Source: a virus
Strand: one strand, 5' to 3'
Length of the DNA stretch: 64,000 bases
Virus record (IMG/VR): IMGVR_UViG_3300027833_000022
Location: 1 to 64,000 of that record
Shown here piece after piece: positions 1-64,000 of the stretch; within the stretch, counting starts at the first letter, position 1, and every line of letters starts with the position of its first letter. Both the position numbers and the translations under genes were made by a program. The notes beneath the pieces were generated by a model. It searched no databases and was not told the DNA's origin. It worked only from the letters and a program-made list of their open reading frames with translations.

Positions 1-417
1 ACTTATCGCTGTATCTACATATGTCTTGTTCGCTGCATCTGTGTCTACTGTAGGAGTACCTACGCTAGTGATTTTATCACCATTCATGTCGATTGTCGCT
101 TGCATATCTAACGAAGAATCCATACGAACTGTTTGTTTGAATCTAGTCGTTTTGGCAATATTAGAATCATATGATGCGTTATGACCATCATCTACAAGAC
201 CATCGTCTGTTGTCAATGTAGTAGCAAGAATTGTAATATTACGTTCCATATCAGCCATACGTCTAAGTGACGACTTTGAACCTGACATTACAATTTCATT
301 TGTACCTGGAGTACCAGTTGATTCAACTAAATCACCAGATTTATTATATTTGTATTTTTTTGATTTATCTAATGGTGTATTGACTTCCACACCATCCTTT
401 TTATAACTTCTTGACAT
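1..417 (-). CDS. Fibre-like structural protein, partial (C-terminus outside window)
   Basis: A reading frame opens with ATG at 417 and runs off the window edge, giving 139 codons. An AGGAG ribosome site lies just upstream, in the complement of 421-436. The translation starts MSRSYKKDGVEV and ends in a segment of the type 'D-M-N-G-D-K-I-T-S-V-G-T-P-T-x-D-T-D-A-A-N-K-x-Y-V-D'. This G-x-P-x-x-x-x-D-A-A-(N/T)-K-x-Y-V-D signature is common in phage tail-fibre N-terminal and neck repeats, and the two fibres next to it in this window carry the same signature. It is probably a baseplate-attached fibre or adaptor protein of the same late operon. The specific role cannot be assigned from the fragment. 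Confidence 0.75.
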   Translation of the reverse strand, partial: MSRSYKKDGVEVNTPLDKSKKYKYNKSGDLVESTGTPGTNEIVMSGSKSSLRRMADMERNITILATTLTTDDGLVDDGHNASYDSNIAKTTRFKQTVRMDSSLDMQATIDMNGDKITSVGTPTVDTDAANKTYVDTAIS

Positions 418-474
418 TTTAAATCTCCTTTAAGATTTTAACTAGCACGAAAAAAATACTCTGTATTTTTCAAT

Positions 475-520
475 GTCTCTCATATAGAGAGACTAGGTAG
501 GGAGTTGTCTTACTCCCTAC
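475..520. terminator. Hairpin cluster between two fibre genes
   Basis: Two perfect hairpins are stacked here: a 7-bp stem at 475-493 (GTCTCTC/GAGAGAC) and a 9-bp stem at 497-505/512-520 (GTAGGGAGT/ACTCCCTAC). A third, A/T-only hairpin lies at 452-470 and ends in a T-run on the minus strand. Together they probably end or process transcripts after the 2088-aa fibre gene. The GC-rich stem has a T-run only on the plus strand, so the polarity is unclear. Confidence 0.5.
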
Positions 521-537
521 TTTTGTCTAGTTCAATG

Positions 538-3500
538 TTAGGCTAAACTAAAGCCTGTAACTTCTAATTCATCCGCAATATCATGAGTTCCAGCAACTAA
601 AGTTACTGTAGTTCCTGATACTGAATATTCTGTTGGACGAAGTACTAATCTATTCAAGAAAACTTGGTAATGTATTGCATTAGTTAGTTCACTGAATGTA
701 TAGGTTAATGTTGATGCATTTGTAACATCTTGTATTGCACTGTGGAAATGCGTCATAGAACCTGCTACTGCATCTACACCATCTGCTCCTGCTGCACCAG
801 TTGCACCTGTTGCACCTGTTGCACCTGTTGCACCTGTTGCACCCGCTTCACTTGTCAATAATAAAGAAGTAGATGATATTGCAAGGCCTGCTTCGACACT
901 AGGTGTCCCAGCAGACGAAGCAATAGTTCCGTCAGGCTGTACATAATAAGTAGATCCAACTGTTAAACCAGTTTGGTTAGTTGATACTCCTCCTTTAAGC
1001 GTAACAGAAGAGGTTGCACCATCTACATATAACCCATTTGACATACCAATAAAATTAGAAGAAGTCAAATTTTCAACTGGCGGAATATAGAGTTGTCCAA
1101 CGCACACAGTACCATACTGAGAATTACCATTAGTGTGATATGCAGATGTCCACTGACCAGGTTTAACATAATCGAAATGTGGACCATCTAGTGAATTCGA
1201 ACCTCCTGCTTGGAATTGTACTGGAGTTTCAGATGTAATTTGCGGCACACCTCCAACCTCTGTTATAGTACCCTTTACAAAGAAGCAACTGTATGGATTG
1301 GTCGATGAGAACTGAGCAATAAACTCTCCTGGGTTAAATGGATTAAATGCGAATCCATATCCAGTTGCGGCTGCGTTACCCTCCATTTGACCTACAGATA
1401 CTCCAAGTGTAGTAACCCCACCAAGAACTTGGTTCATGACAATATCAGTAAACGTACTACCACTGACATTCATTGCTTGTATTGTGGGTTTGTTGTTTGT
1501 TTTGATGAAGTGGTATAAGCGATTTGGCACAGTTTGATCCCATGCTATTGGACCCGTTAAGGGCCATGCCCCACCATTTGAAGATCCTACTGTAACATTA
1601 GTACCAGAGATAGTAACTATCTTAATAGTGCCAAGATTTGAAATGGCAGCCTTATTCGGTGTGAACGGATCAAACGCAATGTCAAGGAAGGATGCGCTGC
1701 TACCACCACTATTTACTTCAGTTCCAAATGAAATACTTGCTCCTGATATTGTTGCTACTCTTACCTTCATAACACCAGTGAAGGGATAATGGATTAGCAA
1801 CTGACTTGAAACACTTGGATTATATGCAACCTCGCCAATACCATTCATATTATTAGTAAACTGCTGGTCTGCACCAAATGTAGCCGTATTACCAGCAACA
1901 GTACCTATGTTCAGTATACCAAGTCCGCCTTGCTTTTGGTGTATCACAACAAGTGAATTTGGAGTAGTAGGATCCCATGCCACATTGTGCATGTGGGTGG
2001 CTGTCGTGGTACTTCCCGTATTAAACACTCCAGGAGTTCCAAATGTAACAGAATTACCAGTAATTTGACCTATCTGTACTTTACCTTTGTATGAATCACT
2101 AGCATCATAATACGCAACAACAAACCTACCTGCATTATGTGGGTCCATTTTAACTCGACCATTAGTGGCCTGTGACGATGCAAACACTGTTTCACCAAAT
2201 GGGAAGTTTTCAACAGAAGATACAATCTTTACTGCACTAACTGTACCATCTTCATTTAATACAAGCGGAGTTCCGTCTGGTAACTCACCCAATGCGACAA
2301 AATCTGCACCAGTTGAACCATCTGCTCCTGCTGAACCAACATTACCTTGTACACCTTGAATTCCTTGTGGTCCTTGTATTGATCCACCACTTACCCATGC
2401 AGAAGTACCATCCCATACATGCAAACTGTCATCTGCTTGTACTATATATGCATCACCTTGTGTATTACTTCCTGTTGGAAGATCACCGATAGTTGCCACT
2501 TGACCCAAGAAATTGATACCTAAACCAGCAGCACCTTGAATGCCCTGTATGCCTTGAATACCAGTTGAACCTGCTGCGCCTGCTGCTCCTGTTGAACCCG
2601 CTGCTCCATCTGCGCCCGCTGCGCCTGCTGCGCCTGTTGCACCTGTTGCACCTGTTGCTCCATCTGCTCCTGCTGCGCCAGTTAATAACAATGATGTAGC
2701 AGATAATGCAATACCTGCTTCAACAGAGGGCGTTGCTTCTGAAGTACCTAGCGTTCCATCACCTTGTATGTAATAACGAGTTCCTGCGGTAAGACCAGAT
2801 TGATTCTCGCTAACACCACCTTTAAGAATGATAGATGCTGTTTGACCATCTGTGTAAGATGCTGATGAAAGTCCAACGTAACTTAAAGAATTTAAAGTGC
2901 TATCTCCTGTTGCTTGCATTTGACCAACATGGGCACTGCCAAGAGGGTTTCCGCCACCAGTGAAATTATTTTGATTTCCTATCTTAGTTACATAAACAAA
3001 TTTACCACCTGACATAAATGCAAGAGCTGATGCTGTATGATCACTTTCAGTGTTTATTTCAGTTATAGTATCAAGAGTAATCGTTGTTCCTGAAACTGAA
3101 CCTGTGTTTACTACTGCATCATTTGTAACGTCTTCTGAATACATATACGCAAATTTACCACTACTATGTGGACTAAACTCTATAGCGTGATCCCTTGCTC
3201 CAGTGCCGTTTTGGGGGAAAAATTCTATGTAAGAACCTAACGTAATTGATGTTCCTGAAATAGTACCAGCTACTATTGTTCCATTACGTCGATTGACGCT
3301 ATTATTCTTACCTTTGTACTGTACTATAAAACTAGTAAGATCAATTGGATTAACAGCCATGGCTGGATATTCGATGCTGTCCCAAGGAAGATTCACAGCA
3401 GTACCTACAGTCATGCTAGAACCAGATATTGTGCCAATTTTTACAGTTCCATCAACAAGTAATATAAATTTACTTGTTCCAACGGCTTTTACAAGACCAA

Positions 3501-6500
3501 CACTGTATCCTAATGCACCAACTGAAATAGCAGAGCCAAATGAAACACTTGTTCCTGAAACTGTGCCTACTTTAATGTACGTGCCACTGTTTTGGTACAT
3601 AGATACTAATTTATTATTATCAACGAGATCAAAGGCACAACTATGATAACTCGTTGATGCTGAAGAAACCACAACTTCTGTACCAAAAGTTATTGATGTT
3701 CCTGAAATCGTACCTATTTTTATGCCAGCAGTTAAATCAGCTTTCCTATAGCTTATAGCAAATTTACCTGAAGAGTTTGGTGCAAAACTTATTTGTCTAT
3801 TAGTTGTAGCTTCAGCGTTGAAAACAACTTCCGTGCCAAAGGTAATAGTTGTTCCTGAGACTGTTCCAAGAACACACACTCCTACAGTCCCACCAGTTCT
3901 GTAAGCAACAATAAACCGATCTGGATTAGTTGAGTCTATTTTAACGTCAAACCCTTGCCAAGTATGGGTAGTAGTAATATTTTCAAATACGGCTGCATTA
4001 CTAGCAGGAGGTATATTTCTTGGGATTACTGGTGCAGAAACTGCCTGTACTGTACCATCAGCCATCAATTCAACTGCTTGACCATTAGGTAACGTACCTG
4101 TTGCTACAAAGTCTCTAGAACCACCAACACCATCTGCGCCCGTTGCGCCTGTTGCACCTGTTGCACCTGTTGCACCTGTTGCACCTGTTGCACCATCTTC
4201 TCCTGCTGCACCAGTTAATAACAATGATGTAGTAGATAATGCAATACCTGCTTCAACAGAGGGCGTTGCTTCAGAAGTACCTAGCGTTCCGTCACCTTGT
4301 ATGTAGTAATGAGTTCCCGTGGTAAGTCCAGATTGATTCTCGCTAATACTACCTTTAAGAATAATAGATGCAGTTTGACCATCTGTATAAGTTGCTGATG
4401 AAAGTCCAACGTAACTTGAAGACGATAAGGTACTAGCTCCAGTGCCTGCCATCTGTCCTATGTATGCCTGTGGATAGGTACCCGTTTTTATAACACCTAC
4501 AAACTTTCCATTCAATTGGAACATAATCCCTGATGAGACAATATCAGAACTAGCTATTGAAATAGCACTGTTAAAAGAAACAGTGTTATTAGTAACTGAA
4601 CCTGAACGAACATAGCCTGTATTAGTTATATCGTCAGTGTACTGAATAACAAAAGCGCCACTAGTTGAAGGATTAAATTTTACTGAAAGCCCTTTTGCTC
4701 CAGTATTAGTGGCAGCTTGAAATCTATTTTCTGCTCCAAATGTTATTGTTGTTCCTGATACAGTTCCAGCTCTTGCGCCACCATAATATTTATTAGTTGG
4801 TTCAGATATTCCTGAGTTTGTTGTATGGCCTCTGTGTATTATAATAAAAGACCCTGTGTTTAGAGGATCAACAGCAAGTTGTATAAACTCACCGCTATAA
4901 GAACCAGTAGAAAGTGTAGCTTCAGTGCCAAGCGTAATAGATGTACCTGACACAGTACCAACTCTTGCAAAAGCACCAGCACCACCTTTGTTATATGCGC
5001 TTACAAACTTCCCATTTGAAATAAAACTTAACTGACCATAGTTGCAATCAATTGTACTTATAGTGACTTCTGTACCATACGATATACTTGTGCCTGATAT
5101 TGTTCCTACTCTACAACGCGCATGACCGCCAGCAGGCCAATATGTATATTGAACTACAAATGTATTGTTATCCACAGGATCAAACGCGCAATTAGCAACA
5201 ACACTTGTTCCAGCTGTGTATTGATTTTCAGAGCCAAGAGTTATGGTTGATCCTGACAATGTACCTACGATTACTACGCCACTGTAATTAGCTTTCCTGT
5301 AACTTAAAATAAACTTACCAGAAGTATTAGGAGCAAACTCTACATGCCTGTGATAAGTAGCCTCACTATTAAACACAACTCCTGTACCAAAGGTAATAGT
5401 TGTACCTGAAATAGTAGCAACAGTAATAACCCCATAACCAGCACCAGTGTTGTAAGTTAGAAGAAATTGATTAGAGTTATTAGGATCAAGAGCAGTTTTA
5501 AATCCTTCAACTGGATTTGAATTTGATGTACTTATTTGATACGAACTACCTGCGGGTATCGACTCTGCTAATGCGTTTGTTACAGCTTCAACAGTACCGT
5601 CAGTTTTAAGTATTACAGCTTGACCATTAGGTAACGTACCTGTTGCTACAAAGTCTCTAGAACCGCTAGATCCACCAGTACCAGCAGGTCCCGCAGGTCC
5701 CGCTGGTCCCGCGGGTCCATCTTCGCCAACTATACTAGTACCTTGAATTCCTTGTATACCTTGAATTCCTTGTGCACCATCTGCACCATCTACACCATCT
5801 GCACCATCTGCTCCTGCTGGTCCTGCTGGTCCTGTTGCACCAGTTGCACCATCTACACCATCTGCACCAGAAATTCCTTGTGGACCCATAGGTCCCGCCA
5901 CTGTGCTATCTGCGCCAGCAGGTCCATCTTCGCCTTGTATACCTTGGATTCCTTGAATTCCTTGTGGTCCTGTTGCACCAGATCCCGCTGGTCCTTGTGG
6001 TCCCGCAGGTCCCGTTGCACCTGTTGCGCCAGTTGCGCCTGTTGCGCCTGCGTTGACTCCGCTAATTTGAGCATCTACATAAGCGATAGTCGCTTTTAGT
6101 GCCAATGCATTTGTCATTGTGCTTACGAAATTAGCATCATCACCTAGCGCATTTGCTAATTCATTCAACGTATCCAATGCACCTGGCGCGCCATTGATAA
6201 TATTTGATATTTCTTGATCTACATAACCTTTTGTAGTTACATGACCTGCTGCTGTCGGTGATCCAACATTAATAATTTGATTGTTGTCTAAATCAATTTT
6301 GTCACCAAATACAACTGCATTGCCACCTTGGTCGGTAATTTTCATACCTGTCGCCATTTGCAATGTTGCTGCCATGTTTATAGTAGTATCAGAATCAAGT
6401 GTTAAAACGCCTGTACCTGACACTTTTGTTGTGAGTGATTGGTTTGCATCTGCTTGAACAACGATAGTTCCACTGTTTGATTCAATAACCTTTTGACCAT

Positions 6501-6804
6501 CGATATATAGCGAACCTTCGGATAGATATAAATCTCTCCATTTCATAGTTGGTGATCCAAGATCGTAACCTGTTGTTCCGTCTGAATCTATTGTTGGGAT
6601 AATGTGACCTGACATGAATAGATCGCCATTACCCGATATTCCTTGGTTATTTCCTGCTACGCCTGCTATTGCGGTATCTACGTAGACTTTTGTTGCTGCA
6701 TGATCTGTCTGGGTAGGTGAACCAGTGATGGATAAATTACCACCAATCTGCGAATCGCCATTGGTTATAAAACCACCTTCCATATTAAAACGTTTTTGAC
6801 TCAT
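538..6804 (-). CDS. Giant tail fibre with collagen-like tracts and three repeated modules
   Basis: This 2088-aa protein is probably a virion adhesin. Residues 1-250 are an attachment region almost identical to that of the next fibre (6958-10206), with G-S-P-x-x-x-x-H-x-x-T-K-x-Y-V-D repeats. Residues about 252-378 are a collagen-like Gly-X-Y tract (GATGATG, GPAGPQG, GIQGIQG). Three long homologous modules follow, each starting '(D)FVA-G-LP(N/D)G' and ending 'SVEAG-A-S-TSLLLT', separated by shorter Gly-X-Y stalks. Each module contains repeated 'GT(V/I)SGT(T/S)ITFG' strands, suggesting beta-propeller or beta-prism repeats. The C-terminus is a short domain ending VTGFSLA. An AAAGGAG site precedes the ATG. 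The general fibre role is well supported; receptor and fold are not known. Confidence 0.85.
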
Positions 6805-6833
6805 GATTAAGCTTCTCCTTTAGTTAACTGTAC

Positions 6834-6841
6834 TATTTATG
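6834..6841 (-). promoter_or_regulatory. T4-type late promoter (CATAAATA)
   Basis: The minus strand reads CATAAATA 30 nt upstream of the giant fibre ATG at 6804. It matches the NATAAATA late box of marine T4-like phages and lies in a 36-nt leader (6806-6841) repeated exactly upstream of the neighbouring fibre. Confidence 0.7.
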
Positions 6842-6884
6842 GAAAAACTATAGTCAATTAAACTCACATACATTATAGCCACAA

Positions 6885-6909
6885 AAAAGCCCACATTATG
6901 TGGGCTTTT
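6885..6909 (-). terminator. Rho-independent terminator
   Basis: An 11-bp perfect stem (AAAAGCCCACA / TGTGGGCTTTT) with a 3-nt loop, followed by a T-run on the minus strand. It lies 49 nt beyond the stop of the 1082-aa fibre. It is symmetrical enough to act in both directions. Confidence 0.85.
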
Positions 6910-6957
6910 ATTATCTAGTTGATATTATTGTATTTTCAATAACAACATCGATATATC

Positions 6958-9900
6958 TTATGCTATCTTGATTAACATTGTTGTGTCAGTAAGTGCCATT
7001 CCAATTTTAACTGCATCTTCACCAGTAACAGTACTGATACCGCCTTCTTTTTGAGCATAGTAAATCGATCCAGCAGTCAACCCAGTAAATCCAGTCATCT
7101 GTCCATCAGTCTGAACAGATACACTATTACCTGTTAAACCATCCTCAGATGAGATGCCTATCAATCTATCAGCAGAAAGATTACTTACATCGGGTGAGCT
7201 GTGCTGGTTTACTATGGCTGCACCTGTCATTTCCATACATGATATATATCTACCAGTGTTACCCAAGTTAACATGCATACTATATTTACCATGTGCTGCT
7301 GTCTGTTGGTTTAATGCTGCTCCATGAGCAGAAGATGCATTAATTGTTGTGCTTACAGGATCAGTAGTTACAATAGTAATCTCGTTTGCATCCGGCGTTA
7401 CTACCTGACTGTCAGTAACGTTAGATATCGTACACTTGATAAGGTAGTCAGTTCCAATCATAATTTCAGTATCATCATGCGGATTGAAACAAACATTCTG
7501 TGCCGTTTCTTGATCAGCCATATTACCCATTGTTGAACCTGTAGACAAGATGACATCTCCAAGGTCCCTTGCTGTTCCTACTGTGACCGAGCCACTACCT
7601 TCATTGAATACAGTACCTATAACAATATCTGTTTGAGCATGAGATGAAGGACCAGTTAGTGATTTAACTACTAATGCAAATCGTCCACCTGTACTTGAAT
7701 CAAAATTAGGTTCCCATGCAAAACTCTTTCCTCTGAAATAAGACGTTGCGTGATCACCAATGGACACCGTATCATTGGGAGAAAAGGTATCGCCAACAAT
7801 ATCAACAACCTGTACGCACGAACCACCAGAAGTCTTACCAAAAGCCAATAGCATCTTGTTCCCATCATCTGGGAAGAATCTACAATAATCTGAGTTAGAA
7901 GTTTGCATGCCAGGAGAATACGTAGCTAACACGTTAAACGTAGTATCACTTGTCAGTTGACATAACTCAACCCTTCCGTGTTGTCTACTAGTCTGAATAA
8001 ATCTGCCAGATACGGTAGGATGCAACGAAAACGATCCATAACTATAAGATCCACCGAAAGTATGAAAACCGCCTAGATCAGTTAACGCTAATGTACTTGC
8101 GTCTATACTGAATCGCAAGGTCACACTATTTGGACCTGAGCGAAACCAAACAATACCTTCATTGACTGGATCAAACTGAGAGTCAAGACCAGAAGCTGAT
8201 TGCGCAGTACCAGTTGCAAGACCAGCACGCAGGCTTGGTCCCCAAGTTACTGATCCGTCTGCTGCAACCAAACCAACGTTATGTTGTGGTGTTGAGTCAC
8301 CAGCAGAAACCATAAATCTGTTAGGATTAAACGGATCTACCGAAACATAATAATTATTATTATTAGAAGGTATAGCATGACTGTGTGTTCCAGTATTTGG
8401 ATATGCTATTCCTTCTAGTATCGAAGCAGTTTGACCCGGATTCAGATATGGCGTTTCAATCTTTCCCGATGCATTCATTATAACTGCATCACGAGCATCT
8501 ATATTTGTAGCAAGTTCAAGACTAATTGTGGAACTTGAACCACCACCAGTTGCACCATCTGCACCTGCTGGTCCTGCTGGTCCTGCTGTACCTTGTGGTC
8601 CTGCTGGACCTGTTGCGCCAGTTCCTGCTGCTGCTAATATTTTAGCATCAATTTCAGATTCCATTGGAATCGTTGCATTCCAAGTTGGTGCGGCTGATAT
8701 TTCCATGTAAAATGCACTGTGAGAGCCGCTTGCGTAGGTTATGAATTCAAGAGAAGATGCTTGACCATGTGTAAATAAGAGACTCGTGCCGGGTATCTGC
8801 ATACCAGCATTAGTTGATATATTAGAAATTAATGTATTATTATTCTGATCATATATATTAAATTTTCCCCTAAGTGCAGCACTTGTACCTTGTACCAATG
8901 CATAATTGCCATTATCATAGTCTATTCTCGTCAATCCAATATTATGCTGTGTCCAATCAGAGAACCAATTTGAAATAGTAACTGGTGAAACAAATGTTAT
9001 TGTTTTCGGACCAGAAGTATTATATACTACGAATATATTATTTGTCTCACCAGTAGCGTTGATTGTAACACCCGAAGACACTGATGCAACATGAGAAGCA
9101 GTAAGCTGCTCTGATCCAACTGCGGCTACCGTCTTTTTCCATTCGAAGGTGGATGGTTTAAACCAAGCAAGATCAATAGTAGATGCAGCAGGTTCAGATT
9201 CTTGCATATACACATTATCAAAACTTGCACCTGCACCATCTGCACCATCTGCGCCATCTGCGCCTGCTGCGCCATCTGCACCATCTGCACCATCTGCACC
9301 AGCAGGTCCTGCTACACCATCTGCGCCAGCAGGTCCATCTTCGCCTTGTATACCTTGGATTCCCTGTGGTCCTGTTGCACCAGATCCCGCTGGTCCTTGT
9401 GGTCCCGCTGGTCCTGTTGCACCTGTTGCGCCTGTTGCGCCTGTTGAGCCTGCGTTGACTCCGCTAATTTGAGCATCTACGTAAGCGATAGTTGCTTTCA
9501 ATGCTAACTCATTTGTCATTGTACTTGCGAAATTAGCATCATCACCAAGTGCATTTGCTAATTCATTCAACGTATCTAGTGCGCCTGGCGCACCATTAAT
9601 AATATTTGATATTTCTTGATCTACGTAACCTTTTGTAGTTACATGGCCTGCCGAAGTTGGTGATCCAACATTAATAATTTGATTATTATCTAGATCGACT
9701 TTGTCGCCAAATACAACTGCATTGCCACCTTGGTCGGTAATTTTCATACCTGTCGCCATTTGCAATGTTGCTGCCATGTTTATAGTAGTATCAGAATCGA
9801 GTGTTAATACTCCCGTACCTGTAACTTTTGTTGTGAGTGATTGATTCGGATCTGCTTGAACAACAATAGTTCCACTGTTTGATTCAATAACCTTTTGACC

Positions 9901-10206
9901 ATCGATATATAGCGAACCTTCAGAAAGATACAAATCTCTCCATTTCATCGCTGGTGATCCAAGATCATAACCTGTTGTTCCGTCTGAATCTATTGTTGGG
10001 ATAATGTGACCTGACATGAATAGATCGCCATTACCCGATATTCCTTGTTGATTTCCTGCTACGCCTGCTATTGCGGTATCTACGTAGACTTTGGTAGTTA
10101 CGTGGTCGATAAGAGTAGGTGATCCAGTAACGGATAGATTACCTTCTACCTGTGAATCGCCATTGGTTATAAAACCACCTTCCATATTAAAACGTTTTTG
10201 AGCCAT
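6958..10206 (-). CDS. Tail fibre paralogue with collagen-like stalk
   Basis: This 1082-aa protein is probably a second adhesin sharing an attachment site with the 2088-aa fibre. Residues 1-250 differ from that protein at only a handful of positions, and the 36-nt upstream leader is identical. A Gly-X-Y stalk occupies about residues 252-330, a unique domain follows, a second short Gly-X-Y stalk lies near residue 550, and then a distal module. That module ends 'GLTAGSIYYAQ' and 'IGMALTDTTMLIKIA', a divergent form of the terminal motif in the paralogue. Near-identity at one end and divergence at the other fits a duplicated adhesin that has exchanged its receptor-binding half. It has its own late promoter and terminator. 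Confidence 0.85.
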   Translation of the reverse strand: MAQKRFNMEGGFITNGDSQVEGNLSVTGSPTLIDHVTTKVYVDTAIAGVAGNQQGISGNGDLFMSGHIIPTIDSDGTTGYDLGSPAMKWRDLYLSEGSLYIDGQKVIESNSGTIVVQADPNQSLTTKVTGTGVLTLDSDTTINMAATLQMATGMKITDQGGNAVVFGDKVDLDNNQIINVGSPTSAGHVTTKGYVDQEISNIINGAPGALDTLNELANALGDDANFASTMTNELALKATIAYVDAQISGVNAGSTGATGATGATGPAGPQGPAGSGATGPQGIQGIQGEDGPAGADGVAGPAGADGADGADGAAGADGADGADGAGASFDNVYMQESEPAASTIDLAWFKPSTFEWKKTVAAVGSEQLTASHVASVSSGVTINATGETNNIFVVYNTSGPKTITFVSPVTISNWFSDWTQHNIGLTRIDYDNGNYALVQGTSAALRGKFNIYDQNNNTLISNISTNAGMQIPGTSLLFTHGQASSLEFITYASGSHSAFYMEISAAPTWNATIPMESEIDAKILAAAGTGATGPAGPQGTAGPAGPAGADGATGGGSSSTISLELATNIDARDAVIMNASGKIETPYLNPGQTASILEGIAYPNTGTHSHAIPSNNNNYYVSVDPFNPNRFMVSAGDSTPQHNVGLVAADGSVTWGPSLRAGLATGTAQSASGLDSQFDPVNEGIVWFRSGPNSVTLRFSIDASTLALTDLGGFHTFGGSYSYGSFSLHPTVSGRFIQTSRQHGRVELCQLTSDTTFNVLATYSPGMQTSNSDYCRFFPDDGNKMLLAFGKTSGGSCVQVVDIVGDTFSPNDTVSIGDHATSYFRGKSFAWEPNFDSSTGGRFALVVKSLTGPSSHAQTDIVIGTVFNEGSGSVTVGTARDLGDVILSTGSTMGNMADQETAQNVCFNPHDDTEIMIGTDYLIKCTISNVTDSQVVTPDANEITIVTTDPVSTTINASSAHGAALNQQTAAHGKYSMHVNLGNTGRYISCMEMTGAAIVNQHSSPDVSNLSADRLIGISSEDGLTGNSVSVQTDGQMTGFTGLTAGSIYYAQKEGGISTVTGEDAVKIGMALTDTTMLIKIA

Positions 10207-10235
10207 AATTAAGCTTCTCCTTTAGTTAACTGTAC

Positions 10236-10243
10236 TATTTATG
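10236..10243 (-). promoter_or_regulatory. T4-type late promoter (CATAAATA)
   Basis: CATAAATA on the minus strand, 30 nt upstream of the 1082-aa fibre start, inside the second copy (10208-10243) of the duplicated fibre leader. Confidence 0.7.
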
Positions 10244-10288
10244 ATTTTGTATTTTTAATTTAAACACATATATTATATTATAGCCGCA

Positions 10289-10315
10289 AAAAAACCCACA
10301 CTTGGTGGGTTTTTT
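10289..10315 (-). terminator. Rho-independent terminator after uvsY
   Basis: Stem ACCCAC/GTGGGT extended by A:T pairs, with a 5-nt loop and a long T-run on the minus strand. It follows the stop of the uvsY-like gene by about 13 nt and ends the gene 32-uvsX-uvsY transcription unit. Confidence 0.8.
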
Positions 10316-10327
10316 ATTTTATTATTA

Positions 10328-10786
10328 TTAAAGTGTTGCGTCTTCCAATCCTGCACATCGTAACTTAATTACGTTAGTGAGTTGCCATTGCTTTACTTCA
10401 AGTGCCTTGATAACTCCCATAAACTTATTTCTAACCATTGAAAATTCAACAATAAGATATTGTAAATCTACTACATCAGGCTCACCATCGACAAATGCTT
10501 TCGCATCTGCTGATGTTAATGCACGTTGATAATGCTCAGTAAAGTGTCTGAACTTCTGACTGCGCAATTTTCGCATTTCAGTATGTAAATATTCAAGTAT
10601 CGCTTCTGTCTCTTGTAGTTGGTTAAAACGATGTTCAACGATGCCCGGAATATCACGACTGTGCTTTTCCAAACTACCTTTCATACTACATTCAAACTTA
10701 GCCTCTGAAACTTGTATTTCATAGTGTGAAATAGCATTAACTATCTCTGCCATGTTTCCAGTGACTTTACGATACCATTTACTCAT
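10328..10786 (-). CDS. uvsY: UvsY-like recombination mediator
   Basis: In T4, UvsY loads the recombinase UvsX onto gp32-coated single-stranded DNA. This 152-aa protein is largely helical and ends 'KALEVKQWQLTNVIKLRCAGLED', a C-terminal pattern I recognise from marine T4-like UvsY proteins (only the general pattern is relied on). A stretch near residues 72-90 (KLRSQKFRHFTEHYQRALTS) also fits that family. It is slightly longer than T4 UvsY (137 aa). Position supports the call: it is the third gene of the gp32-uvsX group and is followed at once by a terminator. Its ATG directly abuts the TAA of the small acidic gene, with GGGAT upstream, so the two are translationally coupled. Sequence similarity to T4 itself is weak. 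Confidence 0.72.
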   Translation of the reverse strand: MSKWYRKVTGNMAEIVNAISHYEIQVSEAKFECSMKGSLEKHSRDIPGIVEHRFNQLQETEAILEYLHTEMRKLRSQKFRHFTEHYQRALTSADAKAFVDGEPDVVDLQYLIVEFSMVRNKFMGVIKALEVKQWQLTNVIKLRCAGLEDATL

Positions 10787-11032
10787 TTAATCCCACTCTT
10801 CTTCGTCTGTGTCGTCTTCTTCTTCGTGTTCAATATATTCATCAACACTAATTTGGAGATATTTATCATGCTCACTGATCTGTTCCGCATTACCTGCAAT
10901 GTCAAATCCATACTGATCTAATACTTGTAGAAAATGTTCTGCAAAATTACTACGTTCTTTTTCTACAACACTAGACCTAGCAGCATCATATATAGCAATG
11001 ATAAATTCTAAATCATTATCACTAAGACTCAT
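10787..11032 (-). CDS. Small acidic conserved protein between uvsX and uvsY
   Basis: An 81-aa protein of unknown function. I chose the ATG at 11032 (MSLSDNDLEF) because a GAGGAG site lies 8 nt upstream; the ATG at 11047 lacks one. The start overlaps the uvsX stop by 11 nt, so translation is coupled. The N-terminal half is predicted helical and the last 15 residues are almost all Asp/Glu (EHEEEDDTDEEEWD). Acidic tails are typical of phage DNA-metabolism partners such as gp32, and a similar protein sits beside uvsX in other marine T4-like phages as I recall them. A role with UvsX/UvsY is inferred from position only. Confidence 0.75.
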   Translation of the reverse strand: MSLSDNDLEFIIAIYDAARSSVVEKERSNFAEHFLQVLDQYGFDIAGNAEQISEHDKYLQISVDEYIEHEEEDDTDEEEWD

Positions 11033-12119
11033 TGACCATCTCCTCAATCACTGAATCATCTCCAGCAGAATCTAGAATTGCTTCGGGTTGTTGTTCCCAC
11101 TCGCGCATCATGATATCTAGACAATCATCAGTATTCTTAGACCATGCTTTACGGAATTTCTTAATGATTTCACCAGTTACGGGACTAATATACTCAAGGC
11201 TATTACCTGACTTTTTCAATGCGCCCTTCGCTTCAAAGAATTCAGTTAATCCACTGTAAGGACTCATACCAGTATCATATGGAATTTCTACTTGTACACT
11301 CTCAAATGGTTTAGCATAACGTGTCTTCATGATCTTACACGCTGCACGAATGCCATTTACAGTAGTCGTCTTATTACCATCTTCATCAACTTTTAACTTT
11401 AGTTTACGCATTGCGATTACGATTGAACTTGCGTAAATGAATCCTTGACCACCAGAGATTTTATCATCGGGATCGAACATATCTTGCGATGCATAAGTGT
11501 GATTCGTAGCAAGTAAACCTACGTTGTATTCACCTAACATATTCACAGTGTTACGAACAAGTGAAGTAAGTGCTTTAGGTTTACGACCCAAGTCGCCTTT
11601 CATATCTCCTGCTTCAAACTGCTTAACGTCAGTGGGTGTTAACAACATACCTAGACTGTCTACTACAAATAAGATTTTAGGACGATCTTCTGGCTCTTTA
11701 TCACCATGCTCAGTCTTGTAATCTTTCATCAAGTCAGAGATAATTTTCGCAACATCATCAATCATTGCTACGTTCAACTTCATCAATTTATCTTCACTCG
11801 TATCTACACCTAGTGCATGTAACCATGCTTCGTCTAGTGCATTTTCCGAGTCGATTAGAACAACATAAATATCTTGCTCTTGTGCATGACGAATTATGTT
11901 TCCCGAAGCAATATATGATTTCCCTGCTCCAGATTCGCCTGCTAATACTGTTACTTTACCTAGTGGAATACCTTTTTCAAAGTCTCCGCTAATAAGTTTG
12001 TTTAATGTAAAATTACCTGTTGAAATCCAAGTATCAGGATCGTTAAATCCAGTGCTTAGACCAGGAACCGCCTTAGTAATACTACGACGGAACTTAGACA
12101 CATCAAATGGTCGTGCCAT
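11022..12119 (-). CDS. uvsX: UvsX, RecA-like recombinase
   Basis: A 365-aa strand-exchange ATPase used for phage recombination-dependent replication and repair. Walker A is GESGAGKS at residues 61-68. Walker B is the hydrophobic strand ending in VVDSLGML, near residue 150, preceded by a charged loop. The segment 'LLATNHTYASQDMFDPDDKISGG' (about 205-227) matches the L1/L2 DNA-binding loop region of the RecA/UvsX core. The length is close to T4 UvsX (391 aa). The C-terminus is acidic (DDSVIEEMVNES). It lies downstream of gene 32 and is separated from it by a hairpin (12138-12158) that may lower its expression relative to gp32. An AAGGAG site precedes the ATG. Confidence 0.95.
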   Translation of the reverse strand: MARPFDVSKFRRSITKAVPGLSTGFNDPDTWISTGNFTLNKLISGDFEKGIPLGKVTVLAGESGAGKSYIASGNIIRHAQEQDIYVVLIDSENALDEAWLHALGVDTSEDKLMKLNVAMIDDVAKIISDLMKDYKTEHGDKEPEDRPKILFVVDSLGMLLTPTDVKQFEAGDMKGDLGRKPKALTSLVRNTVNMLGEYNVGLLATNHTYASQDMFDPDDKISGGQGFIYASSIVIAMRKLKLKVDEDGNKTTTVNGIRAACKIMKTRYAKPFESVQVEIPYDTGMSPYSGLTEFFEAKGALKKSGNSLEYISPVTGEIIKKFRKAWSKNTDDCLDIMMREWEQQPEAILDSAGDDSVIEEMVNES

Positions 12120-12137
12120 ATTATTCTCCTTGAAAAT

Positions 12138-12158
12138 GGGAGCAAAGAACTTGCTCCC
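12138..12158 (-). promoter_or_regulatory. Attenuator-like hairpin between gene 32 and uvsX
   Basis: A perfect 8-bp stem (GGGAGCAA/TTGCTCCC) with a 5-nt loop lies in the 49-nt gap between the gp32 stop and the uvsX start. Only a weak T-rich stretch (ATTTTC) follows on the minus strand, so partial termination or an RNA-processing stop is more likely than full termination. This would favour gp32 over UvsX. Confidence 0.5.
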
Positions 12159-12168
12159 TATTGGTTAC

Positions 12169-13173
12169 TTATGCTTCTGCTTTACGATTGCGAATTGCTG
12201 CAAGAATATCTTGCGCAGTAGGTTTTGCGTCTTCTGATCCTGTTGTCGGTGCTGCTGCTACAGGTGCTGCTGCTACAGGAACAGGATCTGCTTTAAAAGG
12301 GACATCGTCTGACGTAATCTCCTTTTCAGCAACAGGCGCTGATTGAACTACAGATGCCATTGGTTTTGATGGTGCATCAACACCCCATGGGCGGTAGTAA
12401 TTACCCCACTTCTCATTATCGTATAACTGACCATCGACAGATGCTTCAAACATCTCGACCATCGCATCTAAATGCGCTTGATCAGGCTTCTTAGGTAGGA
12501 AGTCAGATAGATTAAATAATCCATTTGTTTCGATTGCGTCTAGTTCATCTTGATTTAAACTACGCTCACGACGAGCCCAGTTAGAAGTACTATAGTCTGC
12601 CCACTTACCATTCTGACCTTTGACTACTCTGAAATCTGTACCTTCGTTATAATCGGTGGGTAAAGATGTGAAATCAACGTCCATTAACGCTGCACTGATT
12701 ACCTTAAAGATTTGAGGTGAAATCATGAAACGACGAATTGGGTTAGTAGGTGCTTCTTCTACTAGATCACTTTCAGTGACAAAGCCTTGAAATAAGTAAG
12801 ACTTTTTCTTCCAATATTTACGAGCAACGTCTTCTAATGAAGGATCTTTGAACCATTGACGCAGTTCTGCGTGAATAGGACATGTGGTAGTTTCATCATC
12901 ATACATTTCAATACAAGGTACTTGAATGGTAACAGGTCTTGATTCGTCACCACCTTTTACGCCTGCGAATTCTAAACGAATCATTTCGCGCTTCAACCAA
13001 AAGAATGGGTTGTTTGTATCGCCGTCAGGTAAAAATCGTAGTGATGCTGATGTGTTGTCTGGAATACTCCAGTGAGGGAAGACAGTATTGTCTGATTTGG
13101 TATTTGATTTCGTTCCAGATGAACGAGTTTCTTGTTCAAGCAATTTTGCTCGGATTTCTGCTAAAGATGCCAT
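12169..13173 (-). CDS. 32: gp32 single-stranded DNA-binding protein
   Basis: A 334-aa single-strand DNA-binding protein that coats replication and recombination intermediates. The N-terminus (residues 1-20) is the basic cooperativity region. The OB-fold core covers about residues 30-260, and Cys87, Cys98 and His101 (C-P-I-H) sit where T4 gp32 has its zinc ligands. The segment 'EFAGVKGGDESRPVTIQVP' is typical of the marine T4-like gp32 family. After residue 270 comes a Pro/Ala linker (PVAAAPVAAAP) and a short terminal helix. T4 gp32 instead ends in a long acidic domain, so partner binding may differ. Upstream lie a consensus promoter and an exact tandem repeat, consistent with high demand. Confidence 0.93.
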   Translation of the reverse strand: MASLAEIRAKLLEQETRSSGTKSNTKSDNTVFPHWSIPDNTSASLRFLPDGDTNNPFFWLKREMIRLEFAGVKGGDESRPVTIQVPCIEMYDDETTTCPIHAELRQWFKDPSLEDVARKYWKKKSYLFQGFVTESDLVEEAPTNPIRRFMISPQIFKVISAALMDVDFTSLPTDYNEGTDFRVVKGQNGKWADYSTSNWARRERSLNQDELDAIETNGLFNLSDFLPKKPDQAHLDAMVEMFEASVDGQLYDNEKWGNYYRPWGVDAPSKPMASVVQSAPVAEKEITSDDVPFKADPVPVAAAPVAAAPTTGSEDAKPTAQDILAAIRNRKAEA

Positions 13174-13268
13174 TATTTAATTCTCCTAATGCCTTAGTTT
13201 TGTTTTAGGTATTAAATGGATTATTCCACTAATACAAGTTTGCCTTTGTTTTCTTACTTAGCCTATAC

Positions 13269-13297
13269 AGTATACTTCTTTTCATGCCTACTGTCAA
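13269..13297 (-). promoter_or_regulatory. Sigma70-type promoter for gene 32
   Basis: On the minus strand, TTGACA (13297-13292), a 17-nt spacer and TATACT (13274-13269). The expected start is near 13262, giving a leader of about 90 nt to the gp32 ATG at 13173. This is a near-perfect host-type promoter. Confidence 0.85.
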
Positions 13298-13331
13298 GCA
13301 CTTTTTCGTTTTAATTTGATTTAATATTTAG

Positions 13332-13429
13332 TGAAGATATTACGTTGTTAATGCAGGCTCTCAACTGGCGCTGCTTCTTTTATTGAAGATATTACGTTGT
13401 TAATGCAGGCTCTCAACTGGCGCTGCTTC
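13332..13429 (-). repeat. Exact 46-bp tandem direct repeat upstream of gene 32
   Basis: Two identical 46-bp copies, 13332-13377 and 13384-13429, have a 52-bp period and a 6-nt A/T linker. They lie between the small membrane-protein gene and the gene 32 promoter. On the minus strand each copy carries TTGAGA, a 16-nt spacer and TAATAT (13364-13337 and 13416-13389), a possible weaker promoter. The 46/46 identity means either recent duplication or selection on a binding site. A protein operator or origin element is an alternative. Confidence 0.9.
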
Positions 13430-13437
13430 ATTTATAT

Positions 13438-13599
13438 TTATTCTTCTTTGATAATAGACCAGATGCCATATACAAGGGCAATCCATGCTGCTACGTTTAG
13501 CAAAGGAGCTGCTAATAGAATTGCTAGTGCAGTACCAATTAATACTGCACCATCTAATGATGTACGTTCTGTTAAGCGACCTTTCATCCAATTAATCAT
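13438..13599 (-). CDS. Small single-pass membrane protein
   Basis: A 53-aa protein starting at 13599 (MINWMKGRLTERTS), chosen because GGTGGG lies 6 nt upstream and the start falls 2 nt past the preceding stop; the longer frame from 13641 has no such site. The basic N-terminus (KGRLTER) is followed by two hydrophobic stretches, about residues 16-31 and 32-48, which could be one long or two short membrane helices, then a charged KEE end. Small proteins with this 'LTERTSxDGAVL' start recur in marine T4-like phages as I recall. Function is unknown. An inner-membrane location in the infected cell is inferred from hydropathy. Confidence 0.8.
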   Translation of the reverse strand: MINWMKGRLTERTSLDGAVLIGTALAILLAAPLLNVAAWIALVYGIWSIIKEE

Positions 13600-13600
13600 A

Positions 13601-14872
13601 TTATCCCACCATCTTACGTAAATTAGTAACTGCTTCACCATCCATTGAAGGTGATTCTTGAGTTACTTCTGGTACTACTTCTTCTGTTACTTTATCAAGT
13701 AACTGATCAAGTGCTGTGCGGAATGTCTTATTCATTTTATGAACATCTACGCTCAACATATCAAGTAAATTTGACAATTCAAATTGTTTTACTTGAATAG
13801 CCTTCATACCGATGTATGATGCCTTGTGACCCAGTGCAGAGATGTCACCACCTTCGCCTGAGAAATCAGTCATTGCGTTTTCAGGATGCTCTGGATCAGT
13901 TGAATCAACAGGAATCTTAATACCAGATTTAACAATGTTGATCAATTTTTCTAAGTTTTCAATTGCGCTCACGGTTTTCGCCTCTTTCAATTTAGTTTCA
14001 GATACTACACGATTTACTGTAGCGAGTGCTTGTTGCATACTCTCAGTAGATAATGCATTATACTTGAATTTCTCAGAGATGTCAAGGGTTTCTTCAATTA
14101 AATCTTCATTTACTTCAACTTTAAAATTATCGTAACCACGCTTGGTAGACAAACGCTTAACTGACTCTTTTAGTTGAGCAATCTTTGATTTAATAGTCTC
14201 TACGATTTCTTGATTGTCTTCGTTAACTAATTTGTTTTGCTTTGTATATTTTGTGAACTTGTTTAAATCTGAAATCTCTTCACACATTGCCAAAATTGCT
14301 TGTCCCTTAACATCATAAGGATTTCCATGCTCATTAACGTGCATAGTCATTGCTCTAGCGCCTGCCATGTACTTATGTGGGAATGCAAACTTTTCACCCG
14401 ATGCATTTTCAATAAACAAACTATGAATATTTCTACTACGAGAACCACGCATTTCTTCATTAACACTTTTGTTGTGCTTTATGATAAGCGTTGCTTCTGG
14501 CAATTTAATATAACTTGTCTTTGTTGAACCGCCCGCCTTTGTGAACCCTTCTGTCACTTGTGCATCTGTTTTTGGTTGGATTTGTTTGTCAAATTTTCTC
14601 ATTGTGAATTCACCTAATTTTCCATGTGCAATTGCTTTGATTGCATCTAAAATATCTTTATTTCTCTGTATGTCGTAACTTTCCCCGATCTTAACAATCA
14701 CTTCAAAGTTGTTATCTTCTTGTTTGATTGTGACAATCAAATTTTGATCAACAGCGTATAGTCGCGTTGCTTCTTCTACATTCAATGTCTCTACACCATC
14801 AATAGTGTATAAACGCATCTTGTAGCCTGCGCCTTTTAGTATGTTAAATAGTTCTGTTGAAATATCATTCAT
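13601..14872 (-). CDS. Unrecognised 423-aa late protein
   Basis: I do not recognise the family. It is a soluble, lysine- and glutamate-rich protein with no signal peptide. The first 110 residues look alpha/beta; the later part (about 190-400) is helical with heptad-like stretches. It ends 'AVTNLRKMVG', similar to the ends of the scaffold gp22 (LKKLAGIS) and the 510-aa protein at 16974-18506 (ILLRNAGL), which may mark virion or prohead association. It has a late promoter (14901-14908) directly upstream and lies next to terminase gp17, so a late structural or packaging role is likely. AAGGAA precedes the ATG. Confidence 0.8.
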   Translation of the reverse strand: MNDISTELFNILKGAGYKMRLYTIDGVETLNVEEATRLYAVDQNLIVTIKQEDNNFEVIVKIGESYDIQRNKDILDAIKAIAHGKLGEFTMRKFDKQIQPKTDAQVTEGFTKAGGSTKTSYIKLPEATLIIKHNKSVNEEMRGSRSRNIHSLFIENASGEKFAFPHKYMAGARAMTMHVNEHGNPYDVKGQAILAMCEEISDLNKFTKYTKQNKLVNEDNQEIVETIKSKIAQLKESVKRLSTKRGYDNFKVEVNEDLIEETLDISEKFKYNALSTESMQQALATVNRVVSETKLKEAKTVSAIENLEKLINIVKSGIKIPVDSTDPEHPENAMTDFSGEGGDISALGHKASYIGMKAIQVKQFELSNLLDMLSVDVHKMNKTFRTALDQLLDKVTEEVVPEVTQESPSMDGEAVTNLRKMVG

Positions 14873-14900
14873 CGGGGTAATTCCTTTTTAATTATATATG

Positions 14901-14908
14901 TATTTATC
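14901..14908 (-). promoter_or_regulatory. T4-type late promoter (GATAAATA)
   Basis: GATAAATA on the minus strand, 29 nt upstream of the 423-aa late protein start and inside the 44-nt gap after gp17. Confidence 0.65.
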
Positions 14909-14916
14909 TTTTTCGT

Positions 14917-16473
14917 CTATAAAAATGACAATGGCATTGGGTCATCGTAGTCATTATCTAACCCTTCTTCCATCAAATACTCATATGCGGTATCTTCATA
15001 ATTGGTTACTTCTTGTGCCATTCTTATGATTAATACGAGCGCCATGACTAAATCATCATTTTCACCTTCTTTTGCACCATAACTATTGCCACGAGAAATA
15101 AATACCTTCAGTTCACGTAATAGATTCTTACTTGCTATTTCTAACTTATCAGTCTCTACCCAATGCTTTAATTTAGCACATGCTGCTATCTTTGATTTAT
15201 GTGTAGTAGTAAATCCTTTACGATATGCCTTTGTATTACCATGCTTCTTACGTTCACTCAAGAATGTCCCTGGGAAGTATTCTTCGCCTATCTCCTCAAC
15301 GCATACCAATCCTGCTTCGCCCATTGAATTGTTTTCTAGACTATAATATATTTCAGATTGTTGCTTTGTCTCATCATCTATGTATATTGCTATCTTTTGT
15401 AATATTCTTACTTGCTGTTGTATAGTCGTTTTATTATGTTGCCATTCAGCGACTTGGTTCATGCCAGGCAATTCGTACACTTGTATCGCTGCATTATCTC
15501 CACCAGTTCCTAAACTAGGATCTAATGCAATAAGATATAAATTACCTGTTTTCAACGGCTTATACCAACGCACTTGTCCTTGCATTGCCCATGCTTCTTT
15601 TGCTTCCATCATGGCTAATTTCAAACTACTCACCAATGTCTCATCGAATGCAATAAATTCATTTTTATGTTCACGTCTGAATTTTTCTTCACCAATCTTA
15701 CCTTGTTCTATTCTTGCCCACTCTTCATCTCTGTCTGGATGTCTATTCCATATTGCATCATAAGAGGCAAAACTATTAATACCTAAATCAGTTTCGTTAC
15801 CATACTCATCTGTCTTCTTTTGTGAATCTCTCCAAATCTGAGCAAACTGATCATCGTCTTGGTTTGGTGTAGATGTTATAATACATTTACCACCAGTTGC
15901 TAATGTAGGCGATAATGCAGTCCAAAAATCTCTTGCAATGTTTGGACGTACAAATGCAAACTCGTCCAAGTATGCTAGTGATATAGACATACCACGTCCA
16001 GTGTTATCAGTGGTAGCTTGTGCAATAATACGACTACCATTATCAAATTCTAATGAACCTTTGTTATATGATGTTGCGCCCGCTCTCAAGTAATCAGGTA
16101 ATGTCTCATATGCAAATCGAATACGCTGCATAATCTCTTGTGCACCACTATATTTGTGGGCTGCAATCAATATTGTCTGATCTGGCACGAACATAGCATA
16201 CCATAATAGATAGCCAGCAGCGCATGTTGATTTTCCCATTTGTCGAGAAATCAATGCTACCGAGTTTCTATAATTATGATATACATCAACTAATTCTTCT
16301 TGAAAGTCAAATAATTCAAACTTCATTCTACCCTTAGTCGGATGTTGAATCCAACAATGAGTTCTCATGAAATATTTTGGGTCGTTAGCACATTTTGCTA
16401 ACTCTATTAGTTGATCTGGTGTATAATTTTCTTGTTGGTGAGGAGTTTTTACTAACTTCGTATCTGCTGACAT
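14917..16473 (-). CDS. 17: Terminase large subunit gp17
   Basis: A 518-aa packaging motor ATPase and nuclease that drives DNA into the prohead through the portal. The ATPase domain has Walker A SRQMGKST at residues 76-83 and Walker B with catalytic Glu in YLDEF at 168-172. Motif III-like TSTPN follows at about 200-204. The RNase H-like nuclease domain shows 'LIALDPSLGTGGD', with Asp318 as the first metal ligand, and a late acidic motif 'EGENDDLVMAL' near 481-491. The length is typical of marine T4-like gp17 (T4: 610). The small subunit gp16 lies about 2.6 kb upstream rather than adjacent. The start codon lies only 5 nt from a late box, which is odd. Confidence 0.95.
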   Translation of the reverse strand: MSADTKLVKTPHQQENYTPDQLIELAKCANDPKYFMRTHCWIQHPTKGRMKFELFDFQEELVDVYHNYRNSVALISRQMGKSTCAAGYLLWYAMFVPDQTILIAAHKYSGAQEIMQRIRFAYETLPDYLRAGATSYNKGSLEFDNGSRIIAQATTDNTGRGMSISLAYLDEFAFVRPNIARDFWTALSPTLATGGKCIITSTPNQDDDQFAQIWRDSQKKTDEYGNETDLGINSFASYDAIWNRHPDRDEEWARIEQGKIGEEKFRREHKNEFIAFDETLVSSLKLAMMEAKEAWAMQGQVRWYKPLKTGNLYLIALDPSLGTGGDNAAIQVYELPGMNQVAEWQHNKTTIQQQVRILQKIAIYIDDETKQQSEIYYSLENNSMGEAGLVCVEEIGEEYFPGTFLSERKKHGNTKAYRKGFTTTHKSKIAACAKLKHWVETDKLEIASKNLLRELKVFISRGNSYGAKEGENDDLVMALVLIIRMAQEVTNYEDTAYEYLMEEGLDNDYDDPMPLSFL

Positions 16474-16478
16474 GTATG

Positions 16479-16486
16479 TATTTATC
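16479..16486 (-). promoter_or_regulatory. Late-box match abutting the gp17 start
   Basis: GATAAATA on the minus strand ends only 5 nt before the gp17 ATG (16473). A late transcript from it would start at or near the ATG, so either gp17 is leaderless from this promoter or the match is fortuitous. Confidence 0.4.
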
Positions 16487-16529
16487 TCTGTTTGTCAATC
16501 TAACAACTCGTGATAGACAAGGATCTTGT

Positions 16530-16838
16530 CTATTTTGATATGATATTTTTTATTGAAATCTCTAAATTTTCTAAAAAGGCATCAATGTCAATATCATCTG
16601 ATTCAACAACTTCTTCAATCTCTTCTACTGTTTCTGCAACTGGAGGATTTCTTGATAATTTACTGTCATCTACCCATCCTTCTGCATCACTAGTTAGTGA
16701 CTTAATCAATACTTGATCCCAATCATTAGGATTAATACCTACTACTTCATACGATTTATTTTTATATCCAACAATATCACCAACCTGCAAAGGGGTTTCT
16801 AGTAATATAGATTCCATTATCTTTCTCATATCGTTCAT
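16530..16838 (-). CDS. Small protein with capsid-targeting-like N-terminus
   Basis: A 102-aa protein of unrecognised family. The N-terminus MNDMRKIMESILLE resembles the amphipathic capsid-targeting peptide of T4 internal proteins (consensus MKTYQEFIAE), with L-L-E at residues 12-14 as a possible gp21 cleavage site. Residues 17-60 (VGDIVGYKNKSYEVVGI) look like a small beta barrel of SH3 type. The C-terminal half is very acidic and helical. It lies directly upstream of gp17 with 56 nt between. A role as an internal head protein is inferred from the N-terminus; a packaging accessory is possible. GGAACG precedes the ATG. Confidence 0.75.
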   Translation of the reverse strand: MNDMRKIMESILLETPLQVGDIVGYKNKSYEVVGINPNDWDQVLIKSLTSDAEGWVDDSKLSRNPPVAETVEEIEEVVESDDIDIDAFLENLEISIKNIISK

Positions 16839-16857
16839 AATTCGTTCCTTAAATAAT

Positions 16858-16908
16858 TGCCGTTTTTTATATATATAGTAGCGAATTACATATAATGGAT
16901 AACGGCAT
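16858..16908 (-). promoter_or_regulatory. Leader hairpin with a possible 13-codon leader peptide
   Basis: In the 135-nt gap after the 510-aa protein gene, a strong AAGGAG site precedes an ATG at 16908 that opens a 13-codon frame ending at 16867. A 7-bp inverted repeat (16858-16864 TGCCGTT / 16901-16907 AACGGCA) pairs the start region with sequence just past the stop. This is a possible attenuator of the downstream small gene, or a fortuitous pairing. Nothing else is recognisable in this gap. Confidence 0.3.
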
Positions 16909-16973
16909 CCTCTCTCCTTAGATAATAAAAACGGGCAAGCCAGTAATTATAACAGTCCTAAGGTCTAAGTTCT

Positions 16974-18506
16974 TTATAGTCCTGCGTTTCTAAGCAAGAT
17001 TGCCAATTCTTTAGATTCTTCCAATGATTCTTCTATCGTAGGCTCTTTCTTATCACCATCGTATTCTGGCTCATCGTCCATTGTAGGCTCTTTCTTAGCT
17101 AACATATCTTCAAAAGCGGCTTTCTGTGCTGCGCTCTGTGCTTCAGCAAGTTCGGTTCCTGTATTAACTCCAGTGTCGTCGCAATAGTCACAACCTTCTC
17201 CTTCGCACTTAGAACATGGATCATCTGACATTGAAGCAGATTCTTTAACGTCTTTATCTTTTTTAAGATCGTCCTTGCCTTTGCCGTCTACTGCATAGTC
17301 TGGGACCATTTTTCCATCTGGACCTTTGACCATAGTCTTTTTCTTAGATTCTTCATATAATGCTTTCATGGTGTCTACTGTATGCTCAGTTACGCTAACT
17401 TTTAGATCCTGTGCGCCCATATAACTCTTCAATGACAAGTTTACTGGTTGTGCAAACTCATAAGGATCGCCATGCGATGTAGGTTCAGTTTCACTTGCAT
17501 CTGCTGGTGAATTAGCCCATTCGTTAATCTTACGTTCTATTGCTTCTTCAGATAGACCTGCATTATGTAACATACTTACTAATTGAGTAGTATCCATTGT
17601 TGGAGACTCCTCTAATGTAGATGATTCTGTTACCCAGTTTTCACCCATTTCATCATCACAATCATGCTTGCAATCTGTAGTAGGCTTGTGTATTTCATCA
17701 CCACAATCTTTACATACTTTCTTTATAGATGCTTCGTATAAGTCGTCAGCATTTTCTTGGTCGTACTTCTTAATAAAGTCTTCTTTAGACATTGTTTCCG
17801 AATCATCAATCATTGCTGCTTTAACTTTACCTTCGTTCATTGAATTCGTCATATTATTTGTATCCTTTTCTTCTGAACGCACTTCTTCGCCTTCTGCGAC
17901 TGCGTCTATAAATGTTACTGGTGTTAATACTGTGCCACCTGTTTTATGATCAAGACGCAATGCCATGTATGTGTCATCTATTTTTGTCTTATAATCACGA
18001 TGTATTTTAGCATAATCTGCTTTGGTCATTTCTATCTGACCTTCGTCATTAACTTTTGCCATTGGTCCCATTGCTTCTTCAACGTCAGTTTTACCATATG
18101 TTTCACAAGGATCTTTTCCACAACCACAATTTTTCTTTTCTTCTTCAACTGCTTCTGTTTGCATTGCGTTTACAAATGCATCAGTATAATCACCCCAATT
18201 TTCACCATCTTCATGTACAAAATTCATACCATCGCCAGTAACACTGACAATTTTGAATTCACCTTCATGTACCGAACCGAATGCTTCTATTTTAATATCG
18301 ACTTGAATATCATTAACATCGATATCATAGTCTTCTGATCCAACTGATGAACCAAATCCATTTGCTACCGCAGTAAATTCTTCACTATCGCTTGTACGTT
18401 GAATATTATCTAATGTAACATTTCCGTCTACTATGACATTCGTTACTTCCATTTCGTTCATTATAGGATTGATTGATTCTAGTAACGTTCTCATTGACTT
18501 ATGCAT
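16974..18506 (-). CDS. 510-aa Cys-cluster protein with capsid-targeting-like N-terminus
   Basis: Family unrecognised. The N-terminus MHKSMRTLLESINPIMNE has the form of a capsid-targeting peptide with L-L-E. Most of the protein is acidic and low in complexity. It holds three cysteine clusters: NCGCGKDPC (about residues 126-134), CKDCGDE plus CKHDC (about 265-285) and CSKCEGEGCDYC (about 432-443), the last resembling half of a DnaJ-type zinc finger. A motif (L)xxLLxNAGL occurs at about 310 and again at the C-terminus (LAILLRNAGL). The ATG at 18506 overlaps the upstream stop by 8 nt, with AGGAGAAG upstream. A zinc-binding internal head or core protein is the best inference. Confidence 0.75.
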   Translation of the reverse strand: MHKSMRTLLESINPIMNEMEVTNVIVDGNVTLDNIQRTSDSEEFTAVANGFGSSVGSEDYDIDVNDIQVDIKIEAFGSVHEGEFKIVSVTGDGMNFVHEDGENWGDYTDAFVNAMQTEAVEEEKKNCGCGKDPCETYGKTDVEEAMGPMAKVNDEGQIEMTKADYAKIHRDYKTKIDDTYMALRLDHKTGGTVLTPVTFIDAVAEGEEVRSEEKDTNNMTNSMNEGKVKAAMIDDSETMSKEDFIKKYDQENADDLYEASIKKVCKDCGDEIHKPTTDCKHDCDDEMGENWVTESSTLEESPTMDTTQLVSMLHNAGLSEEAIERKINEWANSPADASETEPTSHGDPYEFAQPVNLSLKSYMGAQDLKVSVTEHTVDTMKALYEESKKKTMVKGPDGKMVPDYAVDGKGKDDLKKDKDVKESASMSDDPCSKCEGEGCDYCDDTGVNTGTELAEAQSAAQKAAFEDMLAKKEPTMDDEPEYDGDKKEPTIEESLEESKELAILLRNAGL

Positions 18507-19011
18507 CTTTCTTCTCCTGCTCTTTTTTCAATTTTAACAATTCTTGAACAAAAGAAGTATTGTACTTATCACCGAAGAATTCTTCTGCATTTATCTCATC
18601 TGCTTCTGAGTATGTACTATCAGACAATAAACTTGAAACTTCTTCATCATCTGATTTTTCGTTTGATAATGCTTGTTCTCTCTGTTCCAATGGTTCTTTG
18701 TCTGAACGAACTTTCATAAAGCCGTCGCTGATGCCAAGTAATGCTTGGATTTCGGTTTGTATTTGATATGCACTTGCTGGTAAATTTGTTTCAAACTCAA
18801 CAACAAATATCTCGTATCCACGTAGTTGTGGAAAGTCATAAGGTGTGCTTTGTAGCATCAACTTAGTAGGTGCGCTTACTTTCTGTACATCGTACTTTGC
18901 TAAGTGATTCTCAATGCGAGATAAATCATCTCCAGATAATTCCTTTGCCAACTTAATGCGGAAAGTATATGTGTTTTTTGATTCTGTCAAATATTCTGTA
19001 AAGGACTTCAT
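18499..19011 (-). CDS. Putative internal head protein with capsid-targeting N-terminus
   Basis: A 170-aa protein starting at 19011 (MKSFTEYLTESK), chosen because AGGAG lies 10 nt upstream; the longer frame from 19062 lacks a site. The first 11 residues closely match the T4 capsid-targeting sequence MKTYQEFIAE, with the gp21-type cleavage motif L-T-E at residues 8-10. Residues 12-105 look like a compact alpha/beta domain ('YTFRIKLAKELSGDDLSRI'); the remainder is acidic and ends in a Lys/Glu helix. By analogy with T4 IPI-IPIII it would be packaged in the prohead, trimmed and injected. The body is not recognised. It has its own late promoter. Confidence 0.8.
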   Translation of the reverse strand: MKSFTEYLTESKNTYTFRIKLAKELSGDDLSRIENHLAKYDVQKVSAPTKLMLQSTPYDFPQLRGYEIFVVEFETNLPASAYQIQTEIQALLGISDGFMKVRSDKEPLEQREQALSNEKSDDEEVSSLLSDSTYSEADEINAEEFFGDKYNTSFVQELLKLKKEQEKKDA

Positions 19012-19037
19012 GGGTTTAATTCTCCTAATATTATAAC

Positions 19038-19045
19038 TATTTATC
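19038..19045 (-). promoter_or_regulatory. T4-type late promoter (GATAAATA)
   Basis: GATAAATA on the minus strand, 27 nt upstream of the chosen start (19011) of the putative internal head protein. Its position supports that start. Confidence 0.65.
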
Positions 19046-19071
19046 TTTATTGTAAAAATCACCAGACTTAA

Positions 19072-19626
19072 TTATTCTGCTGTATCATCTTTAATATTTT
19101 TCATAATTTCTGCTAACATCTCTGAACGATTTCCTATCAATCTACCATCAATTGATTCTGGTCCATCATCTGGTAAGCCTTTATTGATAATATGATTTAC
19201 TTTTCGATTATCCATATCAAGACGTTCTTTGCGCATTTGTAACTCAATCATTTTGATTTTTTTATCCATCTTTGTTTGTTTCGCGGTTATCGCTGCTGAT
19301 AACATTTTACTTGCGCTGTCAAGCAATGCTGCTGCATTTCTATCGTCTACATTCTTTGCCAAATCTACTATATCATCAAATGCATCTATCGCTTTTGTTG
19401 CATAATCGTCCATCTCTTTATCGATTGCGTCTAAACCAAGAACCATAGGCAGTGCTGCATCTACTTTCATGGACATATCCATAGTTGCTGATTTATTTGA
19501 TATTTGTTCGGTGAGTTGCTTTATCACTTCTTCTGATGATGGTTCTATTTCATTATCATCATCGAAATCTAATGATATATCTTCTATAGGAGGTAAATTA
19601 AATGTATCGCTTAATTTTTGTGTCAT
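19072..19626 (-). CDS. 16: Terminase small subunit gp16
   Basis: A 184-aa DNA-recognition and regulatory subunit of the packaging motor. The central region (about residues 75-150) is a long helical hairpin: 'AFDDIVDLAKNVDDRNAA', then 'LLDSASKMLSAAITAKQTKMDKKIKMIELQMRKE'. This matches the arrangement of T4 gp16 ('A-K-N-A-D-x-P-R', long coiled coil). The C-terminus 'NRSEMLAEIMKNI' parallels the T4 'SPTELMDEI' end. The N-terminus is acidic and unstructured. It overlaps the preceding gp4 stop by 4 nt (ATGA), so the two are coupled. It is separated from gp17 by three genes, unlike T4, where 16 and 17 are adjacent. Confidence 0.75.
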   Translation of the reverse strand: MTQKLSDTFNLPPIEDISLDFDDDNEIEPSSEEVIKQLTEQISNKSATMDMSMKVDAALPMVLGLDAIDKEMDDYATKAIDAFDDIVDLAKNVDDRNAAALLDSASKMLSAAITAKQTKMDKKIKMIELQMRKERLDMDNRKVNHIINKGLPDDGPESIDGRLIGNRSEMLAEIMKNIKDDTAE

Positions 19627-20078
19627 TTCTTTTTCCTTTGCGCTTTTGTTCGCTTCTTTGGCTTATTGAAAATCTCATTCTCTGTAATAACGCGAAATCC
19701 CAAACCCTTTGCTTTACACCAATGCCTTGCTGATTCCCATTTGGCGTGATTTACCACTGCGGCTGCTTTCTGTGATTGACTTTTTGCTTCACCAAGAGTT
19801 TGTCCCGCTGGTTTTATTTCTACCATCTCTGCGTGTTGCTTACCATTTGCATCTTGATATACCATCAATAAATCTGGTACATAATTAGAATTTTTTCCAG
19901 TAAGGGGATTTTTATATGGAATACGATGTGTTTCTGAACCCCATCCTAAGACAGATGGATGATTATCGCACATTCTGAAAACAACCAGTTCCCAACTTGA
20001 GCGATAACGGGGTAAGCCCTTACCTAAGTATTTATCTGGGTTTTTTGGTGTGTATAAGCCTTGATGGAATTTTGCCAT
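19623..20078 (-). CDS. 4: gp4 (gp50/gp65) head completion protein
   Basis: A 151-aa protein needed to complete DNA-filled heads before tail joining. The N-terminal pattern 'YTPKNPDKYLG' and 'YRSSWEL-V-R--DNHPSVLGWGSE' matches the T4 gp4 family very well (T4: NPRKYLG, YRSTWEL, DNHPGVIKWGSE). A PD-(D/E)xK nuclease-like set is visible: Glu30, Asp69 (YVPDLL) and Glu87-Ile-Lys89. The C-terminus is strongly basic (KPKKRTKAQRKKK), fitting DNA contact. Length matches T4 gp4 (150 aa). The stop overlaps the gp16 start. The ribosome site is weak, so its expression probably depends on upstream translation. Confidence 0.88.
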   Translation of the reverse strand: MAKFHQGLYTPKNPDKYLGKGLPRYRSSWELVVFRMCDNHPSVLGWGSETHRIPYKNPLTGKNSNYVPDLLMVYQDANGKQHAEMVEIKPAGQTLGEAKSQSQKAAAVVNHAKWESARHWCKAKGLGFRVITENEIFNKPKKRTKAQRKKK

Positions 20079-20084
20079 TGTTTA

Positions 20085-20735
20085 TTAAGATGTCGTATTT
20101 GAATCTAAACCGTTGGTAATTGTTTTATAACCTTCATATGTGAAATCTATACGATATTGTACGGGCGCTGATTCGGAATAATTCAAGGTATCACCTTGTA
20201 TGTTGGTAATAATTGGGTTATAAATTTCTATAATATTGTTATCATCGTTAGAAGACTTTCTGATTATCTCTAATCTAGTAATATAATAACGATTATTGGT
20301 TAATTTTAAACCCTTGTCACTTTGCCCAAATTTAAAATTTTCACTAATAATATCATCTCTCATAGTATCATAGTTATCTGACATAGGACCAGAATAATAA
20401 TAATTATTATATCCTATTAGAAATTTCTCTATCTCTGCATCACGAGTGTCATAAGCAGATAAGGATATAGGAGTGTAATCAATTCCAGTTTGAATTGTAC
20501 GCTTCTTATTATATTGATTCAATGTCTGTGTCTTTATAGAATGTCCTGGCATTCCAATCTCAGATATCTTCTTTAACTCAAGACTTAGATCCTTGCCAGT
20601 GATATCTTTGTAGTGAATTACAACTTTAAATTGAAACTTATTTCTAGGAACAGCTAGATTTACGGACTTATCATATTGATCTTGTCCGTAAATCGTTACT
20701 GCTGTATTGTTGTAATCCCGTGTGAAATCAACCAT
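20085..20735 (-). CDS. Tail-tube-like protein, second paralogue
   Basis: A 216-aa protein with the architecture of a phage tube protein. It has an N-terminal strand 'NKFQFKVVIHY', a central 'GMPGHSIKTQTLNQYNKKR' loop resembling the 'I-x-x-x-x-P--x-Q-P-I-V-I-D-T-Y-N-S-K' segment of gp19 next door, and a C-terminal 'YSESAPVQYRIDFTYEGY' strand. It lies 15 nt downstream of gp19 in the same operon. T4 has tube-fold paralogues at the baseplate (gp48/gp54) and a tube terminator (gp3). A tube-initiator or terminator role is plausible, but I cannot choose between them. No strong ribosome site is visible. Confidence 0.75.
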   Translation of the reverse strand: MVDFTRDYNNTAVTIYGQDQYDKSVNLAVPRNKFQFKVVIHYKDITGKDLSLELKKISEIGMPGHSIKTQTLNQYNKKRTIQTGIDYTPISLSAYDTRDAEIEKFLIGYNNYYYSGPMSDNYDTMRDDIISENFKFGQSDKGLKLTNNRYYITRLEIIRKSSNDDNNIIEIYNPIITNIQGDTLNYSESAPVQYRIDFTYEGYKTITNGLDSNTTS

Positions 20736-20750
20736 GTATAACTAACTTAA

Positions 20751-21326
20751 TTAGTTTGCACCTTCACCAACGTTTCGATCTGCAAATAATGTTGCATTAT
20801 CATAACGGATAGTTATTGACGCCTGTACAACCTCGGAATTTGCATAATTCAAGTCACCGTAAGTCGCTTGTGTGATGAAACATCCCTCAATAAACCATTG
20901 ATCAATTATTGATGACGCATCTGTAGCATGTGATCCATCTAGTGTTTCGATGCGTGCAGTAAATTTATAATTTTCACCAGCCTTTGCGCTTGTTTGATCA
21001 CTATGATTTACTTGCTTATTCATTTGTGCTTGTATTGCTCTTATAACATCATTGTTTGCGTCATCGCGCAATGTCATTGTGAGATCACTCCATGTGTGCT
21101 TGCCAGCAATATGAATTTTTGAGTTATAAGTGTCTATAACAATTGGCTCTTGAGTAAGTTCAGGCCTTGTAGCACTAATTATATTCTGTGATACTAACGT
21201 ACCTTTCGATCCGACTGCTCCCAATCCTGTAAATACTACACGGAAACGATATTGTAATTTTGGCATCAATGTTTGAGCAGTTGTTGCATCTCCCATAGGT
21301 ATACCGAAATTGTTTAAAATAGCCAT
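20751..21326 (-). CDS. 19: Tail tube protein gp19
   Basis: A 191-aa protein that stacks as hexamers to form the inner tail tube. The sequence begins MAILNNFGIP and has 'MPKLQYRFRVVF', 'TRPELTQEPIVIDTYNSK' and 'WSDLTMTLRDDANNDV', followed by 'IEGCFITQATYGDLNYANSE' and a final beta strand 'QASITIRYDNATLF'. These are core strands of the T4 gp19 family. The length is near T4 gp19 (163 aa). It is preceded by a late promoter (21388-21395) and a consensus AAGGAG site, and follows the sheath gene and its terminator. High late expression is expected. Confidence 0.9.
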   Translation of the reverse strand: MAILNNFGIPMGDATTAQTLMPKLQYRFRVVFTGLGAVGSKGTLVSQNIISATRPELTQEPIVIDTYNSKIHIAGKHTWSDLTMTLRDDANNDVIRAIQAQMNKQVNHSDQTSAKAGENYKFTARIETLDGSHATDASSIIDQWFIEGCFITQATYGDLNYANSEVVQASITIRYDNATLFADRNVGEGAN

Positions 21327-21387
21327 TTGATTTCTCCTTAGAATTTAAATAGTCTATCCTAATGATAGACTATTATATATATAAATG

Positions 21388-21395
21388 TATTTATG
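21388..21395 (-). promoter_or_regulatory. T4-type late promoter (CATAAATA)
   Basis: CATAAATA on the minus strand between the sheath terminator and the gp19 start (62 nt away). It restarts transcription for gp19 and downstream genes. Confidence 0.7.
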
Positions 21396-21424
21396 CTTTT
21401 TACGTTTTTATTTTGAAACAATAA

Positions 21425-21447
21425 AAAGCCCACATAATGTGGGCTTT
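21425..21447 (-). terminator. Rho-independent terminator after gp18
   Basis: Stem AAAGCCCACAT/ATGTGGGCTTT with a T-run on the minus strand, 25 nt past the sheath stop. The stem core AAGCCCACA is shared with the terminator at 6885-6909. Confidence 0.85.
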
Positions 21448-21471
21448 GTTGAATATTAAATTTAATATGTG

Positions 21472-23868
21472 TTAACTTAAATCACCTGTATTTACAATAC
21501 GAATTGGGATATAAATAAATTCTGCCGATTTCGTAGGTTCAATTGCAATATCAACATAAATTTCATTGCGATCAATGCGTGCTGGTGTATTATTGGTAGT
21601 ATCACATACTATACTGTAGTCATACACACCACGATTAATTTGAATATTAGATAAGAAACCATCAAACGTTTGCTTAACATTATCACGAATTGATTCATCA
21701 TTTGGTTCAAACAAATATGGGCGAGAGATAACTGAAAAACGCTCACGTAAATATGCAACTAAACGAGCAACGTTGACGCGATCTAGTGCACTTGCTGATG
21801 CTGCTAATGTCTTCTGACCAAAGATAATAATACCTTCTGCTGGGAAGTTAACAATTGGATTCAATTTATTTAAATACATTGCATCACGATTTCCCTGTGT
21901 CAATGAAACTGCTACAAATTCGTTTTCTGAATTGATGTAACCAACATTTGATGCATTCTGAACAACACCACGTGTCAATCCTGCTGGTGCAAACCATTGG
22001 TAACTAACATTGTCGTTATATGCATATGTGTAAAGAACACTATGCGATGAAGGAGCAACTACACTTGAACCAGTTACTGGATCAGTCGTAAGTACACTAG
22101 GATAATAAGTTGCTGCATAAGTATTTTTGCTTACTAACCCATCTTCTCCATTCTCTGTTGCACTAGTTCCTTGTACCCAATTTATTGCATCAGTTGGATT
22201 CAAACGGAATGGACTATCTGCGATAACGAATGCTGTTTGATTGCGATCTGTATTTAATGTAACCATCTCGTCCATCAACTCTGGATAACCCGGTGCTGCG
22301 ATCAAACGGAACTGAATAGTTTCTTCGCGTAGTGTCGATCCTGATGCACTTGCTTGCATTGCCTCTGCTACAACTTTACGTTGTGCTTTACGACCAAATG
22401 ATCCTGCACCTGATGCTGCATTTCCAGCAAAGTTGCGCCATTTCCAATCAGTTGTTAATGTTGAATCATACTTACGTACTGTATTCTTTGAACGACACAT
22501 GTTAACTGCTGAAGTACCAACTGCGAATAATAATGGGTTAGGACCATTTGCCAATACGCCTGCTGCGTCTACAAATGCACCTGCTGAAACATCTAAGTCA
22601 GAAATATCACCAAATACTACACCATCAGATGTACTTTGGTCTGTATTATCTTTAACAATCCATGCTGAACCATTGCTACGATAGATAACTGGATAGTTAT
22701 CTTCATCAGTGTCAACCCAATAATCACCATCTACGCCAACTACTGGAGCAGATGAAGTATAAGATACATTAGTAGCCTTCTTCCATTTTTGAACACCACC
22801 ATCAAGTGCTACTTCAAAAAGAGCCAATTCATTTACTGCTGAATCAAACCAAATAGTACCCGTAGTAGCTGCGCCAACTGGTGCAGTTGTTTGTACAGTT
22901 GAAACCATATCTACGAATGCTGAAGTAGTTGAGTCATAACGATGAATAGAAACAAAACCATCATCTATATCAAGCCAAATGTCACCTTCTGCCAATACAC
23001 GCGCTGTCGCTGCTGTACCATCTTGGAAAGTATCACCGATTACACCCGTAGGTGCTGCTGCTTGTGCATAAATTGCAGACTGTGCTACAAATTCGCCCGC
23101 TGTTGTAGTGAATAATGAAATATCATAATCAATTCCTACGCCTGGTGTGGTTGTCTTAATCCATACATCGCCTACTGTTGGTCCAACTGGTGCTGTGTAA
23201 TGTGGTGCAAATGATGCTGTTCCTGCGCCCCATGCTGCGTTTAATGCAACCCATGATCCGCCTTCTCCAATCCAATAACGTACATTAGTAAGAGTTACTA
23301 CTTGTTCGATGGTAACATGATAGTTTCCATCAACAACTGTTGCGGTAGGTGTTGCTGCTGCTGATGCTACAATTTCAACGCTTGGTGTTGCTACTGCCCA
23401 ACCACTTGCTGAGTATTCAAAGATACCAAACTTAGATAGTGTTGGATTTACCCAATAAGTATTAGTTGCTGGTAAGCCAACTGGCTCAACTGTCTTGGGA
23501 CGAAGTTCTGCTAGGTCCACATCTGCGCGTACAATATATGCTGCTGATGCTTGACCTAAGAATGAATATGCTGCTAATAGACCGTAATCATTAGTTTCAT
23601 CTCCTTGTTGTACTGTACTTCCTACTGTACGAAAATCTACATTTCCGAAGTATTGAGTTAGTTCGCGCTGTGATGTTACTAAGATCGGACTTCCCGCTGT
23701 TGCTGATTTAGTATATTTTGCAATACCATCTGCTTCTGTGCCAGTTGGGTCAACTTTATCTTGACCTGTGGCGATAAAAATCATTGGTACTGTACCAGCA
23801 CCTGCTGATCCGTATACCGACTCGTCTGTTATTGATACCTGAGTGCCAGGTGATACAAGATTTGCCAT
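21472..23868 (-). CDS. 18: Tail sheath protein gp18 with a repeat insertion
   Basis: A 798-aa contractile sheath subunit. The N-terminus 'LVSPGTQVSITDES' and the C-terminal half are typical of T4 gp18: 'GFLSNIQINRGVYDYSIVCDTTNN', 'DVNVARLVAYLRERFS' and 'NEIYVDIAIEPTKSAEFI'. The protein is longer than T4 gp18 (659). The extra length is an insertion at about residues 130-410 (22639-23481) made of about five 30-60-residue repeats. Their pattern is '(A)P-G---GD-W-D-----I--Y----W'. Such repeats occur in surface-exposed virion decorations, so they probably project from the sheath. It has its own late promoter variant and terminator. Confidence 0.95.
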   Translation of the reverse strand: MANLVSPGTQVSITDESVYGSAGAGTVPMIFIATGQDKVDPTGTEADGIAKYTKSATAGSPILVTSQRELTQYFGNVDFRTVGSTVQQGDETNDYGLLAAYSFLGQASAAYIVRADVDLAELRPKTVEPVGLPATNTYWVNPTLSKFGIFEYSASGWAVATPSVEIVASAAATPTATVVDGNYHVTIEQVVTLTNVRYWIGEGGSWVALNAAWGAGTASFAPHYTAPVGPTVGDVWIKTTTPGVGIDYDISLFTTTAGEFVAQSAIYAQAAAPTGVIGDTFQDGTAATARVLAEGDIWLDIDDGFVSIHRYDSTTSAFVDMVSTVQTTAPVGAATTGTIWFDSAVNELALFEVALDGGVQKWKKATNVSYTSSAPVVGVDGDYWVDTDEDNYPVIYRSNGSAWIVKDNTDQSTSDGVVFGDISDLDVSAGAFVDAAGVLANGPNPLLFAVGTSAVNMCRSKNTVRKYDSTLTTDWKWRNFAGNAASGAGSFGRKAQRKVVAEAMQASASGSTLREETIQFRLIAAPGYPELMDEMVTLNTDRNQTAFVIADSPFRLNPTDAINWVQGTSATENGEDGLVSKNTYAATYYPSVLTTDPVTGSSVVAPSSHSVLYTYAYNDNVSYQWFAPAGLTRGVVQNASNVGYINSENEFVAVSLTQGNRDAMYLNKLNPIVNFPAEGIIIFGQKTLAASASALDRVNVARLVAYLRERFSVISRPYLFEPNDESIRDNVKQTFDGFLSNIQINRGVYDYSIVCDTTNNTPARIDRNEIYVDIAIEPTKSAEFIYIPIRIVNTGDLS

Positions 23869-23938
23869 TTGTGGAGTTCTCCTTTATTTTATTTTATTTT
23901 ACATGTAATTACTAGTTATGAATCTATATCATTGTTAG

Positions 23939-23946
23939 TATTTAGC
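23939..23946 (-). promoter_or_regulatory. Variant late promoter (GCTAAATA) for gp18
   Basis: The minus strand reads GCTAAATA 71 nt upstream of the sheath ATG, in a gene-free gap that needs a strong late promoter. The same variant occurs at 60170-60177. Confidence 0.5.
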
Positions 23947-23976
23947 GTAAGTTAAAGAAAAGACCTGATTACAGCA

Positions 23977-24624
23977 TTAACATAATAGTTTAATGGTATT
24001 GTGTCGAAATACTTCCAATGTAGATGTGTTATACATAGTATGGTCGAATTGCCAACCAGCCCAACTAAATTCACTTGGATGTACATCTGGGAATGCTACT
24101 TCCATATGATTACCATGATCGTATATTTGATATTCTTCTTCTGGTGGCGTAGTATTTGTGGTAACTGCAATGTCCCACCATTCTGGTAAATCATGTCTCC
24201 ACACAGATGTGGTAGTACCGCCCAATCGCTTGATTACACCTAACTCGTTGAAGAAACGACAATCCGAGATAACGACATTATTATCAATCTGCAAAATCTT
24301 ACGTTCGGCTGCTGCAACCCAAATGTCTGGATTAAAATGAGATCGCATTACGTCTGTACCGATAAATTGCAGTGCATATCTAGGTGTAAAATTTGGAATA
24401 CCTAATCTATCGGACCACCATATATCTACTTTCTCTCGCCAAACTCTACTCTCAGATGTATTACCTTCCAATAGGGTTCGATCCCAACTAAAAATATTCG
24501 CAACAGCATCTTTTAGTACTCCTGCAAAACTAACTCTTTCAAATCCTTCTTCAATTAAAAAACCTGCTGCTGTGTCTTTACCATGTCCGATTAATCCACA
24601 TATACCGATCACTTTCTTGTTCAT
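23977..24624 (-). CDS. 1: Deoxynucleoside monophosphate kinase (gp1-like)
   Basis: A 215-aa P-loop kinase that phosphorylates dNMPs for phage DNA synthesis. Walker A is GLIGHGKDTAA at residues 10-20, followed by the lid start 'FERVSFAGVLKDAV', typical of T4 gp1 (GVKRSGKDT, LAGPIKDA). 'ALQFIGTDVMRSHFNPDIWV' (about 84-103) corresponds to the T4 'ALGTDLIVNNFDRMYWV' substrate segment. 'VVISDCRFFNELGVIKRLGG' matches 'VPDTRQDHEMDAARAMGA'. It lies between gp18 and gp13, away from other nucleotide genes. GAAGGT precedes the ATG. The kinase family is secure; the exact dNMP specificity cannot be read. Confidence 0.85.
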   Translation of the reverse strand: MNKKVIGICGLIGHGKDTAAGFLIEEGFERVSFAGVLKDAVANIFSWDRTLLEGNTSESRVWREKVDIWWSDRLGIPNFTPRYALQFIGTDVMRSHFNPDIWVAAAERKILQIDNNVVISDCRFFNELGVIKRLGGTTTSVWRHDLPEWWDIAVTTNTTPPEEEYQIYDHGNHMEVAFPDVHPSEFSWAGWQFDHTMYNTSTLEVFRHNTIKLLC

Positions 24625-24644
24625 TATTACCTTCGTTTATTATG

Positions 24645-25382
24645 TTATCCGATTACAAACCCTAAGCCACTACTTCCGTCATTGAACAATGTCAATTCTG
24701 TTTCCAACTTGTCAATTTCTGCTTCTGCCGATGCTTGTAATTCACCAGCGTTCATTGTAGTGCCACCTTGTGGACCTGCAATTTGTGCGAACTTACCACG
24801 TGCTTGTGCAAGCATTAATTTAGCATGACATAATGAAAAATCCTTAATCCAAGGACCTGCATGTATATCTTTTAATAATATTTCTAATGGACGATGATTA
24901 TATACATGAAGAATACATATATCATCTGCTTTCATCATACGATGTAGAATTAACTTATTATCTGATTTACGCCATGTGAACGTTATCTCTGCACCGAATA
25001 AACGACCCATTGTTTCTCTATTCTGTTGTAAGAAGTCAAAACTTGCTAAACCACCACTTCGACTTGAACCCAGTAGATAAGTATTCAAGTAATTTGCTTG
25101 AAATGGTTCAAAGTCATTACCTGTTCCTGATGATACGCCAGTTGTACGACGATATATATCAGTTACTTCGTCTATTTCACTAGGTAATGTATATTCTGCA
25201 ACATCTTTCAATAATTCTAGTGAAACAAAACTTTCTTCTACGGAATTTTCTGCGCGTTGACGATATTTTTCTACTGCTTTCTTAATCGCTAATTCATAGT
25301 GTTCTGGATCTAATTCCACGTCCACCATTTGACCACCTAATCTCAGTTCTATTTCTTTAATTAATTCAGATTGTGCCGACAT
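24645..25382 (-). CDS. 13: Neck protein gp13-like
   Basis: A 245-aa protein starting at 25382 (MSAQSELIKEIE) behind GGGAGAA. In T4, gp13 with gp14 forms the neck that closes the packaged head and receives the tail. The sequence has 'VDVELDPEHYELAIKKAVEKYRQR', 'EYTLPSEIDEVTDIYRR', 'GPWIKDFSLCHAKLMLAQARGKFAQIAGPQGG' and a C-terminal 'GLGFVIG'. I associate these with the gp13 family of marine T4-like phages. The fold resembles an adaptor/head-completion protein. gp14 and gp15 lie nearby but on the opposite strand (from 27773), an arrangement unlike T4's continuous 13-14-15. Confidence 0.72.
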   Translation of the reverse strand: MSAQSELIKEIELRLGGQMVDVELDPEHYELAIKKAVEKYRQRAENSVEESFVSLELLKDVAEYTLPSEIDEVTDIYRRTTGVSSGTGNDFEPFQANYLNTYLLGSSRSGGLASFDFLQQNRETMGRLFGAEITFTWRKSDNKLILHRMMKADDICILHVYNHRPLEILLKDIHAGPWIKDFSLCHAKLMLAQARGKFAQIAGPQGGTTMNAGELQASAEAEIDKLETELTLFNDGSSGLGFVIG

Positions 25383-25405
25383 AAATATATTCTCCCTATT
25401 ATGTA

Positions 25406-25413
25406 TATTTATC
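25406..25413 (-). promoter_or_regulatory. T4-type late promoter (GATAAATA) for gp13
   Basis: GATAAATA on the minus strand, 24 nt upstream of the gp13 start at 25382. It overlaps the last stop of the decayed small gene. Confidence 0.65.
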
Positions 25414-25645
25414 AAATAGTATGTGTCAACTTATATATCAGGGCGTCACCTTCGTTTTGAAATGCTACATACGAATAACTTATTGTAGTTTTTACCTTAG
25501 ACACATCCCAACAATCAGTTGCATTCTGTTTTCACTATTCTGCGGCTTCTGTATAATCGGAATAGCATATCTCATATATATTCCAACCAATCTTCTTTAG
25601 TTTTCTTTTCTTAATATTTAATCTATTTCCAATCACGTTGATTTT
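25412..25645 (-). pseudogene. Decayed small gene with in-frame double stop
   Basis: The 263-nt gap between gp13 and the next gene holds a continuous minus-strand frame of about 77 codons broken only by adjacent TAG TGA codons near 25533. It reads 'KKIGWNIYEICYSDYTEAAE', stops, then 'KQNATDCWDVSKVKTTISYS', then 'YVAFQNEGDALIYKL', ending in TGA at 25412. The composition and the 'F-x-N-E-x-D-A-x-x-x-K-L' ending resemble small phage proteins. No start codon with a ribosome site is visible. It is in frame with the upstream 25646 gene, whose TAG stop directly precedes it, so chance openness or readthrough are alternatives. Confidence 0.4.
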
Positions 25646-26908
25646 CTACTTGAATACCGCAAGAATGATGATTTCATCATTAAATCGACCATTCATCTTA
25701 GTATCGGTAGTAGTCAATGACTTAAATGTCTTTAATGCTTTCGGCTTCGTTATCTTCTTAAATTGTGGTAACACATCATTGGGCTTTCGCAATGTCTTCT
25801 GTGTACTCACCTCTTCGTTGAAGTTTAATAATGTAGTTCCTTTGACTTTAAAACCATCCGCGTCAATTGCTACATATAATCCTAGTTTTCGGTTTTTACA
25901 ATTAAATACCACTGCTGCAACTGCTCCGATTAATCCACTTGGTGCTACACTTGCAATACCATATGAAGAATCATTTGATTTATATTTTAATTTTGAAACT
26001 AACTGATCTGCTGACTTCTGCTTTACCTTACGAGGAGCCTTTGTTGCTTTCTGTTCAATAATAACAATGTCACATGCATCAATTATCTTCTTATGCATCG
26101 CAATAATAGTCTTTAACTGTTTTGGGTTAAAATGTGAATACGCTTCTACTAATTGCTCACATACATCTTGCTCTTTTTCACTTAATTTCTTAAATGCTGC
26201 TGGTTTAGGTATTGCTGCTACTTCTAATAATTCTTCATATACATCATTGTAAAAACTTTTAACAATACGAGCATGATTTGCTTTTGCTTCTGCTACAATC
26301 AATATCGTATGAGGATCAAACTTATCTACTAATGTAGTATCGCGAGTTATTACAAATTCTTCAATTCCATCATCAATACCTTCGCACATTATAGTGGCTG
26401 CTTTACGCATAATATCTTGAATACTTGGTGCTGCAACAGTTACTGACTTTTTCTTATCTTCAATGACTTCTTCGTTGCCTATAATAAGCGAGCCTTCAGC
26501 AACAACGTCAGAAATACCACTAGATACGAATTCACTAACGGGCTTTAGTTCAGATGAAGTGCCTTTCAGATTGCGCCACATTTCTGCATGATTTTCTTGT
26601 AAATCAGGCATGCCAGTAGTTAACAGTTTTGCATAAATTCCAACTTGAACTGGAATATGTGATACTGCCTTTGCTGCTTTGATATCTAATGCGCTATATT
26701 TGTTTTGTTTCATGTATTCGTACACATATCCACGTAAATCTGCCGTCTTTACATTCTGATAATACAATCGTGCAAATGCAGTACGCTCTTTATGAAATTT
26801 ATCACCAGACCATGTTTCTGCCGAAGACCAATCAGGATCTGTGAATCCAGTCTTACGATTAATTTTTGCCCTAGGCTTCTTACGAGGTACTTTGATGCTA
26901 ATTGCCAT
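25646..26908 (-). CDS. Unrecognised 420-aa protein with basic N-terminus
   Basis: Starts at 26908 (MAISIKVPRKKPRAKINRK) with AAAGGAA upstream; the frame from 26950 has no site. Family not recognised. The first 20 residues are strongly basic. Residues about 40-90 contain 'WSGDKFHKERTAFARLYYQN' and resemble a helical DNA- or nucleoprotein-binding segment. The middle is helical, and after a basic linker (KATKAPRKVKQK) the last 130 residues form a probable beta-rich domain (GIASVAPSGLIGAVAAVVFN). It is served by a consensus sigma70 promoter rather than a late one, which suggests an early or middle regulatory or DNA-associated role rather than a virion part. Confidence 0.8.
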   Translation of the reverse strand: MAISIKVPRKKPRAKINRKTGFTDPDWSSAETWSGDKFHKERTAFARLYYQNVKTADLRGYVYEYMKQNKYSALDIKAAKAVSHIPVQVGIYAKLLTTGMPDLQENHAEMWRNLKGTSSELKPVSEFVSSGISDVVAEGSLIIGNEEVIEDKKKSVTVAAPSIQDIMRKAATIMCEGIDDGIEEFVITRDTTLVDKFDPHTILIVAEAKANHARIVKSFYNDVYEELLEVAAIPKPAAFKKLSEKEQDVCEQLVEAYSHFNPKQLKTIIAMHKKIIDACDIVIIEQKATKAPRKVKQKSADQLVSKLKYKSNDSSYGIASVAPSGLIGAVAAVVFNCKNRKLGLYVAIDADGFKVKGTTLLNFNEEVSTQKTLRKPNDVLPQFKKITKPKALKTFKSLTTTDTKMNGRFNDEIIILAVFK

Positions 26909-26941
26909 GTTATAATTTCCTTTCGTGTTTGATTTAAATAT

Positions 26942-26970
26942 ACTATACACTACTTATAGTTTTTTGTCAA
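26942..26970 (-). promoter_or_regulatory. Sigma70-type promoter
   Basis: Minus strand TTGACA (26970-26965), 17-nt spacer, TATAGT (26947-26942). It lies between the 103-aa gene and the 420-aa gene, about 27 nt ahead of the latter's start. Confidence 0.8.
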
Positions 26971-26973
26971 ATA

Positions 26974-27285
26974 TTATAGGGGAACGACTTCATATAAGCG
27001 TTTTTGCTTGATATTCCACTTTTCAACGATAGGATTACCATCATCATCTTCATTAACCACAATATATGCAACGCCTTTCTTAACATTAGCATAACGATAC
27101 CCATGATCAAACGATGATCTCTCTGTTACCCATACTAAATGAGGATATGCATCAAGATACGGGATTTTTGATTCATCTAAGTTCTTAGAAAATTCAAATA
27201 AGTTGTCAGTTGTCTTTTCTCTGAAACAACCTAGAATTGAACTGTCTCCCTTGTCAAAATAAACAGATGAATGTGCAAATGCCAT
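26974..27285 (-). CDS. Small hypothetical protein
   Basis: A 103-aa protein, family not recognised. It is soluble, aromatic-rich and mixed alpha/beta: 'SVYFDKGDSSILGCFREK', then 'YPHLVWVTERSSFDHGYRYANVKKGVAYIVVNEDDDGNP'. The length, GGGAG ribosome site at good spacing and position in an early minus-strand unit (27657-25646) support a real gene. It probably acts early against or within host metabolism, as its neighbours are also small and under a consensus promoter; this is inference from context only. Confidence 0.75.
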   Translation of the reverse strand: MAFAHSSVYFDKGDSSILGCFREKTTDNLFEFSKNLDESKIPYLDAYPHLVWVTERSSFDHGYRYANVKKGVAYIVVNEDDDGNPIVEKWNIKQKRLYEVVPL

Positions 27286-27369
27286 AATTATACTCCCTTT
27301 GTGTTGTATGTCTTACCATCATTGCTTAGAGGAGACATTTAGCGTACTGTAGCGACTGTTTATGCAGTA

Positions 27370-27657
27370 CTACAGTGACAAATATAAACCAGTTTCTTTT
27401 TCAATTAAATCTTGCATCATATCACAGTATATTCCATCATGTGATGCAACTTCTGCGATCTTAACACCCCAAATCTTACTAAATGTAATGTCGTATGTAT
27501 CCATAGAGTTTAAAGCAACCTTAACATGGTTAACTCTCTTACTTCCTCTAATGCGAAAAGAAAGATCATTACCACTAGTGGCTAAATTCTTAGCACCCAT
27601 CATATACAATGCTTTGTTACCGATTTGATTTTTAATAATAGAAGCAACTTGTGACAT
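27370..27657 (-). CDS. Conserved small phage protein
   Basis: A 95-aa protein. The pattern 'MGAKNLATSGNDLSFRIRGSKRVNHVKVALNSMDTYDI' and the end 'DLIEKETGLYLSL' match a small protein family I recall in many unrelated phages, with no known function. In that family the conserved parts are the 'GAKN' turn, the 'N-x-V-K-(I/V)-x-L-N-x-x-D-x-Y-D' strand and the 'F-E-x-x-T-G-L-Y-L-S' end, all visible here. GAGAGA lies upstream of the ATG, and a perfect-consensus sigma70 promoter lies 37 nt upstream, so early high expression is likely. Confidence 0.85.
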   Translation of the reverse strand: MSQVASIIKNQIGNKALYMMGAKNLATSGNDLSFRIRGSKRVNHVKVALNSMDTYDITFSKIWGVKIAEVASHDGIYCDMMQDLIEKETGLYLSL

Positions 27658-27693
27658 AATTTTTCTCTCTTTGATTAATTAACCTACTTAACT

Positions 27694-27722
27694 ATTATAG
27701 CAAGATGCCTTACATTTGTCAA
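27694..27722 (-). promoter_or_regulatory. Perfect-consensus sigma70 promoter
   Basis: Minus strand TTGACA (27722-27717), 17-nt spacer, TATAAT (27699-27694). It drives the early minus-strand unit starting at 27657. It sits back to back with the plus-strand late box at 27743-27750 for gp14. Confidence 0.9.
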
Positions 27723-27742
27723 GTGTTTTTGAAATCTTTTTG

Positions 27743-27750
27743 CATAAATA
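27743..27750 (+). promoter_or_regulatory. T4-type late promoter (CATAAATA) for gp14
   Basis: CATAAATA on the plus strand, 23 nt ahead of the gp14 ATG (27773), with AAGGAG between. Confidence 0.75.
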
Positions 27751-27772
27751 CTCTATATATAAGGAGTAATCT

Positions 27773-28837
27773 ATGCCTCGTTTAAGTCTCTATCGTGCGA
27801 CAAAAACCAATGACTTTAACTTTCATGACAGAACCATCCGAGAACAGTTTGATATCGGTGGCACTGCCATACATGTTCATAAATATCTTGGACCCAAAGA
27901 AACTATCAACAGTGATGACCCAACTGAACCAAACTATGGTTCTGGTCTTGAAATTGATCCCACACTTGGCGTTGAGATTAATCCCGAAGGATTTATTAAT
28001 GAAACTAAGATACAAGACTTGTTGTTTATGGAAAATCGTGATCGTAAATATGATCCAGACGTTTTTGAATTACGTGGTGTATACAACGTAACAGACAATG
28101 ATTTTGACTTAACACAATTTGGTCTATTCTTGACTAATGACACAATGTTTATCACATTTCATACAAATGATATGGTATCAAAAGTTGGTAGAAAATTAAT
28201 GCCGGGTGATGTACTAGAATTACCTCATTTACGAGATGATCTTTTATTAAATCATGACAGAAGTGCTATTAACAAATTTTATGTAGTACAAGATGCGAAC
28301 CGTGGCAGCGAAGGATATAGTCAAACATGGTATAGTCATATTTGGCGTGTAAAAGTAACACCATTGACCGATACACAAGAATATGCAGATATATTAGGAA
28401 CAGCCGATGATCCAGATAGTTTGAAACAAGATTTAAGTTCATATAAAACAGAGATCAATATTTCTAATGCTATCATACAAAGTGCTGAACTTGACGATCC
28501 ATTAGGAATTCCATTAGTTAGTCATTTGTTTGGTGCTACACCTGTTGATAATGAATATGATCATGGTGAAGTATTAGAAAAAGGTGATCAATTTCCACAA
28601 ATGCCAAACGATGGTGAATATTTTATAAGAGAAGATTTCACTCCAAATCGTTTATTCGTTTATCGTGGTAGTAGATGGCAGCGATTGTACGACAATGTAA
28701 CTGATTCTACTTGGTCAGATAAGACATTCAATGCAAGTGGATTTATAGACAACAAAGCAACAACTGTTGTGGACAATAAAGAAGTTCCTGAAAGACAGGC
28801 GCTATCAGATGTAATCAAACCAAAGAGTGATTTTTAA
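27773..28837 (+). CDS. 14: Neck protein gp14-like
   Basis: A 354-aa neck protein that, with gp13, forms the head-tail connector collar. The core 'MPGDVLELPHLRDDLL' and 'INKFYVVQDANRGSEGYSQTWYSHIWRVKVTPLTDTQEY' (residues about 142-205) corresponds to the T4 gp14 segment '[26 protein letters not shown]' and, more closely, to marine T4-like gp14. The N-terminus has 'VHKYLGP' and an 'INPEGFINETKIQDLLFMENRDRKYDPDVFELRGVY' helix. It is longer than T4 gp14 (256). Late box and AAGGAG lie upstream. It is followed after 2 nt by gp15, fitting the conserved 14-15 order. Confidence 0.82.
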   Translation: MPRLSLYRATKTNDFNFHDRTIREQFDIGGTAIHVHKYLGPKETINSDDPTEPNYGSGLEIDPTLGVEINPEGFINETKIQDLLFMENRDRKYDPDVFELRGVYNVTDNDFDLTQFGLFLTNDTMFITFHTNDMVSKVGRKLMPGDVLELPHLRDDLLLNHDRSAINKFYVVQDANRGSEGYSQTWYSHIWRVKVTPLTDTQEYADILGTADDPDSLKQDLSSYKTEINISNAIIQSAELDDPLGIPLVSHLFGATPVDNEYDHGEVLEKGDQFPQMPNDGEYFIREDFTPNRLFVYRGSRWQRLYDNVTDSTWSDKTFNASGFIDNKATTVVDNKEVPERQALSDVIKPKSDF

Positions 28838-28839
28838 TT

Positions 28840-30195
28840 ATGGCACAATATTTTTATGATAGACAAATTCGTCGATATATACAACAGTTCATCAGATTAT
28901 TTGGTGGATTTGATGTACAAATGGGAATCAACGATCAAAAGATGCCCATATACCAAACTGTACCAGTTAGATACGGTGACACAAATCGCATGGCTGCACA
29001 TATTACTCGCGAAAATAGTGAGAATGTAATAAACACTGTTCCATTCATATCTTGTTATGTAACTGCACTTGACATGGCTCCTGAGCGTAGAATGAGCCAA
29101 CAACATATAGATAAAGTACAAGTATATGAAAAACAAATAGATGAGACAACAGGTGAATACACAGGTAACGTAGGTAATAGGTATACAGTAGAGCGACATA
29201 TGCCAGTTCCTTATAACCTAACTATGAATTGTGATATATGGTCATCAAACACAGATCAGAAATTACAATTGCTTGAACAAATAATGGTATTGTTTAATCC
29301 TACGTTGAATATTCATACCACCGACAATCCAATGGATTGGTCGAGTCTTGCATATGTTGAAATGAAGAATTCTCAATGGTCAAGTCGTAGTGTAGGTGCA
29401 AGTGTTGATGATATTATTGATGTTAGCACACTGACATTTGAAATGCCGATATTTATTAATCCCCCTGCAAAATTAAAGCAGCAAAAATTGATTTATACCG
29501 TAATCAATCAATTATATAATTTAGATGATGTTAATTTAGATGCATTTGATGCAAAGGAGTCATTTGATAAATCATCGCTGCAATATGTAACAGTTACATT
29601 AGATGATATGAAAATTAAATTTGATAATAACAAAGCATATTTACTAAATGAGTCTGGTACTAATTTAGATGCCGAAAGTGTACTTCTTGATTGGTCTAAA
29701 TTCCTTACGCCATTCGGTGAATTACGAGAAGGCATTAGTCAGATTCGTATACGAAAATCAAGTGCACCGAATGATATGGATAATGATATTATTGGTAGAC
29801 TTAGTTTTGATAGTCTTAATGTAAATGCACTTAATGTAGATGTTGACACTAGTACATTACCAACAAACACATTGACTGCTATCAATGGAGTATTAGATCC
29901 GTTACAGAATTATCCGGGTGATGGAATGGTAGATGCTGCGGTTATCGGTGCTAGATATATTATTACTAATGATATTCCAAACGGACCAGAATGGTCTGGA
30001 TTAAATGCATATACTAATGACATTATTGAATACAACGGATCAATATGGACAGTATCATTTGATAGTAGTGCAGTAACTACTCAACAATATGTAGATAACA
30101 TTTTGTCAGATGATCAATTGGAATGGACTGGCACTGAATGGATTAATAGTCATGAAGGAATATATAACGCTGGATTCTGGCGACTTTATATATGA
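28840..30195 (+). CDS. 15: Tail sheath terminator gp15
   Basis: A 451-aa protein that caps the completed tail and joins it to the neck. The N-terminus 'QYFYDRQIRRYIQQFIRLFGGFDVQ' parallels T4 gp15 'GYFYNSSFRRYATLMGDLFSNIQI'. 'VPVRYGDTNRMAAHITRENSEN', 'VPYNLTMNCDIWSSNTDQKLQLLEQIMVLFNPTLNI' and 'SSRSVGASVDDIIDVSTLTFEMPIFINPPAK' match the rest of the family core. The extra C-terminal ~180 residues go beyond T4 gp15 (272) and end in an 'IEYNGSIWTVSFDSS' repeat-like surface domain. Its stop is followed by 26 nt before the Nudix gene. Confidence 0.9.
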   Translation: MAQYFYDRQIRRYIQQFIRLFGGFDVQMGINDQKMPIYQTVPVRYGDTNRMAAHITRENSENVINTVPFISCYVTALDMAPERRMSQQHIDKVQVYEKQIDETTGEYTGNVGNRYTVERHMPVPYNLTMNCDIWSSNTDQKLQLLEQIMVLFNPTLNIHTTDNPMDWSSLAYVEMKNSQWSSRSVGASVDDIIDVSTLTFEMPIFINPPAKLKQQKLIYTVINQLYNLDDVNLDAFDAKESFDKSSLQYVTVTLDDMKIKFDNNKAYLLNESGTNLDAESVLLDWSKFLTPFGELREGISQIRIRKSSAPNDMDNDIIGRLSFDSLNVNALNVDVDTSTLPTNTLTAINGVLDPLQNYPGDGMVDAAVIGARYIITNDIPNGPEWSGLNAYTNDIIEYNGSIWTVSFDSSAVTTQQYVDNILSDDQLEWTGTEWINSHEGIYNAGFWRLYI

Positions 30196-30221
30196 TCAAA
30201 CATAATGGTCATGTATAAAGT

Positions 30222-30680
30222 ATGAGTAAGTTACATGCAAGTGGGTGCATATTTTTAAGTATAGACACTGGAAGAGTATTACTGCAACAACGAAGTGAGA
30301 AATCTAGTCATCCGCGTACTTGGGGATTCTTTGGAGGTAAAGGCGAAAACGGAGAACGACCATTAGAAACTTTACTGCGTGAACTTGAAGAAGAAGTTGG
30401 ATTATTACCTGATGTTGAGAAGATATACCCACTAAATAAGTTCATATCACCTGATAATAGATTTGAGTATAATACATTTGCAGTTGCTGTGTTTGAAGAA
30501 TTTATTCCGCAACTTAATAACGAAAGTGATGGATTTTGTTGGGTCAAGATAAGTAACTGGCCTCGTCCTCTACATCCAGGAACTAAGGCACAATTATATA
30601 ATAAAGAGATAATTAAGAAAATTAGAACCATACACGAAACTAGTTCAATGAATGGTTCTAATTGGTTAGATACGCTTTAA
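30222..30680 (+). CDS. Nudix hydrolase
   Basis: A 152-aa Nudix enzyme that hydrolyses nucleoside diphosphate derivatives. The complete Nudix box GX5EX7REUXEEXGU is at residues 39-61: Gly39, Glu45, R53-E54-L55, E57-E58, G60-L61. It is preceded by 'HPRTWGFFGG', as in dNTP- or mRNA-cap-type Nudix proteins. The substrate cannot be read; candidates are oxidised or damaged dNTPs, NAD derivatives or 5'-RNA ends (T4 carries NudE.1). It is last in the gp14-gp15 plus-strand unit and faces the fibre-chaperone gene on the other strand. GTATAAAGTATG has no strong ribosome site. Confidence 0.93.
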   Translation: MSKLHASGCIFLSIDTGRVLLQQRSEKSSHPRTWGFFGGKGENGERPLETLLRELEEEVGLLPDVEKIYPLNKFISPDNRFEYNTFAVAVFEEFIPQLNNESDGFCWVKISNWPRPLHPGTKAQLYNKEIIKKIRTIHETSSMNGSNWLDTL

Positions 30681-30703
30681 TTTGTGAATATTATATATAA
30701 TTG

Positions 30704-31090
30704 TTATGCAGGCTTCGTTGGCATAGTTACATTTATTAAACTTCCATCATCACCAATTTGTGGGTCTGCACCCTCAGTAATGTCACGTAAAGCCTGTCTG
30801 TAATCTACCCATTCTTGACTCATAGTAGGTACATCCTGTCCTGCTCTCCAATCTGTTTGAGCAATAAGTCTATCTCTGTACTGTCTTAACTGTTCCATTG
30901 CGTCTGCTACCTGTGGTACAAAAGTAGGTTCAGATCCATCCGCAGGGAATACAATTTCCCCACATTTATTTCTTTGTTCTGATATCAAAGCAGTATGTGC
31001 TTCTATCGATATTTCTACCGCATCAGATGGTATCACTCTGTTTACCTCAGTGTCGTAAAATCCTGAATTAGATGTTGAATATAAAATCAT
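30704..31090 (-). CDS. Tail fibre assembly chaperone-like protein
   Basis: A 128-aa protein starting at 31090 (MILYSTSNSGFYDTE); its ATG shares a base with the upstream fibre stop (TAATG). The sequence has the N-terminal 'G-F-Y-D' and 'IPSDAVEIS--AHTALI' pattern and the helical C-terminal part 'LRQYRDRLIAQTDWRAGQDVPTMSQEWVDYRQALRDI'. This is the hallmark of the caudoviral tail-fibre assembly family (lambda Tfa/P2 gpG type). Such proteins fold or trimerise the fibre encoded immediately upstream, here the 303-aa fibre, and may remain at its tip. The assignment is strong from motif and position. Confidence 0.88.
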   Translation of the reverse strand: MILYSTSNSGFYDTEVNRVIPSDAVEISIEAHTALISEQRNKCGEIVFPADGSEPTFVPQVADAMEQLRQYRDRLIAQTDWRAGQDVPTMSQEWVDYRQALRDITEGADPQIGDDGSLINVTMPTKPA

Positions 31091-32001
31091 TATGCTAGTC
31101 CCCATGAATAGACCATAACATATGCTGTGCCAACACTGCCACTAACATGTCCTAGTCGGTAAAATACTGTAACTTGTGTATTAGAAGCAGAACCCTTGGT
31201 ACATGCAGTTCCTTCTCTATCACCATTATCAAGAATAGATAAACTAGTACCCATGCAATTAGAGTATGCAGTAGGGAAAGTATGAACTACGCTGGTGTTT
31301 ACATTGTTTGTTCCTGTCAGTGTACATTGAATCATAAAACCATCATCAAACACATGTTTAAAATCAGTTGTAAACCCAGTACCACCTGCTATTGATACAG
31401 CCCTATGAAAGTCTGGTATATCAGTGCCGTTTATTGCAAGTATGCCTGATATGTCAACACCTGTAGATGTGGTTTCAAATTTCTTAGCATTGTCGTAATA
31501 CAATTGCACTTCCGCATCTTCTGTCCCAATTATCATATTTTCAGTTGCGGCAGCATTTGAAACTCTAAACTCGTTACTTGCTAACCATAACGAGCCAGTA
31601 CCAGCATCTTCAATGTAACTGTCAGCTCCATCATGGTAAATCTTTAAGTCATTGCCTGGCAAACCAAAAATAGCCTTGACGTTATCACCAAGCAAGATGT
31701 CTCCCGTTAGTGTACCACCAGATAAGGGCAAAAAATCACCTTCTGATAACGGACCCCATGCTCCATTATTGTAACCTTCGAATTGATTAAGATCAGTGTT
31801 ATGTCTTACCATGCCTACTTCACCCGTAGGTCGTTGCAATGTTGTGCCTGATGGTAAATTTAGTGACGTGTCTATTGGAATAGAGATTTCACCTCCAGTA
31901 CCAGCGCCTAATACAACATCTGTTCCAGTTGCCGAATCAATTCTTGTACCTCCGACACCATCAATATCTAATACTGTCTGATTGCCTATTTTAAAAGCCA
32001 C
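31090..32001 (-). CDS. Short tail fibre
   Basis: A 303-aa fibre. Residues about 45-95 carry 'RPTGEVGMVRHNTDLNQFEGYNNGAWGPL' and 'LPLSGGTLTGDILLGDN', typical phage fibre shaft repeats. Residues about 115-185 carry the 'DLKIYHDGADSYI' and 'GSLWLASNEFRVSNAAA' repeats that are frequent in marine phage fibres. The last 110 residues form a distinct distal domain ('FMIQCTLTGTNN', 'YSNCMGTSLSILDN', ending VMVYSWGLA) resembling the C-terminal receptor-binding domain of short fibres. It is coupled to its chaperone gene by TAATG. A late box lies 70 nt upstream. Confidence 0.85.
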   Translation of the reverse strand: MAFKIGNQTVLDIDGVGGTRIDSATGTDVVLGAGTGGEISIPIDTSLNLPSGTTLQRPTGEVGMVRHNTDLNQFEGYNNGAWGPLSEGDFLPLSGGTLTGDILLGDNVKAIFGLPGNDLKIYHDGADSYIEDAGTGSLWLASNEFRVSNAAATENMIIGTEDAEVQLYYDNAKKFETTSTGVDISGILAINGTDIPDFHRAVSIAGGTGFTTDFKHVFDDGFMIQCTLTGTNNVNTSVVHTFPTAYSNCMGTSLSILDNGDREGTACTKGSASNTQVTVFYRLGHVSGSVGTAYVMVYSWGLA

Positions 32002-32070
32002 GTTGTCTCTCCCTTATTTGTGATATATGAAACATCTATTTGTCTCAATATTAATTTTATTTACTGTTAC

Positions 32071-32078
32071 TATTTATC
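32071..32078 (-). promoter_or_regulatory. T4-type late promoter (GATAAATA)
   Basis: GATAAATA on the minus strand, between the terminator of the giant coiled fibre and the short-fibre start (70 nt). Confidence 0.65.
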
Positions 32079-32123
32079 TTTTTTAAATTATATGCATAGT
32101 TAATGTATTTTATTTAGAGCAAA

Positions 32124-32149
32124 AAAAAGACCCCTTTCGGAGTCTTTTT
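32124..32149 (-). terminator. Rho-independent terminator with GAAA loop
   Basis: On the minus strand, an 11-bp stem AAAAAGACTCC / GGGGTCTTTTT (one T:G wobble) with a GAAA tetraloop and T-run, 45 nt past the 1714-aa fibre stop. Confidence 0.88.
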
Positions 32150-32193
32150 ATCATCTTTATTCGTCTTAGTAATAAATTACTATGTTATAACGA

Positions 32194-35100
32194 TTAAATG
32201 TTGATGTAAGTAGAGATTACTTTAACCGATGCTGTAACAGCACTTGTAGTATAAGTAAGTTCAACGTTGCCTGCATTCATTGCTACAGATGCATCACCCA
32301 TTAATGCAGCGCCGGTGTAAACCATTGCGAATTCAGTGATATATGCTGCTGATCCGTCATGAACAACTAATGCTTCACGAGTCTCGTATTCACCACTTAC
32401 GCTATCACTAACTTGGATAACATACTTAGCAGAACGATACAATGATGAATCAAATGTATCAATAACATCACCACCAGTAGTTGCTGAAACGTTACCAGAC
32501 TGAATAAATGGCTTAACATCTGCTGCTAACTTCTCAGAAGTAACCGCACCTGCTTGAACAGTATAACCAGTTTGATGACCCACAAGAACTGCTTGCGTAC
32601 CAGTTGGTATTGCACCTGCTGTGAATGTAATCGTTTGAGCAACAGAGTTAACAGTGTAGTGAGATGATGGATCTTGAATAACACCACCAACGAATACCAT
32701 TAAGTCTTCTGCTGTACCGATTTCGAAAGTTACTGCGAATGTAGTTGTTACATCATCACCATTCAATGTTTGACGCTGTACATCTGACACTAAAAGACCA
32801 GTAGGATCAACAAGAACCATGCCTGTTCCTTCTGGATTAACTACTGCAATATAGTTAGCAGTTGTATCGTAATTAACTTCTGAACCTGCAAAGTCAGATA
32901 ATTCTAAGAATGACTTCTGTGTATCAACAGTAACAACACCATCTGCGTAAGATACGCGACCTGTTCCTTCTGTGTCAACTACTGAGATTGCTGCGTGTGC
33001 ACGAGCATCAGTGAAGTATAAGTTCGTTGAACCTTCTGCTAAACTATCAGTGTTAGTAGTACTAATAGCAGATGATGAAATTAAACCATCAACGTAAGAC
33101 TTAGATGCTGCATCGGTTGCTGCACTAGGAGTTGCCAAGCCAGAGATGACGTTAGAACCCATGTTTAGTACACCAGACATTGTTGAACCAGATTTTGCAA
33201 CCTTAGTATCAATGTCAGATTGAAGAACAACTTCTGCTGCTAGTGCACGAGTTTCTTCTGTTACTACTGCTGCTGCGTTGGTTGATTCAACACCCATTGC
33301 ACGAGTTCTTTCTGTTACTACTGCTGCTGCGTTAACACCTTCTGCGGTTGTTGCACGAGTTACTTCATCTGAAATATCATTTGCATTATCAGTAATAAGA
33401 GTACTTAGACCACTGTCTGCTGATTGGAATGCTGCAAGCAATTCAGTCAATGAATCCAATGCTACATTATCAGTGTTTGAAGTTATAAAGTCAATCTGTC
33501 CTTGTAAGTTTAAATCTGCTGCTGCACGATCTACAAGTTCAGTTGCTAAACCATTTGTAACCGAAGTCACATTGCCAGTAAGAACAAGTTCTGCTGCAAC
33601 TGCACGATCTCTCTCGGTTACTACTGCTGTTGCGTTAACACCTTCTGCGGTTGTTGCACGAGTTACTTCATCTGAAATATCAGTTGTGAGTACACCTTCT
33701 GCTGCGATAGCGCGATCTGCTTCTGCTTTTAGTGCTGCATCAAGTTTCATGTCTGCACTTGCAAGTGAAGTTGCAGTATCGTGATAGTTTGATGTAGTAG
33801 GAGCAACATATGCACCAGTTACTGATAAACCAGCACCAGACTGTGTGGCAGTGATTTCAGTCAAGTTAGATGCGATATCTGTTGCCAAACCAGACTCTAC
33901 GCCAGTTGCACGAGATACTTCTGTACTAATTGCTGTTGCGTTAACACCTTCTGCTGCACGTGCTGTGCCTGCTTCTGCTGCAATTGCATTAGTTGCAACA
34001 AGTTCTGCTGCAACTGCACGAGTCTTTTCTGCAAAAATTGCTGCATCAAGCTTCATGTCTGCATCAGCTAATGAAACTGCTGAATCATGATGATTAGAAG
34101 TAGTAGGAGCAACATATGCGCCTGTTGATGATAAGCCTGCTCCAGATTGTGAAGCATCTAATTCATTTTGAATTAAAAGATCGGCTGCTGCAAAATCTGA
34201 ACGAACTTGTGTATCATTACCTGATACTGCATTAGTCAATACTAATTCTGCTGCTTCTGCGCGATTTTTTTCTGTTACAATTGCTGTTGCATTAGTAACA
34301 ATTGCTGCTTCGGCTGTATCAAGTTCTGCTTGAATATTACCTAAACCAGATACGCTAGAAGCGTCAAGTTCGTTGATCGCTGCTGTTACAGTTTGTGCGT
34401 CAGTAGACAATACTGCTACGCCCATAGTTGCTTGTAGAGTATCTACGTTGCCTTCTTCTGTAGTCATACGTGTTGCTAGTGCACTTTCTGCTGCAAGAGC
34501 GCGAGTTTCTTCTGATGTAATAGCGGTAGTATTTACACCTTCTGCTAATAATGCGCGAGTTCTTTCTGTACCTACTGCTGTTGTGTTAAGACCTTCTGCT
34601 GCTAGTGCACGAGTTTCTTCTGCTGCAATTGCTGCTGTATTAGACTGAACAGTGGCAAGTGTTGAACTGTCTGCTGCCGTAAATGCTGCCACAATCTCAG
34701 TCAATGAATCCAATGCTGCGCCATCAGTGTTTGTGTTGATGAATGCAATTGCAGTTGCGTTGGTTGCTACGTCAGTAGTCAATACCGACTCTGCTGCTTC
34801 TGCACGAATCTTTTCTGCTGCAATAGCGCCTGCGTTAACAACTTCTGCTGCTTCTGCACGAGTTACTTCTGCTGCTAAATCATTAGTCAATACTAATTCT
34901 GCACTAACTGCTCTTGCATTATTTGTTACAATAGATGCTGCGTTAGTAGCGATATCAGTTGCGTTAGTAGCAATATCGATTGCGTGAGCCGCATCTGCCG
35001 CTGTTGCACGTGTTACTTCGTTATCAACCTTAGTATCTATCAATGCTTCTGCTGCTTCTGCACGAGTTACTTCTGCTGTAATTGCTGCGTCGTTGACTCC

Positions 35101-37338
35101 TTCTGCTAGTGCTGCACGAGATGCTTCAGTCTTGAGTGCTACGTCTAACTTAACGTCTGCGTCATTCAATGAAGTCGCTGCTGAGATATAATCTGCTGAT
35201 GCAGTTTGTGTATATGCACCTGTTGCTGCTAAACCAGAACCAACTTGAGTTGCATCAAGTTCTGCTTGTACATCATCAATGTTATCTTGTAATGCAACAT
35301 CTGCGATACCACGATCAACAATCTCTTGAGCGATATTAGTTACGTTAGTAGCGATATTAGTTACGTTAGTAGCGATATTAGTTGCGTTAGTACCTTCTGC
35401 TGCGCGTGCTGTGACTGCTTCTGCTGCGATAGCGTCTGCGTTAGCCTTCATCTGTACGTCTAACTTAATGTCTGCATCTTTTAATGAAGTTGCTGCTGAG
35501 ATATAATCGCCAGTTGCATGTGCTGTATACGTTCCATCAATTCCTAAACCAGCGCCAGTTTGGGTATCATCTAATTCTGCTTGAATTGCATCTGTATCAC
35601 CTGATGCACCTGTTGCAATAGCATCAATGTTATCTTGTAATGTAACATCTGCTGCTGCACGAGTGCCTGCTTCTGCTGCAATAGCGTTAGCGTTAGCAAC
35701 TTCTGCTGCGCGTGCAATGGCTGCTTCTGCTGCAATATTTGCTTGCAATGTATTATCATTTGCTAAACGTGTTGCTTCTTCATCAGAAATAGCAGTTGCG
35801 TTTGTAGTAATAAGTCCTGCAAGGCCTGTATCTGCTGCTTCATATGCAGTTACCAATTCAGCCAACGAGTTTAATGCAACTGCGTCAGTGTTTGTAAGAA
35901 TATTTCCAATCGCTGTTGCGTTAGTTGCGATGTCTGTTTCATTAGTTGATACACGAACTTCTACAGCATTTGTATCTGTATGTAATTCGTTTATAGCACC
36001 ACTCAATGTTTGTGCAACAGTACCTAATGTTGCTGAACCTGATTGTGCTTCAATAACGTCAAGACGACCTTCTGCTGCGTCCATCTCAGTTTCTAGTGTA
36101 GTAGCACGACCAGCAAGGACTGCGTCTGCTGCGTCTGAGGTAACTGCACGAGCTACGTCTTTTGCTTCTGCTGATGCAATTGCGTCTGCTTCTGCTGTAT
36201 CTGCTTTAGTAGTTGCGTCTGCTGCTGCTGTTGCAACTGCGTCTGCTTCTGCTGTATCTGCATAAGTCTGTAATGCAGTTGTTTGTGCTGTGTCTGCTGC
36301 TGCAAATTCGCCACGAATTGCTGTGTCTGCAAGACCACGTGCAGTAGTTTCGTTTGTTAGTGAAGATGACAATGCACTTTCTGCTGCTGTTGCACGAGTT
36401 TCTTCTGCTGCGATATCAGATACGTTAGTAGCGATGTCTGCTGCGTTTGCTGCGATCTCTGCTGCACTTGAACCAGATAGACCAGATACACTAGCTTCTA
36501 GTGCGTCAATTGCGTCTGCGTTAGTCTTCATCTGTGCATCTAACTTAACGTCTGCATCATTCAATGAAGTCGCTGCTGTAAGATAGTTAGTTGAAGCGCC
36601 TACTACATATGCGCCTGATGCTGCTAATCCTGCGCCTGCTTGCGAAGTATCTAATTCAGATTGAGTATTACTTATACTAGCATTTAATACACTATCTTGT
36701 GCTATACGATTACTAGTTTCAGTACTAATGCTGTTTGCGTTTGTCTGAACACTAACAGTAAATACATCATCTGCTTCTGAGAATGCTGTAACAATTTCAG
36801 CCAACGAGTTTAATGCAACTTCGTCAGTGTTGTTCAAAATATTATTTATTTGCGTTTGCAAGTTAGTATCAGCCAATTGATACGCAGTGGTTATTGACCC
36901 TTCTGCTCCTGTTGCACGAGTTACTTCTGCTGCGATAGAGTCTGCGTTTGCAACTTCTGCTAATGTTGCACGATTAGTTTCGTTTGTAATACTAGTTGCG
37001 TTTGCGCCTTCTGCAATCATTGCACGAGTCTTTTCAGTTAATACTGCTGCTGCGATATCATCTGCGACTGCGTCTTTCGCACGTTGGTCTGTAAAGTATA
37101 AATTTGCATCTACACCAGTACCTTCTGCTAAGTCATTAGTATCTAATGAGTTTACTAAATGACGTACTGTAATACGTGATAATGTTTCCGAACTTGCTAC
37201 GTGCAATAACAAAGTGTCGGTGTCTAATGAGTTCACTGCCAATGCTGCATCTTGGCCAGATACTGCTGATGGTGCTACTTTCGTTGGCGTAATTGCTGCG
37301 TTCGCCAGTGCTGGTGCTTTAATCTGTCTAAAAGCCAT
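32194..37338 (-). CDS. Giant repetitive coiled-coil fibre
   Basis: A 1714-aa protein starting at 37338 (MAFRQIKAPALANAAITPTKV) with GGAGAAG upstream. Most of its length is alanine-rich repeats of the form 'E-V-T-R-A-x-A-A-E-x-x-N-A-x-A-I-x-x-E', which predict long coiled coils. They are interspersed with blocks 'LD-(T/S)-Q-x-G-A-G-L-x-x-x-G-A-Y' and 'AATSLNDADVKLD', and 'NTD-VALNSL-E(I/L)V-AF' blocks. The last 400 residues have a 'SGVLNMGSNVISGLATPSAATDAASKSYVDG' fibre signature and a distal beta domain ('GDDVTTTFAVTF', 'VFVGGVIQDPSSHYTV'). It is probably a long tail fibre or whisker shaft. Late promoter upstream, terminator downstream. Confidence 0.85.
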   Translation of the reverse strand: MAFRQIKAPALANAAITPTKVAPSAVSGQDAALAVNSLDTDTLLLHVASSETLSRITVRHLVNSLDTNDLAEGTGVDANLYFTDQRAKDAVADDIAAAVLTEKTRAMIAEGANATSITNETNRATLAEVANADSIAAEVTRATGAEGSITTAYQLADTNLQTQINNILNNTDEVALNSLAEIVTAFSEADDVFTVSVQTNANSISTETSNRIAQDSVLNASISNTQSELDTSQAGAGLAASGAYVVGASTNYLTAATSLNDADVKLDAQMKTNADAIDALEASVSGLSGSSAAEIAANAADIATNVSDIAAEETRATAAESALSSSLTNETTARGLADTAIRGEFAAADTAQTTALQTYADTAEADAVATAAADATTKADTAEADAIASAEAKDVARAVTSDAADAVLAGRATTLETEMDAAEGRLDVIEAQSGSATLGTVAQTLSGAINELHTDTNAVEVRVSTNETDIATNATAIGNILTNTDAVALNSLAELVTAYEAADTGLAGLITTNATAISDEEATRLANDNTLQANIAAEAAIARAAEVANANAIAAEAGTRAAADVTLQDNIDAIATGASGDTDAIQAELDDTQTGAGLGIDGTYTAHATGDYISAATSLKDADIKLDVQMKANADAIAAEAVTARAAEGTNATNIATNVTNIATNVTNIAQEIVDRGIADVALQDNIDDVQAELDATQVGSGLAATGAYTQTASADYISAATSLNDADVKLDVALKTEASRAALAEGVNDAAITAEVTRAEAAEALIDTKVDNEVTRATAADAAHAIDIATNATDIATNAASIVTNNARAVSAELVLTNDLAAEVTRAEAAEVVNAGAIAAEKIRAEAAESVLTTDVATNATAIAFINTNTDGAALDSLTEIVAAFTAADSSTLATVQSNTAAIAAEETRALAAEGLNTTAVGTERTRALLAEGVNTTAITSEETRALAAESALATRMTTEEGNVDTLQATMGVAVLSTDAQTVTAAINELDASSVSGLGNIQAELDTAEAAIVTNATAIVTEKNRAEAAELVLTNAVSGNDTQVRSDFAAADLLIQNELDASQSGAGLSSTGAYVAPTTSNHHDSAVSLADADMKLDAAIFAEKTRAVAAELVATNAIAAEAGTARAAEGVNATAISTEVSRATGVESGLATDIASNLTEITATQSGAGLSVTGAYVAPTTSNYHDTATSLASADMKLDAALKAEADRAIAAEGVLTTDISDEVTRATTAEGVNATAVVTERDRAVAAELVLTGNVTSVTNGLATELVDRAAADLNLQGQIDFITSNTDNVALDSLTELLAAFQSADSGLSTLITDNANDISDEVTRATTAEGVNAAAVVTERTRAMGVESTNAAAVVTEETRALAAEVVLQSDIDTKVAKSGSTMSGVLNMGSNVISGLATPSAATDAASKSYVDGLISSSAISTTNTDSLAEGSTNLYFTDARAHAAISVVDTEGTGRVSYADGVVTVDTQKSFLELSDFAGSEVNYDTTANYIAVVNPEGTGMVLVDPTGLLVSDVQRQTLNGDDVTTTFAVTFEIGTAEDLMVFVGGVIQDPSSHYTVNSVAQTITFTAGAIPTGTQAVLVGHQTGYTVQAGAVTSEKLAADVKPFIQSGNVSATTGGDVIDTFDSSLYRSAKYVIQVSDSVSGEYETREALVVHDGSAAYITEFAMVYTGAALMGDASVAMNAGNVELTYTTSAVTASVKVISTYINI

Positions 37339-37424
37339 GAATTCTTCTCCAATCAATATATATATTAACTGTCCGCTATTGCCGACAATTTGTTACAAAA
37401 TGGTAAACATTTCGTTAACACTGT

Positions 37425-37432
37425 TATTTATC
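37425..37432 (-). promoter_or_regulatory. T4-type late promoter (GATAAATA)
   Basis: GATAAATA on the minus strand, 87 nt upstream of the giant coiled fibre start, in a 176-nt intergenic gap with no other feature. Confidence 0.65.
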
Positions 37433-37514
37433 ATAAAAATTTTATTAATTAAACTACGTGATTATATAATGTATAGTGTATAACTAGTTATGCAATTCGA
37501 GATTGATAGTTATA

Positions 37515-39035
37515 TTATACGGGTAGGTAACGTATATCAACAATTGATGACGCTTCTGGTGCGACATTAAACGTCAATGCTGTATTTGAAATTGAGTATG
37601 AGGTAGGTGGTAATATTGCACCATCTACAATAACAAGAACACTGTGCACACTATGACCTGGTTGTATAGTGTACTGTGTGGTGGAATTATCGCCAGCGTA
37701 TTGACTACTAGTATATGTCAAATTCAAGTGATGATTTTCTATAGAATTATGTATAGGTGATGTCATCGTAGCAAACGGGTAACGATACTTAATATAAATT
37801 TCAGCACCATTCGCAGGGATTACATTGAACGTCAGTATATTGGCATTTATTGCAAACACACTTGGGCGCTGTAGAACATCATTTACATACACGTCAACTG
37901 ATTCTACATCTTCTGGTGTATCAGTTAATGGATATGCTACAGTTACGCCATTTCCAATAAATTCTTGTGCTGCTGGAATTGGTGATAAATTAATACCATT
38001 GTCAGCAAACGAGAAATTCCCATTTCCGTCCGTTACTAATACTTGTCCATTTGTACCATCGGAGATTCCAAGATCAAGTAATCCATCATCGGGGTCTCCA
38101 AACGAGAAATTACCACTTCCGTCTGTTAATAATACTTGACCAAGTGCACCATCTGTAATTCCAAGATCAAGTAATCCACCAACTACAGTTGATGATATAG
38201 TAACAGTTCCATCACTGTTATCTGTTAATTCAAAACCACTACCGACATCAAATTTTAATCCAGTAACAACTACTGATAAATTTGATGATCCTACACTATT
38301 AATTTCACTTACTGAGAATGCTAAATCAGTTCTTATAGCGTCATTCTGGGCAATTAATTGTGACGATGTTGCAAATGTACTATCAGCATCTTGGAATGCT
38401 GCAACAATTTCTGTAAGAGAGTCTAATGTTGCTGGATCAGTATTTGATACTATATTATCAATCTGGGATTGTAATGAACTAACATCTGCTTGTTGACCTG
38501 TTGCAGATGCAACGCCCTTTGAACCAGAATAGGTAGCGCCAGATATGTAAACACTGTTACCTGTAAAAGATTTTCCATTAGGAAGATTATCACCAATAAA
38601 GTTTAGTATACCAGCTTGATAATCAAAAAACCATTCATCGTTATTACCACTACCAGTAGTAAATACTTTATTAGACATAGTCTCAGCACCAGCGGCATCG
38701 CCGGCAGTGTGTATATAAACATTAACGATATAAGTTGAGCCAAATTCAGTTGGAATCCAATCAGTAATTCCAGTATTCCAAGTTCTATTACCAGTTGCAG
38801 TGATATCTTCAACTGATTCAATTGCTGTACGAATTTCTACAACACCAGATGTAACAGATGGTCGTACATTAGGAATATCACCAGAAGAAGACCAAATTGT
38901 ATCGCCACGTATTAATAACGGACTAGGTATACTTTCGTTGGCTGCTAACTTGTTGAAAACTGTATCAGTTTTGGCGGCACCTAGACCGAGTTTCTTAAAT
39001 AGAAAGTCTAATTTTTGATTATCAGAAATTGCCAT
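37515..39035 (-). CDS. Fibre or baseplate-wedge structural protein
   Basis: A 506-aa protein. The N-terminus 'ISDNQKLDFLFKKLGLGAAKTDTVFNKLAANESIPSPLLIRGDTIW' is a pattern I recall from structural proteins of cyanophages and related marine T4-like viruses. Residues about 280-350 hold two near-identical 'LLDLGI-DG--GQVL-TDGSGNFSF' repeats. The C-terminal 150 residues contain two copies of an 'F-G-N-G-V-T-x-A-Y-P-L' / 'Y-V-N-x-V-L-Q-R-P' type module that also ends the giant coiled fibre. Its ATG overlaps the PKD protein stop (TAATG) with GAGG upstream, so the two are made together. It is probably a fibre connector. Confidence 0.8.
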   Translation of the reverse strand: MAISDNQKLDFLFKKLGLGAAKTDTVFNKLAANESIPSPLLIRGDTIWSSSGDIPNVRPSVTSGVVEIRTAIESVEDITATGNRTWNTGITDWIPTEFGSTYIVNVYIHTAGDAAGAETMSNKVFTTGSGNNDEWFFDYQAGILNFIGDNLPNGKSFTGNSVYISGATYSGSKGVASATGQQADVSSLQSQIDNIVSNTDPATLDSLTEIVAAFQDADSTFATSSQLIAQNDAIRTDLAFSVSEINSVGSSNLSVVVTGLKFDVGSGFELTDNSDGTVTISSTVVGGLLDLGITDGALGQVLLTDGSGNFSFGDPDDGLLDLGISDGTNGQVLVTDGNGNFSFADNGINLSPIPAAQEFIGNGVTVAYPLTDTPEDVESVDVYVNDVLQRPSVFAINANILTFNVIPANGAEIYIKYRYPFATMTSPIHNSIENHHLNLTYTSSQYAGDNSTTQYTIQPGHSVHSVLVIVDGAILPPTSYSISNTALTFNVAPEASSIVDIRYLPV

Positions 39036-42000
39036 TAGGAGGCCTCACCAATTGCAATATTTGTTATTTGTTGACCACTAGTTAATCCTACTCTAACCAA
39101 CACAACATTGTTTGTTGCATTACTCATATTTTCAGAACCTAGTGTCATGGTGTGACTTGAATTAATACTTGTTCCAGTTTGAATTACGTCTGATCCAGTT
39201 AATGCACATCCGTCTGAACCATTTCCACCTGCTGCTGTGTCAGAACCAGGCAATCCTACACCAGCGTACTGAATAGAACAATCTAACCAACCACCAGCAC
39301 CACTAGAATTATCTACTTGGGTTCCCGGAGATGCGATCCACATACCAGATATTCCAGTAGCGGCAATGATTACATCAAAATTGGCAACCACTCTTCTACG
39401 GAATGCAAATGTAAAATATTGTGTACCTGTGTCTGCGCTTCTATCTGGTCCCAATGGTAAATATCCCGTGCCATAGTCAACTGTATTATGTGTTATTTTT
39501 CCCCAACGCACAGTTGCTTCTTGTGTTCCACTCACGTCTATTGCACCAATAAAAGGTGTCGCTGAGTAATCTGTTGCACTATTTATGGTAGGCGTATCGG
39601 TGCTATCTGAAAGAAAGTCAGCAATACGAATCGCACCATCTGTAATGACACCATTTCCTAATCCACTTGCTACTGGAATTGCATATTCCAATATACCAGT
39701 GGGAGAAGATGTATGTACTTGAATTTTTTCTACAAGATGTGCATAATTACCTGTACCATTTACGTTATATGTTCTAACTTTTAATGTTTCAACTGCTGCT
39801 ATATTTGATGATGTAATATTAATTGTTTGATCAGCATATTGATAATTTAACGTGTTTGCTGCTGGAATATTGTTGGTTAAATAAACAATATCTTCTAAAT
39901 CTGAATAAGTTTTATATTGAGTACTAATTGTTGCACCATAAGTGCTTTCTGAATTAGTACCATTTGAAATTTCAAATACATTACTTGTATCTTTGTATGC
40001 TTGACCTATCCAATTATTTACTGTCACGCCCGATAATGTTAATTGGGGATTACCAGTGTTATAATAAGGTATTCCTGAAATATATCTGTAACTTCCCGCA
40101 ACATTTTCTGTTAGTGTAGCATTTGATACGTCATTGCTTGGTACACTTGTATGATCGTCACATACTACTGTGACATAGTTTGTGTTACCAGTTGTACTAT
40201 GTTCAATACGCTGATCATTGACACCAGTTGTATATTCAGAAAAAGGTTTAGTTATTTTTGAATCAAACGTTTGGAAAAATCCAGTAGGATATGTTGATGT
40301 ACTTATGGTATTATGTGCATCTCTTTGATCACTGATAACTAAACTTGAAAAAGTTCCATTTTCATTTAATGCAGTTGTAAAAGTTTTATCACCATCTGCA
40401 ACACCATTAACTATTGCAGTAACTGTACCTGCTAATCCATTGAATGAATTTGATGCAATTGATGTATCTAGTGTGCCATTTGTATATCTCCTCGCAGTCG
40501 AAGTTTGTAAACTTGCACCTGCTACTAACGGATTTGTTGCACTATTATCTGTAAATCCATGTGCTAATTTAGGACTGTGTCCTTGTGCTGGATCTGCGAG
40601 TGTTATTGTCTTACTAGACAATCCAGATGGTGCAGATGGAATTGCATTTACTTGGAATGTTAAATTAGCAGAATCTGTCTGAGTAGTTATATCAGGAGTG
40701 CCTGATACTGTAAAATCTAATTGATAATTTCCAGCACCAACACCAGTGAAGTCATGATTTACACTATCTAAACCTACTTCTGTATCATTACCACTACTAT
40801 CATTCCAATTATATACATGACTATCACCATGTTCACTTGTATTGCTTACTGTGACTAATGCTCTGTTAACACCTGTATAGTCTATACCATCATATACATC
40901 ATACTGATTATCGCCACTGCGATTTGAAATTGTATCCGCTGAACCTGCAATTGTTGCTCTGACATCTGGTTCAACATGTATTACAAAGTCTGTACTTGTA
41001 AATGGACTGCTAGTATGACTATTGATAACTTGTAAGTTACCAGTAAAATCTTGTGCTGTATTATTTCCTGCCAATGTATATTTGTGTGTTATTGTTTGTC
41101 CAGTATCACCTGATTGATTAGTACCTGCATTTACTGTTGTAATTGTTCCATCACCAAAATCCCATCTGTAAGTCGTTCCAAATGTACTGTAATTACCAAT
41201 AGATGATTCCGTATTGTTTGTAAATATAACTGATAATCCGTTGATAGATTCTTCATTAATTCCTGTGACAATATTTGAACTTGTATCTGGAGTATGTGTA
41301 TCATAAAGCAAATATGAAGAATTATCATCTAGTGGCAAAATTGATTGTTGCGCAGTAGTATGACTATCTAATGTTAATGTTACAGTGCGCTGTACTTCTG
41401 ATTCTGTACTAATAGCAAATGTATGCGCCAATCGACTACCATTAACACCACCTGCGGAAGTTTCATTATTAATGATATCATCTGGGGTTCCATCAGACCA
41501 GTTCCATGTATATTGAACTACTGCGCCCATTCCAAGTGTATTTGATGTTGTATTTTCAAAGTAAACAGTATCACCATCATCCCAATATGTAAGTTGATTT
41601 CCACCTACTGCTTGTGAGTATGCGGCAAATGTTACTACAGGATCTGGTGTGAATATTTCTATATAATTTTCTATTAATTTTGATGCTGAACTACCTTCGC
41701 CAACACCACTTTCATTAAATGCAGTTACATTTACATCGAATGGAGAACCTATCCAATTATCATATACATGAGACGGAGTTGAATCAGTAGTAGCAGTTGT
41801 AGTAACTCCATCGCCCCAATTAATTGTATATCGATTTGCATTTCCGACAACTGTGGTAGAAAGAGTTGCAGTTAATCCAGCACCGCCAGAAACATTATTG
41901 GATGAAAAATCAACTGATTTAACATAGGTATTTACTCTTATATTTTCAATAACTTCAGCAAGATTAGAAGTCTGTGAATCACCATAAGTTTCGATATTTT

Positions 42001-42178
42001 CAATTGAAGTTTCTAGGAATACTTTAGTAACTGCGTCTTGGTTATCAACAGGATCAAGAAGATCAGTAATACGATTATTAGATACATTAATGTTATTCTC
42101 AATGCCGACCGTGTCTAACGTTAGGTCGTTCTCAGATGACGTTATTTTATTCTGAGTATGATTGGTATTTACTGCCAT
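39035..42178 (-). CDS. PKD-domain virion surface protein
   Basis: A 1047-aa protein. The N-terminus (residues 1-60) has the 'N-N-R-I-T-D-L-x-D-P-V-D-N-Q-D-A-V-T-K-x-F-L-E' attachment motif of phage fibres. At least four Ig-like PKD repeats follow, recognised by 'NWGDG' (about residue 124), 'WNWSDGTPDD' (about 229), 'WDFGDG' (about 338) and 'YNWNDSSGND' (about 440), each followed by 'V-(T/Y)-H-(T/D)-(F/Y)' closing strands. The distal half is unrecognised beta-rich sequence ending in 'RRRVVANFDVIIAATGISGMW'. PKD domains bind glycans or proteins, so this is a likely adhesin. It has a canonical TATAAATA promoter and AGGGG site. Confidence 0.82.
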   Translation of the reverse strand: MAVNTNHTQNKITSSENDLTLDTVGIENNINVSNNRITDLLDPVDNQDAVTKVFLETSIENIETYGDSQTSNLAEVIENIRVNTYVKSVDFSSNNVSGGAGLTATLSTTVVGNANRYTINWGDGVTTTATTDSTPSHVYDNWIGSPFDVNVTAFNESGVGEGSSASKLIENYIEIFTPDPVVTFAAYSQAVGGNQLTYWDDGDTVYFENTTSNTLGMGAVVQYTWNWSDGTPDDIINNETSAGGVNGSRLAHTFAISTESEVQRTVTLTLDSHTTAQQSILPLDDNSSYLLYDTHTPDTSSNIVTGINEESINGLSVIFTNNTESSIGNYSTFGTTYRWDFGDGTITTVNAGTNQSGDTGQTITHKYTLAGNNTAQDFTGNLQVINSHTSSPFTSTDFVIHVEPDVRATIAGSADTISNRSGDNQYDVYDGIDYTGVNRALVTVSNTSEHGDSHVYNWNDSSGNDTEVGLDSVNHDFTGVGAGNYQLDFTVSGTPDITTQTDSANLTFQVNAIPSAPSGLSSKTITLADPAQGHSPKLAHGFTDNSATNPLVAGASLQTSTARRYTNGTLDTSIASNSFNGLAGTVTAIVNGVADGDKTFTTALNENGTFSSLVISDQRDAHNTISTSTYPTGFFQTFDSKITKPFSEYTTGVNDQRIEHSTTGNTNYVTVVCDDHTSVPSNDVSNATLTENVAGSYRYISGIPYYNTGNPQLTLSGVTVNNWIGQAYKDTSNVFEISNGTNSESTYGATISTQYKTYSDLEDIVYLTNNIPAANTLNYQYADQTINITSSNIAAVETLKVRTYNVNGTGNYAHLVEKIQVHTSSPTGILEYAIPVASGLGNGVITDGAIRIADFLSDSTDTPTINSATDYSATPFIGAIDVSGTQEATVRWGKITHNTVDYGTGYLPLGPDRSADTGTQYFTFAFRRRVVANFDVIIAATGISGMWIASPGTQVDNSSGAGGWLDCSIQYAGVGLPGSDTAAGGNGSDGCALTGSDVIQTGTSINSSHTMTLGSENMSNATNNVVLVRVGLTSGQQITNIAIGEAS

Positions 42179-42254
42179 TTATGTACCCCTATTACATTGT
42201 TTCTATTAATCGTTGTATTATTGCTTTGTCTTATTCGACTATATTCTATGTTAC

Positions 42255-42262
42255 TATTTATA
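42255..42262 (-). promoter_or_regulatory. Canonical late promoter TATAAATA
   Basis: Perfect T4 late box on the minus strand, 77 nt upstream of the PKD protein. It overlaps the final codons of the 178-aa gene. Confidence 0.8.
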
Positions 42263-42794
42263 CTGTTATAATTGCTCCATTTACAGAGGTCACAGCCCAA
42301 CCCGCAATTGTATAAACTATGGTAACAGATTCACCTATATTTGTCAAGTTAAATGATGTATATCCCAATGAGGTAGTTGGGGTTATAACTACAGTCCCAG
42401 TTGGTGTTCCTGTAACTGCAATTACCTTTATCTGTCCTTCTGTACCATTGCCCAATGCTAATGCTAAACTTGTTGTTGCATTAAGATATGATACACTTGA
42501 ATTGGCATTAATTGTGGTTGTCGCCACGGTAGGACTCACATCGATAATAACACCTGATCCTGTATTGCCCAATGTGACTATATCACCATTTGCAACAATA
42601 CTTCCGTCTACATATAAATGCCCACCAATATATCCACCACCAGTTACATTTAGTGCTGCATCTCCAAGAGTCGGAGTTGCTAAATTCACGTTTGAAATAT
42701 TGGTGATATTGAGTTTTGAACTGATTCCACTAATGGTATCTATCGTACCTAATATATGTAGTGAACCACTATCTGGGTTTATTACTGATGACAT
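42258..42794 (-). CDS. Small fibre-like structural protein
   Basis: A 178-aa beta-rich protein of low charge and high Gly/Thr/Ser/Val content. The segment 'TPTLGDAALNVTGGGYIGGHLYVDGSIVANGDIVTLGN' is a typical fibre-shaft repeat (as in 'G-L-x-V-x-G-x-I-x-A-x-G'). The C-terminal ~80 residues look like a small jelly-roll ('GQIKVIAVTGTPTGTVVITPT'), ending 'TSVNGAIITV'. It is probably a short fibre or a baseplate decoration and first gene of the minus-strand adhesin block 42794-31090. Late boxes lie upstream and a weak ribosome site (GGAGAAT) precedes the ATG. Confidence 0.8.
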   Translation of the reverse strand: MSSVINPDSGSLHILGTIDTISGISSKLNITNISNVNLATPTLGDAALNVTGGGYIGGHLYVDGSIVANGDIVTLGNTGSGVIIDVSPTVATTTINANSSVSYLNATTSLALALGNGTEGQIKVIAVTGTPTGTVVITPTTSLGYTSFNLTNIGESVTIVYTIAGWAVTSVNGAIITV

Positions 42795-42826
42795 TATATT
42801 CTCCGTTTATGCACTATGTACATACT

Positions 42827-42850
42827 TATTTATGCTTTTAAGTATTTATC
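42827..42850 (-). promoter_or_regulatory. Two tandem late boxes (CATAAATA, GATAAATA)
   Basis: On the minus strand, CATAAATA at 42827-42834 and GATAAATA at 42843-42850, 33 and 49 nt upstream of the 178-aa gene. They stand back to back with the plus-strand sigma70 promoter at 42860. Confidence 0.65.
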
Positions 42851-42859
42851 AAATTTCAC

Positions 42860-42888
42860 TTGACAAGTGATATACTTTACTGTAAAAT
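42860..42888 (+). promoter_or_regulatory. Sigma70-type promoter for the peptidase cassette
   Basis: Plus strand TTGACA (42860-42865), 17-nt spacer, TAAAAT (42883-42888), 31 nt ahead of the ATG at 42919. It gives the two-gene cassette its own early transcription inside the late region. Confidence 0.8.
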
Positions 42889-42918
42889 AGGTAAGTAAGT
42901 TAATTATTGAGATAATAT

Positions 42919-43590
42919 ATGAATATCAAACCAGATACTAATTTCAGTGCTGCTATAGAAGAAATCATAGATCGCTCAAATATCGAGTATTTAATTTTTC
43001 TTGAAAATAATGATGATGTCGATGATATAGAAGAATTATCAGATATATTAAATTCCAATAACATAGAAGAGTTATCTATTGAATTTATTGTAAATGACAA
43101 GCCTCGTGCGGACAAAGATGAATGGATTTCTGCAATGGCAGATTGGTCAATTCTAGATGGTAAAACAATAACTGTAATCTTGCATTCAAAAAATCTTGAG
43201 AATGTATGGGGACCTGATTCATTCAAAGAAATCGTAATGAAGATGCTTGCACATGAAACTATTCACTTCAATCAATATGATAAAATTAGTCCTCTCGTAA
43301 TAGAAACTCTACGATCTGGACATCAAAAAGGATTGATACTTAAAGAGAATGGGGGCAGTGATAGAGATTGGATGCGTAGTTACTTGCGTGACCCGCATGA
43401 AATAATGGCGTATGGTCACGATCTATCTGTTGAGATTAAAGAATCTAGTAACCCATCGATTGCTTTGCGTAATCCAGAAATGTTTATTGATGAATTACCA
43501 GTTTATGCCCGCTATCGTGCTATATTCCCTAAGGGAGCAAATCAAATAAAACAGTTACTTAAATATACAGCGAGTTACTATGCAAATTAA
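42919..43590 (+). CDS. Putative zinc metallopeptidase (HExxH)
   Basis: A 223-aa protein. A gluzincin-like active site is visible: H112-E-T-I-H116 in the helix 'VMKMLAHETIHFNQYDK', and a candidate third zinc ligand Glu161 in 'RDPHEIMAYGHDL', 45 residues later. The 'D-P-x-E-I-x-A-Y' helix is the pattern seen in small viral and bacterial HExxH peptidases. The N-terminal 90 residues are acidic with no signal peptide, so it should act in the cytoplasm. It is transcribed from its own sigma70 promoter on the strand opposite to the flanking virion genes, so it is probably an early accessory (moron) gene. The substrate is unknown. Confidence 0.75.
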   Translation: MNIKPDTNFSAAIEEIIDRSNIEYLIFLENNDDVDDIEELSDILNSNNIEELSIEFIVNDKPRADKDEWISAMADWSILDGKTITVILHSKNLENVWGPDSFKEIVMKMLAHETIHFNQYDKISPLVIETLRSGHQKGLILKENGGSDRDWMRSYLRDPHEIMAYGHDLSVEIKESSNPSIALRNPEMFIDELPVYARYRAIFPKGANQIKQLLKYTASYYAN

Positions 43591-43888
43591 AAGGTTAGAT
43601 AGACGATCTAAATTATTTCATTTTGGATTTAATTATAAAATAGAAAATGATATATTTAACTCTAATGAAATGATACCAACATCACTAAAGAAGTTAGTAG
43701 GCAACGATAACAAAAAATATATATTTTTTGATTCTAGTGAAAGTTTAAAAAGTATGCGAAATTCTACATTTACTATGAAGCGACTATACAATGGTGATGT
43801 AGCATATCATTATGACTGTAACATCAAATGTGAAGTATATTATATTAAACATGAATCTACATTAGCATTACTAAAACTTAGTTTATAA
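43580..43888 (+). CDS. Small hypothetical partner of the peptidase
   Basis: A 102-aa protein overlapping the peptidase gene by 11 nt, so translation is coupled. Family not recognised. It is basic, aromatic-rich and probably a compact alpha/beta fold ('KLFHFGFNYKIENDIF', 'GDVAYHYDCNIKCEVYYIKHE'). Coupling suggests it works with the peptidase, as inhibitor, adaptor or substrate-binding unit; this is inference. The shared bidirectional terminator follows within 10 nt. Confidence 0.75.
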   Translation: MQIKRLDRRSKLFHFGFNYKIENDIFNSNEMIPTSLKKLVGNDNKKYIFFDSSESLKSMRNSTFTMKRLYNGDVAYHYDCNIKCEVYYIKHESTLALLKLSL

Positions 43889-43891
43889 ACA

Positions 43892-43919
43892 AAAAAAACA
43901 GCCCGTAGGCTGTTTTTTT
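43892..43919. terminator. Bidirectional terminator between convergent genes
   Basis: Stem ACAGCC/GGCTGT (43898-43903/43908-43913) with CGTA loop, flanked by an A-run and a T-run so that it works on both strands. It separates the peptidase cassette (plus) from gp23 (minus). Confidence 0.9.
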
Positions 43920-43941
43920 ATTTCTAATTTAAAATTAGGGT

Positions 43942-45105
43942 TTACTGGAAAGACAATGCCGTTGCATCAACGCCAATCTTAGCCAAGTAGTCTGCTGCAT
44001 TACCAAGAGATGAAGCCTGGTTATTCAACTCAACATAACCATAACGAGTCATGAATGACACAGTAGGTTCGAATGTTGATGGATCTAGTACAGTACCAGA
44101 AGACATTAGTGGAATATATGGGCAGTAGAATGCTGCTGCGTCCATTTCGCCGTCACCCTTATATCCTACTAGGATTGGAGTAGCGTCAGAAGCGTACTGA
44201 TCAACAAATACTTTCATAGTGTTGTTCAACATACCAACAAACTTAGTGTTAGTAGGTGCTTCAAAAGGACCTTCAGTTGTACGTGCAAACGCAGAAGTAG
44301 TAGCAGATTGTAATACAGTCAACATAGTTGGTGAAACTACAACGTAGTTACCAGCGCCACGACGAGTACGTGCTGCGATCAAGTTTGCTGCGCGATTAAT
44401 CAAAACTGCTAGTGCTGCGTGCTGATCACCTACGAAAGTTGCTACGCCAGAAACGTTGCCTTGATCGTATGTATCGGTTGCAGTACCAGAAAGAGCGCGT
44501 AAAGAAGTAAGAACTTCTTGGTCGATCTCTGCTGTGATTTCTTGTGCAAGTGCTTGCATGATTTCAGCTTCAACGTCAAGACCGTGCATTGAGTTAGCAT
44601 CTTGTGCTGCTTCAAAAGTCCAACGTGCTGACAACTTACGTGTCTTCGCTTCAACAGTCTGCTTCAATACTTGGATTGAAAGCTTACGACCCGCTGATGC
44701 TTCAAGAGCTGAAGTTGCTGCTGGTCCACCAGTAGCATCATCACCAGAATAGCCTTTAGCGATAGCGAATGGAGACAATGCTTCGTCGCCTGCTGTTACG
44801 CCAGTTGCTGCTTCAGAATAACGCACACGCAATGTGTGAATTTGTCCAACAGGACCAGTCATTGGCTGAACACCAACCAATTCGTTAGCGATTACGGTAG
44901 GCATTACACGACGGATGACAGGTAAAATTACCTTGTTCATAGTAGCGATGTTGCCAGCCATTGTAGAACCAGTTGCTGCTGATTCTGTTAAATAGTTCTT
45001 AGTGTTTTCAAGCACAGATTCCATTACAGATTTCTTGTTGCCTGTTAAACCGTCAGTTAGAGCGTCTTTAGTTACGTTCCAGTTTTCAAATAAATTTTGT
45101 GACAT
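43942..45105 (-). CDS. 23: Major capsid protein gp23
   Basis: A 387-aa HK97-fold shell protein. The N-terminal prodomain 'MSQNLFENWNVTKDALTDGL' ends at 'NYLTE', a gp21 cleavage site after Glu41, giving a mature protein of about 346 residues. Core motifs are 'MNKVILPVIRRVMPTVIANELVGVQPMTGPVGQIH', 'EVLTSLRAL', 'RRGAGNYVVVSPTMLTVLQSA' and 'YCPYIPLMSSGTVLDPSTFEPTVSFMTRYGY', all diagnostic of gp23. It is much shorter than T4 gp23 (521). No separate vertex protein gp24 is seen in the window. It follows gp22 by 17 nt with AGGAG-like spacing, and no late box is visible in that short gap. Confidence 0.97.
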   Translation of the reverse strand: MSQNLFENWNVTKDALTDGLTGNKKSVMESVLENTKNYLTESAATGSTMAGNIATMNKVILPVIRRVMPTVIANELVGVQPMTGPVGQIHTLRVRYSEAATGVTAGDEALSPFAIAKGYSGDDATGGPAATSALEASAGRKLSIQVLKQTVEAKTRKLSARWTFEAAQDANSMHGLDVEAEIMQALAQEITAEIDQEVLTSLRALSGTATDTYDQGNVSGVATFVGDQHAALAVLINRAANLIAARTRRGAGNYVVVSPTMLTVLQSATTSAFARTTEGPFEAPTNTKFVGMLNNTMKVFVDQYASDATPILVGYKGDGEMDAAAFYCPYIPLMSSGTVLDPSTFEPTVSFMTRYGYVELNNQASSLGNAADYLAKIGVDATALSFQ

Positions 45106-45122
45106 TTTAGGTATACTCCTTT

Positions 45123-46232
45123 TTAGCTTATACCAGCTAATTTTTTAAGGTTAATGATATCTGCATTACTTTCAGTACTTTGATCGTGTGTGCTAGTTTT
45201 ATCACCTGTGATCTCGCTAGTGCGGGACTCGTTAAGTTTTTGCGTAGTGCGTTTTTCAGTAGATGTAACAGTTTCATTCAAAACTGTGCCAATATACTTG
45301 TCATATGCTACAGTAAGTTTGCTAGTAGCAACGCTTTCAAGTAGATTTGACATTAACTCACGCTTGTCCTTCGACAAGGGCTTTAATAGATCAGCCATTA
45401 CGTTATTACGTTCAGCGCGTTCATTAACTCGCTTTAGCTTTTTGTTTGCTGATTCAATTAATGTTTCTTTTTCAGAAATAGTAGATTCTGATTCTGCTAA
45501 AGCAGTTTTCATATCTAATAGTTCAAGGCTTAATTTAGAAACCTGTGTGCCTTCTGCTAAATGTGAACTCATAAATTCAGTTGCAAAAGTTTCAAAAATC
45601 TTGCGTCCAAACATGTTTTCTTTAGCTAGCATGATATCTTCTTTAAGTGTGCTTAACTCGTCAGTCACTGTTGATTCAACAATGTTCGCTAATTTTGCAC
45701 TTGCTTTAGAGATGAATTCACGCTTCGTCTCGGCAATCATTTTCTTGCCTTCTTGTACCAATTTAACTTTCTCTGTTAACAGATCCTGTTTATCTTGGTG
45801 GAAATCGTTAAGTTCAGTAGTTAGTTGCTCCATTACAAAGTCTTCTAACTTTTCAAAGTTTCCTTCTTGTAGTTTGCGATCATCGCGCAATTCTGTAATT
45901 TCTTTCTTTAAAGTTTCCATTACAAAAGTGTCCAGCATCTTAGCATGTTCCGCAACTTGACTTGTGTAAGTCACCTTTGCGTCTACTGCTGCTTTTTTGT
46001 CTGCTGCGAATTCACGTAATTCCGTTGTAATTGTATCTGACATCATTGCGTCTAAGGCTTCCACCATTTGCTGCTTGTCAGTTTCATAACGATTTGCGAA
46101 CTCTTCACGAAGTTCATTAGTCAATTCTTCACGTGCTTCAGTTAACTTAGTTTCCCAAGCTTCTGATAGTGTAGAACGAACTTCTTCTGAAAGAACTTCT
46201 GAACTTAGGAGTTGTTCAATTGCATTTGCCAT
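45123..46232 (-). CDS. 22: Prohead scaffold protein gp22
   Basis: A 369-aa core scaffold that shapes the prohead and is later degraded by gp21. It is almost entirely helical and highly charged, with repeated 'ELREEFA', 'LTEAREELTNELREEF' and 'MVMETLKKEITELRDDRKLQE' heptad stretches. Residues about 270-305 contain 'RNNVMADLLKPLSKDKRELMSNLLESVATSKLTVAYDKY', the conserved family core of marine gp22. It ends 'NLKKLAGIS'. Its ATG shares a base with the gp21 stop (TAATG) behind AGGAGAAA, fitting the fixed 21-22-23 order. It is longer than T4 gp22 (269). Confidence 0.92.
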   Translation of the reverse strand: MANAIEQLLSSEVLSEEVRSTLSEAWETKLTEAREELTNELREEFANRYETDKQQMVEALDAMMSDTITTELREFAADKKAAVDAKVTYTSQVAEHAKMLDTFVMETLKKEITELRDDRKLQEGNFEKLEDFVMEQLTTELNDFHQDKQDLLTEKVKLVQEGKKMIAETKREFISKASAKLANIVESTVTDELSTLKEDIMLAKENMFGRKIFETFATEFMSSHLAEGTQVSKLSLELLDMKTALAESESTISEKETLIESANKKLKRVNERAERNNVMADLLKPLSKDKRELMSNLLESVATSKLTVAYDKYIGTVLNETVTSTEKRTTQKLNESRTSEITGDKTSTHDQSTESNADIINLKKLAGIS

Positions 46233-46873
46233 TATTTTCTCCTAATATCTAGGTTATTGATCATATTAAGTACCTCTTCCTGGAGATACTTTTCGGCTTT
46301 TGTATCGTGATTTATAGCTTTCGCAACGTCCATAATAATGTCGCTACGTCTACCATTCATGATAGCCTCGTAGAGTGGGTCTGGATATGCATCTGGAGCA
46401 CTTGGATTTGCAACAATATCAACTGTTACAATTTCAAATTCCGACACATTACCATCTGCACCTACGTTACCACTACCGCGACTCGACACGCCTAATTTTA
46501 CGCCATTGTCCAACAAAGTTTTACATATGTTGCCCATTGGTGTTGGTAATAGTTTTAGCTTGCCATAACCATCATTACCGTTCATCCACATTTTTTCAAT
46601 TATGTGTGATACTCGGTCCAGATTCACTTGTAGATCATCTGGGTGGTCTGCTTCGCCCAACACTGAATAACCACCTTGGATTTTTTCTTGAACCGAATTA
46701 ACTGCTTTTCGAATTTCCGAAGATGGATATACGCGCTGATTTTGATTGCGTGCATCACCTTGAACAAATATACCTTCCATGTACAAATCTTTTCCACCTT
46801 TGCCGTTATCCACAGCTTCAGTAACAATGTTTGCTTGATCGAAAGTTAAATGTTCATTTAGTGTGTTGCGCAT
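46232..46873 (-). CDS. 21: Prohead core protease gp21
   Basis: A 213-aa serine protease (herpesvirus assemblin-like fold) that matures the prohead by cutting after Glu in L/I-x-E sites. Conserved elements are 'MEGIFVQGDARNQNQRVYP', 'GYSVLGEADHPDDLQVNLDRVSHII' with catalytic His77, and 'GVKLGVSSRGSG' with catalytic Ser at 130-131, followed by 'FEIVTVDIVANPSAPDAY'. Length matches T4 gp21 (212). The substrates should include gp23, gp22 and proteins in this window with capsid-targeting-like N-termini. It overlaps gp22 by one base and lies 2 nt after the acidic prohead protein. Confidence 0.96.
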   Translation of the reverse strand: MRNTLNEHLTFDQANIVTEAVDNGKGGKDLYMEGIFVQGDARNQNQRVYPSSEIRKAVNSVQEKIQGGYSVLGEADHPDDLQVNLDRVSHIIEKMWMNGNDGYGKLKLLPTPMGNICKTLLDNGVKLGVSSRGSGNVGADGNVSEFEIVTVDIVANPSAPDAYPDPLYEAIMNGRRSDIIMDVAKAINHDTKAEKYLQEEVLNMINNLDIRRK

Positions 46874-46875
46874 TT

Positions 46876-47682
46876 TTATTGTTTCATACCGCGCTTCTCA
46901 GCACCATGACCGCGAGTTTCTGGCTTCAATGAAGCGCCTTCGCCAGGATGTGTTACACCCATGTCTTTTGCTGATTCGTCCGATAAGCCTTTCTTAGAGC
47001 CTTCAGATCCTTTTTCGCCAGTTGGAATTACTTTTCCACCCATGTCATTTTTGCCTGCAACTGGTGATGCTTTACCATCATCTCCTGCTGGCATTTCTGA
47101 AGGATGCATTCCATCTTTACCAATCTTTGTAAGATCAGCGGCTTCTTCTAATTCTTCATATTGCTCTTCAAATTCTTCTTCTGGCTCAATGTCAGATGCG
47201 AAATCATCGGCTGGAAGTTCATCAGATAACTCTTCTTTTTCATCGTCCATCTCATCGCCCATCAACTGTGCGAATTCTGCTTTAAGATCAGCAAGTGCAT
47301 CTTCAACGCTTAACATTGCGTCTTCGATTGCTGCTTCAGATTCTGGCTCCATATCCATGTCGCCTTCAGCGTCCATGTCCATTTCATCATCAGATGCTAA
47401 TTCAAATTCTGCTTCTGATTCTCCATCTTCGTCTTCCATTGCATACTCTTCTTCTGCTGCAATTTCTTCTTCGAATGCATCAACATCTTCGTCAAAATAA
47501 GATTCTTCAATCTCTTCTTCTTCTGAAATGTCATCTTCGACAATTTCATCCTGCTCCACAAGACCTGACCATATCTCGCGAGCTTTGTCTACAAAAGCTT
47601 CATGTAATAAATCAGATGCTTTATCACCTTCTCCATTTACTAGGCTCTCAATGATCTTTGAATAACGATCTTGTACGCTCAT
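46876..47682 (-). CDS. Acidic prohead core protein
   Basis: A 268-aa extremely acidic protein. Residues 1-35 ('DRYSKIIESLVNGEGDKASDLLHEAFVDKAREIW') are a helical, more neutral head. About residues 40-180 are almost entirely Glu/Asp/Met/Ala ('EEEEIEESYFDEDVDAF'), and the C-terminal 80 residues are Gly/Lys-rich and disordered ('GEKGSEGSKKGLSDESAKD'). The position between portal and gp21, where T4 has gp67 and gp68, points to a prohead core component that is cleaved to peptides at maturation. Identity with gp67 or gp68 cannot be shown from sequence. A late box lies upstream. Confidence 0.75.
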   Translation of the reverse strand: MSVQDRYSKIIESLVNGEGDKASDLLHEAFVDKAREIWSGLVEQDEIVEDDISEEEEIEESYFDEDVDAFEEEIAAEEEYAMEDEDGESEAEFELASDDEMDMDAEGDMDMEPESEAAIEDAMLSVEDALADLKAEFAQLMGDEMDDEKEELSDELPADDFASDIEPEEEFEEQYEELEEAADLTKIGKDGMHPSEMPAGDDGKASPVAGKNDMGGKVIPTGEKGSEGSKKGLSDESAKDMGVTHPGEGASLKPETRGHGAEKRGMKQ

Positions 47683-47716
47683 TTTATATTCTCCGTTTAA
47701 TAAAATTTTATAAATC

Positions 47717-47724
47717 TATTTATT
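47717..47724 (-). promoter_or_regulatory. T4-type late promoter (AATAAATA)
   Basis: AATAAATA on the minus strand, 35 nt upstream of the acidic prohead gene. A GCTAAATA variant lies further up at 47873-47880. The remaining A/T-rich gap (47725-47872) holds no gene. Confidence 0.6.
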
Positions 47725-47888
47725 TAACTAATTCCACAGGCTACTAGGGAATTAATTTATTACAGTAGTATTTAATACTTTTTGTCTATAACTAGCCAAA
47801 TACACGTTTAAAATCGCGATTTTACAAATTTTTTACAAAAAAACAATTAATTACAGTATAATCTATTACTTTTATTTAGCAACATGTT

Positions 47889-48077
47889 TTACTCTGACGG
47901 CTTACCATACATTGCTGTATTAACCGATTGCTCATTTTCGTATTCTGCTTTAGCCAATTCACGCTTATTACGAATTTTATTTAAATGCTTCAAAGTCAAA
48001 CGTGGTCTACGAGTATCATCAATATCCCACTTGTCTTCATCATTTCGTTCATCAATCGCTAATTCATTAAATCTCAT
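47889..48077 (-). CDS. Small basic protein downstream of the portal gene
   Basis: A 62-aa protein starting at 48077 (MRFNELAIDERND) behind AGGAGAG; it overlaps the gp20 stop by 11 nt. An acidic N-terminus is followed by 'DTRRPRLTLKHLNKIRNKRELAKAEYE', a basic helix. The 'RRPRLTL-HLNK-R--RE' pattern recurs in small proteins beside the portal gene of other marine T4-like phages as I recall. It may be a gp67-type prohead core piece or a portal-associated assembly factor; function is not established. Confidence 0.78.
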   Translation of the reverse strand: MRFNELAIDERNDEDKWDIDDTRRPRLTLKHLNKIRNKRELAKAEYENEQSVNTAMYGKPSE

Positions 48078-49722
48078 CACCTATCTCTCCTGTGTCTGTA
48101 TCTGTGTCTGTGTCTGATGTTACATCATCGAAATCACCGTCATCAAAATCACCATCGCTAAATTCAGTTGCTTCAAATCCATCAATATCACCAGCACGCA
48201 ATCCTATAGAACCTAGATCACTACTTGGATCATTTTTTGAACTACCTTCGTTATTTTCTTTGCGCCATAAGATTTCGTTTTCTGTAATCTCTGATTCACT
48301 AAGACCAAGATATTTCTTCAAAAGGAACTGTCTGCTCAAATAATCAACGCCTTCTAGATTACCAAATACTGCTGCTCTTGACGAATCTAACTCAATCTCT
48401 CTATACTTACTGAAACTCTGTGGCTCTATAAATTTTAAATCAAATAAACTACTTGTAACATCTATTCCACGAAACTTCAAAAACATCTTAAATTCATTAT
48501 CTAATGCTGGTTGTAGAACTAACTGAATACGCTCACAGTACTTACTAAAACGATATTCTTGTATTAATGCAGTACCTAGACGACCATCGCTGTATTGCGC
48601 TGTACCATCTTCTGCGCCAGTTGGCATATATGAACTTGGTATACGCAGTCCTCTCAATAACTTATTATTGAAATATTTTAGATCATCTATCTCACCTAAA
48701 TTATCACCGCCTGGCAACACTTCTACCTTAGAACCACGCCCTTCTGCTGTTTGAGCAAAGAAATAATCTTCCATGATAGATAATGGATTGTATGCAGCAT
48801 CAACTACACTGCTACCGCCACCAGTTTTATTAGGAATCCTAGTCTGGTGAACTTCATTTTTAACTCGCTCAACAAATCCCATTGCCTTATGTGCTGGCAT
48901 ATTGCCAACATCGATATAGAACACTCTACGTTCTGGTGCACGCTGTACACGATAAATGATAATTGAATCTTCTAGTAATTCTTTTTGCTTATAAACTTTA
49001 AATACAGATTCAAGTATACTCTGACCAAAGGGCCAACTTGCAGTCATACCATCCGACATTGATATATGAATTACGTGAGAACCATCAACTGCGAATTCTT
49101 CATTAGGATTTCCAGCCATTTGATTGCTAGATAATCCAGAATTACTAGTTGCATTGGTAAATCCAGGTGCACTATGCATATCCATATTTTGTGTATTTCT
49201 TGTATCAGTTAATACCATATCATGTAAATTTAAATTGATATTACGCATTATGTACTGGTCAATTTCTTTACCAGTTGATTCATTTACAACAGCCTTTGTA
49301 ACATCTTCTGGTGCAACCCAGTATAATTTAAAAGTTTCAGGATCTCGTACAAAAAAATGATCTCCATATTTAATTGATGCACGTACAATATTAAATGCTC
49401 TGCGCTCAAAATCATTGATATTACACCATTGCTTCAATGCGGTAGATAACGCAGTCACTTCTGCATCAGTTGCATCTGATTTATAAAATATTTCAAATGG
49501 TAAGCGAGTTTCCGCGCTTGTCTGAGTACTAAATTCTGCGATAGTATCCAATGCACCATTAATTTCAGAATCTTGATCCATCTGATCATATTGCGTATAG
49601 CGTTCTGTACGATTAGGCATACCAGAATATACTTCTGGTAGCCAACTCTGCCATCTCGACTGTTTGGTCTGTTGACCAGTTTGATTCATGTCGTGCTTCT
49701 GAAAATGCTTCTTCCAACTCAT
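48067..49722 (-). CDS. 20: Portal protein gp20
   Basis: A 551-aa subunit of the dodecameric portal through which DNA enters and leaves and on which the prohead initiates. Conserved T4-type segments are 'DSEINGALDTIAEFST', 'WCNINDFERRAFNIVRASIKYGDHFFVRD', 'EDSIIIYRVQRAPERRVFYIDVGNMP' with 'AHKAMGFVERVKNEVHQTR', and 'FAQTAEGRGSKVEVLPGGDNLGEIDDLKYFNNKLLRGLRIPSSYMP'. The end is an acidic low-complexity tail (DGDFDDGDFDD, then DTDTDTDTGE). Length is near T4 gp20 (524). It heads the portal-gp21-gp22-gp23 unit behind a late box at 49754-49761. Confidence 0.96.
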   Translation of the reverse strand: MSWKKHFQKHDMNQTGQQTKQSRWQSWLPEVYSGMPNRTERYTQYDQMDQDSEINGALDTIAEFSTQTSAETRLPFEIFYKSDATDAEVTALSTALKQWCNINDFERRAFNIVRASIKYGDHFFVRDPETFKLYWVAPEDVTKAVVNESTGKEIDQYIMRNINLNLHDMVLTDTRNTQNMDMHSAPGFTNATSNSGLSSNQMAGNPNEEFAVDGSHVIHISMSDGMTASWPFGQSILESVFKVYKQKELLEDSIIIYRVQRAPERRVFYIDVGNMPAHKAMGFVERVKNEVHQTRIPNKTGGGSSVVDAAYNPLSIMEDYFFAQTAEGRGSKVEVLPGGDNLGEIDDLKYFNNKLLRGLRIPSSYMPTGAEDGTAQYSDGRLGTALIQEYRFSKYCERIQLVLQPALDNEFKMFLKFRGIDVTSSLFDLKFIEPQSFSKYREIELDSSRAAVFGNLEGVDYLSRQFLLKKYLGLSESEITENEILWRKENNEGSSKNDPSSDLGSIGLRAGDIDGFEATEFSDGDFDDGDFDDVTSDTDTDTDTGEIGDEI

Positions 49723-49753
49723 AGTAATTTACCTTTTAATTTCATTATGATAG

Positions 49754-49761
49754 TATTTATG
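49754..49761 (-). promoter_or_regulatory. T4-type late promoter (CATAAATA) for gp20
   Basis: CATAAATA on the minus strand, 32 nt upstream of the portal ATG, within the 48-nt gap after the first tape-measure-like gene. Confidence 0.7.
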
Positions 49762-49770
49762 CTTTTAATA

Positions 49771-51831
49771 TTACGTGATATTATTAACTGATCTTTGATA
49801 ATCAGTAGAGCGTTGTATGCTCTTCATTGCAGATTTCATCTGTTTCAACATCATTAAAGTTTGCTTTTTGGTGTTTACAATATCATCTAAATGTTGTGAT
49901 ATATTATTATCACCAGTATTGGTATTTCCTACCATCATTTTTGTTTTATTGGTATCTGTTATACTACCATGACTAGTTGGTGTGAATAATTCTGCACCTT
50001 TCTCTCCTACAAGATAGGGCTTATCTTTTGTAACGGGACCACCTAATTCTCTTTTGCCTTCAACATTAGGTTTCTCAACAGAGAGGAAAAAAGATGATGA
50101 AACATATGCCGCCAAAGCCGATAGTATTTTTTGGTTTAATGAAATATCATCATTATTAAACGGTGATGATGTAATATCTGCAACATTCACAACAGTTTCA
50201 ACCGCACCTTTGGCGCTACTCATTACATCTGTTATTGTTTCTGCTCCCGATTTTAATCCGTCTGCAAGTTTTTCTGCCATTTCAGATGCACTATCTAAAT
50301 TATAAACAAATGCATCTTGAATTGTCATAAATCCTGTTTTCATGTTGTTCATTGCTACTGTCATTTCACCCGAGGTGTCTGATTTCTCTTCTATTTCTTT
50401 AAGATATGCCGAATATTCAGACTTGCTCATGCCAATCATTTTTTTCATTTGCTTATCTACCATAACACCACCTGCTTTCAACTGTTGTACGATGTGCTGG
50501 ACTGAACCTACTACTACATTACTTGATCCTACTTCTGCATCACGCATTTTTGCCATTTCTTTAACGAGCATGTCTTTTGCTGCGTTTATGTCACCAGACC
50601 TAAACACTGCATTAACTCTATCAGTAAATCCATTATTTGCAGTATCAAGTGCTGTAGCCAAATCTGGTCCCAATGCAACTTTCATATCAAAATCCTGTGG
50701 TGTATCTGCCACTCTAAAGATATAATCATTAAATCTATCTGATATATCTTTTCCGACAGGTCCCATCGAATTTTCAAGTAATGCAAATTGTGATATGAAA
50801 GATCGTGCTATCTCTGCATGACCACCACCCGCTTCGTCCATTGTTGCCAATGCTGCTGCAACTTGTGGTTGTGACAATGCTGCCAATCGTTTCTGTAATA
50901 TTTCTGATCTATTCTCGCCTGTCAAACTTGCTAATGCAGTTGTTTCAATCATCAAATTATGAAATCCTGCTTCAACACCATCTTGAGTACTCAATAATGA
51001 CATGTCTTTATTTAATGTCATACGCTGTATGTTTACATAATCAGCTAACACTTCTGCCATTTCTGCTGATCGTAAACCATAGTCACCAAATTTATCACCT
51101 ATATTATTAACAGACTTAAACATTGATGTAAATGCAGTCGTACCGCTTGATACTCCATTGCCCAATGACTGTAATGCAACACCATTTTGACTAACTAATT
51201 TAGATAACTCAGTATACGATAGACCCGAAGATATTGCTGCTTGCTTCAATGTTTCATAAGGAGATGTATCATCAAACATAATTGCACCAGAATTTATCAT
51301 TGTCTCTTGTGCTTTTGCAAATTGTTCTAGTTGACCTGCTTGAAACGCAGCCCATGCTAATGTGCTTGCACCTGCTGCGCCAAACGCGATACCAGCAGTT
51401 TTCATCATTTTTCCTACTAATTTGTTGCTTTTTACATCATCAGTCAATCCCTTTGCACTACCAGAAATAGCAGAACCAAAGTCACCAATCATATCTATCA
51501 TAGCAGTAAGTGGTGCATCGGTATTACTAAATTTGTCAACCACATTTTTAGCGGATGCGGCTGCACCGACTATCTTTTCATTGAAAGCTTTCTTCTTTTC
51601 TTCTGATACTTCTTCATTACCCGAAGCATATTGCTTTGCAATATCTCGAATATCATTAGATAATTGTGATACATTTAAGGTACTTGATTTCATCCATTTT
51701 GATATTACGCTCGTCATAAGATTAGATGTGCCAGTTAATTCTGCTATCTTGCTGAGTGTTTCTTCACTAGCCCATTTAGGTATTTGAATTTGTATTCCTT
51801 CAACTTCGATAGTTTGAGTTTTATCCGCCAT
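49771..51831 (-). CDS. Tape-measure-like tail protein 1
   Basis: A 686-aa protein. It opens with 'IQIPKWASEETLSKIAELT', shared with the upstream paralogue. Residues about 140-165 form a hydrophobic segment 'AGIAFGAAGASTLAWAAFQ', and most of the rest is helical. Near residue 615 is 'LGGPVTKDKPYLVGEKGAELFTP', the signature found near the end of many phage tape-measure proteins ('G-G-P-V-x-x-x-x-x-Y-L-V-G-E-x-G-x-E-L-F-x-P'). T4's length-determining protein is gp29 (590 aa). This is the better candidate for the equivalent, though which paralogue sets the length is unclear. Its ATG overlaps the paralogue stop by 11 nt behind CGGAGAAT. Confidence 0.75.
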   Translation of the reverse strand: MADKTQTIEVEGIQIQIPKWASEETLSKIAELTGTSNLMTSVISKWMKSSTLNVSQLSNDIRDIAKQYASGNEEVSEEKKKAFNEKIVGAAASAKNVVDKFSNTDAPLTAMIDMIGDFGSAISGSAKGLTDDVKSNKLVGKMMKTAGIAFGAAGASTLAWAAFQAGQLEQFAKAQETMINSGAIMFDDTSPYETLKQAAISSGLSYTELSKLVSQNGVALQSLGNGVSSGTTAFTSMFKSVNNIGDKFGDYGLRSAEMAEVLADYVNIQRMTLNKDMSLLSTQDGVEAGFHNLMIETTALASLTGENRSEILQKRLAALSQPQVAAALATMDEAGGGHAEIARSFISQFALLENSMGPVGKDISDRFNDYIFRVADTPQDFDMKVALGPDLATALDTANNGFTDRVNAVFRSGDINAAKDMLVKEMAKMRDAEVGSSNVVVGSVQHIVQQLKAGGVMVDKQMKKMIGMSKSEYSAYLKEIEEKSDTSGEMTVAMNNMKTGFMTIQDAFVYNLDSASEMAEKLADGLKSGAETITDVMSSAKGAVETVVNVADITSSPFNNDDISLNQKILSALAAYVSSSFFLSVEKPNVEGKRELGGPVTKDKPYLVGEKGAELFTPTSHGSITDTNKTKMMVGNTNTGDNNISQHLDDIVNTKKQTLMMLKQMKSAMKSIQRSTDYQRSVNNIT

Positions 51832-53851
51832 GTATATTCTCCGATGTTTTTATCTTTTCTACTTCTTCAACAACTTGTCGTAAGTGGTCAACAAGTGAAC
51901 TATCTAATTGGTACATATTTTTAAACTTCATACCAACTATATTTAACTCATCTACATATACTTTTTTACTACCTATAGGTGAATCAGGATCTCTTATATT
52001 AGCATACCATCTACCATCAGGACGCTGAATTGGAACCGGACCACCGCCTTCTGCAAATTGCTCTGGACTGAAATGTTTGTTTAAAATATTATATGCTGAT
52101 AAATATTTTTGTGCATCAACTTTATCTTCATCTATGCTGGTTGGTTTATATTTTCCTATATTACTTATATAGGCATTTGCCTCCGCAGATGGATGTCCTT
52201 GTCCCATGCGCTTTGGTAATCCTTTAGAAGTTGTATATGGTTCTTTTTCATCATTATCATCATCTTCTGACGGTATCAATCCAACAAGTTTAAGTCCACC
52301 TTCAACTGATCTCAGTGCACCTTCAAACTTTTTAACAGCGATTGCACCTAGTGCATAACCAGGAGTTAATTCATGTACCACCGATCTAAATGCAATTCGC
52401 GCTGCATCTATTGCATCAATTGAACTATCTGCTTGTTCAGTCAATGCTCTGACATTCTCTAACCCAGAATCTAATTGATTTTTTGTCAAATCCATGAATG
52501 CTTCTGGTGCTATACGTGCTTGTGCTATTAAATCGTTTGATTGTTGAACTATAGGGTCATCTCCATATCTGGGACTCGCCTTTGATATTGATGTTGTTAA
52601 TTCTTTTACTCTCATCACCAATTCTGGTTGTGTTAGTTGCCCTGTTCCAGATTGTTCCAATATATCTGTAAATTTCTTTGACACATCAGGACCAAGTGCA
52701 CTCAACATATTAATCATTTCTTTAGGCATATTATTTAATACAGATGAATCTATATTGATATCTTTCAAAAAATTATTAAATACTTGTTCTGTTTGCTCTC
52801 CAAATTGAGGACCTAGTACAGTGCTGAATAGCATCTTTATATTTGCTCCAGTATTTCTAACATTCTCTTCTGCATTTTTTCCGTACTTATCTGACAGATA
52901 TTTGGCATTCATAGATATTGCTGTCATAAAATCTATATTGGTCATCGCTTCACTTCGCATTGCCAATAATGCACTTCTCTGATCACCAAATTTTTCTGCA
53001 AGAAACGTAGTCATTGCACTACTTGATTCAAAATTCTTTCTTATTTTATCTTTCGCCACTTGACCAAATTGTTCTAATTCACCTGTCATGTACATTAAAT
53101 TGGCTTCTTCTAACAATCTTGCAGTTTGTTGTTCAACATTGTAACCAAAATCACCCATTGTCTTTGATGCATCAGATTCTACTTTTCCAGCAAAATTTAT
53201 AAATTGAATTGTAGTATCCATCAAGTCTGCTGGCATATTTGCAAGCATGACTTTATTTCCTGTCATAATTTTTGACATTTCTTGCATACTCATGCCAACG
53301 CCCGCTAATGCTTCTCTCATAACAGTATATTGATTCATATTACCAACAACACCGCCATAGTCTATTATTTGTCTTAATCCTTTTTCTTGCTCGGACATAA
53401 GTTTTGCATATATTGCGGTTACGCCAACTGCTGCAACTGCGGCTCCTGTGCCAAAATTTAATAACGATGACACGACTGCCCCCTTAGGACCAAGATATTT
53501 TGAAAACGAAGTTATACCACCAATTGTGTCATCTATTGCTCCGACACTCAGTTTCAATAATTCTGCGGTTGCTACCAATGGATCAGTATCTCGTGTAGCA
53601 ACACCAAACAAATTTTTAGATGCGGATTCCATCTTTATAATTAGTTTGTTTGTTTTTTTAAATGATTTTTCAGAATCTTCAAATTCTTTTTTAACAACAT
53701 CATAATCAAACGCAACACCAGTTAATGACTTAAATGTCTTCTTTAACTTATTATTATCAGATTCGGTTGCTGCGGCAATCTTCCCTAATGTATCCTCACT
53801 TGCCCAAGGATAACGCTGGTGAATCTGCCTGATGTCGTCTTCTATTGCCAT
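51821..53851 (-). CDS. Tape-measure-like tail protein 2
   Basis: A 676-aa protein paralogous in layout to the downstream gene. It starts 'DDIRQIHQRYPWASEDTLGKIAAATE' (shared 'WASE(E/D)TL-KIA--T'), has a hydrophobic segment about residues 122-147 ('FGTGAAVAAVGVTAIYAKLM'), a long helical middle, and a C-terminal 'FAEGGGPVPIQRPDG' reminiscent of the tape-measure GGPV motif. A canonical TATAAATA precedes it. Adjacent to gp26/chaperone on the opposite strand, as tape-measure genes adjoin tail chaperones in other phages. It could be a co-assembling hub or second tape measure. Confidence 0.7.
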   Translation of the reverse strand: MAIEDDIRQIHQRYPWASEDTLGKIAAATESDNNKLKKTFKSLTGVAFDYDVVKKEFEDSEKSFKKTNKLIIKMESASKNLFGVATRDTDPLVATAELLKLSVGAIDDTIGGITSFSKYLGPKGAVVSSLLNFGTGAAVAAVGVTAIYAKLMSEQEKGLRQIIDYGGVVGNMNQYTVMREALAGVGMSMQEMSKIMTGNKVMLANMPADLMDTTIQFINFAGKVESDASKTMGDFGYNVEQQTARLLEEANLMYMTGELEQFGQVAKDKIRKNFESSSAMTTFLAEKFGDQRSALLAMRSEAMTNIDFMTAISMNAKYLSDKYGKNAEENVRNTGANIKMLFSTVLGPQFGEQTEQVFNNFLKDINIDSSVLNNMPKEMINMLSALGPDVSKKFTDILEQSGTGQLTQPELVMRVKELTTSISKASPRYGDDPIVQQSNDLIAQARIAPEAFMDLTKNQLDSGLENVRALTEQADSSIDAIDAARIAFRSVVHELTPGYALGAIAVKKFEGALRSVEGGLKLVGLIPSEDDDNDEKEPYTTSKGLPKRMGQGHPSAEANAYISNIGKYKPTSIDEDKVDAQKYLSAYNILNKHFSPEQFAEGGGPVPIQRPDGRWYANIRDPDSPIGSKKVYVDELNIVGMKFKNMYQLDSSLVDHLRQVVEEVEKIKTSENIHGG

Positions 53852-53872
53852 AATTAAGTACCTATTTAATAG

Positions 53873-53880
53873 GATAAATA
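53873..53880 (+). promoter_or_regulatory. T4-type late promoter (GATAAATA) for gp26
   Basis: GATAAATA on the plus strand, 53 nt upstream of the gp26 ATG (53934). Confidence 0.65.
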
Positions 53881-53912
53881 CAGTTACGAAACTATTTTAT
53901 CACTTTACTTAC

Positions 53913-53920
53913 TATTTATA
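53913..53920 (-). promoter_or_regulatory. Canonical late promoter TATAAATA for the tape-measure unit
   Basis: Perfect TATAAATA on the minus strand, 61 nt upstream of the 676-aa gene. It faces the plus-strand box at 53873-53880, so the two transcripts overlap at their 5' ends. Confidence 0.78.
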
Positions 53921-53933
53921 TGGAGTACAAAAA

Positions 53934-54764
53934 ATGAGTAACAATCCTTTATTGAATGCGTACAAAGTACCATCAACTTACATAAGTCTACCTTCTGGTG
54001 GGAAATATTACACCGAAAAGCCTAAATTAAGTGCTGACGGTGAATTGGCAATCTACCCAATGACAGCAAGAGATGAAATAATCTCAAAGACACCAGATGC
54101 ATTATTTAACGGAGAAGCAACTGTTGCGTTACTTGAATCATGTTGTCCAGATATAATTGACCCTAAATCAACACCCGTTAATGACTTAATGGTAATATTA
54201 CTTGCTATACGCAAAGCGAGTTATGGAGATGGAATAGACATTGATATTAAATGCCCATCTTGCAGTGAATTTAACATGCTTGAAATGGATATAAACCGAA
54301 TTCTTGGATCTGTGAAATCTAACGAAATATCAAACACATTGAAATTACAAGATAAATTTGATGTCAAGTTGAAGCCCTATAATGTGAATGATAGAACATT
54401 AATACAGATACAACAAATCCAACAAGAACGAATGATACAAGAACTTGCGAATTCTGATTTATCGGATGAGGATAGAAATAAAAAATTTGGAAAAACATTT
54501 GTAGATATATCCACGCTTACAATTAATCTTATGGTAAATTGCATTGTATCTGTATCATTCGATGGTGATGTGATAATTGATAGGGAAATTATTAGAGAAT
54601 GGTTACATAATATAACAAAGTCTGATTATAAAGAGATGAAAGATCATATTGAAAAAATCTCAGATAGTGGCATCAATACTGAATTTAAGGCAGTATGTCA
54701 ACACTGTTCACATGAATGGGAATCTGAGGTAGAACTAGATATGTCAAATTTTTTCGCAGGCTGA
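53934..54764 (+). CDS. 26: gp26-like baseplate hub/tail assembly protein
   Basis: A 276-aa protein starting at 53934 (MSNNPLLNAYKVPSTYISLPSGGKYYTE) behind TGGAG; the frame from 53832 lacks a site. The 'LPSGGKYY', 'YPMTARDEIISKTPDALFNG' and 'LLAIRKASYGD' segments fit the T4 base-plate protein family (gp26). A zinc-ribbon is visible: C107-P-S-C110 and C255-Q-H-C258. T4 gp26 (208 aa) is an assembly factor for the hub and is followed by gp51. Here the final codons contain a slippery site leading into an overlapping -1 frame (54728-54961), so part of the product may be extended by 69 residues. Confidence 0.78.
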   Translation: MSNNPLLNAYKVPSTYISLPSGGKYYTEKPKLSADGELAIYPMTARDEIISKTPDALFNGEATVALLESCCPDIIDPKSTPVNDLMVILLAIRKASYGDGIDIDIKCPSCSEFNMLEMDINRILGSVKSNEISNTLKLQDKFDVKLKPYNVNDRTLIQIQQIQQERMIQELANSDLSDEDRNKKFGKTFVDISTLTINLMVNCIVSVSFDGDVIIDREIIREWLHNITKSDYKEMKDHIEKISDSGINTEFKAVCQHCSHEWESEVELDMSNFFAG

Positions 54765-54961
54765 TAGCAACAAGTCAGCCGCACGAAATACCAGACATAC
54801 TGAACAGATATAAAAATGATCTAACTAAACTAAATTCTAATTATATGGATATTCTCATTATTTCACAAGGTGCATTGACATACGAATCATTGATGTCTAT
54901 GCCATTACCCATGATTGACTTATTTGTCAAGAGACATAATGAAAGAAATAGCGAATCATAA
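54728..54961 (+). CDS. -1 frameshift extension of gp26 (gp51/chaperone-like)
   Basis: This frame is open from 54728 to TAA at 54959-54961 but has no credible start. In the gp26 frame the sequence AAATTTTTTC (54746-54755) holds two overlapping -1 slip heptamers, A AAT TTT and T TTT TTC. A shift joins gp26 (...SNFF) to 'RRLIATSQPHEIPDILNRYK', about 69 residues ending 'YESLMSMPLPMIDLFVKRHN', a pattern like tail-chaperone C-terminal domains. A 6-bp stem (54759-54764/54775-54780) starts 3 nt downstream and includes the gp26 stop codon. By position this is gp51 (T4 order 26-51). Length differs from T4 gp51 (249), so the name is not certain. Confidence 0.7.
   Translation, partial: GRTRYVKFFRRLIATSQPHEIPDILNRYKNDLTKLNSNYMDILIISQGALTYESLMSMPLPMIDLFVKRHNERNSES
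54746..54780 (+). promoter_or_regulatory. -1 programmed frameshift signal
   Basis: Slippery sequence AAATTTTTTC at 54746-54755 followed by the stem-loop GGCTGA (54759-54764) / TCAGCC (54775-54780) with a 10-nt loop. This is the classic two-part signal (slip site plus downstream structure), although the 3-nt spacer is shorter than usual. The gp26 TGA lies inside the stem. Confidence 0.65.
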
Positions 54962-54991
54962 TCGTTCACTATTTCATCATAGTATTTCTTT

Positions 54992-55107
54992 GTTTAAGGA
55001 ACAACATAATAATGTAGTCACATAAACATTGCTTCGCAATGAACATCTTCGTAAAATATCTCATTCGTTACACTCATTCGTATTTTACTTAATGTTGTTC
55101 TTTAAAC
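54992..55107. repeat. Long imperfect inverted repeat with nested hairpins
   Basis: A 16-bp stem (54992-55007 with 55092-55107, one G:T wobble) encloses the hairpins CATTGC-TTC-GCAATG (55027-55041) and GTAAAATA/TATTTTAC (55051-55058/55081-55088), a three-way-junction layout. A direct repeat CTCATTCGT lies in the second loop. It may end the gp26 transcript and/or form the 3' domain of the candidate RNA. Confidence 0.8.
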
Positions 55108-55567
55108 ACATACTGTTTCTAACTGTTATCAATGATATATAATGATTGGGCTATTGTATAACTATTATCTATTTTTCCAGGATCTTGATCCACACTTCGC
55201 TTATGCAGCGAAAGTGAAAAATTTGTTAAATGAAAAGAAAGTTTTTTCCTATCACCCAATCACACTTCGATATAACAAACCCAATTTTACACTTGGGGGA
55301 GGCGGTTACGCTGTACCTCTTATTACATGCTGCTTCAAGCAACGCAAGAACATCAATTTCCATATCGTCGGATTTTGACTACTCGTAGGTTTCAATAGTT
55401 CAGAAGAGCCTACTCTTTTCGGTTGGTCAGACCAGTGCAATGACCAGAGAGAAACACGTGGAAGTCCATCGGCTTCGCCTCAACGGCGGCAGATTCATCA
55501 CGGATACGGTATCAGTATCATCCATCTAAGTTTTATAGGGTTCTGAGGGGAGTTGCCAATGTGGGGT

Positions 55568-55643
55568 GTTTAAGTGCTTGTTTAGAGGGTTGTTTAAGTT
55601 TTTTGTTTAAGTTTTTTGTTTAAGTTTTTTGTTTAAGTGTTTA
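55568..55643. repeat. Short tandem repeat, GTTTAAGTTTTTT type
   Basis: GTTTAAG or a near copy starts at 55568, 55580, 55592, 55605, 55618 and 55631, with spacing of 12-13 nt; the last four share the unit GTTTAAGTTTTTT or nearly so. On the minus strand this reads as CTTAAACAAAAAA repeats, forming the A-rich 5' end of the candidate RNA. Single copies of the complement recur near 54988-55107. Confidence 0.85.
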
Positions 55644-55654
55644 TTCGTTTAATA

Positions 55655-55682
55655 AGTATACATGATTTTTAGTGCCTGTCAA
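55655..55682 (-). promoter_or_regulatory. Sigma70-type promoter with no downstream gene
   Basis: Minus strand TTGACA (55682-55677), 16-nt spacer, TATACT (55660-55655), with the start expected near 55648. It lies just after the GIY-YIG gene stop (55691) and points into the gene-free region. Confidence 0.75.
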
Positions 55683-55690
55683 GTATAATT

Positions 55691-56149
55691 TCATTTGCCT
55701 GAGGATTTAGTTTCGTTTAGGTGTTCTTTAAGAACTTTTGAGCCGCCAACTCTAACATTGATGATTCCATTATAGTAATCATCTGTTTCAAGTACTCTGC
55801 GTTCAAACTGTTCGCGTGCTTCTAGATAACTGGCAATGCCTCTTGTTGGGCACATATGAATAATTTCTCGTGTGAAACTATCTTTGCCTAGTTCTTCAAC
55901 GTCTGCATTAAGTCTATCACTGGAACCAAAATATTCTTTCCAATCACTTTCTTTAGTACCACGTCTTTTATTCTTTTTTCCTTTCAGTGGCGGTTTAGTA
56001 GTTTTAAACTTTGCTAGTTTTTTACCTACATACAACATACCACTGACTGTATTTGTTATTACATAAACAAATGCTTCGCATCCTTCCGGCAACTTTTCTA
56101 CTACATTACCTTCATATGTCCATTCATATGTTACATTATTTTTTTCCAC
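55691..56149 (-). CDS. GIY-YIG endonuclease (SegE-like)
   Basis: A 152-aa protein. The GIY-YIG pattern appears as 'FVYVITNTVSGMLYVGKKLAKF' (Val-Tyr-Val ... Leu-Tyr-Val-Gly-Lys-Lys, residues about 27-47), followed by 'SDWKEYFGSSDRLNADVEELGKDSFTREIIHMCPTR', with the conserved Arg and a catalytic-type Glu in 'YLEAREQFERRVL'. This is the T4 Seg-type freestanding homing nuclease family. It starts with GTG at 56149, overlapping the preceding stop by 14 nt. It may be a mobile gene, but its tight coupling to the gp46 operon suggests settled function or expression. It lies directly before the candidate RNA region. Confidence 0.85.
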   Translation of the reverse strand: MEKNNVTYEWTYEGNVVEKLPEGCEAFVYVITNTVSGMLYVGKKLAKFKTTKPPLKGKKNKRRGTKESDWKEYFGSSDRLNADVEELGKDSFTREIIHMCPTRGIASYLEAREQFERRVLETDDYYNGIINVRVGGSKVLKEHLNETKSSGK

Positions 56150-56342
56150 TTACTGCTCTTATTTTTTGTAGAATATCAGCACCAACATTTTGCATGATTT
56201 CTATACTATTGAAATCTGATTCGTAAATCCATATTGTATCAGTTTCATCGCCAGTCAGATCGATCTCGATCTGACTAACGTCAGTTGCATTGTCTGTTGT
56301 TACAGGTTCTTTATCAATGCCAATCTTTTGTTTATGTCTCAA
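56136..56342 (-). CDS. Small acidic hypothetical protein downstream of gp46
   Basis: A 68-aa protein. The only possible start is TTG at 56342, overlapping the gp46 stop by 11 nt; no internal Met lies before residue 50. A basic N-terminus (MRHKQKIGIDK) precedes 'IEIDLTGDETDTIWIYESDFNSIEIMQNVGADILQKIR', a likely beta-beta-alpha unit. The family is not recognised. Overlaps with both neighbours (gp46 and the endonuclease) and an intact frame support a real gene expressed by translational coupling. Confidence 0.6.
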   Translation of the reverse strand: MRHKQKIGIDKEPVTTDNATDVSQIEIDLTGDETDTIWIYESDFNSIEIMQNVGADILQKIRAVSGKK

Positions 56343-58104
56343 TTATTTCCATCTCTGTATTAAATGTAGTGAATCCATTCTCTTTTGTAACTTGCAATAC
56401 ACTATTGACACGACCAATTAATTCATCTCTGTGCGAAATAAGTAGAATATCTTTATTTCGTTCACGCTCCATTTTCTTTAAAACGGTTAATGCACTTTCA
56501 ACACCTACACTATCCATGCCAGAATCAATTAATTCATCAATGCACATTAAGTTGATTGCAGAATTCATACTCTCGTACACATCTCTGAATGCCCAACTTA
56601 ATCCTAGAATTAAACGATTACGTTCACCCCTAGATAAATTGTCAAAATCTAAATCTTGTCCTAATTGCACAATGCTAACAGACAAGTCACTCTGAAATTT
56701 AACTTCATGTGGTAATCCTAGTTGTGTAATATAATGATCTAGACGAACATTAAGGAACTGTAGATTTTGTTCAATAATACGCTTCCGAATAAACGAGTCC
56801 TTGTTTGTTAATAGTTTTAATAAAAAATCCTGATGATCTTTGATATCGGTTAAACGATTAAGTTCATCCCAATCAACTGCTTGTAAACCAGTATCTTTTA
56901 GTGTATCAATTTGTTCTTGATAAGGATCTGAATCATTTGTTGTACGTTCAATTGCTGCGATTGTATTAGACAACTTGTTCTGATGTTCATATGCTTCTTG
57001 TACTGTTTCGTAAAATAATCTAGGAGGAACACCTAAATCACCTATGTTGTTTAGTTCAATGGTATATGTTTCAATCGTATTTACATCTATCGCTATCTGT
57101 TCTTTATACTCGGCGACTGCTACCGTTTTTGTTTCAAGAATTTGTTCATGTTTTTCATCATGAATCTCTTGTCCACATGCGTAGCATTTATGTTCCATAG
57201 ACGCTTCTAAATCTTCGACTGCCTTAATGAGTCGTTTATTTTCACGATCTAAGGTTGTTGTTAATTTCGCAATATCTTTGGTGTATGAATTAAATTTATT
57301 TCTTCTTGTTGTATATTCTTCAAACGCAATATGTGCTTCTAGTTCAACTTCTATATCGATTTCATACAACGTTACCAAGTCTATCTCAAGTTCTTTAATA
57401 GTTTGTTCATTAGTTTTATGCCATAGACGTTGTCTACGTTCTAAATCTTTGATACTTGTATTAAATCGTTCATTCGCATCTTCGACTGCACGAACACGAT
57501 AATTTTCTTCTTGAATACGTTCTTTGCCTATCTTGATAAGGTCTTTAAGTAATTCAGCTTTATCAGATAGTTGAGTGATACCTAACAGTTGTTCGATCAA
57601 CTCCCGCTGATCATTTGCACGCATACTCAAGAATGGCTCAGTGTATGTATTTAGTGCAATAATATGCTTGAACATTGTGTGAGTCATACCAATAACTTTT
57701 TCAATCGCAACCTGTGTTAAACGACCCTCGCCCTGACCTTCATCAGTCATATCACTGTTATCTACTTCATTTACATAGAATTTAAAAACATTGGGACTGC
57801 GTCCGCGTTCAATACGATATTGAGAACCATTCTTTTCAAAATCAACTGTGACAGTCATGTGCTTATTGTTGATCTTATTGATAAGATTTGATTTTTTAAT
57901 ATTAAATAATGCACTACCAAATAGTGCATATGAGATTGCGTTAATAAGAGTAGTCTTACCAACTCCATTACGAGAACCATCACCGCCCATATCGACATTA
58001 TTGCCCAGTACGAGAGTTAGTCCTGTTTCATTAATGGAAACAGCCTGAGTGACGTTACCTACTGATAAAAAGTTTTTAATTGTGACATTCTTAATTGTGA
58101 GCAT
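56332..58104 (-). CDS. 46: gp46 recombination exonuclease subunit (Rad50/SbcC-like)
   Basis: A 590-aa SMC-like ATPase that with gp47 resects DNA ends for recombination-dependent replication and host DNA degradation. Walker A is in 'DGSRNGVGKTTLINAISYALFG' (Gly-Val-Gly-Lys-Thr-Thr about residues 48-53). The zinc hook is C-Y-A-C-G near residue 305, flanked by coiled coils. The signature motif 'NLSRGERNRLILGLSWAFRD' lies near 488-507 and Walker B 'INLMCIDELIDSGMD' near 515-529. Length matches T4 gp46 (560). It lies 3 nt after gp47, the conserved 47-46 order. A consensus promoter inside gp47 may give it extra early expression. Confidence 0.96.
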   Translation of the reverse strand: MLTIKNVTIKNFLSVGNVTQAVSINETGLTLVLGNNVDMGGDGSRNGVGKTTLINAISYALFGSALFNIKKSNLINKINNKHMTVTVDFEKNGSQYRIERGRSPNVFKFYVNEVDNSDMTDEGQGEGRLTQVAIEKVIGMTHTMFKHIIALNTYTEPFLSMRANDQRELIEQLLGITQLSDKAELLKDLIKIGKERIQEENYRVRAVEDANERFNTSIKDLERRQRLWHKTNEQTIKELEIDLVTLYEIDIEVELEAHIAFEEYTTRRNKFNSYTKDIAKLTTTLDRENKRLIKAVEDLEASMEHKCYACGQEIHDEKHEQILETKTVAVAEYKEQIAIDVNTIETYTIELNNIGDLGVPPRLFYETVQEAYEHQNKLSNTIAAIERTTNDSDPYQEQIDTLKDTGLQAVDWDELNRLTDIKDHQDFLLKLLTNKDSFIRKRIIEQNLQFLNVRLDHYITQLGLPHEVKFQSDLSVSIVQLGQDLDFDNLSRGERNRLILGLSWAFRDVYESMNSAINLMCIDELIDSGMDSVGVESALTVLKKMERERNKDILLISHRDELIGRVNSVLQVTKENGFTTFNTEMEIIET

Positions 58105-58107
58105 AGT

Positions 58108-59139
58108 TTATATGTGTAAATCGTTATATATTGAAATTAAAGTTTCGTTACGAATAGAATTAGATGTTATCGCTTCAAGTTGACTAAGAACAATTGAGTC
58201 AACATTTTCTACTGATACATCACCATCCGTATCCCAGTCTTCGCCAGATACATTATCCTTCTTAGAAGGCATTAGAGATATCTCACGTAAATCATAATCA
58301 TTAGCAAATGTTTCTTTAATATAATTCGCTTCTTCATATGAAATATTGATATCTAATATTATACGACAATGTGTGTTGTTTGTCAAGATACTACCAGCAT
58401 CATCTAACAATTGACTCAAGTTCGCTACACGATACTTTGGTGCATCATGCCAAGTTTTGAAATCATATGTACCATCCCAGTTTAGGAAAGTGATACCACG
58501 TTTATCATCCCATGCGTCAGAATAGTTATGTGGAAAACAGTTTCCTGGATAGATAATATTACCTTTTTCCTGACGTTTGTGAAAATGACCAGAGAATACT
58601 TTATCTGCTTTCGATAAGTCAGATGCTTTTAACCCACCGTGATCTGGCATTTTAATCATAGCATTCAGATAAAAATCAGGTAATTCAAAGTGACCGAAGA
58701 TAAACTTAGACTTCAATTCCTTCAATCTCTTCCATTCATCATCAACCAACCATGGGACAAACGCAACACCATCTTCTTCAAATATTTCATCATTGATGAT
58801 GTTAATGTTAGGGTACTTATTTGCAAATGGAAGTGAGTTGATATCTCTTTTTTCACGATAATATAGATCATGATTTCCCATGATCATATGTACTTCGTCA
58901 AAATTATCATTCAATATCTGTAGCGCATCAACTGTGTAATTCAGAGTACCAACATTAATAGTTGCTCTGTGATGATGCCAGTCACCTAAGAAGAAACATT
59001 TTTTAATGTTTCGACTATGTGCTTCTTCTATCATCCATTTAATAAAGTTAAGACAATCATTGTTATGCATCTTAGAATTATTTTTAAGACCGAAATGTAT
59101 ATCTGTAAAAATTACTGCTTCATCAAAAAATTTACTCAC
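58108..59139 (-). CDS. 47: gp47 recombination nuclease subunit (Mre11/SbcD-like)
   Basis: A 343-aa calcineurin-type metallophosphoesterase, the nuclease partner of gp46. The five phosphoesterase motifs are present: D-I-H ('FTDIHFGLKNNS', residues 11-22), G-D-W-H-H ('FFLGDWHHHRA', about 49-59), G-N-H-D ('MIMGNHDLYYR', about 85-95), 'FIFGHFELPD' (about 148) and 'FSGHFHKRQE' (about 186). Length matches T4 gp47 (339). It is the second gene of the gp55-gp47-gp46 unit, starting 15 nt after the gp55 stop. A consensus sigma70 promoter (58358-58386) lies within the coding sequence. Confidence 0.96.
   Translation of the reverse strand: MSKFFDEAVIFTDIHFGLKNNSKMHNNDCLNFIKWMIEEAHSRNIKKCFFLGDWHHHRATINVGTLNYTVDALQILNDNFDEVHMIMGNHDLYYREKRDINSLPFANKYPNINIINDEIFEEDGVAFVPWLVDDEWKRLKELKSKFIFGHFELPDFYLNAMIKMPDHGGLKASDLSKADKVFSGHFHKRQEKGNIIYPGNCFPHNYSDAWDDKRGITFLNWDGTYDFKTWHDAPKYRVANLSQLLDDAGSILTNNTHCRIILDINISYEEANYIKETFANDYDLREISLMPSKKDNVSGEDWDTDGDVSVENVDSIVLSQLEAITSNSIRNETLISIYNDLHI
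58358..58386 (-). promoter_or_regulatory. Perfect sigma70 promoter inside gp47
   Basis: Minus strand TTGACA (58386-58381), 17-nt spacer, TATAAT (58363-58358), entirely within the gp47 coding sequence and about 250 nt ahead of the gp46 start. It would transcribe gp46, the small gene and the endonuclease independently of gp55. Confidence 0.75.
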
Positions 59140-59154
59140 TGTTTATTCCCTTTA

Positions 59155-60060
59155 CTATTCTACTGTTGTGATATCGTCTGGTGTTGATTCTTCTTCTATT
59201 TCTTCTATTCCTTCAATATCTGGTAGATATTTTGTTTTCTGTACTTCCCATTCCGCGTTGAATATGCGAGTGTTACTTGGATCTAGTCCTTCTTCTTCTA
59301 ATAAATCATCACGGATGTTTTGATTACGTTTTTCTAAATTCAATACACGTGTAAACGAGTTATTGATTACTGTAGTGAAGTATGCAAATGGATTTTGTGA
59401 TTTAAGTTCATTGAATTGTAAACCGATCATTGTCAATTGTAAAATTGCTTGACCACGCATTTCATCTACATATGTATACCCACGCCAGTTACCACGCATA
59501 GAGTATCGTTCACATAATTTCATATACATCATCGCTAATCGTTCTGTTGTATGTCCACATGTAACACTGAACTTTCCTGTTTCTAAATCACCATCCCAAT
59601 GAGAACGAGCAACTTCTGTCCATTCATCATTAATAAAAGAACGATGTTTGTATGCTGGAAAATTACAGCGAGAGTGATGATCTGCTACGGTTTTAGGTGT
59701 CTTCTTACGCGCTTCTAATGGAACATGATCATATCCCATGACGCGAAATACTATGTCAGTCGTCTTAATAGAATCTATACTGACTAAAAACTCTGCTGCT
59801 TTGGGCTTAGTTTTCTTCGTTAATTCACCATTCTGCCAACGTACTACTTCGGCTTCGTGTGCAATCTTTTGTAATCTAGATGCTTGTGCTTGCTTTGCAA
59901 TCAAGATAGTTTCTTCATTGATATCATCGAATGATTCAACAATATGATCAAATAGGAAATATTTCTGATCTTTTAACCAACAGAATGTCATTTTAGATTT
60001 ATGTATTTCTTTAAGTATTTCTTTATTCTTTAAGTAATGTGTAGAGGGATCTCTCGCCAT
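59155..60060 (-). CDS. 55: Late sigma factor gp55 with an extended N-terminus
   Basis: A 301-aa sigma-like factor that directs host RNA polymerase to NATAAATA late promoters, many of which occur in this window. The sigma region 2-like core is in the C-terminal half: 'GYTYVDEMRGQAILQLTMIGLQFNELKSQNPFAYFTTVINNSFTRVLNLEKRNQNI' (about residues 197-252), comparable to T4 '[22 protein letters not shown] ... [21 protein letters not shown]'. The N-terminal 'HYLKNKEILKEI' also matches. T4 gp55 has 185 aa; the extra ~120 residues (about 30-165) lie between these two parts and are unrecognised. The end is acidic, fitting clamp or coactivator contacts. Confidence 0.9.
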   Translation of the reverse strand: MARDPSTHYLKNKEILKEIHKSKMTFCWLKDQKYFLFDHIVESFDDINEETILIAKQAQASRLQKIAHEAEVVRWQNGELTKKTKPKAAEFLVSIDSIKTTDIVFRVMGYDHVPLEARKKTPKTVADHHSRCNFPAYKHRSFINDEWTEVARSHWDGDLETGKFSVTCGHTTERLAMMYMKLCERYSMRGNWRGYTYVDEMRGQAILQLTMIGLQFNELKSQNPFAYFTTVINNSFTRVLNLEKRNQNIRDDLLEEEGLDPSNTRIFNAEWEVQKTKYLPDIEGIEEIEEESTPDDITTVE

Positions 60061-60091
60061 TAGGTTTATTGCTCCATTTAATATTATTACA

Positions 60092-60120
60092 ATTATATAT
60101 CAGATTTACTAGTTTGTCAA
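60092..60120 (-). promoter_or_regulatory. Perfect-consensus sigma70 promoter for gp55
   Basis: Minus strand TTGACA (60120-60115), 17-nt spacer, TATAAT (60097-60092), 32 nt upstream of the gp55 start. Host polymerase can thus make the late sigma factor. Confidence 0.9.
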
Positions 60121-60169
60121 GTTTTATTTTTTAATCTATTCGAATCATTAAGTACATAGTTTATCATAG

Positions 60170-60177
60170 GCTAAATA
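60170..60177 (+). promoter_or_regulatory. Variant late promoter (GCTAAATA)
   Basis: GCTAAATA on the plus strand, 24 nt upstream of the nucleotidyltransferase start, with GGAG between. Confidence 0.5.
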
Positions 60178-60201
60178 CATGATAAGTAGGAGATTATTAA
60201 G

Positions 60202-60810
60202 ATGCGAATATCAGATATCATAACAGAAAGTATAGCAAAGCAAATCACTGTGTTTTATGGCGGACGTTTTCAGCCAATGCACTCAGGACACTTTGCGCTG
60301 TATAAAAAATTAGTTAACAAGTTTGGTGCTGATAATGTATTTATCGCGACTACATTTGGCAAAAAACAGCAATCAATGCACTCAGCAGACGATTACTCAA
60401 CCGACCCATTCACATTTGAAGAAAAGGCATCTATCATGTCTAAGATGTTTGGTGTGCCCGTAAATCATATTGTTAATACACAACCATATAAGCCAGATGT
60501 TTCATTGGTAGGCAGAGATAAGAGTAATACAGCAACAGTATTAGTATTCAGTGAAAAAGACGCTGGTAGATTAAAGCCTGGCGGTGTATTAGCACCGATG
60601 CCAGATGATATGGATAATTTACAGACAGAAGATGAAAATCGTGTATATTATATTGCGATGCCAATTGAGCAGGGTGGTATGAGTGCTAGTGATTTCAGAG
60701 AAGTTATGAGTAGTGACGCAGAGTTTGAAGAAAAGAAAAAAATATTTATGAAATTTTTTGGTAAATTCGATCAAGGTATTTTTGATTTCATTGAAGGCAG
60801 AGTGCGATAA
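60202..60810 (+). CDS. Nucleotidyltransferase with capsid-targeting-like N-terminus
   Basis: A 202-aa protein of the cytidylyltransferase-like superfamily (NadM/NadR/CoaD fold). The nucleotide-binding motif is 'YGGRFQPMHSGHFALYKKL' with HSGH at residues 27-30, and 'SASDFR' (161-166) matches the S-x-S/T-x-x-R motif. The substrate is not identifiable; NMN or another phosphonucleotide is possible, so a role in NAD metabolism is only a candidate. The N-terminus MRISDIITESIAKQ resembles T4 capsid-targeting peptides (I-T-E at 7-9). It lies in the late baseplate unit, not with nucleotide genes, so an enzyme packaged in the head and injected is an inference. Confidence 0.82.
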   Translation: MRISDIITESIAKQITVFYGGRFQPMHSGHFALYKKLVNKFGADNVFIATTFGKKQQSMHSADDYSTDPFTFEEKASIMSKMFGVPVNHIVNTQPYKPDVSLVGRDKSNTATVLVFSEKDAGRLKPGGVLAPMPDDMDNLQTEDENRVYYIAMPIEQGGMSASDFREVMSSDAEFEEKKKIFMKFFGKFDQGIFDFIEGRVR

Positions 60811-61478
60811 TGGCTGGTATTCCAAGTAAAAATAAACCAAAATTGGTATTGCGCGATGCAAATGCAACGTGGGCAAAAAATCTATTCAGTTCTGGTATTC
60901 TAAAAGAATTAGCAGACATCAATGGCATTATATTTTCGTACACGCCTGCAATGTTTCAATCGGCATTTGCTGCTAATTATAATACATATGATACAACGCA
61001 CAGTGTTTATCAGCAACAGTACTATGTGAATACGCCTAATCCAACGATTAGTATAACTGCTAATTTTGTATCAAATACAATAGCAGAAGCAAAGTATAAT
61101 ATCGCATGTTTGCATTTTTTAAAAACAATGACCAAAATGGATTATGGAAAAAATGCAAATAGAGCAGGTACACCACCTCCAATTTTGCATTTTAGTGCAT
61201 ATGGAGAATATAATTATAAAAATGTTCCTGTAGTAGTATCATCAGTTGATTATACGTTTGCTGAAGAGGTAGACTTGATAACAGTTGAAGCAGATGTAGG
61301 CAGATATTTTAGCACAGCGAGCGTGGGCGGTTCAGAAGATACAACACTGATATCAATACCAGCAAGTTTTGCAGTATCTATCACAATGCTAATGCAACAA
61401 AATCAAGAAAGGGTTAGTAACGAATTCTCATTTGCTAATTATGCAAATGGTAGTACATTAAGAAATGGGATGATATAA
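60810..61478 (+). CDS. 48: Baseplate tail-tube cap protein (gp48-like)
   Basis: A 222-aa protein whose ATG shares a base with the preceding stop (TAATG). The core 'PNPTISITANFVSNTIAEAKYNIACLHFLKTMTKMDYGKNANRAGTPPPILHFSAYGEYNYKNVPVVVSSVDYTF' (about residues 88-163) fits the baseplate tube-initiator family of T4 gp48/gp54. The 'F-x-x-x-T-x-x-E-A-x-Y-x-x-A-x-x-H-F-L' helix and 'G-T-P-P-P-I-L-x-F' turn are typical. It is shorter than T4 gp48 (364). Neighbours gp53, hub and gp5 support a baseplate role; gp48 versus gp54 cannot be decided. Confidence 0.75.
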   Translation: MAGIPSKNKPKLVLRDANATWAKNLFSSGILKELADINGIIFSYTPAMFQSAFAANYNTYDTTHSVYQQQYYVNTPNPTISITANFVSNTIAEAKYNIACLHFLKTMTKMDYGKNANRAGTPPPILHFSAYGEYNYKNVPVVVSSVDYTFAEEVDLITVEADVGRYFSTASVGGSEDTTLISIPASFAVSITMLMQQNQERVSNEFSFANYANGSTLRNGMI

Positions 61479-61479
61479 T

Positions 61480-61767
61480 ATGACAGTACAATATGATGCA
61501 GATAGTGTATACAAGAATACAGAAATTGTGGATAATAAATATCTTGATGTAATGGAATCTGTTATTAGTGATATATCAGTATATGATTTATATTCATTGA
61601 CATTGTTAGCAAAGTACAACGAAAGACCAGATGTGTTAGCGTATGATTTATTTTCAAATTCTAATTTATGGTGGATATTCGCAGAATTTAATCAAGATTT
61701 ATTAAAAGATCCGATAATGGATTTTAAGTCCGGACTAACCATACAAGTCCCATACAATTTTATATAA
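61480..61767 (+). CDS. 53: Baseplate wedge subunit gp53-like
   Basis: A 95-aa protein. 'VYDLYSLTLLAKYNERPDVLAYDLFSNSNLWWIFAEFN' followed by 'DPIMDFKSGLTIQVP' is the conserved pattern of the gp53/LysM-like baseplate wedge family (N-x-x-L-W-W-I-F-x-x-x-N-x-x-x-x-x-D-P-x-x-D-F-x-x-G-x-x-I-x-x-P). T4 gp53 is 196 aa, so this is a reduced form with only the C-terminal LysM-like part. It lies 1 nt after the gp48-like gene and 9 nt before the hub gene, consistent with a baseplate operon. Confidence 0.82.
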   Translation: MTVQYDADSVYKNTEIVDNKYLDVMESVISDISVYDLYSLTLLAKYNERPDVLAYDLFSNSNLWWIFAEFNQDLLKDPIMDFKSGLTIQVPYNFI

Positions 61768-61776
61768 GGTAAATTC

Positions 61777-63603
61777 ATGTCTACAGGTAATATAGAAACA
61801 TCAATGAACTGGTGTTCAGAGGTTGATAGTCCAACATATAAACTTACATGGTATATTGTTAATCATGAAGTATTTAACAATCCTCTACTATTAGATAATA
61901 ATGCAGCAGTTGGAAATAAAAAGGCTACAATTATTGCTTCGTCTGGAGAAACGTCAGAATATTCAGTAGAAAATTTAATACTACAGTCTAGGATTTCTCC
62001 CGGAACCGATACTGGTAATACCACAACTGGTGCATTTCAATTTGATGTATACGAGCCAGGTGGATTTCAGTTAATGAATAGAATATTACAACTTAGTCAT
62101 TTATTCAAATTCACCAATATACAGTCAGCAAAATATGTACTAAAAGTTGAATTTATTGGTAGAAACGTAGTAACATCCGCGCCGGAATCATTCCCTGGAG
62201 TATTTTATTACCCAATGATGTTATCTTCAATAAATGCAAGTGCAGGACCAGATGGTTCACAATATAACATTGTAGCAGCAAATCAACATAAAATAGCAGT
62301 AGCAGCATCAAAAATTGTAACTGATATAAAAGTAACAGGCGTAACAAATGTCGAGATATTTTTAGATCAATTACAGATTGAGTTAAATAATCATGAGCAA
62401 AATATAAGAAAATTACAAATCAAAGATACTGCTGTAAACGCGAAACAATGGAACATAAAAATTGATAAGAGTTTTGAAAAATATTTAAAATCTCCCATGG
62501 AGCCAGTAAAAGGATCTGGACATGATAATGATATGAAAAATCCAGTCGCAGCATATTATACTTTACCAAAGGCAAAAAATGTAGTAGAGTACTTAGTCAG
62601 TACGTTGACTAAGCAAGTTCCTGATTATTATAATACGTTTGCAGAAAACACAACTGAAAATAATAAGATGAAACAAGATGCGATAAAATTTGATCGCGGA
62701 CGTGCACACGCGGGTAGACAAGATATATACGTAAACGATTTCATAAAAGTCACACCGACAATCAAAACCACTGATAAGAAAGATATATATACAAACTCAG
62801 AACAAGAACTAATTGAATTAACCATTAGTCTGTACACATCACATACAGTTCCTCAATCTGAGCCGTATAATCAGCAGAGTGCTACCATAGATGCATCATA
62901 TCAATCTAGAAGACTTGAATTATTGCCTATCAATAAGGCTTATAGTTTTCTATTTTCTGGAGATAATTCAGAGGTGTTAGATTTCAATTTAAATTTTAAT
63001 CATATGTTTTATTTAACTCGTGATCCATCTAACAGTGCGGGATATACAAAAATAACAAAAGAGTTAGGAAGTTTAGAGCCATCAAAGGTAACACAGCGTA
63101 TACCCACTTATCTAAGTGAATTATCCATAAACAATCAATCTCCGAATACTCAAATTGAAAGCATAACAACTGAGATAAAATCAACATCCTCAAAAGATCA
63201 AGCGAATAGTGAAGAACAAAATGCATCTAACGCAATTGATAAGGCTGAGTTACACGGAGCAAGTATGGATTTTATTTCATTCGATGTTACTATCAAAGGT
63301 GATCCTTATTGGCTAGGAACACCAGGATCATACGTAACTTCAAAAAATAGATCCACACTGATAGATAATTTAGACGAAGATTCTTTGATCATATTCATTA
63401 ATTATCTCCCAGATAATGGAAAGACACAAGGCGGACGTAAACTTGATATTGCATCTAGTGGTGTATATAAAATAATAGAAGTAGAGAGTAAATTTCAATT
63501 AGGTAAGTTTACACAAACGTTAAAGGGCATGCGTGATAGGAATTCGTCTACTGATTTGATTCAAAAACAATTAATAAAAATAGGGTTACAGAATGGGAAT
63601 TAA
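61777..63603 (+). CDS. Baseplate hub protein (gp27/gpD-like)
   Basis: A 608-aa protein. The N-terminal third contains 'GAFQFDVYEPGGFQLMNRILQLSHLFKFTNIQSAKYVLKVEFIGRN', an arrangement seen in hub proteins of the gp27/VgrG/gpD group. The middle is helical and variable ('SEQELIELTISLYTSHTVP'). The C-terminal part has 'ISFDVTIKGDPYWLGTPGSYV' and 'GVYKIIEVESKFQLGKFTQTLKGMRDR', which strongly resembles the 'G-x-Y-x-I-x-x-V-x-x-x-F-x-x-G-x-F-x-Q-x-L' end of such hubs. T4 gp27 is shorter (391). It precedes gp5 with 11 nt overlap, just as hub and spike genes often pair. Confidence 0.72.
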   Translation: MSTGNIETSMNWCSEVDSPTYKLTWYIVNHEVFNNPLLLDNNAAVGNKKATIIASSGETSEYSVENLILQSRISPGTDTGNTTTGAFQFDVYEPGGFQLMNRILQLSHLFKFTNIQSAKYVLKVEFIGRNVVTSAPESFPGVFYYPMMLSSINASAGPDGSQYNIVAANQHKIAVAASKIVTDIKVTGVTNVEIFLDQLQIELNNHEQNIRKLQIKDTAVNAKQWNIKIDKSFEKYLKSPMEPVKGSGHDNDMKNPVAAYYTLPKAKNVVEYLVSTLTKQVPDYYNTFAENTTENNKMKQDAIKFDRGRAHAGRQDIYVNDFIKVTPTIKTTDKKDIYTNSEQELIELTISLYTSHTVPQSEPYNQQSATIDASYQSRRLELLPINKAYSFLFSGDNSEVLDFNLNFNHMFYLTRDPSNSAGYTKITKELGSLEPSKVTQRIPTYLSELSINNQSPNTQIESITTEIKSTSSKDQANSEEQNASNAIDKAELHGASMDFISFDVTIKGDPYWLGTPGSYVTSKNRSTLIDNLDEDSLIIFINYLPDNGKTQGGRKLDIASSGVYKIIEVESKFQLGKFTQTLKGMRDRNSSTDLIQKQLIKIGLQNGN

Positions 63604-64000
63604 TATTAAGACAGTAAGGGGAAAAGAATTACCTGCTGGTCAATATGTGGGTGTAGTGACTGATATCACCGATAGCATGTATACTGGTCGTGTATCAGTT
63701 AGATTTGGTGAATTTGGTTCGATAGTTGGTAGTGAAGTTGATCACATTTGTTTGTTATGTACGCCATATGGCGGTATTACCAGTACATCGGTTGACAAAG
63801 TAACTAGTGACAAAAAGGAATATGGCAAAGATGGTACGAGTGAAAGTGGAACACCAAAAAGTTATGGTATGTGGCCCCAGCCACCAGCAGTTGGTACATC
63901 TGTATTGGTCGTATTTGTTGAATTATTAGATCAAGGTATAATTGTTGGTTCTCTAATGTCTCGCGCTAGAAACCATATGATGGGTGGACGTGCAAGTGCA
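63593..64000 (+). CDS. 5: gp5-like baseplate spike protein, partial
   Basis: 136 codons are visible from ATG at 63593 to the window end; the start overlaps the hub gene stop by 11 nt. It begins 'MGINIKTVRGKELPAGQYVG' and has an OB-fold: 'GVVTDITDSMYTGRVSVRFGEFGS', 'YGMWPQPPAVGTSVLVVFVELLDQGIIVGSLM', ending 'RARNHMMGG'. This is the N-terminal OB domain of gp5 family spike proteins in marine T4-like phages. In T4 a lysozyme domain and a beta-helix follow; the window ends before either could be seen. Role: central baseplate spike that pierces the outer membrane. Confidence 0.88.
   Translation, partial: MGINIKTVRGKELPAGQYVGVVTDITDSMYTGRVSVRFGEFGSIVGSEVDHICLLCTPYGGITSTSVDKVTSDKKEYGKDGTSESGTPKSYGMWPQPPAVGTSVLVVFVELLDQGIIVGSLMSRARNHMMGGRASA

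Follow-up and report, generated by a model that had tools for sequence, protein, structure and literature searches.

A candidate T4-type capsid-targeting tag on a head-region protein and a nucleotidyltransferase of a T4-superfamily phage

A group of genes next to the terminase of a T4-superfamily phage raises the question of whether their products, and a nucleotidyltransferase encoded elsewhere in the same DNA, are loaded into the head by a capsid-targeting sequence (CTS). We addressed this question in a stretch of 64,000 nucleotides, the window, which comprises bases 1-64000 of a 103-kb viral contig and belongs to a marine T4-superfamily phage that itself encodes a gp21-type prohead protease (Table 1). 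A preliminary description had read the N-termini of the 102-, 510- and 170-aa proteins as T4-like targeting peptides, and these N-termini are present as quoted on all three open reading frames (ORFs), which lie on the minus strand and are flanked by tail/gp4-like genes and TerL. Our analysis indicates that the 170-aa protein and the nucleotidyltransferase quite probably bear a removable capsid-targeting peptide like that of the T4 internal proteins (IPs).

Table 1. Positions in the window of the candidate tagged proteins and of the head genes discussed in the text (↓, predicted cut).
Feature	Position	Strand	Description
TerL, terminase large subunit, gp17-like	14917-16473	-	named from sequence and annotated relatives
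102-aa protein	16530-16838	-	starts MNDMRKIMESILLE; body judged SH3-like by eye only; possible packaging signal
510-aa acidic low-complexity protein	16974-18506	-	starts MHKSMRTLLES; packaging signal doubtful
170-aa protein	18499-19011	-	starts MKSFTEYLTES; phrog_14802 'head and packaging, virion structural protein'
CTS codons of 170-aa protein	18982-19011	-	MKSFTEYLTE, predicted cut after E10, before S11
Sheath	21472-23868		named from sequence and annotated relatives
gp23-like major capsid protein	43942-45105	-	
L39-T40-E41 of gp23	44983-44991	-	predicted cut NYLTE↓SAATG
gp22-like scaffold	45123-46232	-	presumed core bound by tags
gp21-type prohead protease	46232-46873	-	PF03420 E 7.6e-26, phrog_207 E 1.6e-60; presumed trimming enzyme
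Acidic prohead-core protein, gp67/gp68 position	46876-47682	-	phrog_15696 'head and packaging'
Portal	48067-49722		named from sequence and annotated relatives
Nucleotidyltransferase, NMN-adenylyltransferase-like, with N-terminal extension	60202-60810	+	PF01467
CTS codons of nucleotidyltransferase	60202-60228	+	MRISDIITE, predicted cut after E9, before S10

The CTS of T4 is textbook knowledge. In the T4 peptide MKTYQEFIAE, targeting is set by residues 4 and 7 and processing by residues 8 and 10, and a CTS with Asp10 is blocked in processing with its targeting intact (PMC9026906). From these rules we derived the motif M-x(1,2)-h-x-x-h-h-x-E, which gave seven matches in T4 against 1.0 expected, namely the known gp21 substrates IPII, IPIII, Alt and gp24 together with gp2, 61.1 and rnh. 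Throughout the 103-kb record, this motif occurred only on the 170-aa protein and the nucleotidyltransferase and at none of 684 internal methionines. A looser form, seen three times against 1.05 expected, also arises by chance. The early L-x-E site that had been pointed out in each protein is present, but because [LI]-x-E occurs within the first 16 residues in 10 of 52 window ORFs, near the background of 6.4 expected from internal methionines, it is no evidence alone, and we discarded it as a criterion.

The gp21 protease that the same description placed in the window was confirmed by profile comparison (Table 1). The predicted site in gp23 precedes the conserved capsid domain. Among 24 distinct gp23 relatives the L-x-E is invariant, P1' is S, A or T and the site reads YL[TSQAM]E↓[SAT] or near that. 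The gp22-like scaffold contains 19 L/I-x-E sites against 8.1 expected, and the acidic core protein has a net charge of -70. From the gp23 sites we infer that the gp21-type protease of the window phage probably cuts at L/I-x-E. The stretch YLTE↓S is identical in the window gp23 and the 170-aa protein. A search for the T4-type late promoter TATAAATA was uninformative (3 sites against 8.9 expected).

The N-terminus MKSFTEYLTE of the 170-aa protein aligns without gaps with MKTYQEFIAE of T4 IPII and IPIII. Hydrophobic residues stand at the T4 targeting positions, which are residues 4 and 7 in the 170-aa protein and residues 3 and 6 in the nucleotidyltransferase, and both proteins carry a gp21-type cleavage motif, L/I-x-E↓S, directly ahead of the folded domain. 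The phrog_14802 profile covers residues 1-167 of the 170 (profile positions 1-165 of 179, E 1.8e-18), and the protein consists of an N-terminal helix followed by a ferredoxin-like body, for which a fold search of the model in the PDB returned generic ferredoxin-like neighbours only. The window protein and 18 relatives from viral contigs all have F4, Y7, L8 and E10. Some of these relatives were found via the peptide MKSFTEYL; because this peptide was one of the search patterns, its conservation in the set is partly a selection effect. The bodies of the family avoid L-x-E only mildly (30 sites against 43.1 expected) and those of the nucleotidyltransferase family do not (22 against 21.3), and we therefore rejected avoidance as evidence of selection.

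Among named phages, the RaK2/121Q/GAP32/CBB group, PA5oct, Atu_ph07 and Phosso have the closest relatives of the 170-aa protein. The proteins annotated there as 'virion structural protein' (phrog_14802, including CBB_210, 121Q gp557 and PA5oct gp282) belong to the same family over most of their length, and their genes have similar neighbours, encoding tail-tube, gp4-like and structural proteins; in PA5oct, Atu_ph07 and Phosso, TerL is also nearby. The gene order gp4 - 184 aa - 170 aa - disordered protein - TerL is the same in PA5oct; profile comparison with T4 gp16 did not support the idea that the 184-aa neighbour (19072-19626) is the small subunit of the terminase. CBB virions contain CBB_210, of which 13 unique peptides covered 60.5% (PMC5259590), and the PA5oct record flags its homologue as detected by ESI-MS/MS. 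The cleavage Glu varies among phages: at P1 it is replaced by A in PA5oct and XaC1, by D in RaK2 and by S in Phosso, whereas gp23 of these four phages keeps its Glu. Because of this loss, trimming is not general in the family. By the T4 rule, for which the precedent is Asp only, the Glu-less homologues could be targeted but left untrimmed; the loss may equally reflect a structural role of the helix. For the 170-aa protein, a role as a conserved part of the head is more likely than one as an effector.

The nucleotidyltransferase had likewise been said to start in a similar way, and with MRISDIITES, which places h-x-x-h-h-x-E in the T4 register with E9, it makes one of the two strongest cases. 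The enzyme matches PF01467 (CTP_transf_like) with 26.4 bits against a cut-off of 21, 22 of 22 aligned family members match the same profile, and the signature motifs GGRFQPMHSGH and SASDFR can be read by eye. A PDB sequence search gave MJ0541 (1f9a, E 0.003) as the sole match. The protein appears NMNAT-like, with a putative NMNAT activity. In the structure model (pLDDT 86), residues 2-9 form a loose helix before the first strand and are the sole run of at least three residues with pLDDT below 50.

We collected relatives of the nucleotidyltransferase via body peptides alone, and their N-termini are therefore unselected. Their starts differ in sequence and length (MRISDIITES, MRYTDLLNEA, MRYSQLTEAE, MRYSDIILTEA and MLLRELTELMED). 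Nevertheless, L/I/V/M-x-E precedes the catalytic strand in 33 of 33 distinct sequences, which are related and hence not 33 independent events; in 5000 runs with shuffled extensions, a mean of 11.8 sequences had such a site and never all 33. At the tag position, 32 of the 33 have L/I/V-x-E, and because the Glu shifts between residues 8 and 11, the site has been kept through insertions or deletions.

To look for the peptide on other proteins, we scanned IMG/VR with a degenerate DNA pattern for M-K-[T/S]-F-x-[EQ]-[YF]-L-x-E-[AS], with separate scans for Thr3 and Ser3. Each scan found at least 120 stretches, and a control pattern with the same residue kinds rearranged found none. Among the matches listed, 244 of 245 begin an ORF that is at least 50 aa long or runs off the contig, and 239 of these 244 ORFs have fewer than 40 open codons upstream. 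When the first 14 residues were removed, the 244 listed proteins fell into 54 body clusters. The largest listed cluster has 79 members and a representative that matches phrog_395 cytidyltransferase, the cyanophage type, to which the window enzyme is only distantly related (E 1.3e-7); the second largest, with 75 members, is the 170-aa family. Other clusters match adenylate kinase (PF00406), ADP-ribosyltransferase (PF18760), DPBB, an NTP_transf_2 domain, DUF6267 and the anti-CBASS protein Acb1 (PF23474, E 4.2e-17). The tag is thus transferable, in that the same peptide stands on unrelated proteins; this applies to the MKSFTEYLTE type only. Cytidyltransferases of isolates that were found by their bodies have a CTS-like start in 9 of 13 sampled cases. 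An S77 protease is encoded on 16 of 35 tagged contigs, a count that is only suggestive, with a control set too small for use.

Two studies describe a SAM hydrolase, kinases and NMNAT-like and cytidylyltransferase proteins in cyanophage virions (PMC10665884, PMC9602691). The virion enzymes of the cyanomyoviruses S-CREM2, S-SCSM1, S-CBWM1 and S-SZBM1 include nucleotidyltransferases, the enzyme class also encoded in the window, NMNAT-like by the authors' annotation, and in the passages on them a packaging signal is not proposed (PMC10665884, PMC9602691). Because both studies leave open whether such enzymes are contaminants, with carry-over named as a possibility in PMC10665884, we tested the virion set of S-CREM2 with the CTS motif fixed beforehand and the mass-spectrometry table of PMC10665884 (Table 3) as the list of virion proteins. 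The motif occurred on 5 of 52 detected virion proteins and on 2 of the remaining 157 ORFs (Fisher p = 0.011), an enrichment that comprises five proteins and one test. The tagged proteins are the SAM hydrolase (MKDFDSFLEE), the APH/ChoK-like kinase (MKRFDAFLTE), the cytidylyltransferase ORF154, whose MKNFSSFLTE↓A is of the same kind as the window tags, ORF13 (MKDLHSFLTE) and ORF136 (MQTFSMFFSE). All three virion proteins listed as regulatory carry the motif. A similar stretch, LRFASFMAEA, lies further inside the Cas9-like ORF12 of the same phage.

Whether all four proteins form one CTS-bearing cargo set, as the grouping of the three neighbours with the enzyme implied, is doubtful. All four have L/I-x-E within 14 residues, a site that is common in its bare form, as stated above. 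The 102-aa protein, whose N-terminal peptide is MNDMRKIMESILLET, has h-x-x-h-h-x-E at residues 8-14, which is the loose form of the motif only, and its relatives are few and close; the 510-aa protein matches neither the tight nor the loose form. Their MRKIMES (102 aa) and MRTLLES (510 aa) resemble each other, more closely than either resembles the CTS, and also MSNLRKLMES of CBB_214, a CBB virion protein (PMC5259590). Close relatives keep the starts MHxMRTLMES (510 aa) and MNDMRKLMEAVLQES-like (102 aa), but proteins that are more diverged and encoded at the position of the 510-aa gene begin with MSDMDRILKLAGL or MNDLARILGLAGL, with a hydrophobic spacing unlike the CTS and no early L-x-E, and most diverged proteins of this position lack L-x-E at residues 7-10. 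The T4-like targeting N-terminus thus holds in register for the 170-aa protein, in the loose form for the 102-aa protein and not at all for the 510-aa protein, and the internal-head-protein reading, which is favoured for the 170-aa protein and the enzyme by the CTS, the gp23-like site, the unrelated carriers and the homologues or analogues in virions, is weak for the other two. Judged by sequence, their N-terminal helix resembles that of other head-cluster proteins, and they may be core-associated without being T4-type cargo. Two candidates for a second general tag were rejected: M-x-x-M-R-x-L-M-E-S, with five T4-like-locus families and one chance-looking T4 match, was too rare, and LAG[LIV] occurs at the scaffold C-terminus with small counts.

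We consider it unlikely that the N-terminal helix belongs to the ordinary structure of each protein, for example as a neck or portal assembly contact, and is no removable tag, with the 170-aa protein a fixed head or neck component. The helix is retained where the cleavage Glu is lost, the gene adjoins gp4-like genes in most jumbo relatives examined and the protein is well covered in CBB virions, all of which would suit such a role; however, the same N-terminus stands on dozens of unrelated proteins, soluble enzymes among them, and the nucleotidyltransferase keeps its L-x-E despite register shifts. The Glu loss itself is no argument against a tag, because targeting and trimming are separable in T4, as Asp10 shows. 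We regard it as very improbable that the peptide directs proteins elsewhere in the cell, to the membrane or a replication site, with contamination accounting for their presence in virions. Contamination is left open by the S-CREM2 authors (PMC10665884), but the peptide closely matches the experimentally proven T4 CTS in T4-superfamily phages that have a gp21 homologue, its cleavage motif is that of gp23, and tagged ORFs are enriched among virion proteins.

The system is a variant of the T4 CTS, located on a conserved head-region protein and a nucleotidyltransferase. The tag would dock the protein on the gp22/gp67 core during prohead formation and would then be trimmed by gp21; the mature protein would remain in the head with the DNA and be ejected at infection, and the nucleotidyltransferase might then be active in the cell just infected, where it would perhaps maintain NAD. 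For the window phage, packaging, cleavage and injection are what we infer, with virion data from the homologue CBB_210 and the S-CREM2 analogues. The shared tag on unrelated proteins suggests that related phages carry enzymes in with their DNA. We lean, with some reserve, towards a broader view, which has the sequences and one small virion test in its favour: M-K-x-F-x-x-[FY]-L-x-E↓[AS] would serve the T4 superfamily as a general packaging tag, and marine and giant phages would use it to bring dozens of protein families into the head for delivery at infection. Candidate families are NMNAT-like nucleotidyltransferases, SAM hydrolase, APH/ChoK-like kinase, adenylate kinase, ADP-ribosyltransferases and Acb1.

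If this is true, the injected arsenal of a phage could be read from its sequence, by a rule that predicts which proteins T4-like phages, many of which are marine, inject. A removable packaging tag would settle the choice between cargo and contamination for the cyanophage virion enzymes (PMC10665884), and it points to anti-defence proteins that could act ahead of phage gene expression. The earlier claim that such a cargo set has not been described needs narrowing, since the T4 CTS and the cyanophage virion enzymes are both published; our literature search found no paper that links the CTS to virion-borne enzymes of marine T4-like phages.

The window tags share with T4 IPII and IPIII (MKTYQEFIAE) and with Alt (MELITELFDE), all cut by gp21, the position and spacing of the hydrophobic residues, an L/I-x-E at residues 8-10, a gp21-type protease and unrelated bodies behind one tag. 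The window bodies themselves are unrelated to the T4 IPs, one being a conserved head-cluster protein and the other an enzyme, and some relatives of the 170-aa protein, unlike the T4 IPs and Alt, have lost the cleavage Glu. The T4 IPs are basic, whereas the window proteins are not (net charges of -12 for the 170-aa protein, -3 for the nucleotidyltransferase, -64 for the 510-aa and -14 for the 102-aa protein); basicity is a property of the IPs and not of the CTS. In phiKZ and SPN3US, a prohead protease cuts propeptides from head proteins after Glu (PMC5694885, PMC10052503), as in our reading of the window, with a diverged protease and motif (PMC9026906).

Proteins with N-termini resembling the T4 capsid-targeting sequence (CTS) were also encountered in other phages, and their coordinates are compiled with those of the other features below.

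Features considered in this part
Feature	Location	Strand	Annotation
S-CREM2 ORF12, Cas9-like nuclease	L592:7704-10313	-	virion-detected; CTS-like stretch
105-110 aa protein	G001:C1:1754	-	similar-looking to the next
105-110 aa protein	G006:C1:109268	+	similar-looking to the previous
Acb1 anti-CBASS protein	L406:8640-9131	+	PF23474, E 4.2e-17
T4 gene 61.1	NC_000866 18966-19130 (L229)		MKTFKEFIKED, fits CTS motif
T4 gene 2 (gp2)	NC_000866 76061-76885 (L230)		MAIFQIINES, fits CTS motif
184-aa protein	window 19072-19626		phrog_16202
Scaffold	window 45123-46232	-	C-terminus INLKKLAGIS
Two large adjacent ORFs	window 538-10206		2088 and 1082 aa

The Acb1 protein starts with the CTS-like tag MKTFLQYLSEAK, and, judging from this sequence, it is possible that an anti-defence protein is delivered by the virion. 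In S-CREM2 ORF12, the CTS-like LRFASFMAEAA lies at about residues 17-27, and the annotated start codon is perhaps misplaced with the CTS-like stretch behind it. The 105-110 aa pair, with the N-termini MRFSEIVVED (G001) and MRLADLIREN (G006), may represent a further family in which the tags vary among close relatives yet keep the motif. For T4 61.1, no mention was found in the text of a published paper that was searched for this gene.

In the related sequences L021 and L022, TerL is separated from the 510-aa gene by additional genes; this region spans +2052 to +4799 relative to the 170-aa gene, and the first of the additional genes starts with MNNMRKIMNILNED. The 184-aa protein is kept beside gp4 in relatives, and this gene position suggests a role in packaging; homology to T4 gp16 was not found by profile comparison.

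The motif L-x-x-LAG[LIV] recurs at the ends of several head-cluster proteins in related contigs. Its counts exceeded those in shuffles, although they were small. The two large ORFs, whose N-termini are near-identical over 19 residues, are likely duplicated tail-fibre genes.

Follow-up and report, generated by a model that had tools for sequence, protein, structure and literature searches.

A Putative Family of Large Structured RNAs in Jumbo Phages, with Twin Repeats That Change Together

Comparison among related phages shows that the gene-free stretch beside the baseplate-hub gene of this virus encodes, on the minus strand, what can be read as a structured non-coding RNA of ~410 nt, in which a conserved 3' half is joined to a fast-diverging 5' domain; the same kind of comparison places it in a wide family of predicted jumbo-phage RNAs that lie mostly near the hub gene. 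What would a phage do with such a molecule? Our best explanation as a whole, to which we give a probability of about one-half, is that it is a structured, trans-acting scaffold RNA and that twin tags within it would dock a partner that evolves along with them.

The window (the whole stretch of DNA analyzed, bases 1-64000 of a 103,158-base IMG/VR virus record) has the gene set of a T4-like jumbo phage, including a gp26-like baseplate hub, SegE, gp46/gp47 (SbcC/SbcD-like), and a late sigma factor. For its gp46 and hub proteins, the closest annotated relatives are held by jumbo phages such as Phosso, PA5oct, Atu_ph07, CBB, GAP32, and RaK2.

A conserved core in a gene-free stretch

The first-pass annotation had pointed to a long stretch without genes as the place of a large structured RNA with its own promoter. 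The stretch is indeed there, 926 bases (54765-55690) that separate the hub gene on the plus strand from SegE on the minus strand, and its landmarks are as follows.

53832-54764, plus strand: gp26-like baseplate-hub gene, convergent, the synteny anchor (PF12322, E 3e-20; PHROG 150, E 1.2e-23)
55141-55550, minus strand: putative conserved RNA core, ~410 nt, with ends placed by conservation
55567-55652, minus strand: leader, rich in A and containing a tandem repeat of 13 nt (acttaaacaaaaa type), its length varying among relatives
55655-55682, minus strand: sigma70-type promoter, TTGACA-N16-TATACT, with 11 of 12 consensus matches
55691-56149, minus strand: SegE-type GIY-YIG endonuclease gene, upstream of the RNA (PF19835, E 3.9e-33)

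Where does the RNA begin and end? The close-relative loci, taken from IMG/VR, provide six distinct core sequences with the window's included, and four of these relatives (L010, L005, L006, and L007) match the window across 55550-55141 at 397, 398, 398, and 392 of 410 positions, respectively (96-97%). Elsewhere, the same four agree at 57-87 of 101 positions in the leader, at 116-128 of 156 in the 3' flank, and at 154-161 of 192 (80-84%) in the end of the hub gene, with SegE at 89-97% in its DNA. The earlier boundaries, 55648-54992, are not borne out, and the conserved RNA is the shorter piece, 55550-55141. The promoter proposed for it is present at 55682-55655 on the minus strand, within a block in which 34-36 of 39 positions are identical in the four relatives; both hexamers are retained in the close-relative alignment, except that L010 has TATAAT. 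A scan of the region finds 4 promoter-like sites vs. a mean of 6.8 in shuffled sequences, and therefore, it is conservation rather than score that supports this promoter.

Other parts of that first description fared unevenly. The enrichment in GC is real (47.5% at 55300-55599 vs. about 29-39% around it), and the 8-bp stem between 55255-55262 and 55143-55150 pairs perfectly. The supposed richness in hairpins did not hold up: the fold energy has a z of -0.85, 16 of 100 shuffles fold equally well, and single-sequence folding gives no energy signal either for the window or for L161 (z -0.43). The 3' stem described as 16 bp pairs at 15 of its 16 positions, and in the relatives, within the 3' flank compared above, its arms are by eye non-complementary.

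Two side observations concern the same flank. At ~54945-54984 lie the last codons of a 162-aa gene, the remainder of which is deleted in the window; it stands intact between the RNA and the hub gene in the four aligned close relatives and is DUF6217-like at best, below the cut-off. Downstream of the RNA, small GCGAAGC-type hairpins occur at 55027-55041 in the window and, as judged by eye, at many other loci, and these are possibly terminators or repeat elements.

Could the stretch encode a protein after all? No reading frame is conserved across relatives, in that none is common to the eight more distant ones examined; a 78-aa ORF on the plus strand has no counterpart in those eight. A 45-aa frame in the sense direction (minus strand) has its ATG at the pseudoknot described below; of 12 aligned sequences, 8 retain that ATG, and it is absent in L147, L153, L115, L185, and L004. 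The frame it opens is 45 aa long in the window, whereas the four more distant members of the clade that retain the ATG have frames of 23, 53, 22, and 12 aa.

The fold and the family that shares it

The fold was examined at two depths. The shallower is an alignment of the window's own clade, with 12 sequences, 11 of them distinct (the window, its close relatives, L145, L146, L147, L149, L151, L153, L115, and L185), from which the following elements are predicted.

55385-55413, minus strand: helix Pa, GUAGG (55413-55409) with CCUAC (55389-55385); 100% paired, double changes in 4 of 5 pairs
55268-55367, minus strand: pseudoknot, CGAUAU (55367-55362) with AUAUCG (55273-55268); 89% paired, double changes in 4 of 6 pairs
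55274-55324, minus strand: helix He, AAUAA (55324-55320) with UUGUU (55278-55274); 88% paired, zero double changes in the window clade
55299-55319, minus strand: helix Hc, GAGG (55319-55316) with CCUC (55302-55299); 100% paired, double changes in 3 of 4 pairs
55280-55297, minus strand: hairpin Hx, CCCAA (55297-55293) with UUGGG (55284-55280); 73% paired, double changes in 2 of 5 pairs, found in part of the window clade only
55193-55216, minus strand: terminal hairpin CACUUUCGC...GCGAAGUG, from sequence; the equivalent helix is 98% paired in the larger family
55143-55262, minus strand: 8-bp stem, UGAUUGGG (55262-55255) with CCCAAUCA (55150-55143); perfect

Read from 5' to 3', the 3' half consists of the Pa hairpin, a second hairpin that forms the pseudoknot by pairing of its loop with downstream sequence, the He/Hc stem with its conserved GGUACNGNNNAACCGCC loop motif (55317-55301), which Hc closes, and the terminal hairpin. 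Across the clade alignment, 90.6% of cells are paired (33.5-50.4% when the structure is slid along the sequences), and there are 45 double-change cells vs. 16.0 in shuffles; the count of further pair types is not above shuffles (281 of 500). The changes themselves are instructive: Pa appears in other clade members as ACGAG/CUCGU, UCAAG/CUUGA, GUGAG/CUCAC, GCAAG/CUUGC, and GUGGG/CCCAC, and the pseudoknot appears as UAUCAU/AUGAUA, UACCAU/AUGGUA, and UAAUAU/AUAUUA, with L153, L115, and L185 out of register at this helix in the alignment. The 8-bp stem is invariant in the four relatives aligned over both arms, and it therefore carries no covariation test. When we asked how long a helix each sequence can form in the pseudoknot region, the clade's own arms gave a mean of 19.9 vs. 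14.4 for arms swapped between members, with 4 of 72 swaps reaching the own mean and with the longest helix in the window itself being one other than the pseudoknot; the test is weak for Pa (14 of 72) and Hc (24 of 72).

The deeper comparison began with the neighboring gene. Searches with the hub protein gave at least 592 relatives, 80 of which were kept, and the motif GG[TC]NNNGNNN[AG]ACCGCC yielded 53 distinct rows, among them the window and its close relatives; in every row, the motif and the hub gene are on opposite strands (some rows, such as L168, may be chance). Alignment A3, made of 24 of these 53, covers the 3' half and folds into a hairpin H1, a pseudoknot from the H1 loop, Hd, He, Hc, and the terminal hairpin. 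In it, 98.2% of 816 cells are paired (slid controls, 35.6-47.6%), both partners change in 19 of the 34 pairs, and double-change cells number 106 vs. 27.8 +/- 4.5 in shuffles, figures to be read with the structure having been picked on those same sequences and the shuffles ignoring relatedness. The pseudoknot helix is 98.6% paired in this larger family, and the equivalent of He covaries there. Little of this structure emerged when a consensus fold was computed automatically from the wide MAFFT alignment.

From A3 we built a covariance model, R1, and from the window clade a second one, R2. R1 matches the window at 55188-55377 on the minus strand with a score of 20.5 bits and an E of 0.00096 over 254 kb, the next match in the window having 10.1 bits. 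It is found at E <=0.01 in 50 of 78 hub loci, although 22 of the 50 helped to build it, some are duplicates, and several of the 28 others hold little beyond the hub. All 50 are on the minus strand relative to the hub and up to ~4 kb downstream of it. R2, in turn, has matches below E 0.001 in 15 of 42 other sources, with 3.9e-13 as the best value, and these lie where R1 matches. That is, each model finds the other's members at the same places, and the two branches are therefore homologous. Covariation, reciprocal models, synteny, and the lack of a common reading frame thus support the proposed RNA, large, structured, non-coding, and with a promoter to itself.

The edges of the family are less sharp. 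Seven non-enteric records with an R1 match at E <0.01 have one clear copy each, several of these records being incomplete, and Atu_ph07 has one R1 match with E 0.04. The PA5oct gap was considered and set aside (R1 6.7 bits; R2 none), as was a pattern match in L095, which is a chance match in coding sequence. Judged by eye only, Phosso and L111 have motifs in common, and L111 also shows the terminal hairpin and GUGUGAC; neither is counted as a member. BLASTN of the region against annotated phages gave zero matches. The exact 21-base motif also occurs in L223, a 104-kb contig of a Gemmatimonadetes MAG that is perhaps a binned jumbo-phage contig.

A known motif turned up within the family. Rfam model RF01718 (Polynucleobacter-1), 141 nt long, is listed for Burkholderiales of fresh water and estuary in the tabulated entry of Weinberg et al. 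(2010, PMC2864571). It matches L112 and L114 (two of nine loci) and then 16 of 17 further loci, on the same strand and directly upstream of the R1 domain, a placement from which we take RF01718 to be the 5' domain of one branch. It gives no match in L111, L113, L115, L116, L118, L119, L120-L122, or L124, in L145 (window-type, the sole miss of the 17), or in the window, where it is absent from 54700-55800 even at E up to 10. The earlier suggestion of a new class can thus stand for the most part: the window matches no Rfam family, but the 5' domain of one branch already has an Rfam model.

The gene 5' of the RNA varies. At 55691-56149 and its equivalents in L112, L185, L124, and L120, the slot holds SegE, PDDEXK_15, or EndoVII by phage group; it looks as if unrelated branched-DNA nucleases swap in this position. 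A Holliday resolvase gene lies beside the Phosso gap, and RusA lies near the PA5oct gap without adjoining it.

Twin repeats and multiple copies

Around the terminal hairpin, the window has the same seven bases twice.

55243-55249, minus strand: direct repeat 1, GGAAAAA
55172-55178, minus strand: direct repeat 2, GGAAAAA

Is this anything more than a coincidence of A-rich sequence? In the other branch, we collected 118 distinct RNAs that fit the repeat pattern (20 further motif places that fail it were left out), and the seven bases at the two places are identical in 117 of the 118 vs. 19.4 expected from independent draws, with ten versions of the repeat among them. When 116 RNAs are placed on a tree from which the repeats were withheld, parsimony puts 23, 2, 10, and 13-14 changes at repeat positions 1, 2, 5, and 7, and 23, 2, 10, and 13 of these fall in both repeats on the same branch, counts that tree error inflates. 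The bases directly before the repeats, fixed by the pattern, differ between the two copies (CTC vs. TCT), which argues against plain gene conversion. In the flanks, positions -6, -5, +2, and +3 agree more than when swapped, and -7 and -8 agree less. A pattern-free test on 109 RNAs finds a mean of 7.1 nt in common around the hairpin vs. 5.5 swapped and 4.9 shuffled. The window's clade behaves in the same way: eight of nine lineages have a repeat of 6-10 nt, which is not the same from one lineage to the next, and the mean is 7.4 vs. 4.9 for swapped pairs. L145 has no clean repeat, and a common stretch of at least 7 nt also turns up in 7 of 72 pairs when swapped and in 7% when shuffled.

If the two repeats follow one another, what do they follow? 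A complement in the same RNA is not it: a 7-nt complement occurs in 0 of the 118, and a 6-nt one occurs in 9 vs. 16 when swapped. Complements in trans within the loci number 15 vs. 19 expected, no enrichment among 24 sequences. Two further candidates were rejected, namely a stem, S1, formed between the sequences that precede each repeat (own duplex -2.73 vs. -2.58 swapped, z -0.6) and a CsrA sponge built on GGA motifs, as many tags are without GGA. The concerted change of the twin repeats suggests, at the level of sequence, a phage-encoded partner acting in trans.

Enteric-type jumbo phages offer a second view of the same pattern. A probably related RNA lies between an EndoVII gene and the hub in GAP32, CBB, BF, Hallingskeid, and 121Q and between a "DNA endonuclease" gene and the hub in SE_PL, with one small ORF preceding the hub in all these loci. 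BLASTN with a GAP32 copy matched 31 phage records at 139 places. There are five copies each in GAP32, BF, and XaC1 and four in 121Q; the five of GAP32 and the five of BF are all on one strand (L124 9397-10202; L133-L136; L372-L376). RaK2 has two partial matches, one with the 3' motif; its hub is flanked by a 365-base gap without the motif, and the copy elsewhere (L377, 279600-280400) has its own tag version, CTTCAA.

How firmly do these RNAs join the window's family? R1 finds GAP32 twice and BF and XaC1 once each, weakly (E 0.009-0.15), and the four matches overlap BLAST-defined copies on the right strand. It missed the other GAP32, BF, and XaC1 copies and all of 121Q and RaK2, and R2 has zero matches among the enteric-type loci given to it. 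The motif CCGUUGUAU...GAC...ACCGGACAA is common to both sets. We regard the relation as probable, not proven.

In these phages, the two places carry the same hexamer in 24 of 24 copies (two partial copies left out), and paralogues within a genome carry the same one: CGTCAG in all five copies of GAP32 and all five of BF (an agreement between two phages of common ancestry, hence not independent) and CGTCAA in 3 of 3 copies of 121Q and 5 of 5 of XaC1. The RNA tree groups GAP32_35k and BF_30k with the XaC1 copies (support 0.98) despite their differing hexamers. XbC2 and XaC1 are both recorded on Xanthomonas vesicatoria and carry different tags, and the host is therefore not the explanation.

Competing explanations and known systems

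The fold is conserved, the RNA has a promoter of its own and no partner gene that always goes with it, and some phages have several copies, all of which argues for an RNA that acts in trans, and two equal, drifting tags without a complement in cis argue for a phage-encoded partner that is read twice. We imagine, then, an RNA that would be transcribed from its own early-type promoter and would serve during infection as the scaffold of an RNA-protein (or RNA-RNA) complex, with the two direct repeats as equal docking sites for one partner encoded by the phage. The specificity of the partner would drift between phages, and both sites, along with the paralogues in multi-copy genomes, would follow it. 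The existence of a partner, which may be a protein or a nucleic acid, we infer from the tag pattern. Going further, in a widespread RNA with a long-standing place near the hub gene, the repeats might be matching address tags by which a fast-drifting partner lets each phage recognize its own RNA and its paralogues, that is, an undescribed self-specific RNA-protein machine; this stronger version we hold only tentatively, at clearly less than even odds.

Might the element instead work as DNA? With ColE1 RNA II as the model, one could suppose a replication origin or something similar here, at which the structured RNA would act as primer and the repeats as sites for the initiator. Twin sites that are identical within a genome and covary between phages are iteron-like, an RNase HI gene adjoins the Phosso gap, and the five GAP32 copies are nearly evenly spaced, at 35.3, 98.8, 177.4, 261.5, and 340.7 kb of 358.7 kb (a smallest gap so large has a chance of about 0.004 by hand calculation on a circle). 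However, the XaC1 copies are less even (15, 49, 117, 209, and 303 kb), the GC skew of GAP32 has by eye no clear turn at its copies, the seven non-enteric records mentioned above, several of them incomplete, have one clear copy each, and the covariation concerns base pairs inside the transcript. We think an origin improbable.

Next to it stands the view that the RNA is a cis-acting element in the 3' UTR of the upstream nuclease mRNA or an RNA processed from that UTR. Of 10 loci tested, 9 have SegE as the neighbor of the RNA, and the RF01718 domain begins 1-8 nt from the end of SegE, or just inside it, in L112, L114, L161, and L184; in L201, the distance is 22 nt. The Polynucleobacter-1 row of the listing in PMC2864571 has a "y" in its second flag column, which, going by the row rather than the column heads, we take as cis-regulation. 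Against this, the window's promoter sits between the nuclease gene and the RNA, the EndoVII neighbor is on the other strand in GAP32, CBB, BF, Hallingskeid, and 121Q, SegE is divergent in L118, and the extra copies of GAP32 adjoin other genes, all of which makes this an unlikely account in our judgment.

Finally, the RNA might need no partner other than itself. GOLLD, ROOL, and OLE form homo-oligomers, according to the part of PMC12286853 that treats them, and the size, the phage origin, and the multi-helix fold with its pseudoknot would suit an RNA-only oligomer or cage. We would bet against it: there is no match to the GOLLD or ROOL models of Rfam, and a cage leaves unexplained why twin tags drift together without a complement in the same RNA. 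That there is no functional RNA at all, only chance conservation or a decayed gene, for which one could cite the ordinary folding energy and the 78-aa and 45-aa ORFs, is already contradicted in the main by the covariation and slid controls, by same-strand synteny in 50 of 78 loci, and by the inconstant frame lengths.

Why should a trans-acting scaffold RNA with twin tags matter? A widespread family with a covarying fold, probable relatives in several copies each in culturable Escherichia coli jumbo phages, and a two-site signature whose co-evolution points to a partner molecule make the function directly testable, and the orphan Rfam motif Polynucleobacter-1 gains a home in a jumbo-phage RNA family.

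It remains to place the RNA among its peers. The first-pass annotation had thought of GOLLD and ROOL. GOLLD is often near tRNA genes, and HEARO and omega RNAs are structured RNAs that adjoin a nuclease gene, IscB or IsrB. Infernal with Rfam gives the window zero matches at gathering thresholds and five implausible ones at E up to 10, none of them GOLLD or ROOL; there is no tRNA in these 64 kb of the 103-kb record, and membership in either family is not supported. HEARO, group I and II introns, RNase P, tmRNA (Rfam or ARAGORN), and 6S RNA likewise have no match in the window. Unlike GOLLD and ROOL, the RNA lies near a baseplate-hub gene, and neither the window nor 29 related loci match their Rfam models; unlike HEARO and omega RNAs, it adjoins SegE, PDDEXK_15, or EndoVII rather than IscB or IsrB. 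The Polynucleobacter-1 model stops short of the 3' half with its pseudoknot, and neither the twin repeats nor the synteny in jumbo phages is part of it. We found no description of the family in the open-access full-text literature, a scope that leaves aside most subscription papers and the 2010 supplement. Phage ICP1 makes an abundant ~800-nt non-coding transcript between gp139 and gp140, as the relevant passage of PMC7567579 has it, and the likeness to our RNA is one of description: both are large, non-coding, and placed where a phage genome has a gap between genes, ICP1 being lytic. Such large RNAs of phages have long been puzzling, and GOLLD and ROOL, large structured phage RNAs that now have structures, are described as being of unknown function in the portion of PMC12286853 that concerns them. 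A large structured phage RNA is, in other words, a known kind of thing; the family, its jumbo-phage distribution, and its twin tags appear to be new.
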